Assembly (NCBI GenBank): GCA_029884455.1
Contig: JAOUHU010000008.1
Span: forward strand, 1 to 64,000
Source: Gammaproteobacteria bacterium
GTDB taxonomy: Bacteria > Pseudomonadota > Gammaproteobacteria > Steroidobacterales > Woeseiaceae
DNA length: 64,000 nt
Direction: 5' to 3'
Below the pieces are notes generated by a model. That model made no database searches. It was not told the origin of the DNA and saw only the letters and a program-made list of their open reading frames with translations. The position numbers and the translations under genes were made by a program. Shown piece after piece: positions 1 through 64,000 of this stretch (positions are counted from its first letter, which is position 1; every line of letters begins with the position of its first letter).

Positions 1-109
1 CATAACTTTTTGTTTATCTTAATTTTCATGTCCGGGTCCGTTCGCCAAAATCCCCGAGTGTCCGACAAAGGTTGTAGCCAGAATTGTACCCAGAAGCGCG
101 CTTCGCATT

Positions 110-208
110 TCAGAAACTTCCGGCTCCAATGTCCATTGCCTTGTGCGGAATGCCGATGATATCGACATACTCATCGCTCACGACATAGAAGATGACGCGG
201 CGGATAGT
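110..208 (-). pseudogene. RelE/ParE-like toxin, C-terminal remnant
   Basis: Read on the minus strand, the bases just inside the GTTC tetranucleotide at 207-210 give 32 sense codons ending in TGA at 110-112. They contain VIFYVVSDEYVDIIGIPHKA followed by MDI. That pattern (aromatic strand, short turn, hydrophobic strand, then H..AMD) resembles the last two strands of ParE/RelE-family toxins, which block gyrase or translation. There is no start codon and the N-terminal part is missing. The frame is interrupted exactly where the IS91-type end begins, so the insertion probably cut the gene. The family call rests on a short segment only. Confidence 0.35.
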
Positions 209-210
209 TC

Positions 211-475
211 GTATAAGGGGCCATTATGTGAGGGGCGAGACCGTCGGAGCGAGCTGCAACCGGTCTGCTGACGGCAGGTCGAGGCCGCCATCGTGCGGAG
301 CCGGCCCGACCCCTGGTCGTTCAGGCGCGTGAATCTTCCCCTTTCACCCGGAAACGCCAGCGTATCACGGCACGATCCAGCACCCGTCCGTCCCCGCACA
401 GTTGCCCGGGTGGTGATGAACAGGATGGAGCGGTCAGACCAGGCGATCGCCCGGCGGCGGCGCTCGGCTCGGGCG
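211..475 (-). mobile_element. Solo IS91-family end (oriIS-like), no transposase
   Basis: This stretch aligns from end to end with 5009-5275, the region downstream of the IS91-type transposase remnant. Both copies begin GTTC|GTATAAGGGGCCATTATG and share blocks such as GTCGGAGCGAGCTG, GGTGGTGATGAACA and GGCGGCGCTCGGCTCGG, with many substitutions between them. Homology ends near 475 and no transposase codons follow. It is therefore a solitary element end, either a deletion derivative or a non-autonomous copy. The flanking GTTC fits the tetranucleotide preference of IS91-like rolling-circle elements. The right boundary is approximate. Confidence 0.7.
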
Positions 476-803
476 CGTATCGTTTGCGATAACACTTTTC
501 TCATGGCCACCGGCTGAAGGCGTGACTTTACGCACATCCGCCGCCAGGAACCAGCGAAACGATGCTACCGGCGACTGCGACGTAAGTATTTCAACGTATT
601 GAGACAATATTCACCCAGGTGGATATTGCTACCGACGACAAAGGCAAACCTGATCAAAGTCAGCGACGCAAAGCCACGGGTCTTCGCTTCCTCCGGGAAG
701 CCACAGATAGCTCCCCGCAGGACCCAGGATCGCCGGACTGCCGAAAGACGCTGGAAGTGGCACCACCACGACCGGCGTGGCAATCTGACGAAGGGGCAGC
801 GAC
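476..803. other. Intergenic stretch without a recognisable gene
   Basis: I see no convincing coding frame between the solo IS91 end and the lipoprotein gene at 804. The only structure noted is an imperfect palindrome at 605-628, listed separately. The promoter of the 804 gene probably lies here, but no strong -35/-10 pair stands out. Confidence 0.5.
605..628. promoter_or_regulatory. Imperfect inverted repeat upstream of lipoprotein gene
   Basis: The sequence CAATATTCACC, a CA spacer and GGTGGATATTG form 11-bp arms with one mismatch. It lies about 175 bases upstream of the start at 804. It could be an operator for the downstream four-gene unit, but no regulator is identified and a chance palindrome is possible. 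Confidence 0.25.
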
Positions 804-1364
804 ATGAACAGACACAATCACCCCCGCGCCCACTGGCCGTTTGTGACAGTGGCGCTGGCCGCAATTCTGCTGAATGCCTGCGGGTCATCGCACTACACGG
901 TTTTGCAACCTGCCAAGGAACCGCTGGCTACATTTGAGGTACTCGAGATCCGGGATTTTACGAGTAACCTGTCCGATGCAGACTCCATTGATCTGGCCAA
1001 CCGTTTTGCCGACCAGCTGTATGCAGAGGTCATGGAGCACAGAAAAGAGGATCCAGGCAGCAGCATTTTTCGCGACGTAGTCCGGAGTACTGATCAGATA
1101 GATTCAGTGCTGGTGCTGAACGGCGTGGTCATCAGCTTCGACAAGGGCAGCCGGGCCAAGCGCTATTGGATCGGCTTCGGTGCCGGTAAGGCCTACTGCA
1201 CGATCCAGGCGACGTTCACCAACAAGGCAACCGGTGCCGAGGTGTTGAAGTCAAATTTTGACGGGGAGTTGAGCATGAGTTTCTTCGGTGGCTCGGCGGA
1301 CGAGGCAGTCGATGCCGTGGTCACCGCTTTCATCGACTACTTTGACGACTATTTCGAACACTAA
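804..1364 (+). CDS. DUF4410-like lipoprotein
   Basis: Predicted envelope lipoprotein of 186 residues, function unknown. Residues 11-26 are a hydrophobic signal peptide ending in the lipobox LNAC, so Cys26 would be lipidated after cleavage by signal peptidase II. The mature part has a strand (TFEVLEIRDF), a helix with a conserved-looking FADQL, and a glycine-rich segment (GFGAGKAYC) before an alternating strand and a C-terminal helix, similar to DUF4410 proteins. Those proteins often sit beside other envelope genes. A weak purine-rich site (GAAGGGG) lies upstream of the ATG. It is the first gene of a same-strand series through about 5000, but the 61-base gap to the next gene leaves cotranscription open. 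Confidence 0.6.
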   Translation: MNRHNHPRAHWPFVTVALAAILLNACGSSHYTVLQPAKEPLATFEVLEIRDFTSNLSDADSIDLANRFADQLYAEVMEHRKEDPGSSIFRDVVRSTDQIDSVLVLNGVVISFDKGSRAKRYWIGFGAGKAYCTIQATFTNKATGAEVLKSNFDGELSMSFFGGSADEAVDAVVTAFIDYFDDYFEH

Positions 1365-1425
1365 GCAGTATTCCTGATTGCGTCCATAGTGCTCGTGGCC
1401 ACAATGGTTACGGGAGGTTCGCGTT

Positions 1426-2172
1426 GTGCGAATACTGCGGTACGCATTGATCCTGGCCTTGGTCACATCGACGGCATGGTCGCAACATTTGCCTGGCCTG
1501 CCGTCCGAAGAGGTATTGTCTGCCGGTGAAGGCTGGCGCGGGCTTACCGACTTCGCGTTCATGGCCAAGACGTTGTGGATGCTGGCGTTGGCCGCCGTGC
1601 TCGCCACCGTGCTGGCGTTGCATCCCTATCACGGGCGAATGTCGAGCAAGCAGGACGATATCGCGGCACCGAACGTATTCGCCATGTATGCGGCGATCGG
1701 CGCGCTGATCGGTATCCTGGTGGTCAAGTATGGGCTCGTGCTGGGCTTCGTGCTTTTCGGTATCGGCGGGTTGTTCCGTTTTCGGTCCAGCATGGGTTCG
1801 GCACGACTGACCGGTCACCTGATCTTTGTGACGCTGATCGGCCTCTCGTGTGGCCTGAATCTGCCGCACGTCGCGGTGCTGGCTACAGCTTTCGGTTACG
1901 GCCTGATCTGGGTATTCAACACACAAATCATTTATCGCATCGATGTCAGAGGCCTGCATGCGGAGCGTTTCGATGCGGCGGCCGGGGCCTATCGCGAGGC
2001 GCTCGAGCAGCAGGGCTGCCGGATTATGAGCGAAAAAAAACGACCGGACTCCGGCCGCATAACGTACTTATTGCGCGGCCCGCGTCGACTCCGGCCCGAA
2101 GATCTTGGTGACTTTCTGGAGCGCAAGATTGATGCGGCATTACGCGGTTCGGTCGACTGGGAAATTGACTAG
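1426..2172 (+). CDS. DUF4956-like integral membrane protein
   Basis: A 248-residue membrane protein starting at GTG 1426 behind a good ribosome site (GGGAGG at 1411-1416). It has an N-terminal signal-like segment, a second hydrophobic stretch near residues 45-65, then a block of three closely spaced transmembrane helices (about 82-165) with the charged turn FRFRSSMGS between two of them. That turn and the helix spacing resemble DUF4956 proteins. The C-terminal 80 residues are soluble and basic (REALEQQGC, YLLRGPRRL), as in proteins that carry a small cytoplasmic ferredoxin-like domain. Role unknown. Its stop is eight bases before the next start, so it is probably cotranslated with the pyruvate-kinase-like gene. 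Confidence 0.55.
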   Translation: MRILRYALILALVTSTAWSQHLPGLPSEEVLSAGEGWRGLTDFAFMAKTLWMLALAAVLATVLALHPYHGRMSSKQDDIAAPNVFAMYAAIGALIGILVVKYGLVLGFVLFGIGGLFRFRSSMGSARLTGHLIFVTLIGLSCGLNLPHVAVLATAFGYGLIWVFNTQIIYRIDVRGLHAERFDAAAGAYREALEQQGCRIMSEKKRPDSGRITYLLRGPRRLRPEDLGDFLERKIDAALRGSVDWEID

Positions 2173-2180
2173 GTTAAAGT

Positions 2181-4016
2181 GTGGGAACGTGTAGCAACAT
2201 CAAGGCGCTGAGCGATCAGCTCGAGCGGATCACCGGCCTGGCGAGGAGCCTTACGACCAGGTTTGCGGGTGAACTGGACCGCGTGCATCCGGATTTTCAT
2301 GCCAGCGCGCTGAACCTGGTTGCCTACCTGGCGCTACGCCATGTCGATATTCGTGATCTGCAGGCGCAACTGGCGCGGCTGGGCCTGTCTTCTCTCGGCA
2401 GAGCCGAAAAGAATGTCATGGCCTCGATCAGTACCGTACAAAAAGCGCTGCGCAAAATCGCGCTCACGCCGGACAATGACTTGCTCGAAGAGCAGCGCAG
2501 TCTGGAACGAAGCCAGCGCAGACTCGATGCACACATCACACAGCTGCTCGGCAAAAGAACGGATGACCGTGATGTCCGCATCATGGTCACGATGCCGACC
2601 GAGGCCGCCGACGATTACGGGCTGGTACGCGCCATGCTTACGACAGGCATGGATCTGGCGCGTATCAATTGCGCACATGATGACGAGGCGTCCTGGCTGC
2701 GCATGGCGCATAACATCGAGCGCGCAAAGGCGGAGACGGGACGGGACTGCAGAATCGTCATGGATCTCGCCGGGCCCAAACTGCGCACGGGTGAATTACG
2801 CCCGGGACCCGGTGTCATCTGCATCCGCCCCAAGCGCGACGTATTTGGCCGGGTAATCGCTCCGCACCGAGTGCGCCTGGTCGCCGGGTACGACAAGTGG
2901 GCGGCAACGAAAGGCGCGTTGCTACCGGTGCCCGCCGAATGCATAGACTGCGCGCAGCCGGGCGACGAGTTGCGGCTGACCGATACACGCGGCAAAAAAC
3001 GCAAGCTGCTCGTGACCCTGAAAGATGCTACCACCGTGCAGCTCGAATGCTACAAGACGACCTATATAGCGACTGGCACAAAGTTCAAATTGGTCCGGCC
3101 GGGGTCGGGGCAGACGTTCAGGTTCCGGATCGGGAAATTGCCTGCGACGGACGTGCCGATCCTTCTCAAGGTTGGCGACACCCTGGTCCTGCACCGTGAC
3201 CCGACTCCGGGCGAGCCGGCAACGATCGATGCTACTGGCACAACGGTCAAGTCGGCACACATCTCCTGCAGACCCGCGGAGGTTTTCGGGCTGGTAGCCG
3301 CAGGCGACCCGATTCATCTCAATGACGGCAAAATTCAGGGTGTCGTCGCAGCGGCGAGTGCCGCAGAGCTAACAGTCACCATTACCGCGGCCAAAGCAAA
3401 CGGCAGCCGGTTGCGCGGCAACCAGGGCATCAATATTCCGGGCCGCCGGATCCAGCTGCGCGGACTGACAGCAACGGATCGCGACAACCTCGCTTTCGTA
3501 GCAGGGCACGCTGATGCGGTGAGCCTGTCGTTTGTCGACCGGCCCGAAGATATCGTCGCCCTGCAGGACGAGCTTGGGAAGTTCCCCGAACGGCCGCTCG
3601 GGATCATCATCAAGGTGGAAACGCTTACGGCGTTCAACAACCTGCCGAAGCTGCTGCTGGCTGCCATGCGCCACCAGCCTGCTGGCATCATGATCGCGCG
3701 CGGCGATCTTGCGCTGGAATGTGGCTGGGAGCGGCTCGCAGAAATTCAGGAGGAGATGCTCTGGATGTGCGAAGCGGCGCAGCTACCCGTCATCTGGGCG
3801 ACCCAGGTACTCGAGCGCGAAACCAAAAAGGGGCGGCCGTCGCGAGCGGAGATCACTGACGCGGCCATGTCGCAGCGTGCCGATTGCGTCATGCTCAACA
3901 AGGGTCCCCACATCCTCGCTGCTATCGAAATGCTCGACAACATCCTGCGGCGCATGCAGAGCCATCAACACAAGAAGACGCCGACCCTGCGCAAACTGAG
4001 CATTACGGAGGTCTGA
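2181..4016 (+). CDS. Pyruvate-kinase-like protein with N-terminal extension
   Basis: A 611-residue member of the pyruvate kinase family (phosphoenolpyruvate plus ADP to pyruvate plus ATP). The PK barrel begins only near residue 131 (RIMVTMP, then LARINCAHDD), after a helical, charged extension. Recognisable active-site pieces are DLAGPKLR (about 195-203), IIIKVE with Lys478 and Glu480, IARGDLALE with Asp509, ATQVLE and RPSRAE. The segment between GPK and the second half of the barrel is about 215 residues, roughly twice the usual B domain. The regulatory C-terminal domain is missing, and the usual MLSGETA is replaced by MLNKGPH. Start is GTG 2181. Catalysis looks possible, but the physiological substrate is uncertain. 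Confidence 0.7.
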   Translation: MGTCSNIKALSDQLERITGLARSLTTRFAGELDRVHPDFHASALNLVAYLALRHVDIRDLQAQLARLGLSSLGRAEKNVMASISTVQKALRKIALTPDNDLLEEQRSLERSQRRLDAHITQLLGKRTDDRDVRIMVTMPTEAADDYGLVRAMLTTGMDLARINCAHDDEASWLRMAHNIERAKAETGRDCRIVMDLAGPKLRTGELRPGPGVICIRPKRDVFGRVIAPHRVRLVAGYDKWAATKGALLPVPAECIDCAQPGDELRLTDTRGKKRKLLVTLKDATTVQLECYKTTYIATGTKFKLVRPGSGQTFRFRIGKLPATDVPILLKVGDTLVLHRDPTPGEPATIDATGTTVKSAHISCRPAEVFGLVAAGDPIHLNDGKIQGVVAAASAAELTVTITAAKANGSRLRGNQGINIPGRRIQLRGLTATDRDNLAFVAGHADAVSLSFVDRPEDIVALQDELGKFPERPLGIIIKVETLTAFNNLPKLLLAAMRHQPAGIMIARGDLALECGWERLAEIQEEMLWMCEAAQLPVIWATQVLERETKKGRPSRAEITDAAMSQRADCVMLNKGPHILAAIEMLDNILRRMQSHQHKKTPTLRKLSITEV

Positions 4017-4051
4017 TGCGACGCCAGCGACACGGCCGGGTTGATTCATGA
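4016..4051 (+). CDS. Eleven-codon coupling mini-ORF (possible)
   Basis: An ATG overlapping the stop of the preceding gene (ATGA-type junction at 4014-4018) opens an 11-codon frame whose TGA overlaps the ATG of the cyclase gene at 4048. Ribosomes ending the kinase-like gene could restart here and be handed on to 4048. The peptide itself (MRRQRHGRVDS) is unlikely to have a function. Confidence 0.25.
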   Translation: MRRQRHGRVDS

Positions 4052-5008
4052 GTTTCGAACTGTGCGAAAGTCGCGGCTTCGATGCGCAGGCGATTGACCG
4101 GCGCCTGCGCCAGACCGGGCTTGCGGGACCGGAACTGCATGCGCAGGCGGAGGTGCTGCAAACCCATGTCATCATGCCCAACTGCGACGCCATCATCGAT
4201 GGCTTTTTCGAAGCAATGCTTGCGGAGGAGGACTTCAACGCCATCGTCAGCCAGTATTCGGACCACGCGCGTCTCAAGGACACCCAGAAGAACTACATCA
4301 AAGGCATGGGCATCGGCTTTGATCGGCGCCGGTAGTTCGAGGACCGGCTCCGCATAGGTTCGGTGCATCAGAAAATCGGCGTGCCGCTGAGTCTTTATCA
4401 GTGCTCGTTTCCGCTGCTGCAGTGCGAACTGATGCGACACATTCCCCGCCAGCTACGCCGCAATGAAGCGGTATTTTCGGACCTGTTGCAGTTCATAGTC
4501 AAAATTACGCTACTTGACATGTCCCTGGCCGTTGAAAGGTACTTTGCCGCGAGCGTATTTGTCCTGGAAGAATCCCTGGATGGCGTGCGCGGAGAAAAAG
4601 AACGGCTGCACAAGCTGGCGGTAACGGACGGTCTGACCGAATTGCACAATCACGCCTATGCGCGGCACAGCCTGGCCAATGCGCTGCAACACGCGGCCGC
4701 CAATGCTGCGCCGCTATGCATAATCATGGCCGATCTGGATCATTTCAAGAAAATAAATGATGCGCATGGCCACCTTGTCGGCGACCAGATTTTGCGAATC
4801 GCTGCCCAGTGCATGCTTGCGGGCGCGCGGGTGGGTGATGAGATCGGCCGCTATGGCGGCGAAGAATTTCTTTTCATACTGCGCAGCACCGACATCGCCG
4901 AAGGCAGGATTGTGGCCGAGCGTGTGCGCGAGCGTGTCGGTGCTAACGCCATACATGCGAGGAATATGGCCATAAATGTGAGCCTTAGCCTCGGTATGCG
5001 CATAGTTC
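4048..5008 (+). pseudogene. Globin-coupled diguanylate cyclase, broken
   Basis: Remnant of a cytoplasmic sensor that would make cyclic di-GMP. Residues 1 to about 155 match a globin-coupled sensor domain: a helical run with SQYSDHARLKDTQKNYIKGM and then GSVHQKIGVPLSLYQ, where His107 is a likely haem-proximal histidine. A GGDEF domain follows, with RVGD (inhibitory-site RxxD spacing) and the catalytic GGEEF at codons 270-274. Two lesions are visible. Codon 96 is an in-frame TAG at 4333-4335, with homologous-looking sequence continuing in the same frame on both sides. The 3' end is replaced by an IS91 end at GTTC 5005-5008, removing the last strands of the GGDEF domain. A restart at GTG 4363 could make only a headless, tailless product. 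Confidence 0.8.
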
Positions 5009-5668
5009 GTATAAGGGGCCATTATGTCAGGCGCGAAACCGTCGGAGCGAGCTGAAACCGAGCCGACGACGGCAGATCGAGGCCGCCATCTGGCGGAGCC
5101 GGCCCTACCCGCTCGTCGTTCGGGCGCGTGAATCATCCCCTTGCACCCAGAAAGGCCAGCGCATTACGGCGCAAGCCAACACCCGCCCGTCCCTGCACGG
5201 TGGCCCGGGTGGTGATGAACAAGACGCAACGGTCAGACTAAGCGATCACCCTGTGGCGGCGCTCGGCTCGGATGTGCCGGATCGACGGGCTCCGCCGTAT
5301 AGCCTAGATGCTCCAGAATCCGCTCGATGACGGTGGATTCCTCGATGCTGGCGATCACCCGCAGCGTCCCGCCGCACTGCCGGCAGGTCTCGATATCAAT
5401 GGCGAATACCCGCCTGAGGCGTTGTGCCCATGACATCGCCCGTTGCCGGCCAGTGGCCGCTGCCTCACCGCGCTCGGTGGCAGCGACACCCTGTGTCCTG
5501 GGCACAATCTTCGCCCGGTGGGGGCTCGCCGGCGCGAACACGCCATGGTACCTCGTCAAATGGGCGCGAGGTTTTGGCACCAGCGCGGCGAGGCGGGCAA
5601 CAAAGTCTTCGGGCTCAAAGATCATGTGCGTGGTGCTGTCGCGATACGGCCTTCGCCGGTCGGCCAGC
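5009..5668 (-). mobile_element. IS91-family element remnant
   Basis: The fragment holds an oriIS-like terminus (GTATAAGGGGCC, next to GTTC at 5005-5008), about 220 bases of non-coding end sequence, and then the C-terminal third of an IS91-type rolling-circle transposase on the minus strand. The other end is lost: similarity stops just before the stop codon of the antiporter gene at 5672. IS91-like elements insert beside a GTTC/GAAC-type tetranucleotide without duplicating the target, which fits the junction. The terminal portion is repeated at 211-475. Confidence 0.75.
5233..5668 (-). pseudogene. IS91-family transposase, C-terminal fragment
   Basis: About 145 codons of a Y2-type rolling-circle transposase. 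Recognisable family landmarks in order are RPYRDSTTHMIFEPEDFVAR, LTRYHGVFAP, WAQRLRRVFAIDIETC, the zinc-knuckle-like CRQCGGTLRVIASI and ILEHLGY. The catalytic tyrosines and the N-terminal zinc-binding part are absent, so the fragment cannot transpose on its own. The ATG at 5625 is internal and not a true start; homology continues upstream to about 5668. The stop is at 5233-5235. Confidence 0.8.
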
Positions 5669-5671
5669 GCA

Positions 5672-7273
5672 CTATTCGATTGCGAGCAGGAGGAAAGCGA
5701 GCATAAACACCGTCAAGAAAGCGATTCCACCCATACCCCAACGACGTAGCTCCCTCTCCAGAAGACGATCGGCATCCTGTGCGATGAACCTGTCACGCCT
5801 CTCTCGCCACGCCCTTCTCCGGACTACGGCGCGTTGTCGATAGCGGTTGCCGAGTGCGCGCCAAAAAGGACCGATCCAGCTTGCGAGCCTTGCAGCTACG
5901 CACAGCAGATCGCCGGCCGGTATTCGAAACGGCAGCCTGATTTTCGATTTTCGGGCCAGAGCCCACGCGACGCAGGCGACTATCACGCCGACGCTTACCG
6001 GCCAGAAAGCGTGCCAGATCCCGGCGGCCGAGAGTGTCCGCAATCCGGCTTTGAGACCTGTCGGCCATAGCCAGATGCCAGCAACAACAATGACCAACAG
6101 GATTGCCCAGGGCATCCAAGGGCCTTCGCCCGCTTCAGGTCGACGGAGTCCTTGCGTCCGGACGAGATAAAGGAAGCGCGCCATCAGGACAGTTGTGCCT
6201 ACGGCGACCAGTGACAAGCTTGCAGCGATCCAGTCCGACCACGATACGGGCAGCGCAGCCACAATGGACTTGAGGCCGGCTTTCGCGACAGCACCGCTGC
6301 CGAACGGGAGACCGGCCAGCGCGAGCACCGGAATCAACAGGCCCGTCAAGACGAGCCGCCGCTCCGTCGCACGATTAGCCGTCGTCGTCGCGACACTAAC
6401 GCCCAGAAACAGTGCGCCCTTCGCGAAAGCGTGATGGGCTGCAAAGATAAGAATCACGGGCAGACACAATGGCCATAGTTCCGGTGCCGCCATGCCGACG
6501 CCCACGCCCGTGGTCATGAGGCCCATCTGGCTGATGCTCGAATACGCCAGAACGGTCCTTGGCTCATCCTGCAATACACCCACTAACACGCCGTAGACAG
6601 CGGCCGCGAGGCCGGCGGCAATTAACACGACACTCCATTCGGGCATCGCCACCTGCCCTAGTGGAAGGAAGCGCAGCCATCCCAGCAAGCCCGCGTTGAT
6701 CATGGCACCTCCAAGCACCGCACTGGCCGGAGCGGGTGCGGCCCGGTAAGCGAGCGGCATCCACACATGCAGAGGCAGCGCCCCGGCCTTGATGCCAAAA
6801 CCGACGATCAGCAAGCCGATTACCCGGTTGCTCTGCTCGGTGTCCGCCAATCGGTCCAGGCCTAAGCCGCCCGCGTTCCAGGTACCCTCCAGAATTCCGG
6901 CAAACAGCAGTGCTTCTCCCAACACAACCAGGTATAGGTAAATGCGCCCTGCCCGCAGTGCCTGTCGATCGCGCTCGTACACAATGAGGCCGTACGCTGA
7001 GAAACTCATCAGCGCGTAGAAAAGGTAAAAGCTGAGCGCATCCTGGGCCAGGATGAGGCCCAGATTACCGCTCATTGTCAGCAGGTAGAAAGCAAAGAAG
7101 TGACCGCGCCTGGCATCTTTCGCCAGGTACTGGCGGGCATAGACAGCCACCAGCACCCATAACACCGCCGTGAAAAACAGGAATACCTGCCCTGTAGCGT
7201 CGACGCCCAGGCGAACGCCAAGAAGCAGCCAGGGCAAGTCCACGGACAATGTGCTAGCCAGTTCGCCGTTCAC
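5672..7273 (-). CDS. Mrp/complex I-type antiporter subunit (third large subunit)
   Basis: A 533-residue polytopic protein of the ND2/ND4/ND5 proton-channel superfamily, with about 14 transmembrane helices. Typical pieces are FYLFYALMSFSAYGLIVY, GFGIKAGALPLHVWMPLAY (the broken-helix lysine region) and VLAYSSISQMG. The C-terminus adds a basic cytoplasmic stretch and a final helix (FLTVFMLAFLLLAIE). It overlaps the previous gene by four bases (7270-7273), so it ends the Mrp operon. Its exact role is unclear: it is more divergent than MrpD and may be an extra proton-translocating subunit. Its stop lies only a few bases from the IS91 remnant, so downstream operon sequence may have been lost. Confidence 0.75.
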   Translation of the reverse strand: MNGELASTLSVDLPWLLLGVRLGVDATGQVFLFFTAVLWVLVAVYARQYLAKDARRGHFFAFYLLTMSGNLGLILAQDALSFYLFYALMSFSAYGLIVYERDRQALRAGRIYLYLVVLGEALLFAGILEGTWNAGGLGLDRLADTEQSNRVIGLLIVGFGIKAGALPLHVWMPLAYRAAPAPASAVLGGAMINAGLLGWLRFLPLGQVAMPEWSVVLIAAGLAAAVYGVLVGVLQDEPRTVLAYSSISQMGLMTTGVGVGMAAPELWPLCLPVILIFAAHHAFAKGALFLGVSVATTTANRATERRLVLTGLLIPVLALAGLPFGSGAVAKAGLKSIVAALPVSWSDWIAASLSLVAVGTTVLMARFLYLVRTQGLRRPEAGEGPWMPWAILLVIVVAGIWLWPTGLKAGLRTLSAAGIWHAFWPVSVGVIVACVAWALARKSKIRLPFRIPAGDLLCVAARLASWIGPFWRALGNRYRQRAVVRRRAWRERRDRFIAQDADRLLERELRRWGMGGIAFLTVFMLAFLLLAIE

Positions 7274-8769
7274 GGTCCGTACTCAGTCATTGTAATCAGA
7301 CGTGCCCATTCGAGTGGACTGAGTGGCATATTGGCCAGCAAGCCCACGGCGAGCACGAGTAAAGCGGTTGCCATGGGTGGCAACAACAGCATCCAGCGCG
7401 TTTCCAATCGCTGCCTGTCGCGTTTGTCCTGCCACTTACCCTTCGGTGTCTTGAACCAGGCGGCGTGGACAATTGGCAAAAAATACGCGGCGTTGAGGAC
7501 ACTGCTGGCCACCAGGACAAGAACGATCCAGCCCTGCTCCGCCGCGAGCGCCCCGGTCCCGAGATACCATTTACTGATGAAGCCAGCGAGCGGCGGCACG
7601 CCAATCATGCCGAAAGCACCCACGGTAAATGCCCCCATTGTCCACGGCATGCGGTGCGCAACGCCATCCATGTCACTTACCTTGTGAATGTCCAGTGTCT
7701 CCGCCAGGTTGCCCGCACAGAAGAACAGCGCGATCTTCATCAGCCCCTGGTGGACGATATGGACGATGCCGCCGATCGTGGCTATCGGTCCAACCATTGC
7801 GATGCCGAGCGTAATGTAAGACACCTGGCTAACGGTCGAATAGGCCAGCCGGCGTTTCAGGTCGTCCTGGAATAATGCCCGAACCGACGCGTATAAAATG
7901 GTTGCCGCCGCCACCATCACCAGCGGCTGGGTCACGCCCAGGTTTGCCGCAAACTCAATCCCGTAAACATCGTAGACGACGCGCACGATACCGAAGGCGC
8001 CTGCTTTTACCACGGCAACTGCGTGCAGCAATGCCGAAACCGGCGCCGGAGCCACCATCGCTTTGGGCAACCAGCCGTGCAATGGAACCAATGCCGCTTT
8101 CACACCGAGCCCGGCGATCAGCAGCGCAAAAATCACGATTAGCGTTCCCGGTCTTGAAGCAGCTTCGGTGCCCGCCATGAAGCCGCCCGGTGCGAATTCC
8201 AGCGTATCGAACAAGGTAGAAAGCCACACGACTCCAACAAGTAACAGCGCGCCCCCGGCTATCGTGTAACGCAGGTAGCTGCGTCCGGCGAGGCGTGCCA
8301 CCTCGGTACCGCGATGCACGATCAATGGGTAAGTTGTCAGCGTCAGCAGCTCGTAGAACAACAGGAACGTAATCAGGTTGCCCGCCATGGCCACGCCCAC
8401 CGTCGCGGTGACACACAAACTGAAGAATCCGAAAAAGCGGCTTCGATGTGGCGAGTTCTCAAGGTAACCGATCGCATAGACCGTCGTGAGCAGCCACAGC
8501 ACGCTTGACAGGGAGACGAACAGCAGCGATAGCGCATCGGCGCGAAGTACGAGGTCGAGGTCGGGCAGCAAGCGCATCCGAGCTTCGTAATCAACGCCGT
8601 GCAGTACCCCCCGCGCCATCACCGCCACCAGCACTAACTTGGTCACCGCGCCAAACAGATTCAACGCGGTGCGTATCCTGATGCTCGACTCGGGCAAGAA
8701 AAATATGACGAGTCCTGGCAGCAATGAGCTGGCGAGTATAAGCAACGGCAGTGCGGTGCTTGCGTTCAC
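7270..8769 (-). CDS. Mrp antiporter large subunit, MrpA/NuoL-like
   Basis: A 499-residue antiporter-like membrane protein. The chosen start is the GTG at 8767-8769, which overlaps the TGA of mrpD (GTGA); a longer frame upstream has no membrane character. The middle carries GLGVKAALVPLHGWLPKAM and ALLHAVAVVKAGAFG, closest to the N-terminal half of MrpA/NuoL, and RRLAYSTVSQVSY follows. It lacks the long C-terminal MrpA extension, whose MbhD/MbhE equivalents sit in the mrpB-like gene of the same operon. It is expected to conduct protons or sodium in the inner membrane as part of the Mrp complex. Confidence 0.8.
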   Translation of the reverse strand: MNASTALPLLILASSLLPGLVIFFLPESSIRIRTALNLFGAVTKLVLVAVMARGVLHGVDYEARMRLLPDLDLVLRADALSLLFVSLSSVLWLLTTVYAIGYLENSPHRSRFFGFFSLCVTATVGVAMAGNLITFLLFYELLTLTTYPLIVHRGTEVARLAGRSYLRYTIAGGALLLVGVVWLSTLFDTLEFAPGGFMAGTEAASRPGTLIVIFALLIAGLGVKAALVPLHGWLPKAMVAPAPVSALLHAVAVVKAGAFGIVRVVYDVYGIEFAANLGVTQPLVMVAAATILYASVRALFQDDLKRRLAYSTVSQVSYITLGIAMVGPIATIGGIVHIVHQGLMKIALFFCAGNLAETLDIHKVSDMDGVAHRMPWTMGAFTVGAFGMIGVPPLAGFISKWYLGTGALAAEQGWIVLVLVASSVLNAAYFLPIVHAAWFKTPKGKWQDKRDRQRLETRWMLLLPPMATALLVLAVGLLANMPLSPLEWARLITMTEYGP

Positions 8770-10214
8770 GGTATGGCGGCACCCGGAAACGCTCTGCCGA
8801 TTTCCATGCTCGCAAGTATCCACGGCGCGATCAGTCCCATCAGGACAGCTGCCACGGCCAGAGCAAGCGCGGCCCACTCCATTGCGGCCGGTACGTCTAT
8901 CGACGTGTGTGGCGCTTCAGCCTGAGTGAACGCGTAACCGACTACTTTGAAAACATAAGCGGCTGCAAACAGACTGCCGAGGACCAATGTTACGGCCCAC
9001 CACCACTGTCCGGATTTCAACGCAGCCTCCACCATCAGCCATTTCGCAATGAATCCGCCGCTGGGTGGCAAGCCCATGATGCTGACGCCCGCGACCGCAA
9101 ATGCGGCCAGTGACATGGGCAGGCGCTGCGCTATGCGGTCGAGACTCTCGATACGGTCATGTCCGGCGCAATACAAGATATTGCCGGCCGCCAGGAACAT
9201 GGCGGACTTCGCCAGGGCGTGTGACAGTATCAGGTAGAGAGCTCCCCGCCATGCGGCAGCAACCGCTAATGGAAATGCCAGGAACAAATAACCAACCTGC
9301 ATGATCGTCGAATAAGCGATCAGCAACTTGAGGCGCTTGGCTCGCAAGGCCTGGAGTCCGCCCCAGACGACGGCGGCCGCACCGAGCACACCGAGAAAAT
9401 TCGTGAACGTCGAGTAGTCGGCGGGAACGATTTCGAACCATAAACGCATCAGGATGTAAAAAGACGCCTTAATAACGAGGCCGGACAGCGCTGCGCTTAC
9501 AGGCGCCGGAGCGCTGGCATGCGCCGGCGGTAACCAGAAATGGAAGGGGAAAAGCGCCGTTTTGAGCGCGAGTCCGACAAACATGAGGCTGAATGCTGCC
9601 CAAAAAACAGGAGTGGACTCCACGCGCCCGGCCAGCACCGCCATATCGACGCTTCCGAAGCCGTGGTAAACCAGCGCCACGCCCAGAAGGTAGGTCAGCG
9701 ATCCAAGTAAACTGACCAGCAGATAGCGCGCCGCCGCAGTCAGGGCATCCGCGCTGCCGGCGAGAGCCGTTAGCGTTACCGCGGCCAGCCCCGTGAGTTC
9801 AAGCGCAACATAGAGATTGAAGATATCCGACGATAGAAACAGGGCATTCAGCGACGCCCAAAGGAACAACCATAGCGGCCAGAATCGTGACGACACGTCA
9901 GCCTTGAAATAGCCGGCTGAGTAGATCGTGATCGCAAGTCCAACGATAGCGGTCGCTGACAGCATGACCAGGCTCAGGCCATCAACGAGAAGCTCTATAC
10001 CAAGTGGCGCGCCCCAAGCGCCCACCGCGTGGCGGAATGCGCCCGCAGCAGTTACCCGAATAGTCAGGCTGGCGATCGACACAAGCACAGCGAGTGCCGT
10101 ACCCAGGGCCAGCTTTTTGGCGGCATTTGGCCACGCGAAACAGGCAATCGCACCCAGCAACGGCAGAACGATAAGGCAGGCGTCCCAAGAAACCGTTGCG
10201 GCCAGCGCTTCCAC
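8766..10214 (-). CDS. mrpD: Mrp antiporter subunit D
   Basis: Inner-membrane subunit of the multi-subunit cation/proton antiporter, 482 residues with about 14 helices. Diagnostic segments are FNLYVALELTGLAAVTLTA (early Glu helix), GLALKTALFPFHFWLPPAH with the broken-helix lysine, and LLIAYSTIMQVGYLF. Size and motif spacing fit MrpD/MnhD (about 490 residues). It lies five bases after mrpC and overlaps the next gene by four bases, so the whole set is one transcript. It would work with MrpC and the other large subunits to move Na+ or K+ outward against protons. Confidence 0.85.
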   Translation of the reverse strand: MEALAATVSWDACLIVLPLLGAIACFAWPNAAKKLALGTALAVLVSIASLTIRVTAAGAFRHAVGAWGAPLGIELLVDGLSLVMLSATAIVGLAITIYSAGYFKADVSSRFWPLWLFLWASLNALFLSSDIFNLYVALELTGLAAVTLTALAGSADALTAAARYLLVSLLGSLTYLLGVALVYHGFGSVDMAVLAGRVESTPVFWAAFSLMFVGLALKTALFPFHFWLPPAHASAPAPVSAALSGLVIKASFYILMRLWFEIVPADYSTFTNFLGVLGAAAVVWGGLQALRAKRLKLLIAYSTIMQVGYLFLAFPLAVAAAWRGALYLILSHALAKSAMFLAAGNILYCAGHDRIESLDRIAQRLPMSLAAFAVAGVSIMGLPPSGGFIAKWLMVEAALKSGQWWWAVTLVLGSLFAAAYVFKVVGYAFTQAEAPHTSIDVPAAMEWAALALAVAAVLMGLIAPWILASMEIGRAFPGAAIP

Positions 10215-10219
10215 GGCCG

Positions 10220-10528
10220 TTACCCGGTCCGCTCGTCCGGTAGCTCCGCTCGTCCGGTTTTTTCAGCAACCTTCAACATCAGGACTAGCGCGAAAGCGGT
10301 GGTCGCAACTGCAACGACGATTCCGGTGATGATCATGGCGTGGGGCACTGGATCAGGTGCTGCGTTAACCGTTCGATCGGCCAGCGTCGCCAACACCAGG
10401 AACACACCGCTGCCCATTACGTTTATCGCCAGTATCTTGCGCAACAGGTGTGCATAAACAATCAAGGCGTACAGTCCAATACAAAAAAGTCCGGCACCGA
10501 CGAGCGCGAAAAGGGGCACGGAACTCAT
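10220..10528 (-). CDS. mrpC: Mrp antiporter subunit C
   Basis: A 102-residue protein with three transmembrane helices, homologous to MrpC/MnhC and NuoK. The start is the ATG at 10526-10528, which overlaps the stop of the mrpB-like gene (ATGA); the open frame extends further upstream but reads through mrpB in another phase. The conserved pattern includes GLYALIVYAHLLRKILAINV and the segment DPVPHAMIITGIVVAVATTA, typical of the family (NuoK-like Pro-His-Ala region). MrpC sits between the large subunits and the small E/F/G subunits in known structures. Confidence 0.9.
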   Translation of the reverse strand: MSSVPLFALVGAGLFCIGLYALIVYAHLLRKILAINVMGSGVFLVLATLADRTVNAAPDPVPHAMIITGIVVAVATTAFALVLMLKVAEKTGRAELPDERTG

Positions 10529-11487
10529 TGGCCTTCCTTGTTGCGCGGGCCTTCGGCCACGAACAGCGCGGCCAGGGTGGTGCCGATAGACAGTGTTGCC
10601 GCAACTTCCAGTAGCACGATCATGACGCCGGCCCGCTGAGGCGGGTATTCCAGCAAACTCTGCCCTGCGACAATCGTATACAGTGCAAATGCGAGGAACA
10701 GGCTGGGACCGGCAATCAGCAAGAGCCTCAAAGTCACTCCGGTGTAGCGCTGACGTACTTGCCAACCTGCCAGCGACAGCAAGACACCGGCGGCGCCCAA
10801 GACGGCGCCGGCCTGGAACGCGCCACCCGGCGCGTGAGTGCCGGCCCATAATAAATAGGCAGATGACAGCAATAACACCGGGATCAGTATGCGCGCCAAA
10901 GTATCCAGTACGAGTACTGCCGGCGAGACAGGTTGCGCAGGAAGGCCGCCAAGCGACCAGACGCCCAGCAATGCAAGCAGGAGGACGAGTAACTCCAATA
11001 GAGTGTCGTAGCCGCGGAAGTTGAGCAGCACGGCCGTCACGGGGCTGCTTACGCCGCTGGCATCGAGGCTCGCAGCAACTTCTGCGCCTAATCCTTCGGA
11101 ATCGCCTGGCAATGCGAGGATAAGAAAAACAAGTGCCACGGCAACCGCCGCCAGCAGCGATGCAGTCAGTGACCGAAAGGTACGCGCCCTGTAGCTGCGC
11201 TCAATCGGTCGATTCATGCTTTCTTGCGTGGGTTCCGAATCACCTAACCTGGACAATGCAGCCAGTAGCAAAGCGCCGGTCAAACCCGCGCCGATCGCTA
11301 TTTCGGCAAGCGCAACATCGGGTGCGTCAATGCGCACCCACGCAATTGACATCATCAGGCTAAAAGCGACGAACAAAATGATTCCCCTGAACAATTGCGG
11401 ACTTGCCAGCGCCCAACCGGCTAATAACAAGAGCCCCAATCCCGTTACGGAATCGAAAATCCACAGCACTAGCGTCAGTCGGTCCAC
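10525..11487 (-). CDS. mrpB: Fused MbhD-MbhE-MnhB subunit
   Basis: A 320-residue polytopic protein in which three small Mrp/Mbh modules are joined. Residues about 1-80 are MbhD/DUF4040-like (AWVRIDAPDVALAEIAIGAG). Residues about 105-180 are MbhE-like (LLNFRGYDTLLELLVLLLAL). Residues about 190-315 are MnhB-like (GTHAPGGAFQAGAVLGAAG). In canonical Mrp, the first two modules are the C-terminal part of MrpA. Here they are attached to MrpB, which explains why no gene in the operon has full MrpA length. It overlaps mrpG by 13 bases and mrpC by 4. Confidence 0.8.
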   Translation of the reverse strand: MDRLTLVLWIFDSVTGLGLLLLAGWALASPQLFRGIILFVAFSLMMSIAWVRIDAPDVALAEIAIGAGLTGALLLAALSRLGDSEPTQESMNRPIERSYRARTFRSLTASLLAAVAVALVFLILALPGDSEGLGAEVAASLDASGVSSPVTAVLLNFRGYDTLLELLVLLLALLGVWSLGGLPAQPVSPAVLVLDTLARILIPVLLLSSAYLLWAGTHAPGGAFQAGAVLGAAGVLLSLAGWQVRQRYTGVTLRLLLIAGPSLFLAFALYTIVAGQSLLEYPPQRAGVMIVLLEVAATLSIGTTLAALFVAEGPRNKEGQ

Positions 11488-11774
11488 ATCCGGACTCCCC
11501 GCTGCGTGGCACCTCTCGCAATCAAGTGAGCGACGCTGGCTCCGGCAAGAAGCACCAACATCCAGATCAGTAGCAGCTTACCGACAACGAACCACGATTC
11601 GGCCTCCACAGCGAGTCCCATGACTACAAAGCCCAGTCCAACGTTGTCCGATTTAGTGAGCGCGTGGAGCCGCGTATACACATCGGGAAATCGGACCAGA
11701 CCGACGGTTCCCGCCAGAAAAAAAAACACGCCGACGAGAAGTAGTACGGCAGCAACGTAGTCACTCAGGATCAC
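11475..11774 (-). CDS. mrpG: Mrp antiporter subunit G
   Basis: A 99-residue subunit with three helices and the family landmark GTVGLVRFPDVYTRLHALTKSDNVG; only its FPDVYTRLHA core is needed for recognition. MrpG/MnhG is required for complex assembly and cation transport but is not itself antiporter-like. It overlaps mrpF by 14 bases and the mrpB-like gene by 13, an arrangement typical of tightly coupled Mrp genes. Confidence 0.9.
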   Translation of the reverse strand: MILSDYVAAVLLLVGVFFFLAGTVGLVRFPDVYTRLHALTKSDNVGLGFVVMGLAVEAESWFVVGKLLLIWMLVLLAGASVAHLIARGATQRGVRMWTD

Positions 11775-12036
11775 AGTCGACCTCTTCCGCCCAGGCGCGC
11801 CGTACGAATGCCACTGCCGTCACTGCTGCCAACAGTGCGAACGCCAGCGCCACATCGCGGAGCGCTGCCTGACCGAAGGCCTGCGCCAGCAATAGCAGTA
11901 CGGCGACCGCGGCTGTACCGAATACCTGCACGGACAACATACGATCGGCGGCACTGGGTCCACGCAACGCACGCCATATGCCTCCGCCGAGAGTCATTAG
12001 CAGGAGCAGCCCAAGCGCGAGATTGAATAATTGCAT
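11761..12036 (-). CDS. mrpF: Mrp antiporter subunit F
   Basis: A 91-residue protein with three helices. The segment RGPSAADRMLSVQVFGTAAV matches the MrpF/MnhF signature (R-GP-x-DR-x-x-x-x-D/Q). The start ATG at 12034-12036 shares one base with the mrpE stop (TGATG), indicating translational coupling. MrpF forms part of the small-subunit cluster of the antiporter and has been linked to cation and bile-salt export in other bacteria. Confidence 0.9.
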   Translation of the reverse strand: MQLFNLALGLLLLMTLGGGIWRALRGPSAADRMLSVQVFGTAAVAVLLLLAQAFGQAALRDVALAFALLAAVTAVAFVRRAWAEEVDCDPE

Positions 12037-12533
12037 CAGATAACTCCGCGGCTCGGTACGGGCAGGGTGATTCCGAATAGTGCGGCCACCCTATCCTCGA
12101 GCGACTCAAGTTCGGATTGCAGTTCGCGCCGACCACTGAGTACATGCACATTCAAAAACCCGGTATTCAACGCCACGCTCAGGGTGCCTGGCAGCAGGCT
12201 GACGGTGTTGGCAAGAAACACGAGTGGCAGTCCCGGCCGAAGCCGCGTTGGGTACTCAATCATGTGCGGTTCGATTGGCATGCCCGGGTGTAGCGCTCGC
12301 CACGCCACATCCACACCGCCTGCAAAAGAGCGAACCAGAAAGAACGGCACAAACCTCGCCAGTTCGAACCAGACCAGGGTTGTCGGAGAAACGAGCACCA
12401 AGCTCGCTGTTGCGGCGACCAGGACTACCGGTACGCCAAACCACCAGGACCTGACTTCACCTTCAACGAGGATCCACCACGTGATAGCGAATAGCAAAAC
12501 ACGGCGCAGGACACTTTGCCACATGGCCATCAC
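12036..12533 (-). CDS. mrpE: Mrp antiporter subunit E
   Basis: A 165-residue membrane protein with two or three N-terminal helices and a cytoplasmic domain. FVPFFLVRSFAGGVDVAWRA and the segment with FLANTVSLLPGTLSV (the canonical N-T-x-x-PGT motif of MrpE) make the assignment clear. It is the first Mrp gene of the operon and starts three bases after the stop of the universal stress gene at 12537, so the stress protein and the antiporter are probably coexpressed. A second ATG two codons on (MAMW) is an alternative start. Confidence 0.9.
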   Translation of the reverse strand: MMAMWQSVLRRVLLFAITWWILVEGEVRSWWFGVPVVLVAATASLVLVSPTTLVWFELARFVPFFLVRSFAGGVDVAWRALHPGMPIEPHMIEYPTRLRPGLPLVFLANTVSLLPGTLSVALNTGFLNVHVLSGRRELQSELESLEDRVAALFGITLPVPSRGVI

Positions 12534-12536
12534 CCG

Positions 12537-13400
12537 TCAGGTGTGCAGCATCAGAACTGGAATTGACGCCTTGTTGAGCATGAACTCGGTCACCCCTCCA
12601 AATACCAGCTGACTCATTCGATTTCGGCTGTAGGCACCCATCAGCAACAGATCACTTTTTGTGGAATTGAACGCGGACAAAATCTCTTTCGGCTTGTCCC
12701 TTCCCTTGGTTGCGATATGCGTAGCTTTGATACCCCAGTACTTAAGATACGCTGCCAGCTGGCGGGACTTTGGGCCTACCCGTGTTTCGGGTCCGCACGA
12801 AACGATCGTGACGCCCTCAGCCTGGGCAAGCAGCGGCATTGCCGCGGCGACCGCGCGTGCCGCTTCGACACTTTGATTCCAGGCAATGCAGATGCGTTTG
12901 CCGACCGTTCTCTTTTTGGTCTGTGGCAGCACCAACACGGGACGAGACGATCGGAGCAAGGATGCTGACAAAAATTGCCGCGCAAGCGTTCCGCCCGTTC
13001 CGGACGGCCGAGAGACGACCAGCAGATCCGCCACCGGCCCCATGATGCCAATCACCTTTTGGGGCGAGCCGGTCTTTTCCATCCAGATCGCACCGGGCTT
13101 GACGCGTGGATTGCGAAGGAGTTCGTAGCCGTGAACGTCGGCTACCTTTGCGAACAGCCCTCTCGCCGCCGATTCTGCTTTCCTGGCATTCCTGGATTTC
13201 CACGTAGCCTGCCATTCAGCTTCGTCGTTGCCGATATCCAGCAAACCCGTCATTGATGGCATCGCTACCGGCGCGGCGCTACTCGGCCGGATGTGACAGC
13301 CAGTGATGCTGGCACCTAAGGTCTGCCCGAGGACAAACGCCGTCGTTAGCGCAACCGCACATTCGGGACGGTCCGCGACCGGAACAAAAATGACACGCAT
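12537..13400 (-). CDS. Universal stress protein, two-domain
   Basis: A 287-residue cytoplasmic protein with two UspA folds in tandem. The first (about 1-155) ends in LLRSSRPVLVLPQ; the second (about 165-287) ends in NKASIPVLMLHT. In the second domain the nucleotide-binding pattern G-x2-G-x9-G-S/T is altered (GAYSRNRMSQLVFGG), so ATP binding is doubtful. A strong ribosome site (AGGAGG) precedes the ATG. Because it leads directly into mrpE, it may tie the antiporter to salt, pH or energy stress, as usp genes near ion transporters often do. The specific signal is unknown. Confidence 0.8.
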   Translation of the reverse strand: MRVIFVPVADRPECAVALTTAFVLGQTLGASITGCHIRPSSAAPVAMPSMTGLLDIGNDEAEWQATWKSRNARKAESAARGLFAKVADVHGYELLRNPRVKPGAIWMEKTGSPQKVIGIMGPVADLLVVSRPSGTGGTLARQFLSASLLRSSRPVLVLPQTKKRTVGKRICIAWNQSVEAARAVAAAMPLLAQAEGVTIVSCGPETRVGPKSRQLAAYLKYWGIKATHIATKGRDKPKEILSAFNSTKSDLLLMGAYSRNRMSQLVFGGVTEFMLNKASIPVLMLHT

Positions 13401-13484
13401 ACTTGTGACCTCCTAACAAAGCGAATGTTACTTATCCTGGCGAAATGTCGTTCAGTCGCAAAGCCTCATACTGTCGAGTTAGAT

Positions 13485-14074
13485 TCATAGGGTGACCGGG
13501 CCTACAAATCCCGGCGGCTTAACTGTGAACACCGAACAATCAATCTGGTTCAGGATGGTCTCCGCAGTATTGCCCATGAAAAGACCGGCAATTCCGGTAC
13601 GGGCAACGGTTCCCATGACAATGAGGTCGACATCCAGCTCCTGACTATCCATACAGGACATGGGCACTTGCGCATGAGCTTCATATCCGTACTTCCGAAC
13701 AGCCTGTTGATCGAACCGGTGGCGCTATCGGCGCTCTTGATAACCAAGTCGTGACCGCTCCCGATCACTTGCCTGATGATCTCGATGGATGCCCTCCCGA
13801 CGAGCACCTTTATCCCGACAGACGCGCCATCCCCGGCGATCGTTTTCACAATCTCCTCGAGCCGATCTCGTTCCTCGGCTACGGCGATGTCGCGTAACTC
13901 TCCCGGGGTAATCATCGTGATGGACATGGCCATGTCCGGCGGGATTGCGTCAACAACGGTACAGATAGTCAGCGCGGCTTGATTGTTCCTTGCCAGTACG
14001 TTCGCCCGTTGCAGCGCCGCGGAGTGATCCGTGCCTGCCTCCACAATCAGCAGTATGTTGGTAAATCTTTTCAT
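13485..14074 (-). pseudogene. UspE-like universal stress gene with internal deletion
   Basis: The N-terminal Usp domain is intact in one frame (MKRFTNILLIVEAGTDHSAA to KLMRKCPCPVWIV). The frame then runs into nonsense residues at about 13640. In another frame the last 45 residues of a second Usp domain appear (VDLIVMGTVARTGIAGLFMG to PPGFVGPVTL, stop at 13485). A normal two-domain UspE is about 300 residues, so most of the second domain (about 130 residues) has been deleted with a frame change. It lies upstream of the intact usp gene on the same strand. A single-domain product with a short wrong tail could still be made from 14074. Confidence 0.75.
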
Positions 14075-14255
14075 GGGTGACCTCGCTTTGTGTCGAGACT
14101 GCGATCCCAGGAAGCTACTGATATTACAAAGTCCTGAATTGTCACGTCATCGGGGGCAATACGTATCGGCCCGAATCCCGGCCCTTCCCGGTCGATTCAT
14201 TTGCCTGCTTAAATTGTTATGGATAAGTCCACTCCAAACCCCCAACATATTCGAC

Positions 14256-15195
14256 ATGCACCGATTCATCGCATTGTCACTGGCTATGGCAATTACCGTT
14301 GCCAATGCGCAAGTCGCGCGACCCCAAGGCGACGAACCGGCGGTTCAATCTCCCATCATCGGCGAAATCACGCTGGAAAAGTCGGACGTTTTTGACCTTT
14401 CCAACCCTGAAGAAAACAACGCCCTGTACCGCCTCGCGAATCGCCTGCACATCATCACACGCGACGACGTAATCAAAAAGCAGCTGCTGCTGCAAAGTGG
14501 CTCGGCCTACTCGGAAGGGTTGGTCAGCGAATCGGAGCGCACCCTGCACCAAAACCGGTATTTCTACGATGCGCATATCCGTCCGACGCATCGAGCCGAC
14601 GGGACCGTGGACCTGACCGTCGTCACGCGGGATGTGTGGTCATTGGGTCCCGACCTGTCGGCGTCACGCAGTGGCGGCGAGAATCGCTCGCAGATTGGCC
14701 TTGAAGAAGTCAACCTGCTCGGCCGCGGGCAAACGGTGCGCTTTACCCATGAAGAGGACGAGGAGCGACGATCCAACAGTCTGGAGTTTTCGACCGTCAC
14801 CTCGGTCGGTCATGGGTATCGGTATATCTGAAGGCCGCCGACAATTCTGACGGTAAGTCCAGGCAGGTTTCCCTGGTGCGGCCTTTTTATGCGCTCGACT
14901 CCCGTTGGTCGGCCGGCGGTGTGGCGCTGGATGACGATCGCCGTAGCGCACTGTACTTCCTCGGTGAAGAAGCCGCAGAGTACCAGCACGCCCGCCGTTA
15001 CGCGTCGGTTTTCGGCGGTTGGTCGAAGGGTCTCCGGAATGGTTTCGCAACGCGATGGACTGCGGGGCTGACGAGCGATGACAACCAGTTCACAGAGGTT
15101 CCGGATCCCGAGCTGCCGCCGCTGATTCCCGAAAACCGCAAACTGGTCTACCCTTTTGTCGCCGTGGAAATTGTCGAAGACGACTTCAGCGGAGG
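14256..15195 (+). pseudogene. BamA/TamA-like outer-membrane protein, broken
   Basis: Starts at ATG 14256 with a signal peptide (MHRFIALSLAMAITVANAQ). A POTRA-like segment follows (LLLQSGSAYSEGLVSESERT, NRYFYDAHIRP), then the beginning of an outer-membrane barrel. At about 14800 the frame shifts: homologous-looking strands continue in the frame containing RPFYALDSRWSAGGVALDDD and YPFVAVEIVEDDF. At about 15190 the barrel stops abruptly at the ribosome site of the next gene, with several hundred residues missing. It is both frameshifted and 3'-truncated. The intact protein would have been a surface-antigen (D15) family outer-membrane protein; its original partner is unknown. Confidence 0.7.
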
Positions 15196-15201
15196 GAACA
15201 G

Positions 15202-17391
15202 GTGTCTTTTTTCGGCGAGCTAAAGCGTCGCAATGTGCTCAGAGTGGCAGCGGCATACGTCGTTGTCTCCTGGGTCGTCGTTCAGGTCGCAGTCACACTG
15301 CGCGAGGTGTTTCCCGGTACACCGCTGTGGATCGGCCAGGCGCTGATTGCGCTGCTTGCCCTCGGTTTGTTACCGGTGCTGGCTTTTTCCTGGTTTTACG
15401 AGCTGACGCCCGATGGATTCCGGCGCGACCAGGAAATTGGCAGCGATCGCGGTTACGCTGAAGCAACCGGACGCCGGCTGATTTACCTGACGCTGGTATT
15501 TGTTTTCCTTGGCATCGCCCTGTTTGCCTGGTCCGGGGCGGCGCGCTCTCCGTCCCTGCCAGCGGGCACATCAATTGCCGTGCTGCCGTTTGCCAATATG
15601 TCGGCGGATCCCGCCAATGAGTATTTCTCGGATGGTCTGACTGACACGCTGTTGCACATGCTGGCACAGGTCAACGATCTCAAGGTGGCAGCCAGGACCA
15701 CGACCTTTAAATACAAGGGGCAAGGCAAGGATGTACGCGATGTCGCTGCGGAGATCGGCGTTGCTCACGTACTCGAAGGCAGCGTGCAGCGAAACGAATC
15801 CAGGGTGCGTATCATTGTGCAGCTCATCCGTGCTGAAGATGGCTTTCACGTGTGGTCGCAAACCTATGATCGGGAGCTCGTGGATATATTCGACGTGCAG
15901 GACGACATCGCTGCCAACGTGTCAGATTCCCTGGTCGCGTCGGTTCTTCAAAAGCTATCAGGCGAGCGACCGGCTGGTCTCGCTACGCGCAGCGTTGAGG
16001 CCTACGATCTGTATTTGCGGGCTCGCGCTGAAATCAGCAAGTACTCCTTCGAGTCGCTCGAAGCAGCGGAGCGCATGTTGCGCGAGGCACTGCGTGTCGA
16101 TCCGGGTTTCACGGACGCCAAGGCCGAACTGGCGGCAACCATCTGGTGGCAATGGGATATCGGCGCCAGGCCGGGTGACGAAGCACTGGATGCCGTATCG
16201 AGCATTGTCGAGGAAATTCTGGCCGCTGATCCGAAGCATGCGCGCGCGAAACTCACTCAGTTGCGGGTCAGGATCACGGGGGAGCGATCGGGCGACTTCG
16301 ACGGCTGGCCTGCACTGCTTCCTACCGTACGAGCGCTGGTCGCCGAGTATCCCGAAAGCACCGAGGCCAGGTTGCTGCTGGCGGATATCGAGTCGCGCAG
16401 CGGGGCGCCGGAGGAAGCACAACAAACTCTCGAAGCGGCGCTGGATAACGACCGTTTGAATATAGAAGTGCTCGCACAGCTGGCAAAAATCTATATGGAT
16501 CTCGACGATTTACAGTCCGCTCGCGATGCCGTGGAAAGAATAATCTTTATCGAGCCGGATTCCACAGTCGCGTATGACCTGATGGCGCGAATAGGACGGA
16601 CCGGCGGAAACTGGACTGAACTGGTGCAGGGCTTTCTAAAGGGCATCGAAGCCGATCCGGACGATCCGGAATACCCTGCGGCGCTGGTAGTTGATCTGTA
16701 CTACCTTGGTCTGCCGGACTACGGTGATTATTTTCTGCGCCAGGTCGAGGCCATTGCGCCCGAATCGGCGGCGTACCTGTATGCGAAACTGGCTCAGCAT
16801 CATTATTACGATGCCGAAGAGGAAGGCGAGAAACTGGCGCGCTACATTATTTCGGAGCAACGTTTCGATCGACGTTACGCGTGGCAAAGCGCCACATCCT
16901 ACTTGCTTGGCCGTTGTGAAGGCCGCGCACAATGCCGCGAGACCGTGACATTTGTTGATGCCCATATGCCCGGGTTTGCCGATCTGCAAAATACCGACCT
17001 GCCGGGATTTGTGTTGTCGGTGCGCATGCAGTGGCCGGACAAGATGGCACTGGCCTTCTCAAATGCGGAAGCGAACGCAATGATAAGCCGGACGGTCGAG
17101 TATTTCGTGGCACGCGGTGTGCCCCTCAATGGCGCGCCGAAAATTTCAGCTGGCATCGACGCGTTCAAGGGGCAAACTGATGCGGCGATCGAACTTATTC
17201 TGGCGGATGTTCTGTCCGCCCCGTCCACACAGCAGGACGACTGGCGGGCCTATTTCGCGAGGCCCGTGCTGGCAGACGTGGTGGCTGACCCAAGGGTAGC
17301 CGCGCAGCTTGAGCGCCTGGCGCAGGAGCAGAACCAGGCGCGCGAGTCAGTGCGCGCATTGCTTGCCAGTCAAATTGGCGAGCCGCACTAA
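15202..17391 (+). CDS. FlgO/TolB-like domain and TPR membrane protein
   Basis: A 729-residue inner-membrane protein starting at GTG 15202, seven bases after GGAGGG. Three hydrophobic helices (about 12-32, 40-63 and 92-110) precede a TolB/FlgO-like nucleotide-sensing fold (SIAVLPFANMSADPANEYFS, with the following YFSDGLTDTLLHML) at about 120-255. A long helical region with TPR-like repeats fills residues 260-690. Such proteins are often found with adenylate-cyclase-like or OmpR-type heads, but here the N-terminus is only the short membrane part, so no output domain is seen. A regulatory or scaffold role in the envelope is an inference. It follows the broken barrel gene and may have been brought next to it by the same rearrangement. 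Confidence 0.7.
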   Translation: MSFFGELKRRNVLRVAAAYVVVSWVVVQVAVTLREVFPGTPLWIGQALIALLALGLLPVLAFSWFYELTPDGFRRDQEIGSDRGYAEATGRRLIYLTLVFVFLGIALFAWSGAARSPSLPAGTSIAVLPFANMSADPANEYFSDGLTDTLLHMLAQVNDLKVAARTTTFKYKGQGKDVRDVAAEIGVAHVLEGSVQRNESRVRIIVQLIRAEDGFHVWSQTYDRELVDIFDVQDDIAANVSDSLVASVLQKLSGERPAGLATRSVEAYDLYLRARAEISKYSFESLEAAERMLREALRVDPGFTDAKAELAATIWWQWDIGARPGDEALDAVSSIVEEILAADPKHARAKLTQLRVRITGERSGDFDGWPALLPTVRALVAEYPESTEARLLLADIESRSGAPEEAQQTLEAALDNDRLNIEVLAQLAKIYMDLDDLQSARDAVERIIFIEPDSTVAYDLMARIGRTGGNWTELVQGFLKGIEADPDDPEYPAALVVDLYYLGLPDYGDYFLRQVEAIAPESAAYLYAKLAQHHYYDAEEEGEKLARYIISEQRFDRRYAWQSATSYLLGRCEGRAQCRETVTFVDAHMPGFADLQNTDLPGFVLSVRMQWPDKMALAFSNAEANAMISRTVEYFVARGVPLNGAPKISAGIDAFKGQTDAAIELILADVLSAPSTQQDDWRAYFARPVLADVVADPRVAAQLERLAQEQNQARESVRALLASQIGEPH

Positions 17392-17729
17392 GTAGCCTCC
17401 TTACTTGCTTTGGCGTTTGCGCTGAATTGATTCGCGCCCAGGTACTCCCATACCACCAGGTGTAGCGGATTCACGGGTGAACTCCCTGCAGGCTCCAATT
17501 GTCCGGTGCCGCCCAACTCATACTTGTGCAGGGCTGGAAAGGTGGGACCTTGAGCACCGGTGTCACAGTTGAAAACGGTCACCGAAACGTCCCAGACACC
17601 AACGATGCGGGAGCCCTTGGCGTTCGAAAGCGGATTGGAACTCGCGAACACGGCCGATGACGCCAGGACCGGAAGTATGCCCGACAGCAGCACGCCAAAA
17701 TATTTCGAGTATTTGTTCAGCTTCTTCAT
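17388..17729 (-). CDS. Small secreted protein, probably C-terminally shortened
   Basis: A 113-residue exported protein. The start is ATG 17727-17729 behind GGAGGAAACAG; longer upstream frames lack a ribosome site. Residues 8-30 form a signal peptide ending in AVFASS. The mature part (VGVWDVSVTVFNCDTGA, TFPALHKYELGGT, HLVVWEYLGANQFSA) follows a pattern I recognise from small secreted proteins in environmental Proteobacteria that fold as a lipocalin-like barrel. Those are longer, and this frame stops soon after the W-EYLG-N-FS motif, so the second half seems lost. Its stop overlaps the stop of the convergent TPR gene. Confidence 0.5.
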   Translation of the reverse strand: MKKLNKYSKYFGVLLSGILPVLASSAVFASSNPLSNAKGSRIVGVWDVSVTVFNCDTGAQGPTFPALHKYELGGTGQLEPAGSSPVNPLHLVVWEYLGANQFSANAKASKEAT

Positions 17730-18204
17730 GTCTGTTTCCTCCGGAAGATTACAGATCCCGGCCTGATGGCTGGGGTACCGATAGTCATACGGGGCCGCTC
17801 GCCACCCCATGTAGCGGCTCTGGAGAATACCTGTTGATTTCATGCAGAAAGGCAGAGCCTCGTCGAGATTGCCTGATTCAAGTTACCGAGGACTTGTTTC
17901 GCAAAATAGACGAGAGACGCGATGCGGACAGGACGCATAGGCGCCTCGATGCTGGCGATGACACAAAGCTGGCCTCCGCGCCCTGGCCAGCAAACTCCTT
18001 CTTTCCGTATTGCTCGATATATTTGTTCTTGCCATTGGACACCTCTCACGGCCTTCGTGAGATTATTCTAATGTGTCCGATCAAACGGGAACTGACCCGC
18101 ACCAATGTCGGTTTCAGGAGCGCCACATCGTACTACCGCAAGTCCGGCATCGGCGATGCCGGAGCCCGGGGAATACCTCCGCGTCCACCATGCTATAAAT
18201 TGCC
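17730..18204. other. Intergenic region before the first halogenase
   Basis: A 475-base gap with no supported gene. It must hold the promoter of the halogenase on the plus strand and that of the small secreted protein on the minus strand. A TATAAAT box at 18192-18198 is too close to the ATG at 18205 to be a normal -10 unless the message is leaderless. A string resembling a transposon end (near 18073-18100) was noted but not supported. Confidence 0.4.
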
Positions 18205-19722
18205 ATGACCATGAATACGGGTACGCATCAAAACAAGAGCATCGTTATTCTTGGCGGCGGAACGGCCGGCTGGATCACCGCCAACGCGCTGATACATCGC
18301 TGGGCCGACCGGGGCGTTGCAGTTACCTTGATTGAATCACCTGACATTGGAACAGTCGGTGTGGGAGAAGGATCGACGCCGCGGCTGAAGCGGTTTTTCG
18401 ATGCTATCGGTGTCGCCGAGCCCGAGTGGATGCCAAAGTGCAACGCCACCTACAAAGTAGGAATATCGTTTGCGAACTGGTCGACAAAAGCGGGGTTCGA
18501 GCGCTATTTCCATCCGTTCCCGTCGCAGGCGGATCGGCACACTGCAACCGCCTATTACTTCAACACCTATGCGCGTCGGCTCGGCATCGACCTGCATGCG
18601 CATCCGGACCGTTTTTTCCTGGCAGCAAGGCTGGCCGAAAACCGGCAGGGCCCCAAGCCTGATGAAAATTTCCCGATCGTGGTCGAGTATGGCTACCACT
18701 TTGACGCCAATCTGCTGGGCGATTTTCTGCGCAGCCGGGCTATCGCCCGGGGCGTAGCGCATGTCCAGGCAAAAGTGGTAGAGGTCATGCAGTCCGCCGA
18801 CGGCGATATCCGCGAACTGCTGACCGATTCCGGCCAGTCGATTGCCGGCGATTTTTTCGTCGACTGCTCCGGATTTCGCAGTCAGCTGCTGCAACAAACA
18901 CTGCGGATACCGTTCCGGTCGTTCGCGGCCAACCTTTTCAATGACTCAGCGGTAGTCCTGCCGACCGAGCAGTCGGCGCAGATCGGCTCGCAGACCATAT
19001 CGACAGCAATGAAATACGGCTGGGCCTGGGAAATTCCCCTGACACATCGAATCGGCAACGGCTACGTGTACAGCTCCGGCTATTGCTCTGCAGACGAGGC
19101 AGAAACCGAGTTACGTGCCCGCCTGGGTCTGCTCGAAAGCGATACCCCGGCACGACACCTGAAAATGAAAGTCGGCCGGGTCGAAAGCCATTGGCATCGG
19201 AACTGCCTGGGCGTCGGACTGTCGCAGGGATTCATCGAACCATTGGAGGCAACGGCGCTGAACCTGGTCTGCAACACGGTTGACGATTTTATTACGACAG
19301 TCGAAGCGCACGGTCTCGAGGGTGATGGCCGCGACGGCCTCAACGACAGGGTCAACCAGGGATTCGAGAATGTGCGTGATTACATCGTCGCGCACTACAT
19401 TGTGAATTCGCGCAGCGATACCGACTATTGGCGGCGAAACGGCAGCAACGGTGAGGTCTCGCCGGCGTTGCGCCAGATCCTGGAAATATGGAAAACCGGC
19501 AAAAGCCTGAGCCTGGAAATCGAACGGCAGAAAATTCCAACGTCCTACACCGCCATGTCCTGGTATTGCCTGCTGGGCGGCTACGGCATTTACCCGGACA
19601 TTCGCCCGGCACCGGCCGATAATGCCGCTGGCCGTAAAGTGAATATGGCCGAAATCGATGCGTACATTGGCCGCTGCGCAATGAATTTCCGCTTGCAAAA
19701 CGAGCAACTGCAATTCTCCTGA
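18205..19722 (+). CDS. Tryptophan-halogenase-like flavin enzyme
   Basis: A 505-residue FADH2-dependent halogenase-family protein. Residues 14-23 hold the FAD-binding GGGTAGW. GVGEGSTP follows, then Lys84 in NATYKVGISFANW, equivalent to the catalytic lysine of PrnA. WAWEIP (W273, W275) is the W-x-W-x-I-P halogenase signature, and FIEPLEATAL lies near the C-terminus. All key elements are present, so halogenation of an indole or phenol is chemically possible. No flavin reductase, NRPS or PKS is nearby. The gene stands beside lacI and a glucan-use locus, as do many halogenase-like genes linked to TonB receptors (for example BrvH of Brevundimonas). Substrate unknown. Confidence 0.8.
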   Translation: MTMNTGTHQNKSIVILGGGTAGWITANALIHRWADRGVAVTLIESPDIGTVGVGEGSTPRLKRFFDAIGVAEPEWMPKCNATYKVGISFANWSTKAGFERYFHPFPSQADRHTATAYYFNTYARRLGIDLHAHPDRFFLAARLAENRQGPKPDENFPIVVEYGYHFDANLLGDFLRSRAIARGVAHVQAKVVEVMQSADGDIRELLTDSGQSIAGDFFVDCSGFRSQLLQQTLRIPFRSFAANLFNDSAVVLPTEQSAQIGSQTISTAMKYGWAWEIPLTHRIGNGYVYSSGYCSADEAETELRARLGLLESDTPARHLKMKVGRVESHWHRNCLGVGLSQGFIEPLEATALNLVCNTVDDFITTVEAHGLEGDGRDGLNDRVNQGFENVRDYIVAHYIVNSRSDTDYWRRNGSNGEVSPALRQILEIWKTGKSLSLEIERQKIPTSYTAMSWYCLLGGYGIYPDIRPAPADNAAGRKVNMAEIDAYIGRCAMNFRLQNEQLQFS

Positions 19723-19742
19723 ATGTCCACTAGACTTGAGCA

Positions 19743-20789
19743 ATGAAGGCTGAAAATCCGACCTCGCGCGATATTGCCGATCTGGCCGGTGTGTCGCAGG
19801 CGACCGTCTCGCGGGCGCTGCGAAACAGTCCGCTGGTGCGCAAGGAAACGCGCGATCGCGTGCAGCAGATTGCCCGCGAGTTGCACTATTTTGTCAACCG
19901 CAATGCAGCTGGCCTGCGCACCCACCAGAGCAAGACGTTGGCGCTGCTGCTGTTTGACGAAACGGATGGCACCGACAAATCGATGAACCTGTTTTTCTGG
20001 TCGATGCTCGACAACATCACGCGTGCGGCGGCACGACGCGGCTATGACGTATTGGTGTCCCTGCAACAGCTGACCAACGACTGGCATATAGAATACCAGG
20101 CGAGCAATCGGGCCGATGGCCTGATCCTGCTTGGCTATGGCGACTTCGCCGAGTACCGGGAAAAGCTGGATGCGCTGGCGGCCGCACACACGCGCTTCAT
20201 GATCTGGGGGCCGATCGTCAACGACCAGCCTGGCCACTCTTTTGGCTGTGACAATGAGCATGGTGGCTACCAGGCGACTCGGCACCTGCTCGATCTCGGG
20301 CGCAGCAGAATTGCCTATATCGGCCGCCGCGCACTGCGCAGTCCGGAGCACGCTGCGCGGTACCTGGGCTACGTCAGGGCATTGCATTCGGCCAGCATGG
20401 CCCCCAATGAAAAGCTGCGTTTTCCGGCCGACAATTCCGAAAAACTGGGCTATGAGGCAGTGCAGAAATTACTGGCCGTCGGTGAGCCGTTTGACGCGAT
20501 CTTTGCGGTCACGGATCTGATCGCGATTGGCGCGATGCGGGCGCTGGCCGACCATGGCATTTCGGTACCAAAAGACGTCAGCGTCGTGGGTTTTGACGAC
20601 ATGCCTTTGGCGGCACATGTGTCACCATCGTTGACCACGGTGCAACAAAACGCGCGCATGGCGGCGGAAGGCCTCGTCGACGGCATTGTTGGACTGATTA
20701 AGGGTCAGCCGGTTGAGTCCAGGCTGATGGCACCGAAATTGATTATTCGCGAGTCTTGCGGCGCTGCAGCCGCTGCAGTTCGGCGCTAA
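19743..20789 (+). CDS. LacI-family transcriptional regulator
   Basis: A 348-residue DNA-binding regulator. The N-terminal helix-turn-helix ([20 protein letters not shown]) is followed by a hinge and a periplasmic-binding-like sugar domain ([53 protein letters not shown]). It starts 20 bases after the halogenase and its 3' end overlaps the convergent amylase gene by 47 bases. Local TACGTA-centred palindromes at 33763-33813 and 23983-23996 are plausible operators, so I propose a maltodextrin- or starch-responsive repressor (MalR/MalI type). The effector is inferred from neighbours. Confidence 0.85.
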
Positions 20790-22422
20790 GCGCCGCATCG
20801 GTCACGGCGCCTTCGAATAACAGTACCCGCGCGCCGTGCGCGGCCACATCGAGTTCCAGGCGAGGTGCCGTGGCATTCACGCTGAAGGAATCGCCGCTCG
20901 CCGCATCGCGCCACTCGCCGTGACTTAACCACCTGGATACTGTTTTTGTTGCGCCACTGTCACTCTTGTTCAAGAGCACCAGTGCGGTCTGGTTTTCACC
21001 GTCTTTCTGATACACACGATAGAAAACCGCCGTGTCGTCGTCGATCTCGAGGTTTGCCTGCAGGCCGCGCTGCAGTGCGACAGAGGTTTTGCGGATTCTG
21101 GCGATGTCACTGAGCGCGGCACGAATCGGACCTGACCTGGCCAGTTCGACATTGTCCTGGCCAAAGTAATCGCGATTGCCGCTGTGCTGGTCAGTGCCGG
21201 CGCGAAATGCGATTTCCGACCCATAGTAGACAACCGGAATGCCGCGACTGGTAAATAACCAGTTGTTCGCGTCTATGAAACCGTTCGTATCGGCATGCAT
21301 GCGTGGCATATCGTGATTGTCATAGAAGGTCACGAGTTCATACGGATTCTGATAAATGCCACTCTCAAGCTCGAGGTAGTCGAGTAATGTGGCGTATGAC
21401 CCGCCCGTTGTACTGAAAACCTGCGACATCGCCCTTTGTCCCGGGAAGTCCAACACGCTGATACCGCCATTCTCCGGGTAGGTGAATTCTGCCAGCAGCT
21501 TGGGGTCAAACGTCCACGCCTCGCCGAACATGAACAGCCCGGGGTACTGCTTTCGAATCCGGTCGGCAAAAGCCTTCCAGAACGCGTGCGGCATGTGCTT
21601 GATGGTATCGATACGAACTGCCGCTGCGCCCTGACCGATCCAGTGCGCATGCGCCGCGACAAAATAGTCGAGCACATCGGGATTGTCGTAGTTCATGTCG
21701 GACAACTCGGCGAGATCACGCTCACGGCGGTAAAAAGCGTGCAGCGGATTGCTATCATCCAGCTCTGCCGGATACAGGTTCTGGTGGTCCGCCACAAGCT
21801 GCCCGTCGGCATCGTAGAGCTCGCCGTATTTCGGCTGATCCACGGGCATCGAAAACGCGGGTGAACCATGATTTGCGACGATATCGAGTACGGTCTTGAG
21901 ATTATGTTCGTCGCGTAGCTTGCGCGTGAAGTCCGCATAAGCGAGGCCGACCGATTCAAGATGCTCATCGACGGCAAAGAAGTTGACGCCCCAATAGCCG
22001 TGATAACCGGTCTTGCCCTGGTCATTGGACCCGCCGGCACCAGGCGGTGCTCCACCCGTAAAAGCCTCGTCCGGATTGTCGACAATTGGCGTCAGCCAGA
22101 TGGCGGTGAATCCCATCTCGGCAATGTAGTCGGCATTTTGCAGCACACCCTGGAAATCGCCGCCCAGGTAGCCAATATTACCGGGCGGCAGGCCTGCAAT
22201 CTGCACCGGCCGATCAAAACTGCCGAGCACCTCGCCACCCTGCTCTTCGTGATTGTTACTCGGGTCGCCGTCGACAAAGCGATCGGTTACGACGAAATAC
22301 ACAGCTTCAGCGGCGAATGGTTCGAGCGTGCCGTAATACTCGGCATCGACCGCAGGCGTCGAACACGACGTCAGCGCGAGAGTGCCAGCCAGCAAAACCA
22401 GGTAATGAAAACCGGCGCTCAT
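20743..22422 (-). CDS. Secreted GH13 alpha-amylase lipoprotein
   Basis: A 559-residue glycoside hydrolase. The start at ATG 22420-22422 overlaps the MFS stop (ATGA) and gives a lipoprotein signal with lipobox LTSC (Cys20), so the enzyme is membrane-anchored in the periplasm or on the outer membrane. GH13 residues are clear: DIVANHGSP, AAVRIDTIKHM (nucleophile Asp), FMFGEAWT (acid/base Glu) and TFYDNHDMPRM (transition-state Asp). The long first loop with GGDFQGV and GYHGYWG is typical of neopullulanase/CGTase-like amylases. A C-terminal beta domain follows. It would cut starch or maltodextrins for uptake and is coupled to the sugar transporter. Confidence 0.85.
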   Translation of the reverse strand: MSAGFHYLVLLAGTLALTSCSTPAVDAEYYGTLEPFAAEAVYFVVTDRFVDGDPSNNHEEQGGEVLGSFDRPVQIAGLPPGNIGYLGGDFQGVLQNADYIAEMGFTAIWLTPIVDNPDEAFTGGAPPGAGGSNDQGKTGYHGYWGVNFFAVDEHLESVGLAYADFTRKLRDEHNLKTVLDIVANHGSPAFSMPVDQPKYGELYDADGQLVADHQNLYPAELDDSNPLHAFYRRERDLAELSDMNYDNPDVLDYFVAAHAHWIGQGAAAVRIDTIKHMPHAFWKAFADRIRKQYPGLFMFGEAWTFDPKLLAEFTYPENGGISVLDFPGQRAMSQVFSTTGGSYATLLDYLELESGIYQNPYELVTFYDNHDMPRMHADTNGFIDANNWLFTSRGIPVVYYGSEIAFRAGTDQHSGNRDYFGQDNVELARSGPIRAALSDIARIRKTSVALQRGLQANLEIDDDTAVFYRVYQKDGENQTALVLLNKSDSGATKTVSRWLSHGEWRDAASGDSFSVNATAPRLELDVAAHGARVLLFEGAVTDAALSAELQRLQRRKTRE

Positions 22423-23927
22423 GATGAACGCGGCTCCGCCTGCTTGTCGACAAATAGAATGGCAAAGCCGGCGATCATCATCAGCAGGCCGCCAATAACA
22501 AGGCCGTATATGCTCTGCAGATCGAAAAACTTGCGAAGCACAAGACCCAGCACGCTCGCGGCGACGAGCTGCGGTATCACGATAAAGAAATTGAATATGC
22601 CCATGTAGATGCCCATCTTGTGCGCTGGCAGGTTGCTGGACAGCAGCGCATACGGCAGCGACAAAATCGAGGCCCAGGCGATACCCACACCGATCATTGG
22701 AATCAGCAGCATGGTCGGGTCCTTGATGAACAGGAAGCTGACCAGGCCCGAGCCACCAATCAGCATATTGATCAGATGACAGAGGCGACAACCGAGTTTG
22801 TTGGCGACAAACGGAATTGCGATAGCGGCCAGCGCCGCGAAACCGTTATACGCGGCAAACAACACGCCAACCCAGTCCGCGCCGTCGTTGTAGACGACCG
22901 AAGTCGCATCGCTGGCCCCATAGTGGTGACTGGTCACTGCGGAAGTGCCGTAGATCCACATGGCAAACAGCGCAAACCATGAAAAAAACTGCACCACCGC
23001 GAGTTGCTGCATGACCTTGGGCATATGAAAAAGGTCATGCATGATGTGATACAGGCCGTTATCAGTTCTGCCCTTGCGCTGCAGCAGGCTGGTGGCAATC
23101 TGCAGCAAGCCAAACAGTATGAAACCACCGGCGAGCACAAACAGCTGCTTATCCAGTTCCGCGCTCATGATCCAGTACCAGAAGGCAACACCGATTGCAG
23201 CCCAGACGAGGCCGCCGTTCAGGTATCGCGACGCCGGACGCAAGCTGACATCCTCGACTATGTGGGCCGTCGGACGCGCCGCCTCGAATGCCGCCAACTG
23301 CTCGGGTGAGTACTCTTTGCTACGCACCACGGTCCACAGGACAGCCAGCAGGAAAATTGCGCCACCCCAATAGAACGACAGCTTGACGGAGTCGGGCACG
23401 ACGCCTGCGGCCGCCGTGTTGCTGACGTCAAACCAGTTACTCATCATGTACGGCAGGGCCGAGGCAACCACGGCGCCTATGCCAATAAAAAACGTCTGCA
23501 TGGCGAAACCGGCAGTGCGCTGGTTCTCCGGCAACATGTCACCGACAAATGCGCGAAACGGCTCCATCGAAATATTGATGCTCGCATCCATGATCCACAG
23601 CATGCCAGCCGCGATCCAGAGCGCCGGCGAGTTCGGCATCACGAACAGCGCCAGCGAGGCGAGCACGGCGCCAACAAGGAAATACGGGCGGCGGCGCCCG
23701 AGACGATTCCAGGTCCGGTCCGACATGTAGCCGACGATTGGCTGCACTATCAAGCCGGTCAGTGGCGCCGCCACCCAGAGAATCGGGATGTCGTCAATCG
23801 ATGCGCCGAGTGTCTGAAAGATCCGGCTGACATTAGCATTTTGCAGTGCGAAGCCGAACTGAATGCCAAGAAATCCGAAACACATGTTCCAGATCTGCCA
23901 GAAACTGAGCTGTGGTTTGGTTTGCAT
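22419..23927 (-). CDS. MFS sugar transporter (maltose/sucrose type)
   Basis: A 502-residue major-facilitator permease with about 12 helices. The start at ATG 23925-23927 is preceded by GGGGGGTAAC, so I prefer it to a longer frame. The loop GYMSDRTWNRLGRRRPY is the motif found in the glycoside-transporting MFS group (SLC45/sucrose and MalT-like transporters). WIMDASINISMEPFRAFVGD is also typical. It probably imports maltose or short maltodextrins by cation symport across the inner membrane. It is the first gene of a two-gene unit with the amylase, and its promoter region contains a putative LacI operator at 23983-23996. Confidence 0.8.
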   Translation of the reverse strand: MQTKPQLSFWQIWNMCFGFLGIQFGFALQNANVSRIFQTLGASIDDIPILWVAAPLTGLIVQPIVGYMSDRTWNRLGRRRPYFLVGAVLASLALFVMPNSPALWIAAGMLWIMDASINISMEPFRAFVGDMLPENQRTAGFAMQTFFIGIGAVVASALPYMMSNWFDVSNTAAAGVVPDSVKLSFYWGGAIFLLAVLWTVVRSKEYSPEQLAAFEAARPTAHIVEDVSLRPASRYLNGGLVWAAIGVAFWYWIMSAELDKQLFVLAGGFILFGLLQIATSLLQRKGRTDNGLYHIMHDLFHMPKVMQQLAVVQFFSWFALFAMWIYGTSAVTSHHYGASDATSVVYNDGADWVGVLFAAYNGFAALAAIAIPFVANKLGCRLCHLINMLIGGSGLVSFLFIKDPTMLLIPMIGVGIAWASILSLPYALLSSNLPAHKMGIYMGIFNFFIVIPQLVAASVLGLVLRKFFDLQSIYGLVIGGLLMMIAGFAILFVDKQAEPRSS

Positions 23928-23982
23928 TGTTACCCCCCGCCTTTGCCGCATTGTAGCAACTACAGGCCGGCGCGGTTCCGGC

Positions 23983-23996
23983 TGCAAACGTATTCA
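23983..23996. promoter_or_regulatory. Putative LacI/MalR operator
   Basis: TGCAAACGTATTCA differs at a single base from TGCATACGTATTCA, the left half of the receptor/malQ palindrome. It lies 56 bases upstream of the MFS start and 55 bases upstream of the fusion gene, midway in a divergent promoter region. The central ACGT and the outer TGC/TCA are kept. Confidence 0.5.
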
Positions 23997-24050
23997 TCCC
24001 CGCTATCGCCCTGAATTGACTAGTATTTTGGCGAACAGCAAGGATCCCAA

Positions 24051-27000
24051 ATGACCGCACGCCAATACTTTAGCAACTTGACGATCAGCACCTTGCTGGC
24101 ACTTCTCGCGATCGATGTCGCACAAGCCGACTTCGGTGATTACCGGCGGCACGCCATGGACCAGCAAACACTGGCTATCGACACCAGTCTTGGCCAGTTG
24201 CGTATCACGCCGGTCGATAACGCCGCATTCGAAGTTCACTACCTTGAAAACGGCGTTAAGCAACTGCCCTCTTTCGCCCTCGCCGAATCCCCACCCCGGA
24301 TCGAGTCCGCCGTCGCCGAGTCGGAATCGTTCATTTCCTTCGCCATCGACGGACTGATAGCTGTTATCGACAAGTCCCCGGTTCGAATCAGCTATGCGAG
24401 CGACGGCTCGGACCTGGTCGCCGAAGCTGGTGGTTATTTCGCGGATAGCACGGCGCGTGGTTTTCGCTTCCGCCTGGACGACGGCGAGAAGATTCTCGGT
24501 GGCGGTGAACGCGTTCTGGGCATGAATCGGCGCGGCAAGCGCATGCCTTTGTACAACAAGGCCTCCTATGGCTATGAATTGCATGCCGAGCAAATGTACT
24601 ACGGCCTTCCTGCCGTGATGTCGTCCGACAGGTACATGATCGTGTTCGACAACTCCGCCAGTGGCTGGCTCGATATCGGGCAAACCGAGCCCGACATTCT
24701 CAGCTTCGAGGCTTCCGGCGGCCGAACCGCTTACCTGATCATTGCCGGCGAGAACTACCCGGCGCTGATCGAAAACTACACCGCCGTCACCGGGCGGCAG
24801 CCTATGCCGCCTCGATGGGCTTTCGGTAATTTCGCGTCCCGCTTCGGTTACCACTCGGAACGGGAAGTGCGTGACACGGTGCGGCGCTACCAAAAGCAGG
24901 ACATACCGCTGGACGCGGTGATCATCGACATTTACTGGTTCGGCCCCGACATCAAGGGCCATATGGGAAACCTGGATTGGGACCGCAATGCATTCCCGAC
25001 TGCCGAGGACATGATTGCCGACTTTTTGCAGCAGGGGATAAAAACAATCGTCGTCACGGAGCCGTTCATCCTGAGTACGTCGAAGCGTTGGCAGGATGCG
25101 GTAGAGAACAAGGCACTTGCCGTCGGCAGCGACGGCGAACCGCGCCGGTTTGATTTCTATTTCGGCAATACTGGCCTGGTCGACGTGTTTAACGCATCCA
25201 CCCGGAACTGGTTCTGGGAGCCGTACCGGATGCTGTTCGATCAGGGCATCGCTGCGAGCTGGGGTGACCTGGGTGAACCGGAAGTGCACCCGGGCGACGC
25301 ACTGCACTGGCTCAGTGAGGCGGGCATGCAGGCGAATGGCGATGAAATCCACAACGCCTTCGGCCATGTCTGGACGAAAATGCTGTACGAACGACAAATT
25401 GCCGCCTGGCCGGACATGCGGCCGCTGATCATGATGCGCTCCGGCTTCGCCGGCAGCCAACGTTACGGCATCGTTCCATGGACCGGTGACGTCAAACGTT
25501 CCTGGGGCGGTCTTAAGCCGCAAATCGAACTGAGTCTGCAAATGGGGCTGTTTGGCCTCGCCTACACGCACTCCGATCTCGGCGGTTTTGCTGACGGCGA
25601 AAAATTCGACCGCGAACTGTATATCCGCTGGTTGCAATACGGCGTGTTCCAGCCGGTGTACCGGCCGCACGCACAGGAGCACATCGCGCCGGAACCGGTT
25701 TTCCATGACCGAAAAACCCGCAAAATTGTACGCGAGTTCATCCAGCTGCGTTACCGGCTGCTGCCATACAACTACACTTTAGCCTATGAAAACAGCCAAA
25801 CCGGCATGCCGCTGATGCGCCCGCTGTTCTTCGAAAATGAAACAGATCTCGACCTGATCGATGCAAAACACGCTTACCTCTGGGGCGATGCATTCCTGGT
25901 AGCGCCGGTCATGGATGCCGGCGTTTCTGCCGTCAGTGTGCCGCTGCCGGCCGGCACCTGGTTCGACTTCTGGGATGACACGCGCTACGAGGGATCGCAG
26001 ACGGTTTCGATCCCGGTGACGCTGGAGACCATTCCGGTACTGGTGCGTGCCGGCTCGTTCGTGCCGATGGCCAAAGATATGCAAACGACCCAAGACTACG
26101 ACAGCGCGCAATTGACGCTGCATTATTACGCCGACAAAAGCGTGCCGCAGTCGAGCGGCCAAATGTACGCCGACGATGGCCACTCGCGGCAAAGCCTCGA
26201 GCAAGGCGCGTACGAGCTGCTGAACTTCAGTGCCGCGCAGCAGGACGCGGCGCTGCGCATCGAGCTCAGCCGAACCAGGGGTCTGTATGCGGGCCGGCCA
26301 GCGTCGCGCCAAGTCGAACTCGTGATTCACAACTGGACCGACGCCGTGACCGTGGCCCGCTTCAATGGCAATAGTGTGCGCCACGTCGTCGACCGAAAAA
26401 CCAGCACGCTTCGCCTGCAATTTGACTGGCACGGCGACGCAGCCCGGCTCGACATCAATACGTGGCCTGCAGCCGAAAAGGCGGTGGTTTACCAGGTTTT
26501 CACGCGCTTGTTCGGAAACCAGAATGCGAACAACGTGCCCTGGGGCACCATCGAACAAAACGGTGTCGGCAAATTCAGCGACTTCACGGATGCCGCGTTG
26601 CAGAGTATCCGCAAGCTGGGCGTGACGCACATCTGGTATACCGGCATACCGCATCACGCGGTCATCCGCGACTACACGGCCTACGGCATCAGCAACGACG
26701 ATCCGGATGTGGTCAAGGGCCGTGCCGGATCACCGTACGCGGTAAAGGACTACTACAACGTCAATCCCGATCTCGCGACCGATCCCGCACAACGGCTCGA
26801 AGAATTCGACGCGTTGATCGAGCGTACACACCGGAATGGCATGCAGGCGATCATCGACATCGTGCCAAACCACGTTGCCCGCAACTACCACTCGACCTCG
26901 GCTCCCGCTGGCGTCGAAGACTTCGGCGCCGGTGATGACACTTCCGTTGCGTGGGCCCGTGACAACAATTTCTATTACGTGGTCGGCGAAGATTTTGTGG

Positions 27001-29105
27001 TACCGGAACCCCCGCCCGGCTACGCACCCCTCGGTGGCGAACCGCACCCGCTGGCCGACGGCCAGTTTTTTGAATCGCCGGCAAAGTGGACCGGCAACGG
27101 CTCGCGTGCCGCCCAGCCGCAAAGCGATGACTGGTACGAAACAGTTAAGATCAATTACGGGGTACGCCCGGATGGCAGCTTTGCCTTCGAGCGTTTGCCC
27201 GAGGAAGCGCGCCACTGGTCGACTCAGGAACACGCAGCGTTCTGGGCCAATAAGGATGTGCCGGACAGCTGGCGAAAGTTTCGCGACATCGTGCTTTACT
27301 GGCTCGCCCGGGGCGTCGACGGATTCCGCTATGACATCGCCGAACTGGTGCCGGTCGAGGTATGGAGCTATCTGAACTCCGCAATCAAGATGCAAAACCC
27401 CGATGCATTCTTGATCGCCGAAGTCTACAACCCGTCACTGTACCGCGACTTTATCCGCCTCGGGCGCATGGACTACCTGTACGACAAGGTCGGCCTGTAC
27501 GACACGCTCAGAGCAGTCATGCAAGGCAACAGCAGCACCGATAGCATCGCCGCAACACATGGCACACTGCTCGACATCGAACAGCACATGCTGCATTTTC
27601 TCGAAAATCATGATGAACAACGCATCGCAAGCGCGGCCTTCGCGGGCGATGCCCGCAAAGGCAAACCGGCCATGGTGGTGTCGGCCTTGCTCGGCAGCGC
27701 GCCGACCATGCTCTACTTCGCGCAGGAGCTTGGCGAACCGGGTGACGGTGATGCGGGTTTTGGCGACCCGACGCGCACCACGATATTCGACTATTGGGGA
27801 GTTCCCGCGCAGCAACGCTGGATAAATGGCGGTCGATTCGACGGCGGCGCATCGACGGCGGCCGAAGTCAAGTTGCGCGACTTTTATGCGCGGCTGCTGA
27901 ACCTGAGCGCGACGAATCCGGCGTTTTCCGGCAAGTATGCCGAGATCCATTCCGCCAACCGACAAGGCAACGCGGCTTATGACGAACAACTTTTTTCCTT
28001 TGTGCGCTGGTCGGACCAGGAACGCCTGATCATTGCGAGTAACTTCAGCGCTGACGAATCGCAGTCGCTGACACTGCGCTTGCCACCCGAGATCGTCAGT
28101 GCATGGCAGATCGGAGCCGGCCGCTATCGCCTCGAAGAGTTGCTGTATGGCGAGAATACGAGCGAACTCGTGGTCGACGCCGGCAGCGGGTCGCTGCGCC
28201 TGGATCTTGAGCCACTCGAATCCGTTGCCTACCGGGTTGCCGAGGCCACGTTCAAGTCGACGCTCGACGTAAACGACTACCTCGAGGATATCGACAACGC
28301 GAATATCGTCGGCAAACTGATCACCTGGCGCGATGTCGAGTCAGGCTTTCTTGGCGAACCCCGCCATGTGCAGGTATGGCTGCCGCCGGGCTATGAAGAC
28401 AATCCGGAGCGCCGCTACCCGGTCATCTACATGTCCGATGGCGAGAACCTGTTCGACCCGCGTATCGCAAGCTGGGGTATCGATTGGGGTATCGATGAGG
28501 CCATCGCGACCGGCAGCGCCGCCAATCGTTTTGAGTCCGCCATCGTAGTCAGCAGCTGGAGCACGGCACGTCGCGGACTCGAGTACTCGCCATGGCACGA
28601 TGCAAAGCAGTATGCGCAGTTTCTGATCGAGGAATTGATGCCGCGTGTTAACCGCGAGTTCCGTACGCGACTCGGGCCGGAAAATACCTCGGCCATGGGC
28701 TCGTCGATGGGTGGCTTGCTGTCCTATTACCTCGTCACCAGGCATCCGGACAGCTTCGGCGCCTGCGGCTGCGTGTCAACGCACTTTGCTTTGGCGGAGG
28801 CCGATCTCGCCGCGTATACGGGTATCGACGCGGGCGACGCTGATGACACGCCTTACATCCTGCGCGACATCGAGAATGGCGCCATGGTTCCGGATGGGGT
28901 GCGCTTGTATTTCGACTACGGCACCGAGACGCTCGATTCCAGTTATGAGTCAGACCACAAGGCGGTACGCGAGTGGTTGCTAGGGCAAGGCCTGGTAGAG
29001 GGCCGGAATTTCCGTATGCGAAAGTATGCCGGTGCCGAGCACTCGGAAGCTGCTTGGCGCGCCCGCGTTGGCGATCAACTGCAATGGTTGCTGCAGGGCG
29101 ACTAG
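24051..29105 (+). CDS. GH31-GH13-esterase triple-domain fusion protein
   Basis: A 1684-residue exported protein with three catalytic modules. A signal peptide ends near residue 26 (DVAQA). GH31 alpha-glucosidase (about 30-790): SWGDLGEPE with nucleophile Asp406 and RSGFAGSQRYG followed by WTGDV with acid/base Asp480. GH13 alpha-amylase-like (about 805-1390): IIDIVPNH, DGFRYD with Asp1095, AEVYNP with Glu1124 and FLENHD with Asp1188. Carbohydrate-esterase-like alpha/beta hydrolase (about 1395-1684): VWLPPGYED, YMSDGENLFDP, GSSMGG with Ser1552 and AGAEHSE with His1664. All catalytic residues seem intact, and the frame is open throughout. AAGGATCC precedes the ATG. It probably degrades acylated or branched alpha-glucans in the periplasm or outside the cell. 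Confidence 0.85.
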   Translation: MTARQYFSNLTISTLLALLAIDVAQADFGDYRRHAMDQQTLAIDTSLGQLRITPVDNAAFEVHYLENGVKQLPSFALAESPPRIESAVAESESFISFAIDGLIAVIDKSPVRISYASDGSDLVAEAGGYFADSTARGFRFRLDDGEKILGGGERVLGMNRRGKRMPLYNKASYGYELHAEQMYYGLPAVMSSDRYMIVFDNSASGWLDIGQTEPDILSFEASGGRTAYLIIAGENYPALIENYTAVTGRQPMPPRWAFGNFASRFGYHSEREVRDTVRRYQKQDIPLDAVIIDIYWFGPDIKGHMGNLDWDRNAFPTAEDMIADFLQQGIKTIVVTEPFILSTSKRWQDAVENKALAVGSDGEPRRFDFYFGNTGLVDVFNASTRNWFWEPYRMLFDQGIAASWGDLGEPEVHPGDALHWLSEAGMQANGDEIHNAFGHVWTKMLYERQIAAWPDMRPLIMMRSGFAGSQRYGIVPWTGDVKRSWGGLKPQIELSLQMGLFGLAYTHSDLGGFADGEKFDRELYIRWLQYGVFQPVYRPHAQEHIAPEPVFHDRKTRKIVREFIQLRYRLLPYNYTLAYENSQTGMPLMRPLFFENETDLDLIDAKHAYLWGDAFLVAPVMDAGVSAVSVPLPAGTWFDFWDDTRYEGSQTVSIPVTLETIPVLVRAGSFVPMAKDMQTTQDYDSAQLTLHYYADKSVPQSSGQMYADDGHSRQSLEQGAYELLNFSAAQQDAALRIELSRTRGLYAGRPASRQVELVIHNWTDAVTVARFNGNSVRHVVDRKTSTLRLQFDWHGDAARLDINTWPAAEKAVVYQVFTRLFGNQNANNVPWGTIEQNGVGKFSDFTDAALQSIRKLGVTHIWYTGIPHHAVIRDYTAYGISNDDPDVVKGRAGSPYAVKDYYNVNPDLATDPAQRLEEFDALIERTHRNGMQAIIDIVPNHVARNYHSTSAPAGVEDFGAGDDTSVAWARDNNFYYVVGEDFVVPEPPPGYAPLGGEPHPLADGQFFESPAKWTGNGSRAAQPQSDDWYETVKINYGVRPDGSFAFERLPEEARHWSTQEHAAFWANKDVPDSWRKFRDIVLYWLARGVDGFRYDIAELVPVEVWSYLNSAIKMQNPDAFLIAEVYNPSLYRDFIRLGRMDYLYDKVGLYDTLRAVMQGNSSTDSIAATHGTLLDIEQHMLHFLENHDEQRIASAAFAGDARKGKPAMVVSALLGSAPTMLYFAQELGEPGDGDAGFGDPTRTTIFDYWGVPAQQRWINGGRFDGGASTAAEVKLRDFYARLLNLSATNPAFSGKYAEIHSANRQGNAAYDEQLFSFVRWSDQERLIIASNFSADESQSLTLRLPPEIVSAWQIGAGRYRLEELLYGENTSELVVDAGSGSLRLDLEPLESVAYRVAEATFKSTLDVNDYLEDIDNANIVGKLITWRDVESGFLGEPRHVQVWLPPGYEDNPERRYPVIYMSDGENLFDPRIASWGIDWGIDEAIATGSAANRFESAIVVSSWSTARRGLEYSPWHDAKQYAQFLIEELMPRVNREFRTRLGPENTSAMGSSMGGLLSYYLVTRHPDSFGACGCVSTHFALAEADLAAYTGIDAGDADDTPYILRDIENGAMVPDGVRLYFDYGTETLDSSYESDHKAVREWLLGQGLVEGRNFRMRKYAGAEHSEAAWRARVGDQLQWLLQGD

Positions 29106-29107
29106 CC

Positions 29108-30628
29108 TTACGCGTTGGCCGCGGCTCGCAATTCATCGAGTCGTTCGCGGTGAGGCCGGAAGTTAAGCGTGCAGCCTCGCAGGTACTTCTCGATGTCGTG
29201 TAAGTTGAATTTGTGGGCGAGCTCGTTGCCAGGGCGCAACTGGTCTTGTGTCGGGTAAATGCCTTTGCCGGCCAGCAAACAGTTCCAGGACATGCTCGGG
29301 AAGTAGGCGTCCAGGGCCTGGCGTTCGAGTTCGTCCGTGATGTTCTTGCCCTGTAGCCACGCGGTCAGGATCTGCCGCAAGGACGGCGAGATTTTTTCGT
29401 TGCATCCTGCATCACGCCAGTAAGGCGTGTCGGTGCGTGTGTTGATGCGATAGTGGCAGACGATGTAGTCGCGCACGGCGTCGAAGCGCTTGCTGATCCG
29501 CGCGTTGAACTCCTCGCGGTACCGGTCGCTCATATCGCCCTTCATCGCCGCCTCGAAAAAGCGGAATACCGTTTCCTGTACCATGTCGAGCGCTGTGGCT
29601 TCGAGCGGTTCGATAAAACCTTGTGACAAGCCGACAGCCAGGCAGTTCTTGACCCAGTGCTCGCGCACGCGGCCAACCTTGAATTTCAGCCGCCGTGCTG
29701 CGATGTCCGAGTCCCCGAGCCCCAGGTGTTGCCGGAATTCCATTTCCGCAGCGTCATCATCCACGTACTTCGAGCTGTACACGTAGCCGTTGCCAAAACG
29801 CGAGGTCAGCGGAATTTTCCAGGCCCAGCCGTACTTGAGCGCCGTCGAAACCGTTTGCGGTTCCGGGTTCTCATCCGCTTCCGTCGGAAAGACGACCGCC
29901 GAATCGTTATACAGCACCTCTGCGCAGTTCTCGAATGGCACCCCGAGCGCCTGCTGCAACAACTGGCTGCGAAAGCCGGTCGAGTCAACATAGAAATCCG
30001 CCTTGATAGTCTGCTCGCTGTCGGTCTGCAGATAATCGATGTAACCCTTGTCGTCGAGCACGACTTCGGTGACTGTTGCCTGGCGGTACTTGACGCCCTT
30101 TTTTGCGGCCCAGTCCTTCAGGAATTCACCCAGCAGCCCGGAGTTGAAGTGGTAGCCGTAATTCATTTTGAACGGGAAATTGGGCGGCGCCACCGGCGCC
30201 TGCCGTTGCGTCGCCAGGTACCACTCGAGGAAAAACTGGCTCGGGTGGCCGTCGAGGTCCACGCCCTGGCGGCGCAGGAAGCTGTTGTGGTAGAACGCGG
30301 GCACCGTAAACTCGTCGGGCTGGCTCTGGAACGGATGGAAATACTCGTCAAATCCGGCTCGCGTCGACCAATGCCGGAACGTGATGCCGGTCTTGTAGGT
30401 TGCATCGCAGCGGCTCATCCAGTCGCTTTCCTCGACACCGACGTAGTCGAGGAATTTCTTCAGCGGTGGCGTCGAGCCTTCGCCGACGCCGATGATGCCG
30501 ATATCGGGCGATTCGACCAGGGTGATGTCGTAATCCTTGCCTTGCCAACCTTTCGCCAGCATGTTGGCAGCAATCCAGCCAGCGGTGCCACCGCCCAGTA
30601 TCACGAAGCTCTTGGTGCCCTTGCGCAT
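29108..30628 (-). CDS. Second tryptophan-halogenase-like flavin enzyme
   Basis: A 506-residue paralogue of the halogenase at 18205. GGGTAGW (residues 12-18), GVGEGSTP, Lys79 in CDATYKTGITF (the same number as the PrnA catalytic lysine), WAWKIP and FIEPLEATAL are all present. It follows the TonB-dependent receptor on the same strand, behind two hairpins, and converges with the fusion gene with a two-base gap. Placement directly after a carbohydrate TonB receptor is the known context of many uncharacterised halogenase-like genes. No flavin reductase is visible, and the natural substrate is unknown. Confidence 0.8.
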   Translation of the reverse strand: MRKGTKSFVILGGGTAGWIAANMLAKGWQGKDYDITLVESPDIGIIGVGEGSTPPLKKFLDYVGVEESDWMSRCDATYKTGITFRHWSTRAGFDEYFHPFQSQPDEFTVPAFYHNSFLRRQGVDLDGHPSQFFLEWYLATQRQAPVAPPNFPFKMNYGYHFNSGLLGEFLKDWAAKKGVKYRQATVTEVVLDDKGYIDYLQTDSEQTIKADFYVDSTGFRSQLLQQALGVPFENCAEVLYNDSAVVFPTEADENPEPQTVSTALKYGWAWKIPLTSRFGNGYVYSSKYVDDDAAEMEFRQHLGLGDSDIAARRLKFKVGRVREHWVKNCLAVGLSQGFIEPLEATALDMVQETVFRFFEAAMKGDMSDRYREEFNARISKRFDAVRDYIVCHYRINTRTDTPYWRDAGCNEKISPSLRQILTAWLQGKNITDELERQALDAYFPSMSWNCLLAGKGIYPTQDQLRPGNELAHKFNLHDIEKYLRGCTLNFRPHRERLDELRAAANA

Positions 30629-30656
30629 AATCGCTTCCGCTAAAACTCCGAGACTG

Positions 30657-30700
30657 CCAAAGAAAAGGCCGCCCGAAAAGCAACGCTCCTCGGACGGCCT
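30657..30700 (-). terminator. Intrinsic terminator after the TonB receptor gene
   Basis: On the minus strand, AGGCCGTCCGA and TCGGGCGGCCT form an 11-bp stem with one G-T pair, followed by TTTTCTTT. A second hairpin (CCCGGC, loop GCAA, GCCGGG) lies just before it at 30702-30717. The U-tract is interrupted, so termination may be partial and allow low expression of the halogenase. Confidence 0.55.
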
Positions 30701-30746
30701 GCCCGGCTTGCGCCGGGAGATACCTCAGGCGTATCGAGTTGACAGG

Positions 30747-33692
30747 TTAATACCGGTAGTTGAGACCGAAATAGTATTGCCGCCCGAACGACCTGTATTC
30801 GCCGAGCAATCCGGACACACCGTATTCAATGATCGCCGCCTCGTCGGTGAGGTTGTTGCCCGACACCACCACGCTGAGACCGTTTTCCCACGCATAGGAT
30901 ACCTGCGCGTCCACGGTAGTGTAATCCTGCGACCACGACGGCTGCTGTCCCTGCGGCGTCGGAATTCTCTGGATAAACTCGTCGCGGTAACGCACGTTGA
31001 CATGCGCGCTGAAGGCCTCGTAATCGTAGAAGAGCGTGGCGCTCCAGACGTTTTCGGACAAGCCTGGCAACGGCTGGATATTGCTCGAACCCAGTATCTG
31101 CCCGCCGGTGATCTCGGTCTCGCTCTGGGTATAGGAGTAGCTTGCCGTCGCACCGAGCCCGGACCAGATACCCGACAGATTGTCGAAGGTCTTGGTGCCG
31201 GCCAACTCGATACCACGGATGTAGCCGCCGCGGTCATTGTTGATGTAGGTCTGGTAGATATTCAGGAATGACCCGGCGGGCACGGTGACACCCACCGAGG
31301 CGGGATCAACACCGAATAACTGATTCGGTCCCTCGATGAGCGACTCGATGTCCTTCCAGAACACGGCCGCGCTCACGGCACCGCTGCTGTCTTCGAAGTA
31401 GTGCTCATAGGACAGGTCGGCCTGGCTGGCGCGGAACGGATCGAGGTAGGGTGAACCGTCATTCCAGACATTGTATTCCTGCAAACCAAAGTTCGGACTG
31501 GTCGGATCGGTAATCACGCTACCCGACCAGTTGCCACGGGCTTGCACCATCTGCCCGACCGGCGGGCGGCTCATGACTTTGGCTGCCGCAAAGCGCAGGA
31601 TGTCGTTGTCGCTGAGCTCGAACGCCAGGTTCAGGGACGGCAGCGTGTCGCTGTAGTCCGGACCGTACTTGTTGAACAGCAGGTAATCGTTGGTAACCCC
31701 GAGGTCGTCCGTGATCGGTGTGCCAAGGCCACCGCCAACGTTCTGCAGGCCGGCCGTCTTGACATCGCTCTCGATGTAACGCACGCCGAGATTGCCGCGG
31801 ACCGGCACGCTGCCCCAGGTGAAGTCGAGGTTCGCCATCAGGTAGAACGCCTCGGTATCCTCGGTCAGCGTGTTGTCGTTGATCAGGGTCCAGTCATCGG
31901 ACCATTTGTCGAGGCCCGCGTCATTGCCGGCACCGAATATCGAGCGTCCCAGCGCATCGATGTTGGTCACGGCGACATGATCGGGCAGGCCCGGAAGCGA
32001 CTGGATCGTAACGAAATCAGCGATGGATTGCGGCTCACAGACCAGCGGGTTGGAGCCAGCGACGGTGTCATTGGCCTCACACCAGCTGTTGATGCCATCG
32101 TTGAAGATGCCCTCGCGCCCGCCGTACTGGAAGGTGCCGCGCTCGGTCGTAAACTCACGGTCCGAGATTCGTACGCCGACCTCGATCGAGGAGACCGGGC
32201 CCCATTCCACATCCTGCTTGAAGTCGACCTTGAACGCGCTGATTTCGTCCGAGTATGCATGCGGATAGCGCTCGTACCGGCCGAGGCGCATTACGGTCGG
32301 GTCATCGAAGGCAACATTTGTGAACGTGGCCGACGGGATGCCCTGGCCGTTCAGCGTGTACGTCATCGATTGCCCTGGCACCTCCTGGAAGGTACCGGCG
32401 CCGTTGAAGTCAAGCTGGTAGGCGTGCATCGTGGCGATGCGATCTTCGCGCGTCTTGTCGCCTTCGCTCTGGTAAATGTCGAAACTCAGCGTGCTGCTGT
32501 CCGTGGGGTACCACTCCAGGTTAAGACCGTAAGTGGTGCTGTCCGCCACCGTAGACTGATCCTCGGTGCGCGCCTCGAAATACGGATGGTCGCGCCCACC
32601 GCTGGCGATATTCTGATTGACGGCCGCAATCGTGGCGCTGGTGATGACGCCGTTCTCGATGACCGGGTTGCTGACAATCGTATTGGCCGCCGCACCTTCC
32701 CGGAAACCGCTCGCGGTGATGCCGGTGCGCTGGTCGTTGCGATCGAACTCCGACTGGAAATAGTCGAACCGCGCCTTGAAACTGTCGCTGGGCTCCCAGT
32801 TAAGTGCCGCCACGACACCCGTGCGCTCGTCGCTACCGGTGCCTGCCTGCCACTGGAAGGCACGAGGCATGTATTCATTGCCTGCGGTGCCGTCGCCGGA
32901 AAAGCCGATCGAATCCGTGTCGTCGGCGCCGGCACGGCCCATGATGAACGCATTCGGCTGGTCCAGGAAGGAGTAACCGAGCGCCACACCGAGGGTGTCG
33001 TCCACAAACTTACCCTGGTAGGAAGCAGTGACACGTGAGCCGCTCTCGTCGCCGCCGAATTCGTCAGCCGCATCGTTTTGCGACAGCCTGAGATTGGCAA
33101 CGAAGTTATGCTGTTGCGGCGCATCCAGCGGGTTTGCCGTCTTCAGCTCGACGATACCGGCGACGCCACCTTCCAGCTGCGAGGCTTTGGGCGACTTGTA
33201 CACGGCCGCCTGGTTGATCAGTTCAGCAGGATACTGGTCGAAAGACATCCAGCGCGTGTTCGCAGAATAGCCTGCCGTCGACGCCTGCTCGCGACCATTC
33301 AGCGTGGTCTGCACGAAGTCGCCATCCATGCCGCGAATATTGAGCTGCGACGATTGTCCGGAATCGCGCACGGTCGTCACGCCCGGTACACGGCCAAGCG
33401 CGTCGGCAATGGACTGGTCAGGGAGATTACCGAGCGCACCGGCGTCGACGACGTCAGAAATGGTGTCGGCCAGGCGCTTGCTTTCCACAGAGTTGAGGAC
33501 GCTGGTGCGAATGCCGATGGATACAATCTCCTCAATCGTTCCATCATCCTGCGCCGCGGCATTGGTCGGTATCATTACCGCGCCAGGCAAAGCCGCCGCA
33601 ATAGCCAATGACAATGCGGTGCGCCGAATATGCAGAGACATACCTGAGTCTGCTGAGATCGCTTTGCCATACATTTGATTCTTTGTAGCCAT
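30747..33692 (-). CDS. TonB-dependent receptor, probable maltodextrin transporter
   Basis: A 981-residue outer-membrane receptor. The signal peptide (about 17-48) ends in NAAAQDDG. A short TonB-box region with IEEIVSIGIRTS and then a plug domain follow: DQSIADALGRVPGVTTVRD, LNIRGMDGDFVQTTLNGRE and LEGGVAGIVELKT. The remaining residues form the 22-strand barrel, ending in YYFGLNYRY with an aromatic terminal residue as outer-membrane proteins require. It lacks the N-terminal STN signalling domain, so it is not expected to talk to an ECF sigma/anti-sigma pair. Next to glucan enzymes and a LacI-type operator, it resembles the MalA-type maltodextrin receptors described in Caulobacter. GGGGGAA lies upstream of the start. 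Confidence 0.85.
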   Translation of the reverse strand: MATKNQMYGKAISADSGMSLHIRRTALSLAIAAALPGAVMIPTNAAAQDDGTIEEIVSIGIRTSVLNSVESKRLADTISDVVDAGALGNLPDQSIADALGRVPGVTTVRDSGQSSQLNIRGMDGDFVQTTLNGREQASTAGYSANTRWMSFDQYPAELINQAAVYKSPKASQLEGGVAGIVELKTANPLDAPQQHNFVANLRLSQNDAADEFGGDESGSRVTASYQGKFVDDTLGVALGYSFLDQPNAFIMGRAGADDTDSIGFSGDGTAGNEYMPRAFQWQAGTGSDERTGVVAALNWEPSDSFKARFDYFQSEFDRNDQRTGITASGFREGAAANTIVSNPVIENGVITSATIAAVNQNIASGGRDHPYFEARTEDQSTVADSTTYGLNLEWYPTDSSTLSFDIYQSEGDKTREDRIATMHAYQLDFNGAGTFQEVPGQSMTYTLNGQGIPSATFTNVAFDDPTVMRLGRYERYPHAYSDEISAFKVDFKQDVEWGPVSSIEVGVRISDREFTTERGTFQYGGREGIFNDGINSWCEANDTVAGSNPLVCEPQSIADFVTIQSLPGLPDHVAVTNIDALGRSIFGAGNDAGLDKWSDDWTLINDNTLTEDTEAFYLMANLDFTWGSVPVRGNLGVRYIESDVKTAGLQNVGGGLGTPITDDLGVTNDYLLFNKYGPDYSDTLPSLNLAFELSDNDILRFAAAKVMSRPPVGQMVQARGNWSGSVITDPTSPNFGLQEYNVWNDGSPYLDPFRASQADLSYEHYFEDSSGAVSAAVFWKDIESLIEGPNQLFGVDPASVGVTVPAGSFLNIYQTYINNDRGGYIRGIELAGTKTFDNLSGIWSGLGATASYSYTQSETEITGGQILGSSNIQPLPGLSENVWSATLFYDYEAFSAHVNVRYRDEFIQRIPTPQGQQPSWSQDYTTVDAQVSYAWENGLSVVVSGNNLTDEAAIIEYGVSGLLGEYRSFGRQYYFGLNYRY

Positions 33693-33737
33693 TTGAACGT
33701 TCCCCCGGAGAATTACCAGATTGACTTACATCCCGGC

Positions 33738-33766
33738 ATGGTATGAAGCGTGTCTGCACGGGGCAA
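33738..33766 (-). promoter_or_regulatory. Candidate sigma-70 promoter for the receptor gene
   Basis: On the minus strand TTGCCC (33766-33761) and TACCAT (33743-33738) are separated by 17 bases. The -35 box overlaps the last bases of the palindrome, so a protein bound there would block RNA polymerase. The match to consensus is moderate. Confidence 0.4.
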
Positions 33767-33813
33767 TGCAATGCATACGTATTCAAGCCATGAATACGTA
33801 TGCATTGCATTGC
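33763..33813. promoter_or_regulatory. Perfect 23-bp inverted repeat, paired LacI-type operators
   Basis: The arms at 33763-33785 and 33791-33813 are exact reverse complements, separated by AGCCA. Each arm contains its own near-palindrome centred on TACGTA (TGCATACGTATTCA and its mirror), with the two centres 19 bases apart, close to two helical turns. It lies between the divergent TonB receptor gene and malQ. This is the layout expected for cooperative binding of a LacI-family dimer or tetramer controlling both directions. Assignment to the regulator at 19743 is an inference. Confidence 0.7.
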
Positions 33814-33862
33814 GGCCGGATAGCCGCCCAATTAGCGTGCAAGGCTGCCACCCGTACTTGCC

Positions 33863-35428
33863 GTGTCGATTGATATCCCGCCGATGACCAACAACAGCCG
33901 AGACCAGGTATTGCCAGCCAGCAGGCGGGCAGGCGTTGGCCTGCATCTGACCTCGCTGCCGGGGCCTTTTGGCATTGGCGAGATTGGCAGCAGTGCCCGC
34001 TGGTTCGTCGATACCATGACCAAAATGAACCTCAGTATTTGGCAATTTTTGCCAACTGGACCAACGGCTTATGGTGATTCGCCGTATCAGCCCCTGTCGA
34101 CGTTTGCGGGCAATGAGCTGCTGATTGATATCAGCGAGCTTATTGCCCTGGGCCTGCTTGGCGCGCAGGAGGTCGCGGCGCTGGCGGCATTGCCGAGGGA
34201 TTTCGTCGATTACGGGGCGCTGATTCCGGCCAAGAACCGGGTGCTGCGTGTCGCGGCCGGCCGCTTCGCTGCTACCGCCAGTGCCGAACTGCAATCTGCC
34301 TGCGAGGAATACATTGCGCAGCACGATCAGAGCTGGTTACACGATTACGCCCTGTTCCGCATTCTCAAGTCTCAGCACGGCGAACGGCCATGGCCGGAAT
34401 GGCAAGCGCAGTACGTGCATCGCGAGCCGGACGCCCTGCGCGCCCTGGAGAAATCCGAAGCGGCGCACATTGCCGCGATAAAGATTATCCAGTTCCTGTT
34501 CCACCACCAGTGGCAGAAATTGCGTTCCTACGCAAAGGCACGTGACGTACTACTGTTTGGCGACATGCCAATCTACATCGCACTTGACAGCGCGGATGCC
34601 TGGGCCAACCCGGAGATATTGCGTATCAATGCGGACGGCAGGCCAGACCATGTTGCTGGCGTACCGCCCGACTACTTCAGTGCGGACGGCCAGCTCTGGG
34701 GCAATCCCCTGTATGCCTGGGAGATGCATGCAAGGAACGGCTACCGATGGTGGATAGATCGCATGCGCGCATCGGTAGAACTCGCCGACCTGGTTCGTAT
34801 TGATCATTTCCGTGGCTTCGAGTCCTACTGGTCGGTGCCCGCCAGTGCTGCCACCGCACGCTTCGGCAGTTGGGAAATTGGGCCAGGCGATGCCATTTTC
34901 GATGCCATGAAAAAAAGCCTGGGCCAGTTGCCGATCGTAGCCGAAGACCTTGGCGTGATTACCCATGACGTGGAAGGTTTACGTGACCGCCACCGCATTC
35001 CGGGAATGGTGGTGCTGCAGTTCGACGTGGCCGATCCCGATTTCAAATTTGAAAATATTGCGGAGAACAGTGTTTGCTACACGGGAACTCACGACAACGA
35101 TACAACGATAGGCTGGTTCCATGGCAGCCCGGGAGACCTGCGATCGACCGCGGAAATCGCACGAACTCAGGCAGCGGCTACCGCCAGGACGGGCGGCAGC
35201 GCTGCGACCATCCACACCGACATGATCCGGCTGGCCTTTTCGAGTCACTCCCGATTGTCGATTGCGCCACTGCAGGATTTCCTCGGGCTTGGCTCGGAGG
35301 CCCGGATTAATACGCCTGGCAAGCCCGCCAATAACTGGCGCTGGCGCTTTAAAGACGAGCAGCTCACGGCAACGGTCATCGCGCAGGCTGCGGGACTGGT
35401 CAGGGATTCCGGGCGCGCGGCGGGTTAA
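33863..35428 (+). CDS. malQ: 4-alpha-glucanotransferase (amylomaltase)
   Basis: A 521-residue cytoplasmic GH77 enzyme that transfers maltosyl chains between glucans and releases glucose, linking imported maltodextrins to glycogen. Family motifs are complete: LPGPFGIGEIG, WQFLPTGPT, GVPPDYFSADGQLWGNPLY, RIDHFRGF with nucleophile Asp314, AEDLG with Glu361 and GTHDNDT. The GTG at 33863 is one possible start; ATG 33884 is the alternative, and neither has a strong ribosome site. It heads the glycogen operon, 50 bases after the palindromic operator. Confidence 0.9.
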   Translation: MSIDIPPMTNNSRDQVLPASRRAGVGLHLTSLPGPFGIGEIGSSARWFVDTMTKMNLSIWQFLPTGPTAYGDSPYQPLSTFAGNELLIDISELIALGLLGAQEVAALAALPRDFVDYGALIPAKNRVLRVAAGRFAATASAELQSACEEYIAQHDQSWLHDYALFRILKSQHGERPWPEWQAQYVHREPDALRALEKSEAAHIAAIKIIQFLFHHQWQKLRSYAKARDVLLFGDMPIYIALDSADAWANPEILRINADGRPDHVAGVPPDYFSADGQLWGNPLYAWEMHARNGYRWWIDRMRASVELADLVRIDHFRGFESYWSVPASAATARFGSWEIGPGDAIFDAMKKSLGQLPIVAEDLGVITHDVEGLRDRHRIPGMVVLQFDVADPDFKFENIAENSVCYTGTHDNDTTIGWFHGSPGDLRSTAEIARTQAAATARTGGSAATIHTDMIRLAFSSHSRLSIAPLQDFLGLGSEARINTPGKPANNWRWRFKDEQLTATVIAQAAGLVRDSGRAAG

Positions 35429-35526
35429 TACCGGCAGCTTAAGCGGTCGGCCAGGAATTCACCACGCGCGCACCGCGCCAGTCTGGCACACTAGCACTGA
35501 CTCTTACGGCCCCCGGATTTCCCGCA

Positions 35527-36816
35527 ATGGCTGACCTCAGACATTCAGAAGAAACTCGATTCATTAGCCGGCTGACGCGGCAGACGCTGGCCATGATCCT
35601 CGCAGGCGGACAAGGTTCGCGGCTTTACGAGCTAACCACCTGGCGGGCCAAGCCGGCGCTCTACTTCGGCGGCAAGTACCGCATCATCGATTTCCCGTTA
35701 TCCAACTGCATTAACTCAGGGGTGCGCCGCATCGGCGTACTTACGCAATACAAGGCGCATTCGCTGATCCGGCACCTTGTGCACGGCTGGTCGTGGTTCC
35801 AGGCGGGTGCAAGCAACCGCGAATTCGTTGAAATCCTCCCGGCGTCGCAGCGTATCGGTGGCGAGTGGTACCGTGGCACCGCCGATGCGATCTACCAGAA
35901 TCTCGACATTATTCGCACGCACAATCCCCGCTACGTGCTGATCCTGTCCGGCGACCATATCTACAAGATGGACTACGGTCCGTTTCTTGCGGCGCATGCG
36001 GAAACCGAAGCAGACATGACTATCTGTTGCATCGAGGTGCCGATTGAGGAGGCCGCCGGCCAGTTTGGTGTCATGACCGTCGATGAAACCGGCCGCATTA
36101 TCGGCTTCGACGAGAAACCTGAAAAACCGAATCCGATTCCCGGCAAACCCGGCTATTGTCTCGCCTCCATGGGCAACTACATTTTTAATACCAACTTTCT
36201 GTTCGAACAGCTGATCAAGAATGCGGACACACCGGGCACCCGGCACGACTTTGGTCGCGACGTTATCCCGGCAATCATTGACCGCTACCGTGTGTATGCG
36301 TTCGCCTTTCGTGATCCGAAGACCGACGAGCAGGCCTACTGGCGGGACGTAGGTACGCTGCAGGCGTTCTGGGAAGCCAACATGGAACTTGTCGAGATCA
36401 CGCCGCAATTGAACCTGTACGACAACGACTGGCCGATTTTCACCTACCAGGTCCAGGCGCCGCCGGCGAAATTTGTCTTCGATTCCGATGAGCGCCGTGG
36501 CCAGGCAATCCAGTCGATGGTGTCCGGCGGCTGTATTATTTCCGGGTCGACGATTCGAAAATCGCTGTTATTTTCGGGCACCGTCGTCAATTCCTACAGC
36601 CTGGTCAGCGAGTCCGTTGTGCTGCCGGATGTGAGGATTGGCCAGAATTGCCGCATCCACAAGGCCATTATCGACCGCGGTACGCACATTCCGGACGGTA
36701 CAGTTATTGGCGCGAATGCGGACCAGGACCGGCAACGCGGCTTCCGCGTAACCGAGACCGGCCTGACCCTGGTGACCCCCGACATGCTCGGCCAGCAACT
36801 GCATTACACACGCTAG
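35527..36816 (+). CDS. glgC: Glucose-1-phosphate adenylyltransferase
   Basis: A 429-residue enzyme making ADP-glucose from ATP and glucose-1-phosphate, the committed step of bacterial glycogen synthesis. The N-terminal nucleotidyltransferase fold carries [43 protein letters not shown] and [11 protein letters not shown]. The second half is a left-handed beta-helix ([28 protein letters not shown]) where allosteric activators usually bind. The start ATG 35527 lies 98 bases after malQ. The product needs a glycogen synthase (glgA), which is not in this window. Confidence 0.95.
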
Positions 36817-36835
36817 CTTTGGCGTAACACAGATC

Positions 36836-39013
36836 ATGCAAGCAACTGACATGCCGGCCGTTCGGGCGGCTATCGAAGCCCTGGTCCACGGCCGCAACCG
36901 GGACCCATTTGCGCTGCTCGGCGTGCACCGCACCGAGCATGGGCGCGTGGTACGGACTTTCCAGCCGCAAGCAGAACGGGTCGCCGTCATTAATCGCGCC
37001 GGCGACGTGGTAGCGACGCTCGACAAGCTACACCGCGATGGCCTGTTCGCCGGCAAATTGCCGCCGCGATTGCGCCACTACCGCCTGCGGCTGTCGTTAT
37101 TTGACGGCTCGACACTCGACCTCGAAGACCCATATCGATTTACCTCATCGCTGGGCGATCTTGATCTCTACCTGCTTGCTGAAGGTTCGGATCTGCGCAT
37201 CTATCAAAAGCTCGGTGCCAGGGTCGTGACAATGGCAGATGTAAAGGGTACCCGCTTCGCGGTCTGGGCGCCGAATGCGTCGCGGGTCAGCGTAATTGGC
37301 GATTTCAATGGCTGGGACGGGCGCTGCCACAGCATGCGCCTGCATCCGGCGAACGGCATCTGGGAAATTTTCCTGCCGGGCGTTGTCGCCGGTGCACGTT
37401 ACAAGTACGAAATGCTCGACCGGCACGGCCATCTGTTGCCGCTGAAAACAGACCCCTACAGTAATTTTCACGAAGCACCGCCGGGCAATGCGTCAATCGT
37501 CTACGAGAGCCGCTTCAAATGGCGGGACGACGCCTGGCAGGGCCGCCGCAGCATGACGCCTGACCTGGATACTCCGATCAGTATCTACGAAGTGCACCTC
37601 GGATCCTGGCGCCGCGGCGACGGCGACCGGTACCTCAGCTACCGGCAGCTCGCCACCGAGCTGGTCGACTATGTCCGCGAGCTCGGTTTCACGCACATCG
37701 AGTTCCTGCCCGTGACGGAACATCCTTTCGATGGGTCCTGGGGCTACCAGCCGATCGGCATGTTTGCGCCTACGCAACGCTTTGGCGAACCGGATGACTT
37801 TCGCTACCTGGTGGATTGCTGCCATGCCGCCGGGATCGGCGTGATCATCGATTGGGTACCGGCACATTTTCCCAAAGACGAGCACGGTCTCAGGCGCTTC
37901 GACGGCACCGCCCTGTACGAGCACGAGGATCCGCGCAAGGGCGAACATGTTGACTGGGGCACGCTGATCTTCAACTTCGGCCGGCGCGAGGTCGTGAACT
38001 ACCTGATCGGCAATGCGCTCTACTGGATCGACGAGTTCCACGTTGACGCAATTCGCGTCGATGCGGTCGCCTCGATGCTCTATCTCGATTACTCGCGTAA
38101 GGCCGGCGAATGGCTGCCGAATGAGCACGGTGGCAGGGAAAATCTTGAGGCGGTTGCGTTCCTGCACCGGCTGAACCGCGAAGTGCACGCGCACGGTGCC
38201 ACCTCGTTTGCCGAAGAATCAACCGCCTGGCCCGGGGTGTCGCGCCCGGTCGAGATGGGAGGTCTCGGTTTCACCTACAAATGGAATATGGGTTGGATGA
38301 ATGACACCTTGTCGTACATGGGTGAAGACCCCGTGCACCGCAAGCACCACCACGACAAAATGACCTTCGGTCTCGTTTACGCATTCAACGAAAATTTTGT
38401 CCTGCCGCTGTCGCACGACGAAGTCGTGCACGGCAAGCGTTCGCTGCTCGGCCGCATGCCCGGTGACGAGTGGCAACGGTTCGCGAATCTGCGCGCTTAC
38501 CTCGCCAATATGTATGCGCACCCGGGCAAAAAGTTGCTGTTCATGGGCAGCGAGCTGGCGCAATACCAGGAGTGGAATCATGATCGATCCCTCGACTGGC
38601 ACCTGCTCGACTATCCATTGCATCGCGGCGTGCAGACCCTGGTGCGAGATCTGAATCTGCTGTATCGACAGCGACCCGAACTGTATGCCAGCGACTTCAA
38701 TGCGGCAGGTTTCGACTGGATTGACTGGAACGATCGTGACAGCAGCGTGCTGTCCTGGATTCGCTACGACCGCGCGGGGAATGCGGTTGTCTGCATTACC
38801 AATTTCACGCCCATCGTACGACACAACTACCGCATTGGTGTCCCTGCCGGTGGCAACTACCATGAACTGCTGAACTCCGATGCTGAGAAATACGGCGGCA
38901 CCGCTATTAGCAATGCGCATCTCCATGCCCTGCCGGAACCCTGGCAGGGAAAACCGTTCTCGATGTGGATTACAATACCGCCGCTTGCAACTCTGCTGGT
39001 TGCGGCAAAGTAA
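36836..39013 (+). CDS. glgB: 1,4-alpha-glucan branching enzyme
   Basis: A 725-residue GH13 enzyme that introduces alpha-1,6 branches into glycogen. It has the two N-terminal domains of the long form (DPFALLGVH at about 22, then a CBM48 with [20 protein letters not shown]). The barrel shows [38 protein letters not shown] with Asp409, FAEESTAW with Glu460 and [12 protein letters not shown] with the third acidic residue. Length matches E. coli GlgB. It starts 19 bases after glgC and is surely cotranscribed. Confidence 0.95.
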
Positions 39014-39041
39014 AACGGCAATCGCTCAAGGAGGATGATGC

Positions 39042-41549
39042 ATGCCCGCGCAGTCTGATGAAATGGATGGCATTGGCGATATTGAGTTGCTGCCGGCGGC
39101 GCCACTGGAACAGACTCCAGAAGCGATTCTTCGCGACATCACCCATTATTTCGGCCGTATGCTCGGCCGTCGCACCGTGCGCACAAAATTGCCGTTTCTC
39201 TACCAAGCCGTTGTGTACGCCACGCGCGACCGCCTCATGGAACGCTGGGGGCGCACGCGCATGGCGATGGAGCGTGACGACAACCGCCGCGCGAGTTACC
39301 TGTCGCTTGAGTTTCTCATGGGCAGACTACTGCGCAATGCCCTGCTGAACCTTGGCATCGAGGAACAAACAGCGGCGGCGTTGGAACGCATCGGCATCAG
39401 GCTCGAAGACCTCTACGATCGTGAGCACGACGCGGGCCTCGGCAATGGCGGCTTGGGACGACTGGCGGCCTGCTTTATAGACAGCTGTGCGACGCTGTCA
39501 TTGCCGGTGGTCGGCTATGGCATCCGCTATCAATATGGCATGTTCCGGCAGCGCCTTGAAAGCGGTCACCAGGTCGAAGAGCCCGATTCATGGCTGCGCG
39601 AGGGATTTCCCTGGGAGGTGGAACGTTTTGAGCTGGCGCGGACCATCAAGTTTGGCGGCCGTACGATCGTCAACAAGAGTGCCGATGGCCGCATGCGTTA
39701 CAGCTGGATTGACACGGAAGATGTGCTGGCAATTCCCTACGACATTCCAATTCCCGGCTACGGCAATGATGTAGTGAATACATTGCGTCTCTGGTCCGCG
39801 GCGGCCACGGACGAGTTCGACCTGAAGGAATTTAACGCCGGCAGCTACGCCGACGCGGTCGCGGCAAAGAATCTCGCCGAGAATATCACCATGGTGCTTT
39901 ACCCGAATACCGCGACCATGGACGGCCATGAACTGCGCCTGCGGCAACAGTACTTCCTCGCCTCGGCGAGTTTGCAGGACACGCTGCGCTATTACGTTTA
40001 CCAGCATGGCGATGACGTCAGCGGTTTCGCCGAGAAGAATTGCCTGCAGCTGAATGACACGCACCCGGCAATCGCGGTTGCGGAGCTGATGCGACTGCTG
40101 ATGGACGTACACGATCTCGAATGGGACCAGGCCTGGGCCATCACCCGCAAATCAATGGCCTATACGAATCACACGCTGCTGCCCGAAGCGCTGGAAATGT
40201 GGCCAGTGGCCATGTTTCGTCGGCTGCTGCCGCGACTACTCGATATTATTTACGAGATCAACGCCCGTTTCATCGATGAAGTCGGCCGGCGCTGGCCCGG
40301 TGACAACGATGTCATCCGCCGCATGTCACTTATCCACGAGGGCAGCGAGCCAATGATTCGCATGTCCTTTCTCGCCATCGTCGGCAGCTTCTCGGTGAAT
40401 GGCGTCGCGGAGCTGCACTCCAAACTGCTGACCGAAGGGCTGTTCCGCGACTTCGCCGAACTCTGGCCACAGAAGTTCAACAACAAGACCAATGGTGTGA
40501 CGCAACGCCGATGGCTGGCGGCGTGCAATCCGCATCTGGCGAAATTAATCAGCGCTACGATCGGCTCGAACTGGATCACGGATCTGACACAATTACGGAA
40601 ATTATCGGCTGTTGCCGATGACAGCAGTTTTCAGCAAACGTGGCGTGCGATCCGGCTGGCAAACAAGCAACGCCTTGCCGATGACATTGCCGAGAAGACC
40701 CGCCAGCAGCTGTCAACGGACATGATGTTTGATGTGCAGGTCAAGCGCATTCATGAGTACAAGCGGCAATTGCTCAATTTACTGCACGCGGTGCATCTCT
40801 ACGATCGCATTCGCCGTGGCGATGGTGATCGGTTGCCGCCACGCGCGATTATTATCGGTGGCAAAGCCGCACCCGGTTACGCGATGGCAAAAAAGATCAT
40901 CAAGTGCATCAATAACGTCGCCCGCATCATCAACAGTGATCCGCTCGTACGGGAACGTCTGCGGCTGATTTTTTACCCGGATTACAATGTGTCTGCCATG
41001 GAACTGATTTGCCCGGCCACAGACCTGTCGGAACAGATTTCCACGGCGGGCAAGGAGGCATCCGGCACGGGTAACATGAAATTCATGATGAACGGTGCAC
41101 TCACGATTGGCACGCTGGACGGCGCTAATGTCGAAATTCGTGATGCGGTCGGTGCCGAAAACTTTTTCCTGTTTGGCCTGAATGTCGGTCAGATCAGCGA
41201 GCTTCGCGGCCGCTATGATCCGCAAGGGATTATCGCTGCCGATGAGGACTTCTCGCGCGTGATGCAGTTACTTGAGTCCGGTCATTTCAATCGATTCGAG
41301 CCGGGTGTATTCGACGCCGCAGTGCAGTCGATCCGCGAACCCGCGGATCTGTGGATGACCGCGGCAGACTTCCGCACATTCATCAATGCGCAGCAATCCG
41401 CAGCCGATGCTTACCAGGACTCGAGGCAATGGACGCGGATGAGCATTCTGAACTCTGCCGCGTCAGGCCGATTCTCGACCGACCGGACCATGCGTGAGTA
41501 CAACGACGACATCTGGAAGCTCGACCCGATACGACTCGGCAAAAAATGA
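39042..41549 (+). CDS. glgP: Glycogen phosphorylase
   Basis: An 835-residue PLP-dependent enzyme releasing glucose-1-phosphate from alpha-1,4-glucan ends. It shows SLEFLMGRLL near the N-terminus, GLGNGGLGRLAACF, YGIRYQYGMFRQ, KRIHEYKRQLLN and GTGNMKFMMNGALTIGTLDG, whose lysine binds pyridoxal phosphate. Length is typical. A strong site (AGGAGG) precedes the ATG at 39042. It overlaps glgX by four bases (ATGA), so degradation and debranching are made together. Confidence 0.95.
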   Translation: MPAQSDEMDGIGDIELLPAAPLEQTPEAILRDITHYFGRMLGRRTVRTKLPFLYQAVVYATRDRLMERWGRTRMAMERDDNRRASYLSLEFLMGRLLRNALLNLGIEEQTAAALERIGIRLEDLYDREHDAGLGNGGLGRLAACFIDSCATLSLPVVGYGIRYQYGMFRQRLESGHQVEEPDSWLREGFPWEVERFELARTIKFGGRTIVNKSADGRMRYSWIDTEDVLAIPYDIPIPGYGNDVVNTLRLWSAAATDEFDLKEFNAGSYADAVAAKNLAENITMVLYPNTATMDGHELRLRQQYFLASASLQDTLRYYVYQHGDDVSGFAEKNCLQLNDTHPAIAVAELMRLLMDVHDLEWDQAWAITRKSMAYTNHTLLPEALEMWPVAMFRRLLPRLLDIIYEINARFIDEVGRRWPGDNDVIRRMSLIHEGSEPMIRMSFLAIVGSFSVNGVAELHSKLLTEGLFRDFAELWPQKFNNKTNGVTQRRWLAACNPHLAKLISATIGSNWITDLTQLRKLSAVADDSSFQQTWRAIRLANKQRLADDIAEKTRQQLSTDMMFDVQVKRIHEYKRQLLNLLHAVHLYDRIRRGDGDRLPPRAIIIGGKAAPGYAMAKKIIKCINNVARIINSDPLVRERLRLIFYPDYNVSAMELICPATDLSEQISTAGKEASGTGNMKFMMNGALTIGTLDGANVEIRDAVGAENFFLFGLNVGQISELRGRYDPQGIIAADEDFSRVMQLLESGHFNRFEPGVFDAAVQSIREPADLWMTAADFRTFINAQQSAADAYQDSRQWTRMSILNSAASGRFSTDRTMREYNDDIWKLDPIRLGKK

Positions 41550-43558
41550 TAACTCCGGGCCGCCCTCTGCCACTCGGCGCCACGCCGGATGTGTCGGGAA
41601 CTAATTTTGCGGTGTATTCCACGGTCGCCAGCCGCGTCCAGCTTTGCCTGTTCGATGCAGACGGACATCAGACGGCAGTTTACGATTTACACAATTCCGG
41701 TACGGCTACCTGGCACGGCCACCTGCAGCATTGTGCGCCCGGTCAGCGCTACGGGTATCGCGTGCACGGACGCTATGATCCGCAACAGGGATTGCGCTGC
41801 AACCCGGCGAAGCTGCTCATCGATCCCTACGCCAGGACCATCTCCGGCGAACTGGTCTGGCACGATGCATTGCTTGATGCGAATTCCATGGACAGCGCAG
41901 CCTGCGTACCGAAAAGTGTGGTCCGCGAAACCTTTCCGGCACTGCCGGCGGGACCACGGATTCCGTGGTCCGAAACCGTTTTCTACGAAACGCATGTGCG
42001 CGGCTACAGCATGCGCCACCCGGCATTGAGCGACTCCGATCGCGGCAAATTCAATGGCCTGCGGCACGCTGCGATACTTGACTACCTCAAGGCGCTCGGT
42101 ATTACCTCGCTGGAACTGATGCCGGTACATGCGTTTTTCACTGAGAAACACCTGGTCGACAAGGGACTGCGAAACTTCTGGGGCTACAACCCGATTGCTT
42201 TTTTTGCGCCACAGCCGGGTTACGCAAGCGCTGACCCGGTCGCAGAATTTCGTGACATGGTGCGGTCGATTCACGATGCAGGCATCGAAGTCATTCTTGA
42301 CGTCGTTTACAACCATACCGCCGAGGGCGATGACAGTGGGCCGGCACTGTCGTTTCGCGGACTGGACAACCTCGCCTATTACAGCGTCGAAGACGGGGCA
42401 CCCGGCACCTACGTCAATGACACTGGCTGCGGCAATACACTGAACGCAGATCATCCGCAGGTGCAGCAGCTCGTGATTGACAGCCTGCATTACTGGCATC
42501 GAAGCATGGGTGTCGACGGCTTTCGTTTCGATCTCGCACCGGTGCTGGGGCGTCACAATCATGGCTTTTCGTCCAGACATCCGCTGCTCAAGCGCATCAG
42601 CCAGGACCGCGAACTCAGCGGCGCCAAGCTGATCGCCGAACCCTGGGATCCCGGTCCCGGAGGCTACCAACTGGGCCGGTTTCCGCCGCGCTGGGCCGAG
42701 TGGAACGATCGCTATCGCGATGCGGTGCGTGCATTCTGGCGCGGCGATGCCGGCACCGCAGGCGAATTCGCGCAACGCCTGCACGGTTCTGCGGACCTGT
42801 TCGACCATGATGGCCGCGCGCCGCAGGCCAGCGTCAACCTGGTGACCAGTCACGATGGCTTCACGCTCGCCGACCTGGCCAGTTATGCCGAAAAGCACAA
42901 CGTGGCCAACGGTGAAAACAATCTCGATGGCCATGCACACAACCTGAGTTGCAATTTTGGCGTCGAGGGCGTAACCAATGACGCGGTGATCCTGGCACGG
43001 CGACGGCGCCACCGCATGAACCTGATGGCAACGTTGCTGCTGTCCCAGGGTACGCCGTTGCTGCTTGCTGGCGATGAGTTTGGCAACTCGCAGCATGGTA
43101 ATAACAACGCGTACGCGCAGGACAATCCGACCGGTTGGCTTGACTGGCAACAAATGAAAAACGATGCAAATTTCACCGCGCGTGTGCGCGAACTCGTGCA
43201 TTTGCGCCGCAATACGGCGTTACTGCGCTTGCCACACTACGTGCACGAGGGACATGGCGACGTTGCCATCGCCTGGTATCGACCCGACGGCCAGCGAAAA
43301 GCTGCACAGGACTGGCCGCACTCGCGCGCATTTGCCTTGTTGCTCTCCGACCCGGGCCATAGGCCGGCCGCTGTGGCCATTTGCATCAATGGCATGCAGG
43401 CCAGCCAGGCGTTTCGTCTGCCGGCTCCGTTGGCAGGCTGCGAGTGGCAACTCCGCTGGTGCAGCGCCGATGACGGCATGCTGAACGAGGTCGTCGTCAG
43501 CGTACCGGGCGCATCGATCGCGGTGTTACTATCTGCGCCGGAGCACGAGCAGCAATGA
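41546..43558 (+). CDS. glgX: Glycogen debranching enzyme
   Basis: A 670-residue GH13 isoamylase-type enzyme that removes limit-dextrin branches left by the phosphorylase. Visible features are PLPLGATPD with the CBM48 start ([19 protein letters not shown]), [44 protein letters not shown] and [12 protein letters not shown], covering the nucleophile, acid/base and third acidic residue. Its ATG overlaps the glgP stop, and its own stop overlaps the next start (ATGA at 43555-43558). Confidence 0.95.
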
Positions 43559-44013
43559 AACTGACCGTCAACGGCAGCGAGCATGAAGTGGACGTCAACG
43601 ACGACATGCCGCTGTTGTGGGTGTTGCGTGACGAACTCGGCATTACGGGCCCCAAGTATGGTTGTGGTATCGCGCTGTGCGGGGCGTGCACCGTGCATAT
43701 CGATGGCGTTGCAATGCGCTCCTGCGTCATTCCGGTTGCGGCGGTCAGTGGCGAGGTAACAACGATTGAGGGCCTTGGTACGCCGGCCGCGTTGCACGCA
43801 GTGCAACGCGCCTGGATTGACCAGCAGGTCGCGCAGTGCGGCTATTGCCAGCCTGGGCAGATCATGTCGGCAGCAGCGCTGCTCGCAAACAATCCGGACC
43901 CTTCCGATGCAGAAATTGACATCGCCATGGCAGGCAATCTGTGTCGCTGCGGTGCCTATCCGCGCATTCGTTCCGCCATCAAGGCGGCGGCTGCGAGCTT
44001 GCGCGAAATCTGA
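43555..44013 (+). CDS. iorA: [2Fe-2S] subunit of a molybdenum hydroxylase, IorA-like
   Basis: A 152-residue electron-transfer subunit of the xanthine-dehydrogenase/isoquinoline-1-oxidoreductase family. The plant-type cluster ligands lie in [17 protein letters not shown], and the second [2Fe-2S] cluster ligands in [16 protein letters not shown] and [10 protein letters not shown]. It passes electrons from the molybdenum subunit at 44017 to an acceptor, often a cytochrome, which is not seen here. Four-base overlap with glgX ties it to the glycogen operon, which is unusual. The iorA name reflects family membership and does not show that isoquinoline is the substrate. Confidence 0.8.
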
Positions 44014-44016
44014 GCC

Positions 44017-46254
44017 TTGGGCCGGTTAAAGACAATCACGCGCAGGACCTTGCTGATCGGATCGGCAGCTATCGCCGGTGGCGTCGTGTTCGGTTACTGG
44101 CGCTACAGGACACCGTTTGACAATCCGCTGCTGGCGACGCTGCAGGATGGCGAGGTGGCGCTCACGACGTACCTGCGTATCCACAGGACCGGCATCACGA
44201 TCGTCGCGCCGCGCGCGGAAATGGGCCAGGGCGTGCACACGACACTCGCCGCGCTGGTCGCGGAAGAGCTCGACGTGGCGCTTGAGGATGTGCAGGTCGA
44301 ACACGGCCCTGCGTCAAAGGCCTATTTCAACCAGGTCGCCTTCGAGGAAGGAGTGCCGTTCGCGGTTACCGACGAAGGCGCTTTAGCCGAAGGGGTGCGC
44401 AACTTCACCCATGTGCCAGCCAAGCTTCTTGGCATGCAGATAACGGGCGGCTCCTCCTCGATCCCGGACGCGTTTGTCAAAATGCGCAAAGCGGGTGCTG
44501 CCGCGAGGATGGTATTGCTCGCCGCCGCCGCGAAGAAACTCAATGTCGCACAAAACACGCTGACCACAAGCAACGGCCAGGTGGTGGCCGCCGATGGCAC
44601 ACGCATTCCGTACACAGAACTGGCCGAGCTTGCCGCCGAGATCGAACCACCCGGTGATCCCGAACTCAAAGAGCGCGCCGACTGGAAACTGCTCGGGCGT
44701 TCGCTGCCGCGGGTCGACATGGCCGCGAAATGCACGGGCACTGCCGAGTATTCGATCGATGTGCGGCTGCCGGGCTTGCTGTATGCGACGGTCAGAATGA
44801 ACCCGCAACTGGGTGGCGAGTTGTTGAGTTTCGATGCGACAGCCGCCGGTGCCATGGCCGGTGTGCGAAAAATAGAGTCGCTGCCCGGTGGCGTCATGGT
44901 CATCGCCAGCAATACCTGGTACGCGATGCAGGCCGCGAAGGCGATAAACTGCACATGGGGTCCCGCAGTCTATCCGACGACCAGCGAGGCACAATTCGCC
45001 GCAGTCGACAATGCGTTTGCGAATGGCTATGACAGCCGCTTTCTAGACAACGGCGATGTCGATGACGCGCTCGCAGACGGTGCCGATGTCGAAGCCGAGT
45101 ACGCGGTTCCCTACCTCGCGCACGCGACCATGGAACCGCTCAACGCCGTCGCATGGTTGCACGATGGTCGATTGGATATCTGGGCCGGCACGCAGGCACC
45201 GACGCAGGCGGTGAAGGACAGCGCCGCCATAGCCGGTATCGATGCGCACCGGGTGCACTTGCATACGACGCTGATGGGCGGCGGCTTCGGCCGGCGCGCC
45301 GAAGCGGATTTTATCAACACTGCAGTGCATGCGGCCACGGCAATGCCTGGTGTGCCGGTCAAGCTGACCTGGTCGCGCGAAGAGGATACGACGCACGATA
45401 CCTATCGTCCGTTGGCCAAAGCGCGTTTTCGTGCCACGGTCGCGAACGGTGGGCCGCTGGCCTTCGACCTCGCGCTGGCGGCGCCCTCAGCCATAGCGTC
45501 GCAGTTGTCCCGCATTGGTATGTCCATTCCAGGGCCTGACATGTCCATTGTGCAGGCCGCCTGGGACCAGCCCTACGCCATTGCGAACTATCGCGTGACC
45601 GGCTACCGCGCACCGGTCATGACGCCGATATCCTCGTGGCGTTCGGTGGGTGCATCCCAGAACGGCTTCTTTCACGAGTGCGCGTTGGACGAGATCGCAC
45701 ATGCGGCCGGCGCGGATCCCCTGCAGATGCGTCTCGCGCTCCTGACTCACGAACCGAGTCGCAAGGTACTGGAAGCTGTTGCTGAAATGTCCGGCTGGGG
45801 TGGCGCGCTGCCCGAGGGCCGGGGTCGTGGCGTCGCGTTCGTGCTGTCTTTTGGTGTACCGGTCGCCGAGGTGATCGAGGTCGCCGCAACCGGGAATGGC
45901 ATACGCATTATCAAAGCCTGGGCAGCGGTCGATGTTGGCATCGCGCTCGACCCGGGTAACATCGAAGCGCAGGTACAGTCGGCCATCAATTTTGGGCTAA
46001 GCGCTGCCATCATGAGCGAAATAACGCTCAAAGACGGCGTCGTCGAGCAAAGCAATTTTCACAACTACGACGCGATCCGCATCGTTCAGGCGCCCGACAT
46101 CGAAGTGCGCATTCTCGAGAACGGTACCAAGATTCGCGGTATCGGTGAACCTGGACTGCCGCCGGCAGCTCCTGCACTTGCGAACGCAATTTTTGCCGCT
46201 ACCGGGCAACGCATGCGCGAATTACCGCTGCGAAAACATATCCGTTTTGCCTGA
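44017..46254 (+). CDS. iorB: Molybdopterin subunit of aldehyde oxidase family, IorB-like
   Basis: A 745-residue catalytic subunit. The best start is TTG 44017, three bases after iorA; it yields a twin-arginine-like leader ([17 protein letters not shown]), so the folded enzyme is probably exported to the periplasm or membrane-anchored. Molybdopterin-binding motifs include [38 protein letters not shown] and [19 protein letters not shown], whose Glu corresponds to the base in xanthine dehydrogenases. IorB-type enzymes oxidise N-heterocycles or aldehydes. Operon position suggests an aldehyde or sugar-derived substrate, but that is speculation. Confidence 0.8.
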
Positions 46255-46278
46255 CTGCGTCCGCAAGGAGATCACCGC

Positions 46279-46830
46279 CTAGCCGGCCGGTTTCCAGTTC
46301 TGCACGTGGGAAAAACCCTCATACCGTCGCCCGCGCTCCCTCTCGCAGACTTCGAGCAATGGGATTCGATAAAACTTGACCATGGTGAAGTCGTCAAAAA
46401 AGGTAACGTAATAAGGCTGACATAGCTCACTTTGAAATTGCTGGCCGGTCAGTTGTGCGCGATGCTTGCGTGAGAACTCGTCTACAGAGTCGCCGATTAC
46501 CACACCAACATGCTCCAACCCCATTTTGTAAACACGTCGATGAACCGGCGGTATTAACTCAATTACTCGAACCTCAAATCCTTCGCCAAGATCCAATGGC
46601 TCCTCGAGTTGCATGATCGAGATTGGACGACCATTCCAGACGTTCTCAATGTTCGATGTGCAGTACTCTTCAATTCTTTCCCTTGTCCGCAAATACTCGT
46701 TGTAGGTCTCTGCCCTGACGGCCAGGTGACTTATTTCGCATCCTGAGATGTCAATGTGAATACCTTGCAGGCGTCCCAGTTGAAGCGAGAAGAACGCTTG
46801 ATAATCGCCAATGATGCGGCTTATCGACAC
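46279..46830 (-). CDS. VOC-family protein, YecM-like
   Basis: A 183-residue protein resembling E. coli YecM and related vicinal-oxygen-chelate fold proteins. ISHLAVRAETYNEYLRTR, NGRPISIMQLEEPL and GLEHVGVVIGDS are the characteristic strands; the histidines in SHLAV and LEHVG may bind a metal. Function of the family is unsettled. Base composition is visibly lower in GC than neighbours, and rare codons are more frequent, hinting at separate acquisition. It converges with iorB (24-base gap). Starts at ATG 46828-46830 or the ATG-less GTG a few codons earlier cannot be separated. Confidence 0.65.
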   Translation of the reverse strand: MSISRIIGDYQAFFSLQLGRLQGIHIDISGCEISHLAVRAETYNEYLRTRERIEEYCTSNIENVWNGRPISIMQLEEPLDLGEGFEVRVIELIPPVHRRVYKMGLEHVGVVIGDSVDEFSRKHRAQLTGQQFQSELCQPYYVTFFDDFTMVKFYRIPLLEVCERERGRRYEGFSHVQNWKPAG

Positions 46831-46986
46831 GGTAAATTCCTGTGCGCCAATCTGTTTACTGAATTATTCCTGCCCTGCACTAATAGGCATGATTTCATCC
46901 TTGAATCCCAGTCGCATCGCCAATTCATCACTACCGAAAAGTTTCGCCCAAACAGGCGCCCATTTCGCGGTTCCCAGTAATCTGAT

Positions 46987-47466
46987 TCAGAGGCCCGGCA
47001 ACGCAGGCTTCAGCACCATAATCACCATAGCAGCCACGGGAGTAATGAGCGCGACCAGCCCCCATAATTCCCATCTTTTGTAGAGCTCCATGTAGCGCTG
47101 CCAGGCCGCCTCGGTTGAGTCGGTACTGCGCGCCAACTGCAATATCTTGCGTTGCAGTGGCGCGACCCATACTGCAAACACGAGTCCCGAAATCGAAAAC
47201 AGGACGATCGGCCAAAAGATCCATCCCGTACTTAATAGCGGAAGCCCAGCGACGGCGGCCGCGACCAATCCGGTAATCAGGATCCCCAGCACTCCTGGCG
47301 TGGTAAATCGGCGATCGCTTCGAATGATGCCGTCAAATGTCGATGCAATCAGCTTGAACTCGCGCGATTTGTGCGCATGATTTGCCCAAAACAGGCCGGT
47401 CGTAATGTTGCCGAGAAATATGACCACGGAAGCAACGTGCAACATCTTCAGAATCAGGTAGCTCAT
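46987..47466 (-). CDS. DUF2269-like membrane protein
   Basis: A 159-residue protein with four transmembrane helices (about 5-25, 55-75, 80-100 and 130-152). MLHVASVVIFLGNITTGLFW at the start and the central RRFTTPGVLGILITGL match DUF2269/putative integral membrane proteins. No function is established. It lies 43 bases downstream of kdsB on the same strand. After its TGA the frame stays open for 37 more codons with protein-like residues (see findings). Confidence 0.65.
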   Translation of the reverse strand: MSYLILKMLHVASVVIFLGNITTGLFWANHAHKSREFKLIASTFDGIIRSDRRFTTPGVLGILITGLVAAAVAGLPLLSTGWIFWPIVLFSISGLVFAVWVAPLQRKILQLARSTDSTEAAWQRYMELYKRWELWGLVALITPVAAMVIMVLKPALPGL

Positions 47467-47509
47467 AAGATTTCTCTCAAGACATTGGATTTGCGGGTCA
47501 CTGTACCGG

Positions 47510-48238
47510 TCAGGTTCGCAAGCGCAAACTTCTGGCGGCCTGAGCCAGGTCCTGTTCCGTATCCACGCCAGCCCCGGGACGAACCACCGGCATGGCGATC
47601 CTGATCGTCATGCCGAGATGCAGTGCCCTGAGTTGTTCGAGCCGCTCGCTGAGTTCCAGGTCGCAGGGTTCGGCCGCAACCAGTCGCCGCAATACGCCAC
47701 AACGATACGCGTAAATGCCGTGATGATGCAGGGCGACGGCCGCGTCATCGGGCGATACGAGTGCACGTCGAAAATAGATCGCATTGCCCGCTGCATCGGC
47801 GACCGCCTTGACCACGTTCGGATTGTCCAGGTCCTCGCGGCTGGCAATCGGTGATGCCAGCGTGCCGATGTCGGCCGACGGGTCATCGAGCAAAGCCGCG
47901 CATTGGTCAATCAGCTCGGGAGGCATGGTTGGCTCATCGCCCTGCAGGTTGACGACCACGCGGTCATCGGACCAGCCGAGCCGATCGCACACTTCGGCGA
48001 TGCGCTCGCTGCCGGAGTTGTGTTTTGCACTGGTCATGCACACCGTTGCGCCGAAGCCTTCGGCCACGTCCGCGATACGTCGATCATCGGTCGCAATAAC
48101 GACCTCGACGGCCGAACTCGCAATGGCGCGTTCGTATACGTGCTGGATCATGGGCTTGCCCAGGATATCGCGCAGCGGCTTGCCTGGCAGTCGTACCGAG
48201 GCAAATCGAGCCGGAATTACGACAGCAAAGTCGCTCAT
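47510..48238 (-). CDS. kdsB: CMP-Kdo synthetase
   Basis: A 242-residue cytoplasmic cytidylyltransferase that activates Kdo with CTP for lipopolysaccharide inner-core synthesis. Motifs are VVIPARFASVRLPGKPL (nucleotide binding), HNSGSERIAEV, VVNLQGDEP, YFRRALVS, HHHGIYAYR and VDTEQDL near the end. The start ATG 48236-48238 overlaps the lpxK stop (ATGA). Confidence 0.95.
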   Translation of the reverse strand: MSDFAVVIPARFASVRLPGKPLRDILGKPMIQHVYERAIASSAVEVVIATDDRRIADVAEGFGATVCMTSAKHNSGSERIAEVCDRLGWSDDRVVVNLQGDEPTMPPELIDQCAALLDDPSADIGTLASPIASREDLDNPNVVKAVADAAGNAIYFRRALVSPDDAAVALHHHGIYAYRCGVLRRLVAAEPCDLELSERLEQLRALHLGMTIRIAMPVVRPGAGVDTEQDLAQAARSLRLRT

Positions 48239-49260
48239 TGCCTGCCCTGCTCGCTCCGGATTCGCGACTCAACCTGCGCCAGCCACGGCGCTGACTGCAA
48301 GGCATCCATCTTCAGGCTCACCGGCACCGACCACAGCTTGTCATCGACGGACCGGCCCAGTTTCACGGCGTCCTTTTCCGTCATCAGAATTTCGAAATTG
48401 TCGCCGAAATCAAGGCTGCGACGGGTAATCGGCGCATGATCCGGCAGTGCATGCTCGATGACCTGCATGCCATGGGAGCGCAGTAGCTCAAAAAATCGTT
48501 GCGGATTTCCAATAGCCGCAACGCCGTGCACCGTGGTACCGCGGAATCTTTCGATCGGCCGCGTCAGTGAGCCGTTCAGGCGACGCGCTTCGCTGGCTAC
48601 GAGTTCGAAGACCAGTGCGTGTTGCTCTATTGCCGCGAGTTCGGCGACGCGTTTTCGTAGCACGCCGTTCAATAGCACCTGGTCGACTTCGTTCAGCCGC
48701 GCCAGGGTTTCCCGCAATGGGCCCGCCGGCAGCAAATACCGATTGCCGAGTCCGCGCGCGCCATCGATGACACATATCTCGTAGGTACGTGCGAGCCGAT
48801 AGTGTTGCAGGCCGTCGTCAGCAATGATTACATCGGCACCATCGGCAACCAGCATCTCGGCGGCACGAAAACGGTCGGCGTCGACCACAATCGGACAGCC
48901 CGAGGACCTCGCCAGCAACACCGGCTCGTCACCAACGACGGCCGGATCGCTGGCAGCATCCACGCGCATCGACGACGGTGACTTGCTGCCGCCATAGCCG
49001 CGACTGACGATTCCCGGCGAAAATCCCCGCGCCTTGAGTTCTTTGGCCAGCCAGATGGTGACCGGCGTCTTGCCCGTGCCACCCGCGGTGATGTTACCTA
49101 CCACAATGACCGGCGCTGCCGCACGCCGCGTACCGAGCACGCCAAACTCAAACAGGGCGCGTCGCAGCATGACCAGCAGCCAGTACAGCCCGGTCAGCGG
49201 CAATAGCAGCCGATACGATGCCGCTCCTTCATACCAGACTCGATGTAACCAGTTGTACAT
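48235..49260 (-). CDS. lpxK: Tetraacyldisaccharide 4'-kinase
   Basis: A 341-residue inner-membrane-associated kinase adding the 4'-phosphate to the lipid A precursor. Near the N-terminus a hydrophobic helix is followed by VIVVGNITAGGTGKTPV, an atypical P-loop with the LpxK sequence. GIVSRGYGG, GDEPVLLA, VIIADDGLQHYRL (catalytic Asp region) and LTEKDAVK (here MTEKDAVKLG) complete the family pattern. It sits between msbA (eight-base gap) and kdsB. Confidence 0.95.
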   Translation of the reverse strand: MYNWLHRVWYEGAASYRLLLPLTGLYWLLVMLRRALFEFGVLGTRRAAAPVIVVGNITAGGTGKTPVTIWLAKELKARGFSPGIVSRGYGGSKSPSSMRVDAASDPAVVGDEPVLLARSSGCPIVVDADRFRAAEMLVADGADVIIADDGLQHYRLARTYEICVIDGARGLGNRYLLPAGPLRETLARLNEVDQVLLNGVLRKRVAELAAIEQHALVFELVASEARRLNGSLTRPIERFRGTTVHGVAAIGNPQRFFELLRSHGMQVIEHALPDHAPITRRSLDFGDNFEILMTEKDAVKLGRSVDDKLWSVPVSLKMDALQSAPWLAQVESRIRSEQGRQ

Positions 49261-49268
49261 CGCCAGGT

Positions 49269-51020
49269 CTACTCGTCAGTAAATTGCAATCGATACAGTG
49301 CCGCGTACTGGCCATCCCGGCTCAAAAGTTGCTGGTGGCTACCGGATTCTACGATGCGGCCAGCTTCGAGCACGATGATGCAATCCGCCTTTTCGACCGT
49401 CGACAAACGGTGCGCGATGACCAGCGTGGTGCGATTTTTCATCAGCTCGTGCAGTGCTTCCTGAATGCGCCGTTCGGATTGCGTGTCCAGCGACGATGTC
49501 GCCTCATCCAGAATCAGTACTGGCGCATTCTTGAGCAGCGCCCGGCCGATGGCAATGCGCTGGCGTTGCCCGCCGGAAAGCAATACACCACGATCGCCAA
49601 CCAGGGTTTCCAATCCGTCTGGCATGTCATTGGCGAACTCGAGTACATGCGCGGCCTCCGCCGCGGCCATTATTTCCTGGCGAGAATGGCGGCGCAGCTG
49701 GCCGTAGCTCAGGTTATTGGCAATTGTATCGTTGAACAGCACCACGTCCTGGCTGACCAGGCTGATATTGTCACGCAGATTCTTCAAGGTCAGTTCACGA
49801 ATAGGCGTTCCGTCCAGCAGAATCAGGCCGCCATTGACGTCGTAGAATCGCGGTAACAGGCTGACCATGGTCGATTTGCCGCTGCCGGAGTGGCCGACGA
49901 TGGCCAGCGACGCCCCCGGCTCCACCGTTACCGAGATGTTGGCAAGTACTTCTGTATTGTTGGCCTTGTAGGCGAAGCTGACATCGCGGTACTCGACGCG
50001 ACCGCGCACCGCCTGCAGCACCGTGCTACCCGTGTCCGTCTCGTCGGCTTCATCAATTACTTCGAACAGGCTTGCGCCGGCCGCAACACCGCGTTGGATG
50101 ACCGCGTTGACGTTGGTAATGCGCCGCACTGGTTGCAAAGTCAGCATCATGGCACTGAAGAAGGAAATGAACTGACCAGGTGTCAGGTTGCCGCCCAGCG
50201 ACTCGCGACCGGCCATGTAGACCACACCGGCGACGCCGATGCCGAAGATGATCTGCGTCATGGCCACGCCAACAGAGCGCACCCGAATCAGTTTCAGATT
50301 CTGTTGCTTGTTGCGCCTGTCAACTTCATCGAGTCGCTCGGACTCATATTCATAGCCACCGAAAATCTTTACCACCCTGTTACCGCGGACGATTTCCTCG
50401 GTGACCTGCATGACCTCGCCGACCGAATCCTGGATGCGGCCGCTGTAGCGGCGAAAGGCACGCCCAAGACCTCGCACAATCAGCGCCACCACCGGAATCA
50501 CGATTGCGACGAACAACAGCAAAGTCGGACTCTGCAGGTACATCACCGTGATCGCGGCTATGACTGTCAGGATGTCGCGTATGGCAACCGTCACGACCGT
50601 AGTTACCGATTCGGCAATCATTTCCACGTTATAGGTTATGCGCGACAGCAACGGACCCGCCGTTCGCTCCTCGAAAAAGCGTGTCGGCAGGGTAAGGAAC
50701 TTGCAGAACACCATTCGCCGCAGTGCGCTGATGACGTTGCGGCCAATCCAACCCAGTGAATACTCGGTGGCGATACCAAATATGCCGCGCAACACGAAAA
50801 TGCCGATGAACGCGAGCGGAATCCAGCGTGCCGTTTCCAGGTTCTGCGCGACCAGCGCCTCGTCCGTCATCGGCTCCAGCAAATACACCAGGCCGCCTTC
50901 AACCAGCGCCGTACCGGCCATACCGATCATGGCGACAACGCCTACGCGTTTGTAGGGCAGGACGAATTGCCACAGGCGACGAAAGGTCCGGGCAGACTGC
51001 GGGTCAATTTTTTTAGTCAC
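49269..51020 (-). CDS. msbA: Lipid A export ATP-binding/permease
   Basis: A 583-residue half-ABC transporter that flips lipid A-core across the inner membrane. Six transmembrane helices fill residues about 20-310. The ATPase shows Walker A GHSGSGKST, the signature LLSGGQRQRIAIGRALL, Walker B VLILDEATSSLD and the H-loop VIAHRLSTV. Length and ERTAGPLLSRITYNVEMI in the membrane domain match MsbA. It lies nine bases after exbD and is part of the lipid A group. Confidence 0.95.
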   Translation of the reverse strand: MTKKIDPQSARTFRRLWQFVLPYKRVGVVAMIGMAGTALVEGGLVYLLEPMTDEALVAQNLETARWIPLAFIGIFVLRGIFGIATEYSLGWIGRNVISALRRMVFCKFLTLPTRFFEERTAGPLLSRITYNVEMIAESVTTVVTVAIRDILTVIAAITVMYLQSPTLLLFVAIVIPVVALIVRGLGRAFRRYSGRIQDSVGEVMQVTEEIVRGNRVVKIFGGYEYESERLDEVDRRNKQQNLKLIRVRSVGVAMTQIIFGIGVAGVVYMAGRESLGGNLTPGQFISFFSAMMLTLQPVRRITNVNAVIQRGVAAGASLFEVIDEADETDTGSTVLQAVRGRVEYRDVSFAYKANNTEVLANISVTVEPGASLAIVGHSGSGKSTMVSLLPRFYDVNGGLILLDGTPIRELTLKNLRDNISLVSQDVVLFNDTIANNLSYGQLRRHSRQEIMAAAEAAHVLEFANDMPDGLETLVGDRGVLLSGGQRQRIAIGRALLKNAPVLILDEATSSLDTQSERRIQEALHELMKNRTTLVIAHRLSTVEKADCIIVLEAGRIVESGSHQQLLSRDGQYAALYRLQFTDE

Positions 51021-51029
51021 AGCGATCCG

Positions 51030-51470
51030 CTAGTCGAATCCGGGCTGCTCGCCGTCCGGTTCATTGACCGTAGCGATACTGATACGCACAAAACCGAGCC
51101 GACCGGCCACGTCCATCGCCGTGACCACATCCTGGTGGCGGGCATTCGCGTCGGCACTGATGGTCAATGGCAAACTGTGGTCGCCATTGGATATTTTTTG
51201 CAGTGCGTTGCGTATTGTCTCTGGGCGACTGTTGATGAGTTCCTTGCCATTCACCATGTAAATACCAGTCTCGGAAATCATGATGTCAATCTGATCGGGG
51301 GTTTCCTCTACAGGCGCTGAATTTTCTGCTTCCGGCAGGTTGATGGTGATTTGCGACTGCTTTACGAAGCTGGTTGAGACCATAAAGAAGATCAGCAACA
51401 GCAACACCACGTCGATCAGGGAAGTGAGATTGACCTCGGGCGGAGTGCGTGGCCGCAGGTTAAGCCGCAT
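51030..51470 (-). CDS. exbD: ExbD/TolR-family energy-transducing protein
   Basis: A 146-residue inner-membrane protein with one N-terminal helix (about 15-38: VNLTSLIDVVLLLLIFFMVS, including the conserved Asp in LIDV) and a periplasmic domain ending in FVRISIATVNEPD. With the ExbB-like partner upstream (three-base gap) it would use the proton gradient to energise outer-membrane or envelope processes. Position between comEC and msbA is seen in other gammaproteobacteria. The true partner (TonB, Tol or an unknown process) cannot be told from sequence. Confidence 0.85.
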   Translation of the reverse strand: MRLNLRPRTPPEVNLTSLIDVVLLLLIFFMVSTSFVKQSQITINLPEAENSAPVEETPDQIDIMISETGIYMVNGKELINSRPETIRNALQKISNGDHSLPLTISADANARHQDVVTAMDVAGRLGFVRISIATVNEPDGEQPGFD

Positions 51471-51473
51471 GCC

Positions 51474-52088
51474 TCAGCCTTTTTCCTGGCGCCGGTGCAG
51501 CGCTTCAACCAGCTTGATGGCCTCTTTCTCCATATCGACAACCAGGGTGTCGACACGATTTCGGTAGTATCGAAAGCCGATAAGCGCTGGAATTGCCACT
51601 GTGAGTCCTGCCGCCGTCGTGATCAGCGCCTGTGCGATGCCGCCAGCCAGCACCGTCGGGTCGCCGACACCGTAGGTGGTAATCGCCGTGAATACCTTGA
51701 CCATGCCAATTACAGTACCGAGCAGCCCGAGCAACGGCGAAATCGCGGCGATGGTGCCCAGCGTTTCCAGGTAGCGCTCCAGCTCATGTACGACGTGCCG
51801 CCCGGTGTCCTCGATGCTGTCTTTCATGATGCTGCGTTCACGATCGCGATTGATCAGTCCGGCCGCCAGTATCTGCCCGAGCGCGGACCCCTGGTGCAGG
51901 CTCTGAATCTGCTTCTGGTCGAGCTGGTCTTTCTTCACCCAACCCCAGACCTTGCTGGTCAAATCCTCCGGTATCACGCGCTTTTGCTGCAGAGTCCAGA
52001 AACGCTCCAGGATAATTCCTGTCGCAATAATCCCGCAGAGAATAATCGGCGCCATCAGCCAGCCGCCAGATTTGACTACTTCAACCAT
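51474..52088 (-). CDS. exbB: ExbB/TolQ/MotA-family proton channel
   Basis: A 204-residue inner-membrane channel protein with three helices (about 10-30, 108-135 and 150-178). GTIAAISPLLGLLGTVIGMV and IAQALITTAAGLTVAIPAL are the MotA/TolQ/ExbB landmark helices, with the threonines and prolines of the family. ATG 52086-52088 starts the exbB-exbD-msbA-lpxK-kdsB run, following comEC by 35 bases. Confidence 0.9.
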   Translation of the reverse strand: MVEVVKSGGWLMAPIILCGIIATGIILERFWTLQQKRVIPEDLTSKVWGWVKKDQLDQKQIQSLHQGSALGQILAAGLINRDRERSIMKDSIEDTGRHVVHELERYLETLGTIAAISPLLGLLGTVIGMVKVFTAITTYGVGDPTVLAGGIAQALITTAAGLTVAIPALIGFRYYRNRVDTLVVDMEKEAIKLVEALHRRQEKG

Positions 52089-52123
52089 ACACTCGGACCC
52101 GGGGAAAAAATGAAATATACACG

Positions 52124-54364
52124 CTACTCATGCCATATTCGACGGTTGTCGTGGCGATACCGGCGAATCGACTCGAGTCCTGAAGCCGCGCACAGACTGA
52201 GTTCTATGGCACCAGCTGTTGCCGTATTCAAGACATCAGCACCGGCTGCCTGCCATCGTTGCACGATATCGGGCTTTGGCAGGCCCCAATGGTTGTTGTA
52301 CCCGCTGGATACGATCGCGATCGACGCCTGCAGTGCCTCGACGAATGGCGGCGTCGACGAAGTGCGACTGCCATGATGCGGAACAACCACGGCGTCGACC
52401 GCGAGCAGGCTCCGGGTCCTGGTAAGTTCTTGCTCCGCGGATGCTTCAATGTCACCAGTGAGCAAAAGGCGATGTTCACCCACCGAAAGTTGCAGTACAC
52501 AGGAGCGATTGTTGCCTTCGACATCGGCCAGCAGCGGCGGATAAAGCACTTCGAACTCGACACCGTCATACGACCAGTTCTGGCCGGCGCGACATGGCAG
52601 CGTCCTGACGCCGGCCAGCGGTTCTCCTGCCAGAACCTCGTGCACCGGCAGGGAATCCAGGATCGCCCCGACCCCGCCGGCATGATCCAGGTCCGCATGC
52701 GACACCAGCAGCCGGTCCAGTTCGCGAACACCACGGTGCGCAAGGTAAGGCAGCACAACATTGGCGGCGGCGTTGCCACCGCTGCGATAGGCCGGTCCGG
52801 TGTCATACAGGAGAGTGCGCCGATGCGTCTCGATAACTACCGCGAGACCCTGCCCTACGTCGAGGATACTGACCCGCGCGCAGCCTGTGCCGGGCCGGCC
52901 AGGCTGATGCAAGAGCAGCGCGACCAAACCCAGCCATGCGACCGGCCGCCCCGGCCATCCGGGCGGCAGCAATGCCCACAGTCCAGGTGCGATGATGCTC
53001 AGCCAGGCCACGCCGGTCAGCGCCGGCACCGTTATTGATGCCAGCGGCAATGCGGCGAAAAGGGTCAGACCCTTTTCGAGCAGCGTGATACTGCGGGCAG
53101 CCAGCAGTAGCGCCAGGTCACCAAGCGGCTGCAATGCGCCGTCCAGTACCAGGCCAAGCAGCGACAGTGGCACGGTAACAAATGCGAATAACGGCACAGC
53201 CAGCAGGTTAACCGGCAGCGCCGCCAGCGAAACACGGTCGAACAGTACGGCGACCAGCGGCAGCAGGCCGCATAACAACATGAGTTGCAGTGTTGCCAGC
53301 CCGGCACGCCGCCGTGCCACCCAGATCAGCAATGCAACCGCTGCGAACGACAACATGAAGCCGGGTGTCATGGTCGCAAGTGGATCCAGCAACGCTATCA
53401 GCAGCGCTGCGGCACTGACAATCGCCGCCAGCTTCGGTTTGCGATGCATGAATGCGGCGCCGCCGACCAGCAATAGCATCAGGCTGGCGCGACGCGCAGG
53501 CACCGCGAATCCGGCAATCGTGGCGTACCACAGCGCCACCACGACCGAACACACTATTGCGGCGCGCCGATGGTTACGTTGCCGCGCACGCACCGAGAGC
53601 AAGCCGGCGGCAAACAATGCCAGCAAATAGGCCCCGCCGGCGGCCAAACCGATGTGCAGCCCGGAAATCGCCATCAGGTGACTGGTGCCGGTTGTTGCGT
53701 AGCGTTGCCATTGTGCATCGCTCAGCAGGTGGCGGGTACCGACGACGAGCGCAATCAGCACCGCCGCTGGCTCGGGGTTTTCGATCAGCGCCACAACCCG
53801 GCCGACAAAGCGGCGCTGTAACTGATCGACCGCGCTCGATGGCAGTGGCGGCAGCAGGCGATTGCGGTGACCGTTGACCACATAACCGGTCGCCGCCATG
53901 CGTTCGCGAAACAGCCAGGCCTCGAAGTCGAAGCCGCCCGGGTTGCGTGCACCGCGCGGCCGCCGCAACCGTACTTCAAGCCGCCAGCGATCGCCATGAT
54001 GCAAGCTTACCGGAGGCTCGTACCAACTTAAGCGGACTCGCGCCGGCAGGCGCGCATCATCAAGTGGCTGCACCAGGAAGCTGCTGGTAGCCCCGCTTGT
54101 CGACGGAAAATCGACGACCTTGATCTCAACAACCAGGCTGTCACCTTCGATGGCAGCGGGTATGCGGGACGCAATGAGTTCCTCGGCCGCCAGAAAAAAC
54201 CAGCCGAGGCCAACCACGAAACCGGCCAGCAGCAACCAGCAACGCGTGATCAGCAGCAGCAGTACTACAAGAAAGGCGGCATTCAAGTGTCCGGAGGTGC
54301 CGGCAAAGCTGCTAAGCTGCAGCGCGTACATACCTGCCAATACACTCAGGCAGGCTCGTGTCAT
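52124..54364 (-). CDS. comEC: DNA internalisation protein ComEC/Rec2
   Basis: A 746-residue membrane protein. It has three parts: an N-terminal DUF4131/OB-like region, the competence domain with SHLMAISGLHIGLAAG and about ten helices in the middle, and a C-terminal metallo-beta-lactamase-like domain with VSHADLDHAGGVGAIL, LLTGDIEASAEQEL and VVPHHGSRTSSTPPFV. These cover the full-length DNA-uptake channel of naturally transformable bacteria. The nuclease-like motif HxDxDH is intact (HADLDH). Divergent from DUF2062 across 58 bases. Confidence 0.9.
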   Translation of the reverse strand: MTRACLSVLAGMYALQLSSFAGTSGHLNAAFLVVLLLLITRCWLLLAGFVVGLGWFFLAAEELIASRIPAAIEGDSLVVEIKVVDFPSTSGATSSFLVQPLDDARLPARVRLSWYEPPVSLHHGDRWRLEVRLRRPRGARNPGGFDFEAWLFRERMAATGYVVNGHRNRLLPPLPSSAVDQLQRRFVGRVVALIENPEPAAVLIALVVGTRHLLSDAQWQRYATTGTSHLMAISGLHIGLAAGGAYLLALFAAGLLSVRARQRNHRRAAIVCSVVVALWYATIAGFAVPARRASLMLLLVGGAAFMHRKPKLAAIVSAAALLIALLDPLATMTPGFMLSFAAVALLIWVARRRAGLATLQLMLLCGLLPLVAVLFDRVSLAALPVNLLAVPLFAFVTVPLSLLGLVLDGALQPLGDLALLLAARSITLLEKGLTLFAALPLASITVPALTGVAWLSIIAPGLWALLPPGWPGRPVAWLGLVALLLHQPGRPGTGCARVSILDVGQGLAVVIETHRRTLLYDTGPAYRSGGNAAANVVLPYLAHRGVRELDRLLVSHADLDHAGGVGAILDSLPVHEVLAGEPLAGVRTLPCRAGQNWSYDGVEFEVLYPPLLADVEGNNRSCVLQLSVGEHRLLLTGDIEASAEQELTRTRSLLAVDAVVVPHHGSRTSSTPPFVEALQASIAIVSSGYNNHWGLPKPDIVQRWQAAGADVLNTATAGAIELSLCAASGLESIRRYRHDNRRIWHE

Positions 54365-54422
54365 TGCGGGGCTTGCTCGGCATTGATGGTCTCAGCCCCC
54401 ATCGAATCGGAACACGTACCAA

Positions 54423-54941
54423 TTGCCAAGGCGCTTTTTTCGGAAATTCGCATTCAAACGACATCAGCTGGCCGAACGCTGGTTCATGGCGCCGTTCCGT
54501 CACCTGTTACACGATCATTCGCTCTGGAGCATTCGGCGGCGCACGGTGGTTCCCGCAGTCGGATTGGGAACGTTTATCGCGTTCCTGCCGATTCCGGGCC
54601 ACATACTGGTCGCAGTGCTGGGTTCGCTGTGGTTGCGCTGTAATATCCCGGTGGCGGCACTGACCACTTTTATCGTCAATCCGGTCACGATCGGACCGGT
54701 TTACCTTTTCAGCTACCTGGTCGGCGCGAAGTTGCTGGGCCTTGCACCGGTACCATTCAATATCGAGTTATCGATCCACTGGATGACGACCACGTTTCTC
54801 TCGATCTGGCAGCCGTTGATTCTCGGCTGCGTACTGGTCGGCAGCATCGCAGCACTGACGAGCTACGTGATGCTGGATGTGTTCTGGCGGTTTTCGCTCG
54901 GCGAATACAAGACGCGCAAGAGAAAGCAACGCGAAGAATAG
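54423..54941 (+). CDS. DUF2062 membrane protein
   Basis: A 172-residue protein starting at TTG 54423 (MPRRFFRKF); this is the usual N-terminus of the family. The conserved core is GTFIAFLPIPGHILVAV with FIVNPVTIGPVYLFSYLVGA, forming helical hairpins in the membrane, followed by a C-terminal helix and a basic tail. The role is unknown; it is frequently encoded next to comEC. It converges with lolD with a two-base gap. Confidence 0.8.
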   Translation: MPRRFFRKFAFKRHQLAERWFMAPFRHLLHDHSLWSIRRRTVVPAVGLGTFIAFLPIPGHILVAVLGSLWLRCNIPVAALTTFIVNPVTIGPVYLFSYLVGAKLLGLAPVPFNIELSIHWMTTTFLSIWQPLILGCVLVGSIAALTSYVMLDVFWRFSLGEYKTRKRKQREE

Positions 54942-54943
54942 GA

Positions 54944-55630
54944 CTACATGGCCCTGAGCCGGCCGTTTTCCAGCAACAAGATGCGATCCATGCGCTCGGC
55001 GATGCTCATATCGTGCGTCACAACGACCAGGCTCGTTTGCAACTCCTGGTTCAGCTGCAGCATCAGCCGCATTACGTGCTCGCCATTGCCGGCATCCAGA
55101 TTGCCAGTCGGCTCGTCTGCCAGGACCAGCTGCGGCCGCGTAATCAATGCCCGGGCGACAGCGGCTCGTTGCCGCTCGCCACCGGACAGCTCGCCGGGCT
55201 TGTGTGTCAGACGTTCGCCGAGACCCACCCGCGCCAGGAGCTGCCGCGCCTGCTCGAGGGCCAGGGTTTTCGGCTCGCGGCGAATCAGCAGCGGCATTGC
55301 AACGTTCTCTTCCGCTGTGAACTCGGCCAGCAAATGATGAAACTGGTAGACGAATCCGAGATAGCGATTGCGCAACTCGCTCTTCGCCAGTTCGCCGGCA
55401 CCATGCATGGCCTGGCCGCCGACCAGCACCTCACCATCGTCAGGATCGTCGAGGCCGCCGAGAATCTGCAATAGCGTGGTCTTGCCGGATCCCGAGGACC
55501 CGACTATGGCCACGCGTTCCGCTGCATGCACGACCAGGTCAACCGCACTCAGCACCACCAGCGTACTGTCACCCTCGCGGAAGCGGCGCGCCACGCCCCG
55601 ACACTGCAACACCGGTACCATGCTATTCAT
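54944..55630 (-). CDS. lolD: Lipoprotein-releasing ABC ATPase
   Basis: A 228-residue ATPase driving release of outer-membrane lipoproteins from the inner membrane to LolA. Walker A GSSGSGKTTLL, Q-loop YQFHHLLAEFTAEENV, signature ELSGGERQRAAVARAL and Walker B LVLADEPTGNLD are all present, with the LolD-type FVYQFHHLL. The ATG 55628-55630 overlaps the stop of the permease gene by eight bases. An open frame extends upstream but is the permease gene in another phase. Confidence 0.95.
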   Translation of the reverse strand: MNSMVPVLQCRGVARRFREGDSTLVVLSAVDLVVHAAERVAIVGSSGSGKTTLLQILGGLDDPDDGEVLVGGQAMHGAGELAKSELRNRYLGFVYQFHHLLAEFTAEENVAMPLLIRREPKTLALEQARQLLARVGLGERLTHKPGELSGGERQRAAVARALITRPQLVLADEPTGNLDAGNGEHVMRLMLQLNQELQTSLVVVTHDMSIAERMDRILLLENGRLRAM

Positions 55631-56870
55631 AGCGCAGCACTTCTGCCGGTGGCGTACGCGCCGCCATCCATGCCGGGTACACCGTTGATAGCAGTGCCAG
55701 TGACAAGGCAATCATGGCAATTTTTACAACGTCGGCAAGTTGCAGCTCCGCCGGCAGGTCGCTGATGAAATACACATCGGCTGCAAGGAACTTGATGCCG
55801 AACGACGACTCGAAAAACGCCACAATACTCTCCAGGTTCAGGGCCAGCAGGATACCAGCTGTAACGCCGATGAAGGTGCCCACCACGCCAATCACACTGC
55901 CTTGCGTGACAAATATTTTCAGGATGCTGGACGGACGTGCGCCAATAGTGCGCAGCACAGCAATATCCGACTGCTTGTCTTTCACCACCATGACCAGTGT
56001 CGACACAATATTAAAAGCAGCTACCGCAATGACCAGCAACAGGATAACGAACAGTATTGATTTCGTAATCTGGATAGATTTGAAAAAATTCACATGCCGC
56101 CGCTGCCAGTTCGACACCAGCACGACTTCGCCGTGGGCGATCGCAACATCGCGCACGATCTCCGGCGCCGCATAAATATCGATCACAGCCAGGCGCACAC
56201 CGCTGACGGCGTCCTGCAAACGATACAGGCGTTGTGCATCCTGCAGATTGATAAACGCGAGATGCCGGTCGTATTCGAACATGCCTACCCGATACAGGCC
56301 ACTGACTGTAAAGCGCTTGGTTCGCGGCACGATACCGGCCGGTGTCACAATTCCCTGTGCGAGTGTTACCGTCAGCTTGTCGCCAACCGTAGTGCGCAAC
56401 GCTTTGGCGAGCTCGACGCCAAGCACGATGTTGAATTCGCCAGCCGCGAGGCTGTCCAGCCTGCCTGCAGTCATGACACCGTCAATACCCGCGACCTTGT
56501 TTTCCGCCACCGGGTCTATGCCGCGTAGTTCCGCACCACCAAGTGCTTCGCCAAACATGAGCAAGGCCTGTCCGCTGACGAACGGCGCGGTGGCCCGAAC
56601 GCGTGGGTCGTCGGCCGCCGTAGCCGAGGTCGCGCGCCAATCCTTTAGCTCGCCGTCAATGCCCTCGATACTCGCGTGCGCTGTCATGGTCAGCAACCGC
56701 TCATGCAACTCGCGTTCAAATCCATTCACCACCGAGAGCACGACAATCAGTACCGCAACCGCAATGGCAATGCCGAGCATAGAAATTGCCGAAATCATCG
56801 ACACAAAATTATTGCTGCTGCGCGAGCGCACATAACGGGTACCGACCCAGAATTCGAAAGCCTGTCGCAT
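55623..56870 (-). CDS. lolE: Lipoprotein-releasing permease, LolC/LolE family
   Basis: A 415-residue permease with one N-terminal and three C-terminal helices around a large periplasmic (MacB-like) domain. FEFWVGTRYVRSRSSNNFVS opens the protein, FNIVSTLVMVVKDKQSDIAV and RTIGARPSSILKIF mark the coupling region, and the end is PPAEVLRYE. ATG 56868-56870 (four bases after the previous stop) is the natural start. Which of the two paralogues corresponds to LolC or LolE is not certain. Confidence 0.85.
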   Translation of the reverse strand: MRQAFEFWVGTRYVRSRSSNNFVSMISAISMLGIAIAVAVLIVVLSVVNGFERELHERLLTMTAHASIEGIDGELKDWRATSATAADDPRVRATAPFVSGQALLMFGEALGGAELRGIDPVAENKVAGIDGVMTAGRLDSLAAGEFNIVLGVELAKALRTTVGDKLTVTLAQGIVTPAGIVPRTKRFTVSGLYRVGMFEYDRHLAFINLQDAQRLYRLQDAVSGVRLAVIDIYAAPEIVRDVAIAHGEVVLVSNWQRRHVNFFKSIQITKSILFVILLLVIAVAAFNIVSTLVMVVKDKQSDIAVLRTIGARPSSILKIFVTQGSVIGVVGTFIGVTAGILLALNLESIVAFFESSFGIKFLAADVYFISDLPAELQLADVVKIAMIALSLALLSTVYPAWMAARTPPAEVLRYE

Positions 56871-56874
56871 CTGC

Positions 56875-58119
56875 CTACTCGTATCGGAGTGCGACGGCCG
56901 GGTTAACATGCGCTGCCCGACGCGCTGGATACAGCGTCGCCAGCGAGGTCAGCAGAAAGGCCGAGATCGCAATCGTGGTCACATCGGCCGACTCGAGCTC
57001 GGACGGGATCCGCGTTACGTAGAAAACGTCGCCAGGCATGATCTGGAAACCCAGCGTCTGCTCAAGAAACGGCACGATAACCGGCACATTGATGGCCAGC
57101 ACGATGCCAAGCGCAACGCCGATGAAAACTCCTGCCCAGCCGATCACCGCCCCCTGGATGAAAAACACCTTGACCACACCCGCGGGCCGCATGCCGAGCG
57201 TCCGCAGCACTGCAATATCGTTGGTCTTGTCAGTGACGACCATGACGAGACTGGCAACGATATTGAATGCCGCAACCGCGATGATCAGCGACAGGATCAG
57301 GGACATCATCATTTTTTCAATGCGTATGGCGCGAAAATAGCTGGCGTTTTCGATCGTCCAGTCACTGCTGACGACGTCACTGCCAAGCTGCTCGCGCAAC
57401 TCCGCAGCGATCTGCGGCGCAGCCATGACATCGTAGGCGCGAAAGCGCACGGCGCTGCGCGCAGCGCCAAGACCCAGGATCGCGGCAGCATCACTGGCGC
57501 TGACCAGTGCCAGCGACGCATCGTGCTCCTGCAGGCCCGCCTCGAACACTCCGGACAATTCAAATCGCTCCAGCACCGGCCGCAATGTGCCATCGCCTGC
57601 CGGTCGCGGAATCAACATGACCACCGCATCGCCGAGGTACAGGCCCAGGTCGACGGCCAGTAACCGGCCAAGAATGATTTTGCGCGAACCCGGTTGCAGG
57701 CTGTCGAGAGTGCCTTCGAGCAAATTCAGCGGTGGCTCTGACAGGGTGCTCTCGTATTCAGGCTCGATGCCGTGCGCGAGAACAGCGCGCAGCTCACGAC
57801 CGGACTGGATCATGCCCTCCATTTGCACCAGCGGCGCGGCGGCGGCAACACCAGGGTGCTCCAGTACACTGCGATGCAGGCTGCGCCAGTCATCGCTTGC
57901 GCCGTCGGCGGACGCAATCTGGCCATGCGCCGACATACTCAGCAGGCGCGTGCGTAATTCACCCTCAAAGCCGTTCATCACCGACAGGATGACGATCAGC
58001 GCCGCCACACCGAGCGCCACCCCGGCCAGCGAGATCAGGGTAATGAATGATACGAATCGGGTGCGGCGCTTCGCACGCAGGTAGCGAAGCCCGACAAACA
58101 GTTCAACGGGGTTGATCAT
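56875..58119 (-). CDS. lolC: Lipoprotein-releasing permease, LolC/LolE family
   Basis: A 414-residue paralogue of the next gene and the first of the lolC-lolE-lolD operon. PVELFVGLRYLRAKRRTRFV, then VSFITLISLAGVALGVAAL, a periplasmic domain, and three C-terminal helices with FNIVASLVMVVTDKTNDIAV, RTLGMRPAGVVKVFF and the terminal VALRYE. Together with its partner and LolD it would form the LolCDE complex. Its promoter lies in the 151-base divergent region with the small secreted protein. Confidence 0.9.
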   Translation of the reverse strand: MINPVELFVGLRYLRAKRRTRFVSFITLISLAGVALGVAALIVILSVMNGFEGELRTRLLSMSAHGQIASADGASDDWRSLHRSVLEHPGVAAAAPLVQMEGMIQSGRELRAVLAHGIEPEYESTLSEPPLNLLEGTLDSLQPGSRKIILGRLLAVDLGLYLGDAVVMLIPRPAGDGTLRPVLERFELSGVFEAGLQEHDASLALVSASDAAAILGLGAARSAVRFRAYDVMAAPQIAAELREQLGSDVVSSDWTIENASYFRAIRIEKMMMSLILSLIIAVAAFNIVASLVMVVTDKTNDIAVLRTLGMRPAGVVKVFFIQGAVIGWAGVFIGVALGIVLAINVPVIVPFLEQTLGFQIMPGDVFYVTRIPSELESADVTTIAISAFLLTSLATLYPARRAAHVNPAVALRYE

Positions 58120-58270
58120 GGCCTCGCATTAAAGCACATCCTGCCAAAATTCGTCTCAATTCGTGACCCGATTCACAGTTTTCGCAGGGAGAATAAAACC
58201 TTTTAAATCAAATGTTTCTCGCTACCATTTGGAGTGATATAGTGAGGCCGTACGAGAGGAGTATCAGCAA

Positions 58271-58546
58271 ATGACCAAGCTCTGGAAAGCAACAATTTTG
58301 GCGCTCATGCTCGGCACTGCCGGCATGGCTGGCGCCGACACTTTGGATATGGATGGCACCTCCGCGCAGCCCGGCTCGGTCGGTCCCGCGAGCGGTACGA
58401 CACAGGCCAGCGTCGAGGCCAATTTTGGCAGCCCGATTGCGAAGAAGCCGCCGGTCGGCGATCCACCAATATCCAGCTGGGAATACGACAGCTTCATCGT
58501 CTATTTCGAGTACGACCGCGTCATTCACGCCGTCAAGAAACGCTAA
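58271..58546 (+). CDS. Small conserved secreted protein
   Basis: A 91-residue exported protein of unknown role. The signal peptide covers residues 1-22 (ending GMAGA). The mature 69 residues carry TTQASVEANFGSPIAKKPPV, ISSWEYDSFIVYFEYDRVIH and a basic end. The pattern (helix, G-P, then W-Y-x-x-F-x-V-Y-F-E) resembles small SmpA/OmlA-like lipoprotein-fold proteins. A good site (GAGAGGAG) lies upstream. It is followed directly by a strong terminator, so it is a monocistronic, probably abundant, message. Confidence 0.7.
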   Translation: MTKLWKATILALMLGTAGMAGADTLDMDGTSAQPGSVGPASGTTQASVEANFGSPIAKKPPVGDPPISSWEYDSFIVYFEYDRVIHAVKKR

Positions 58547-58567
58547 GCGGTATATCACCCCATCAGC

Positions 58568-58604
58568 AACGCCCGGGCACTAATCTGCCCGGGCGTTTTT
58601 TTTT
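58568..58604 (+). terminator. Strong intrinsic terminator
   Basis: A perfect 12-bp stem (AACGCCCGGGCA, 58568-58579, pairs with 58586-58597) with a six-base loop is followed by nine T residues. It ends the small secreted-protein transcript and insulates mfd. Confidence 0.9.
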
Positions 58605-58650
58605 CTGCGCTGTGGGATAATCGCCAGCCGTTTCCGGCCCGCATGTCACA

Positions 58651-61600
58651 TTGGCACCCGATCCTCTATTACTGTCGCCCAATCAGGCGCTGCCGATTGC
58701 CGGCCGCAGCATTGCATTCGGCCGCCTGCTCGGTGCCAGCGCCGCACTGGCAATTACAGAGCTCGCCAGGCAGGCGGCAGCGCCGCTGCTGGTGATCGCC
58801 GAGGACCCTCGGCAGGCGGACCTGCTCGAGGCGGAAATGCGTTTTTTTGCAAGCGGCGCAACGCCCGTGCAGCACTTTGTCGAGTGGGAGACCCTGCCCT
58901 GGGACAGTTTTTCGCCGCACCAGGACATCATTTCCGAGCGGCTTGCGGTGCTCGCGACACTGCAGCAACAACAGGGCGGCATTTGCGTGGTCTCCGCGCC
59001 AGCCCTGCTACAGCGCTTGCCGCCTACCGACTATGTGGCCGCACGTTCGTTATCGCTGCGGCGTGGGCAATCGCTGCCGCGTGATCCGTTTATCGACTCA
59101 CTGACGGCCGCTGGCTACCTGCGAGTGCCGCAGGTCAGCGAACACGGCGAATTCGCGGTGCGCGGCTCGCTGATTGATGTTTATCCTATGGGTTCGGAAC
59201 GGCCCATTCGTATCGATTTCTTCGATGACGAGATTGAGAGTCTGCGGTATTTCGGCGTCGATTCGCAGTTGTCTGGTGAGCCACTCGAACAAATCCGTCT
59301 GCTGCCAGCGCGTGAAGTGCCGCTCGATGCCGACTCTATCCGGTTTTTCCGCACCGCCTACCGGGAACGATTTGAAGGCCAACCTGCGAAGTCACGTGTT
59401 TATCGAGAGGTATCGGAAGGCATCGCGCACGGCGGCATAGAGTACTACCTGCCGCTGTTTTTTGAGTCTACATGCAGCCTGCTCGACTACCTGCCTGGTG
59501 GCTGCCTGATTGTGGCACCCGATGGACTGGAGGCGATACTTGCGCAGAGCTGGGTGGAGATCGAGGAGCGCTACGAGTTGTCGCGGCTCGATCCGGAACG
59601 GCCGATCCTGTCGGCCACGGAAACCTTCTTGACGCCCGAGGCGGTACAGGAGGAACTCGCCAAATTGCCGCAGGCCAGGTACTCACCGCAAACACTGGTC
59701 GACGCTGCCGAAGTCTGTAATGTAGCAACGCAATTGCCACCGGCGCTGAAAATCGAGGCGCGCTACGAAGATTCCGCGGCTGCGCTGCTGCGCTTTCTCG
59801 ATACCTTTGACGGCCGCGTACTGTTCTGCTGCGACTCGGCTGGTCGTCGTGAGCAGCTGATCGATTTGCTCGCGGGGCGCAACCTAGACTTCGCCCGCGT
59901 TGACGGCTGGGAAGCGTTTCGCAACGGCCGCAACCGTATTGGCGTGGCCATCGCGCCGGTTGAAAACGGTGTTCTGCTACCGGCGCATCGCGTCGCAATT
60001 ATTGGCGAGCAGCAATTATTCGGCGAACGCGCAAAACGGCGTAACCGGCAGCGACGAATCGAGCGTGACCCGGAAACCATAATTCGACAGCTCAACGACC
60101 TTGTTGCCGGTTCGCCAGTCGTACATGCGGAATACGGCGTTGGTCGTTACCGCGGCCTGGTGACAATCGAGACCGGCGGCATCGTTGGTGAGTTCCTGCA
60201 GCTCGAATACGCGGACGGTGACAAGCTCTATGTGCCGGTGCACGCGCTGGACCTGATCACGCGTTTTACCGGCACCTCGCCTGAAAATGCGCCGTTGCAT
60301 CGTCTTGGCAGCGACCAATGGGCGAAAGCGCAACGGCGCGCGATCCGGAAGATTCGCGACGTCGCGGCCGAACTCCTCGATGTTTATGCGCGCCGCGCGG
60401 CTCGCGCCGGGCATCATTTTCACTGGCCCGAATCCGACTATCGTGCCTTCGAGAGCGGTTTTCCATTCGACCTGACCGAAGACCAGGAGCGGACAATCAA
60501 CGAGGTGCTGGATGATTTGCGCACCGCCCGGCCGATGGACCGGGTTGTTTGCGGCGATGTCGGCTTTGGCAAAACCGAAGTGGCATTGCGAGCTACGTTT
60601 GCCGCCGTACACGGCGGCAAACAGGTCGCGATACTGGTGCCGACGACCCTGCTTGCACAACAGCACGGCCAGACCTTCGCCGATCGCTTTGCCGACTGGC
60701 CAGTGCACGTCGAAGTGCTGTCGCGATTTCGTTCCGCCAATGCGGTCAAGTCCGTGGTGGCCGGCATGCGTGACGGCAAGGTCGATGTCGTCATCGGCAC
60801 GCATCGATTGCTGCAGTACACCAAAGACTTCAAGGACATCGGCCTGGTGATTATTGATGAGGAGCACAGGTTCGGAGTGCGGCACAAAGAAGCGATAAAA
60901 TCGTTGCGCAGCGACATTGACGTACTGACACTTACCGCGACACCGATTCCACGCACATTGAATATGTCACTCGGCGGCCTGCGCGAATTGTCGCTGATTA
61001 CGACCCCACCCGCGGAGCGGCTCGCGGTCAAGACCTTTGTCACCGAATGGAACGAAGTATTGATTCGCGAGGCCTGCCTGCGGGAAATCAAGCGCGGCGG
61101 CCAGGTGTACTTTATTCACAATCGCGTTGACGATATCGCCGCGATGGGTGAACGGCTCGGCAAGCTGGTGCCGGAAGCCACTGTGCGTATTGGCCACGGC
61201 CAGATGCCGGAACGTGAGCTGGAACAGGTAATGCTGGATTTTTACCACCGTCGCTTCAATGTGCTGCTGTGCACGACGATTGTCGAAAGTGGCCTCGACG
61301 TACCTACGGCAAATACCATCATCATCAATCGCGCCGACAAGTTCGGTCTGGCGCAACTGCACCAGCTGCGCGGCCGCGTCGGTCGATCGCACCATCGCGC
61401 CTATGCGTACCTTGTGGCGCCGCCACGCGCGGTGATGACAGCGGATGCGATCAAGCGGCTGGAAGCGATTGACTCACTGGAAGACCTGGGATCCGGCTTT
61501 ACCCTCGCCACGCATGATCTCGAAATTCGTGGTGCCGGCGAACTGCTCGGCGACGAGCAGAGCGGCCAGATCCAGGAGATCGGTTTTTCCCTGTACACCG

Positions 61601-62133
61601 AACTGCTCGGACGGGCTGTCGACTCGCTTCGCGCTGGCCGCGAACCGGACCTGGAAACTCCTCTGCATGCGGGCGTCGATATCAATCTGCACCTCGCCGC
61701 ACTGCTCCCGGATGACTACGTACCGGATGTACACCTGCGGCTGATCCTGTACAAACGTGTTGCCTCCAGTACGACGGCCGCGGAATTGCGTGAATTGCAG
61801 GTCGAATTGATTGATCGATTCGGGCTGCTGCCGGACCCCGCCAAAAACCTGCTGCGTATTGCCGCGATCAAACAGCAGGCTACGGCGCTGGGTATTGAGA
61901 AAATTGACGCCGCAGATAAGGGCGGATACCTGGTATTTGGCACAAACAGTCGTATCGATCCTGTAGCGCTGGTGCAATTAGTGCAAAATGGCAGCCAGGC
62001 TTACAAGCTGCAGGGCTCGCACCGCCTGCAATTTCGCGGTAATTTCGGCTCGCCTACACAACGCTTCGAGGCGATTGAGCAACTTTTGGCACGACTGGCG
62101 GTTAAAACGGCAGCGTATGCAGCGGGGACCTGA
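58651..62133 (+). CDS. mfd: Transcription-repair coupling factor
   Basis: An 1160-residue ATPase that removes stalled RNA polymerase and recruits UvrA. The N-terminal UvrB-homology region (about 1-340, with HFVEWETLPWDSFSPHQDII and VRGSLIDVYPMG) is followed by the RNA-polymerase interaction domain (about 480-550: PVVHAEYGVGRYRGL, VPVHALDLI). The RecG-like motor has CGDVGFGKTEVALRA, IIDEEHRFGVRHKE, LTATPIPRTL, and TTIVESGLDVPTANTIIINR; a C-terminal domain follows. The start TTG 58651 is favoured by frame, but an in-frame start a little later cannot be excluded. csiV starts at the next base after the stop. Confidence 0.95.
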   Translation: MAPDPLLLSPNQALPIAGRSIAFGRLLGASAALAITELARQAAAPLLVIAEDPRQADLLEAEMRFFASGATPVQHFVEWETLPWDSFSPHQDIISERLAVLATLQQQQGGICVVSAPALLQRLPPTDYVAARSLSLRRGQSLPRDPFIDSLTAAGYLRVPQVSEHGEFAVRGSLIDVYPMGSERPIRIDFFDDEIESLRYFGVDSQLSGEPLEQIRLLPAREVPLDADSIRFFRTAYRERFEGQPAKSRVYREVSEGIAHGGIEYYLPLFFESTCSLLDYLPGGCLIVAPDGLEAILAQSWVEIEERYELSRLDPERPILSATETFLTPEAVQEELAKLPQARYSPQTLVDAAEVCNVATQLPPALKIEARYEDSAAALLRFLDTFDGRVLFCCDSAGRREQLIDLLAGRNLDFARVDGWEAFRNGRNRIGVAIAPVENGVLLPAHRVAIIGEQQLFGERAKRRNRQRRIERDPETIIRQLNDLVAGSPVVHAEYGVGRYRGLVTIETGGIVGEFLQLEYADGDKLYVPVHALDLITRFTGTSPENAPLHRLGSDQWAKAQRRAIRKIRDVAAELLDVYARRAARAGHHFHWPESDYRAFESGFPFDLTEDQERTINEVLDDLRTARPMDRVVCGDVGFGKTEVALRATFAAVHGGKQVAILVPTTLLAQQHGQTFADRFADWPVHVEVLSRFRSANAVKSVVAGMRDGKVDVVIGTHRLLQYTKDFKDIGLVIIDEEHRFGVRHKEAIKSLRSDIDVLTLTATPIPRTLNMSLGGLRELSLITTPPAERLAVKTFVTEWNEVLIREACLREIKRGGQVYFIHNRVDDIAAMGERLGKLVPEATVRIGHGQMPERELEQVMLDFYHRRFNVLLCTTIVESGLDVPTANTIIINRADKFGLAQLHQLRGRVGRSHHRAYAYLVAPPRAVMTADAIKRLEAIDSLEDLGSGFTLATHDLEIRGAGELLGDEQSGQIQEIGFSLYTELLGRAVDSLRAGREPDLETPLHAGVDINLHLAALLPDDYVPDVHLRLILYKRVASSTTAAELRELQVELIDRFGLLPDPAKNLLRIAAIKQQATALGIEKIDAADKGGYLVFGTNSRIDPVALVQLVQNGSQAYKLQGSHRLQFRGNFGSPTQRFEAIEQLLARLAVKTAAYAAGT

Positions 62134-62868
62134 ATGTTTGAGACAGTGCGTAAATCGAAGTTGCTGTTGCTGGCAACGCTGTTGCCGGCACTGGCAACTG
62201 CACAGGACGAACTGCTCGATGAAGAACCGGCCGAGATACGGCTATATTCGGTAGAGGTCATCGTCTTTACGTATGCCGACGGTGGCTCCCCCGGCAGCGA
62301 GATTTTTTTACCTGACCCGATTGAGCCGGCCCCGGATGAGGCCGGGCTGATCGGCGAACTTGCGGTCGTGCCGCTCCAGCGCCGCGACCCGGGCTATGTT
62401 GATAATGCTCCGATCTTGTTGCCGGAAGATCAGCTCAGCATGCGGGATGTGTTTGAAAAGCTGCAGCGACTCGACGCATACGAACCGCTGCTGCATTTCG
62501 GCTGGACCCAGCCCGGCCTGCCGCAGGACGAGACGGTTGCCGTGCCCCTGTCAGCGCTCGGCCAGCTGCCTGCCGGCCTTGAGGGAAGCTTCACACTGTA
62601 CCTTGGCCGTTATTTACACCTGGTTGTCGACCTTGCGCTTACCGAGCCGGCCACAGCCGCCGAATACGTAGACCAATCCGGTGCAATACGCGAGTTCGAA
62701 TACTCGCTGCCGCCCCTGGACGGTCCGGTTCGTTTCCGAATCCGCGAAGACCGGATCCTGAAAAGCGGTGACATACGGTACTTTGATCACCCAAAATTCG
62801 GCGTGGTCGCAAAGTTGTTGCGCGTAGAGTCAGTTAACCAGCAGGCTTCGCAGGAAATCACGCGCTGA
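62134..62868 (+). CDS. CsiV-family periplasmic protein
   Basis: A 244-residue exported protein. Signal peptide 1-22 (LLPALATAQ), then the CsiV landmark YSVEVIVFTY, LRLDAYEPL-like LQRLDAYEPLLHFGW, TLYLGRYLHLVVDLAL and RIREDRILKSGDIRYFDHPK near the end. CsiV of Shewanella and Vibrio binds peptidoglycan and controls cell wall synthesis under D-amino-acid stress. It directly follows mfd, a position common in gammaproteobacteria. The 3' end overlaps the convergent GGDEF gene by 39 bases. Confidence 0.8.
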   Translation: MFETVRKSKLLLLATLLPALATAQDELLDEEPAEIRLYSVEVIVFTYADGGSPGSEIFLPDPIEPAPDEAGLIGELAVVPLQRRDPGYVDNAPILLPEDQLSMRDVFEKLQRLDAYEPLLHFGWTQPGLPQDETVAVPLSALGQLPAGLEGSFTLYLGRYLHLVVDLALTEPATAAEYVDQSGAIREFEYSLPPLDGPVRFRIREDRILKSGDIRYFDHPKFGVVAKLLRVESVNQQASQEITR

Positions 62869-63705
62869 CACGTTGGCGCCGGCATTCGCCGATACGCCCA
62901 CCTGGAACGACACGGTCACAAATTTGGAGACGCTGGAACGCGGGTGATGCAAACCCAGCTCTCTCACGCCGGCCGAAATCCGGTTGGCGAATTCGCGCAC
63001 ATTGACCTCGTCCGAGGCGTGCGACAGCACCACCATCTGGCCGCCATCCAACCTGCCGACGACATCGCTGGCCCGCCGCAGGCATCGCCGCACAGCCTGT
63101 GCAACCCGTCGCATGCAGGAGTCAGCCGCATGCCGGCCGAAAACATCAACATAGGCATCGAACTCCAGCAGCGTAAACACGACCACGGACAGCGAGCTTT
63201 TCTCGCGCGCGGCGACCGCCCAATCATGCTCGAGCACTTCAAAAAACGCCTGCTCGTTCAGTAGGCCTGTAACCGGGTCGGTGCGCGTCAGATCACGAAG
63301 CCGGCGCTTGGCCTTAAGCAACTCATGATGCATTTCCGAGCCGGCCACGGCGGCGCCGATGCCTGCGCTGCGCCAGAATGCGACATAGAATTGCGGCGTC
63401 GCATCGTGGCCGTTCGACAACGGCCGTAACGCCAACAGGTATTCGCGACCACCGAGCTCTACCGGGAAGCTGGTTTCCTGTTGCGAGCGCAAAGACTCGG
63501 AGATCTCCACGGCAAGATCGCGGCCGACCAGTTGCTCAATCACATCGGCAAATGGCTTGCCACGAATATCGGCACCACCAATCGATTCGAATGCGACATT
63601 GCTCAGAACCACCGGCCACTCCGGATGATCCATATGCACAATCAGCAGCGGTTCGGCAGACGCCTGCACGACCATCTCGAGTACTTCGCGACCGACCGTG
63701 CTCAC
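62830..63705 (-). CDS. PAS plus degenerate GGDEF domain protein
   Basis: A 291-residue protein starting at GTG 63703-63705, overlapping the nagZ stop (GTGA). Residues about 5-110 resemble a PAS domain (PLLIVHMDHPEWPVVLSNVA, FESIGGADIRGKPFADVI). A coiled linker leads to a GGDEF fold (TRTDPVTGLLNEQAFFEVLE, then VVGRLDGGQMVVLS). The catalytic GG[DE]EF is replaced by DGGQM, so cyclase activity is not expected. It may sense a ligand and bind nucleotide, or simply dimerise. Earlier in-frame starts overlap nagZ. Confidence 0.75.
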   Translation of the reverse strand: MSTVGREVLEMVVQASAEPLLIVHMDHPEWPVVLSNVAFESIGGADIRGKPFADVIEQLVGRDLAVEISESLRSQQETSFPVELGGREYLLALRPLSNGHDATPQFYVAFWRSAGIGAAVAGSEMHHELLKAKRRLRDLTRTDPVTGLLNEQAFFEVLEHDWAVAAREKSSLSVVVFTLLEFDAYVDVFGRHAADSCMRRVAQAVRRCLRRASDVVGRLDGGQMVVLSHASDEVNVREFANRISAGVRELGLHHPRSSVSKFVTVSFQVGVSANAGANVSARDFLRSLLVN

Positions 63706-64000
63706 GCGCCAAGCTCCAGTGGCGGACGCTGGCTCCAGCGCGTAACCACAGCACTCGCCTGTTGCCACTCGTTACTCGCCAGCAGGCTCGCGCGCATCAT
63801 GTGCCCGGTGCCATGCATGCGCGCAAGACGCACCAGTGACAATGGATTCGAATAACTCTTGAGTGCCTCCACGGTTTGCTGCGCCGCCGAACGATCGTTG
63901 CAAACCAGCACCATGTCACAACCGGCACGCAACGCACGCAGAGCGCGCGACGGCATGTCGCCGTACGCTTCGGTCGCGCGCATACTCAGGTCGTCACAGA
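63702..64000 (-). CDS. nagZ: Beta-N-acetylhexosaminidase, C-terminal part
   Basis: The last 98 codons of a GH3 enzyme that trims N-acetylglucosamine from muropeptides during cell-wall recycling. DDLSMRATEAYGDMPSRALR and AGCDMVLVCNDRSAA match the end of the NagZ barrel (SDDLSM region and the G-x-D-M-x-L-V-C motif). The gene continues beyond the right edge of the window. A downstream GGDEF gene overlaps its stop by four bases. Confidence 0.85.
   Translation of the reverse strand, partial: CDDLSMRATEAYGDMPSRALRALRAGCDMVLVCNDRSAAQQTVEALKSYSNPLSLVRLARMHGTGHMMRASLLASNEWQQASAVVTRWSQRPPLELGA

Follow-up and report, generated by a model that had tools for sequence, protein, structure and literature searches.

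In the 64,000-nucleotide stretch of DNA analysed here (the window), a single open reading frame joins a GH31 enzyme, a GH13 enzyme and a PF00756 esterase in one polypeptide. The fusion is a real, uncommon combination, a new domain architecture of known families that is kept in one lineage. The frame begins with ATG, contains no N and runs uninterrupted, and the Pfam matches and the invariance of the named residues agree with the claim of an earlier note on this DNA that it encodes three complete active sites. The features of the protein are listed below, with invariance counted only over alignment rows that passed a coverage filter.

24051..29105, + strand: triple-fusion open reading frame, 1684 codons (1684 amino acids)
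24051..24128, + strand: predicted Sec signal peptide, residues 1-26 (VAQA/DFGDY), read by eye; aligned relatives have a similar N terminus, most with ADFG
24135..26381, + strand: GH31 module, residues 29-777 (Pfam PF13802, PF01055, PF21365 and PF17137), like the oligosaccharide 4-α-glucosyltransferase Agd31B
25266..25268, + strand: GH31 catalytic D406, invariant in 61/61 GH31 rows
25488..25490, + strand: GH31 catalytic D480, invariant in 61/61 GH31 rows
26382..26474, + strand: GH31/GH13 linker, residues 778-808, variable, with 15 fused relatives at 25-42% identity here versus 65-75% in both flanking modules
26475..28238, + strand: GH13 module, residues 809-1396 (Pfam PF00128 and PF02806), with a matching fold in its AlphaFold model
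27333..27335, + strand: GH13 D1095, invariant in 100/100 GH13 rows
27420..27422, + strand: GH13 E1124, invariant in 100/100 GH13 rows
27612..27614, + strand: GH13 D1188, invariant in 100/100 GH13 rows
28239..28346, + strand: GH13/esterase linker, residues 1397-1432, variable (23-64% identity in 13 relatives with the near esterase)
28347..29102, + strand: esterase module, residues 1433-1684, an α/β-hydrolase (PF00756) of CE1/Fes fold
28704..28706, + strand: esterase nucleophile S1552 in G-S-S-M-G, invariant in 37/37 rows, including one (L001) that duplicates the window
28935..28937, + strand: D1629, the likely catalytic acid by inference, between the Ser and the His; shared by the nearer rows and absent from those of Bacteroidales and Photobacterium
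29040..29042, + strand: esterase catalytic H1664, invariant in the same 37/37 rows

Pfam places four GH31 domains, a GH13 catalytic domain and the PF00756 esterase in this order along the frame, with scores above cut-off for GH31 (best 277 bits), Esterase (81), Alpha-amylase (65) and Alpha-amylase_C (23.4); two further matches, hDGE_amylase and Abhydrolase_1, are weak and under cut-off. Some relatives carry the modules as separate adjacent genes, as would be expected if an assembly join or frameshift had artificially united three neighboring genes. Against this, the identical fusion, with its junctions aligned, is present in 13 other genomes of the family and in 2 more with a diverged esterase, and the coding signal is even across the modules, which are alike in codon-position GC. 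We therefore regard the fusion as biological and reject an artefact, whose probability we put close to nil. The earlier note had named a join or frameshift at about residue 800 or 1395 and a loss of active-site residues in family alignments as the outcomes that would speak against it; in these same relatives the junctions are free of stops, and the named residues are invariant.

To define how widely the architecture is shared, 107 genomes of the family (Woeseiaceae-type) were searched. A match at E ≤ 1e-30 was obtained in 34, and 33 were counted after leaving out G078, which holds only a distant GH31 (32% identity). The triple fusion with the near esterase occurs in 14 of the 33, source genome included, and the other 13 copies are 65-73% (GH31), 67-75% (GH13) and 65-70% (esterase) identical to the window. 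Two genomes (G309 and G305) have a triple fusion whose esterase is 35-40% identical, and in one (G214) the contig end falls inside such a diverged esterase. Five have a GH31-GH13 protein without a fused esterase (G090, G260, G157, G302 and G280), the esterase being the next gene in G157; four pair a GH31 with a GH13-esterase fusion (G056, G178, G113 and G202, the GH31 of G178 being split over contigs); five have separate GH31 and GH13 frames with no adjacent esterase (G105, G121, G046, G084 and G303, the GH13 of the last being fused to another GH13); and two (G163 and G222) are too fragmented for a call. In 9 of the 33 genomes, an esterase is found neither fused nor next door.

Several individual loci add to this mosaic. 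In G151, a 2293-codon frame (L132:5142-12020, minus strand) extends the GH31, GH13 and esterase modules with a second, C-terminal α-amylase domain. In L119, L120, L041, L046 and L165, the position after GH13 is taken by the diverged esterase type (35-40% identity), as though one type had been swapped for the other. In G090, a 75-codon frame about 4 kb from the GH31-GH13 fusion (G090:C1:3195638-3195826, minus strand, near L122:4639-4827) is 57% identical to esterase residues 1619-1681 and is perhaps the remnant of a lost esterase gene. An apparent extra N-terminal domain of ~450 amino acids in L046 and L138 was rejected, as it comes from reading into sequence ahead of the signal peptide, in which Pfam finds no domain.

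A tree of GH31 plus GH13 (35 rows) groups 28 family rows (100/96) and leaves many inner forks open; one family member, G084, falls among the outsiders, and the window lies beside G200 weakly (91/61). Because the tree is poorly resolved, fusion events were not counted. The esterase of L118 shares 75% identity with its L004 counterpart and 65% with that of L007, the locus that pairs with L118 as its sister in the GH31 plus GH13 tree; from these sequences, the esterase seems to move independently of GH31 and GH13.

Among the matches listed in a sample of 296 genomes of the order, all rows that span modules come from the family itself. In 369 genomes of the class, a GH13-esterase query at E ≤ 1e-60 gave three matches, two of them the source genome and a congener with the fusion and one with GH13 alone. 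Matches came from 55 of 295 genomes in G657's order and from 41 of 295 in G677's class; with the best two candidates scored per genome, none had both modules in one frame apart from a candidate that was rejected. That candidate, open frame 1422 of G773, had appeared to fuse GH31 to GH13 but proved on translation to be two ORFs parted by a stop. In addition, we took the best 80 of 584 confirmed loci from a contig scan, of which 70 (L047-L116) lie outside the family. None of these 70 has a GH31-GH13 fusion, and in 32 of them a GH31 of this type directly adjoins this GH13. Rare fusions may occur elsewhere.

The nearest known enzyme to the GH31 module is Agd31B of Cellvibrio japonicus, a 4-α-glucosyltransferase, and for this reason we predict with good confidence that it is a transglucosylase. 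Agd31B (PDB 4b9y) aligns end to end over residues 29-777 at 960 bits, the next PDB enzyme reaching 310, and the family features of Agd31B-like GH31 enzymes are all present (N-terminal β-sandwich, barrel and C-terminal domains). Both catalytic Asp residues of Agd31B (PDB 4b9y and 5i23) have counterparts at matching positions, and after Agd31B we take D406 to be the nucleophile and D480 the acid/base. The solved Agd31B chains consist of GH31 alone (817-836 amino acids), whereas the fusion continues into GH13 and the esterase. The earlier note had GH31 and GH13 attacking one substrate class by different routes. The shared class is upheld, but the picture of two routes needs amending in that the GH31 module most resembles an enzyme described in the text of PMC9061262 as a transglucosylase, not a hydrolase acting in parallel to GH13.

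The GH13 module has the amylase fold, and R1093 and H1187 of the conserved regions are present in 100/100 rows along with D1095, E1124 and D1188, presumably the nucleophile, acid/base and third catalytic residue, respectively. It has no close relative of solved structure. The best PDB sequence match scores 58 bits, and the best NCBIfam match 80.1 against a cut-off of 875 bits; among the matches listed, the GH13 amylases 3dhu (L. plantarum α-amylase), 1wzm (TVAII neopullulanase) and 1ea9 (cyclomaltodextrinase) are 15-24% identical, and the fold comparison of a two-module model took in its GH13 part only. GH13 enzymes of this group have other fusion partners as well. In Cellvibrio, L058:5901-9776 encodes a GH97 fused to a GH13 of the same group, so that this GH13 is joined to an α-glucosidase-type enzyme in a second lineage; frames of similar length occur in Cellvibrio L068 and L069. 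On another contig, a GH13 of the group shares its chain with a second GH13 that resembles maltogenic amylase (L043:7854-11570, which is also L164:7601-11317).

The esterase module has an α/β-hydrolase fold of the PF00756/CE1-like kind, with a Ser in G-x-S-x-G and a His, and D1629 probably supplies the third residue of the triad, judging from its position and conservation. It does not qualify as a member of the Fes family (NF007758, 38.5 bits against a cut-off of 222) and also falls short of the bifunctional xylanase/feruloyl esterase model NF041944 (38.4 against 1200 bits). This fold is common to feruloyl, acetylxylan, siderophore and S-formylglutathione esterases, and the substrate is thus not readable from it.

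The fused protein and its unfused counterparts differ in their predicted location. In all eight unfused family copies that we read by eye (L125, L123, L124, L121, L117, L119, L120 and L043), the GH13 has a lipoprotein-type signal, that is, a Cys after a hydrophobic stretch, and in the GH31 an ordinary signal peptide precedes ADF. Also by eye, four GH13 copies outside the family have the lipoprotein-type N terminus, as does the free esterase of L118; that of L052 does not. In the fused protein, the GH31 signal alone is left and those of GH13 and the esterase are gone, so fusion would change both the coupling of the enzymes and their place.

The gene neighborhood points to α-glucan use. The flanking features are:

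18205..19722, + strand: tryptophan-halogenase-family flavoprotein 1 (PF04820)
19743..20789, + strand: LacI-family regulator
20743..22791, − strand: second GH13 enzyme (PF00128), its start probably downstream of the listed TTG
22419..23987, − strand: MFS sugar transporter, GPH-sucrose-like (PF07690; TIGR01301 at 98.5 bits, below cut-off)
29108..30628, − strand: tryptophan-halogenase-family flavoprotein 2 (PF04820)
30747..33692, − strand: TonB-dependent receptor
33863..35428, + strand: GH77 4-α-glucanotransferase
35527..43558, + strand: GlgC-, GlgB-, GlgP- and GlgX-like genes in a row, named from their Pfam domains

The start of the second GH13 is placed downstream because its frame overlaps the next gene; its best NCBIfam matches, maltodextrin glucosidase and cyclomaltodextrinase, are both far below cut-off. 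Similar neighbors recur in relatives. A TonB-dependent receptor, a sugar regulator, a sugar carrier and α-glucan enzymes thus stand together, as in a Gram-negative α-glucan utilization locus, and we hold an α-glucan role of the fusion protein to be very likely. In 14 of 29 loci examined, a TonB receptor is accompanied by a tryptophan-halogenase-family gene.

The esterase is likely linked to α-glucan use as well, judging from its sequence relatives and genomic context, which lend some support to the view of the earlier note that it belongs with the α-glucan enzymes. Overall, the interpretation in that note is partly supported, and the acylated substrate it suggested is hypothetical. Its nearest relatives outside triple fusions are 51-63% identical, and in the seven of these scanned a CBM20-like domain precedes the esterase (three over and four under the Pfam cut-off). 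A profile of eight such domains matched 50 PDB sequences at E ≤ 1 (best E 2e-4, four below 0.002), and 47 of the 50 are glucoamylase, β-amylase, maltotetraohydrolase, CGTase or maltogenic amylase, enzymes that we take to bear CBM20. One 877-codon frame in G302 (L163:4023-6653, minus strand) combines a lipoprotein-type N terminus, an α-amylase, a CBM20 and a C-terminal esterase, and it sits in an α-glucan locus ~9 kb from the GH31-GH13 fusion. The CBM20-like relatives and this amylase-CBM20-esterase protein support, without proving, action of the esterase on α-glucan. In two genomes of the order, CBM20-esterase genes follow pyruvate-dehydrogenase-complex genes (L127:6877-8223 and L128:6909-8108), outside α-glucan loci.

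Esterases of the wider group occur in 8 of the 70 GH13 loci outside the family drawn from the best 80 of 584 (three Alishewanella, three Bacteroidales-type and two Photobacterium, the last two ~7 kb from the GH13); in the other 62, of which, as of all 70, some are short (only 44/70 hold at least 17 kb), no esterase of this kind is found near the GH13. As a yardstick, the five PF00756 matches in the 3.33 Mb source genome would predict ~1.8 in 70 stretches of 17.5 kb, a rough figure that uses the genome's own rate with no matched control, treats related loci as separate and assumes a length that only those 44 approach. Of eight more distant esterases scanned from such loci, seven are without a CBM20 and one has a weak match. 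In G173, a wider-group esterase lies in an MFS/LacI/TonB locus.

We propose that the fusion is a trifunctional α-glucan processor, soluble and Sec-exported (periplasmic or secreted), an explanation that as a whole we consider somewhat better than an even bet. The TonB-dependent receptor would bring maltodextrins into the periplasm, where the GH13 module would cut them or transfer segments, and the Agd31B-like GH31 would shift single glucosyl units between 4-OH ends and so redistribute chain lengths. The esterase would take acyl groups off α-glucan chains, making them usable by the glycoside enzymes and the importer; this predicted deacylation is the part for which we see the chances as evenly balanced. 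The products would then enter the cell through the MFS carrier and pass to GH77, phosphorylase and GlgX. Fusion would replace separate enzymes, some of them lipoprotein-like (the GH13 and certain free esterases), with one soluble chain that keeps three enzymes close together and at equal dose.

The esterase might instead be a passenger, a general CE1-like enzyme that became joined to its neighbors in the locus and acts, uncoupled, on an unrelated ester such as a phenolic or acetyl group of other polysaccharides. Its closest folds are indeed Fes and the feruloyl/acetylxylan esterases, the GH31-GH13 proteins of 5 of the 33 family genomes lack a fused esterase (in 4 of these no intact one lies next door), a different clade takes the same place in other genomes, and most of the distant relatives scanned (7 of 8) are without CBM20. 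On the other hand, the Ser and His are conserved in every row, the near relatives have CBM20-like domains, one being fused to an amylase-CBM20, and the use of two esterase clades in one place suggests selection for an esterase there. On balance, we think a passenger unlikely, at perhaps one chance in a handful. A role in recycling acetyl-maltose appears less probable still. Here the enzyme would remodel glycogen- or starch-derived maltodextrins that carry no modification, and its esterase would strip acyl groups that the cell itself had put on maltose or maltodextrins. Maltose O-acetyltransferases exist in other bacteria, and the neighboring genes make and break glycogen, but predicted export places the enzyme outside the cytoplasm.

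We favor an exported α-glucan processor. A more specific version, which we advance tentatively and hold to be rather less likely than its negation, is that the esterase and its CBM20-bearing relatives form a group dedicated to acylated α-glucans, and that in the fusion deacylation is coupled to glucosyl transfer and chain cleavage within one soluble, exported polypeptide. Natural esterification is not a property usually ascribed to starch or glycogen, and to our knowledge there is no recognized carbohydrate-esterase family for acylated α-glucans. If the esterase were specific for such glucans, the substrate itself would be news, and the interest of the architecture rests on this point; the fusion mosaic of the family would then amount to a natural experiment in how a machine of this kind is put together. 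The retention of an esterase on α-glucan enzymes, together with starch-binding-type domains on the near free forms, may point to an overlooked decorated α-glucan, supplies modules for probing one, and hints at starch-like sugars with ester decorations as a possible natural food. The fused, half-fused and separate states among close relatives are also useful for studying the origin of multi-enzyme proteins and a possible trade of lipid anchors for tethering.

Our searches of open-licence PMC papers agree with the earlier note that no characterized protein is known with the GH31-GH13-esterase order: they returned nothing on such fusions or on α-glucan esterases, and no paper pairing GH31 with GH13 in one chain. 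The main text of PMC12175321 describes α-glucan PULs with GH13, GH31, GH97 and GH77 in six Woeseiaceae MAGs, which have GH13, GH31 and GH77 in common with the window locus; the words "fused" and "esterase" are absent from that main text. Similarly, marine Flavobacteriia have α-glucan PULs in which GH13 loci hold GH31, GH65 and GH97 (PMC11093988, whose main text contains neither "esterase" nor "fusion"). Multicatalytic CAZymes such as CE15-GH8 (PMC8417218) resemble the fusion in carrying an esterase and a glycosidase in one chain, but they draw on families other than GH31, GH13 and PF00756. The esterase module itself is 17-20% identical to the CE1 feruloyl/acetylxylan esterases BT_4077 (7xrt) and Bacint_04212 (5vol) and to the enterobactin esterase Fes and, unlike these enzymes, has nearest sequence relatives that carry a CBM20-like domain, in one case joined to an amylase.
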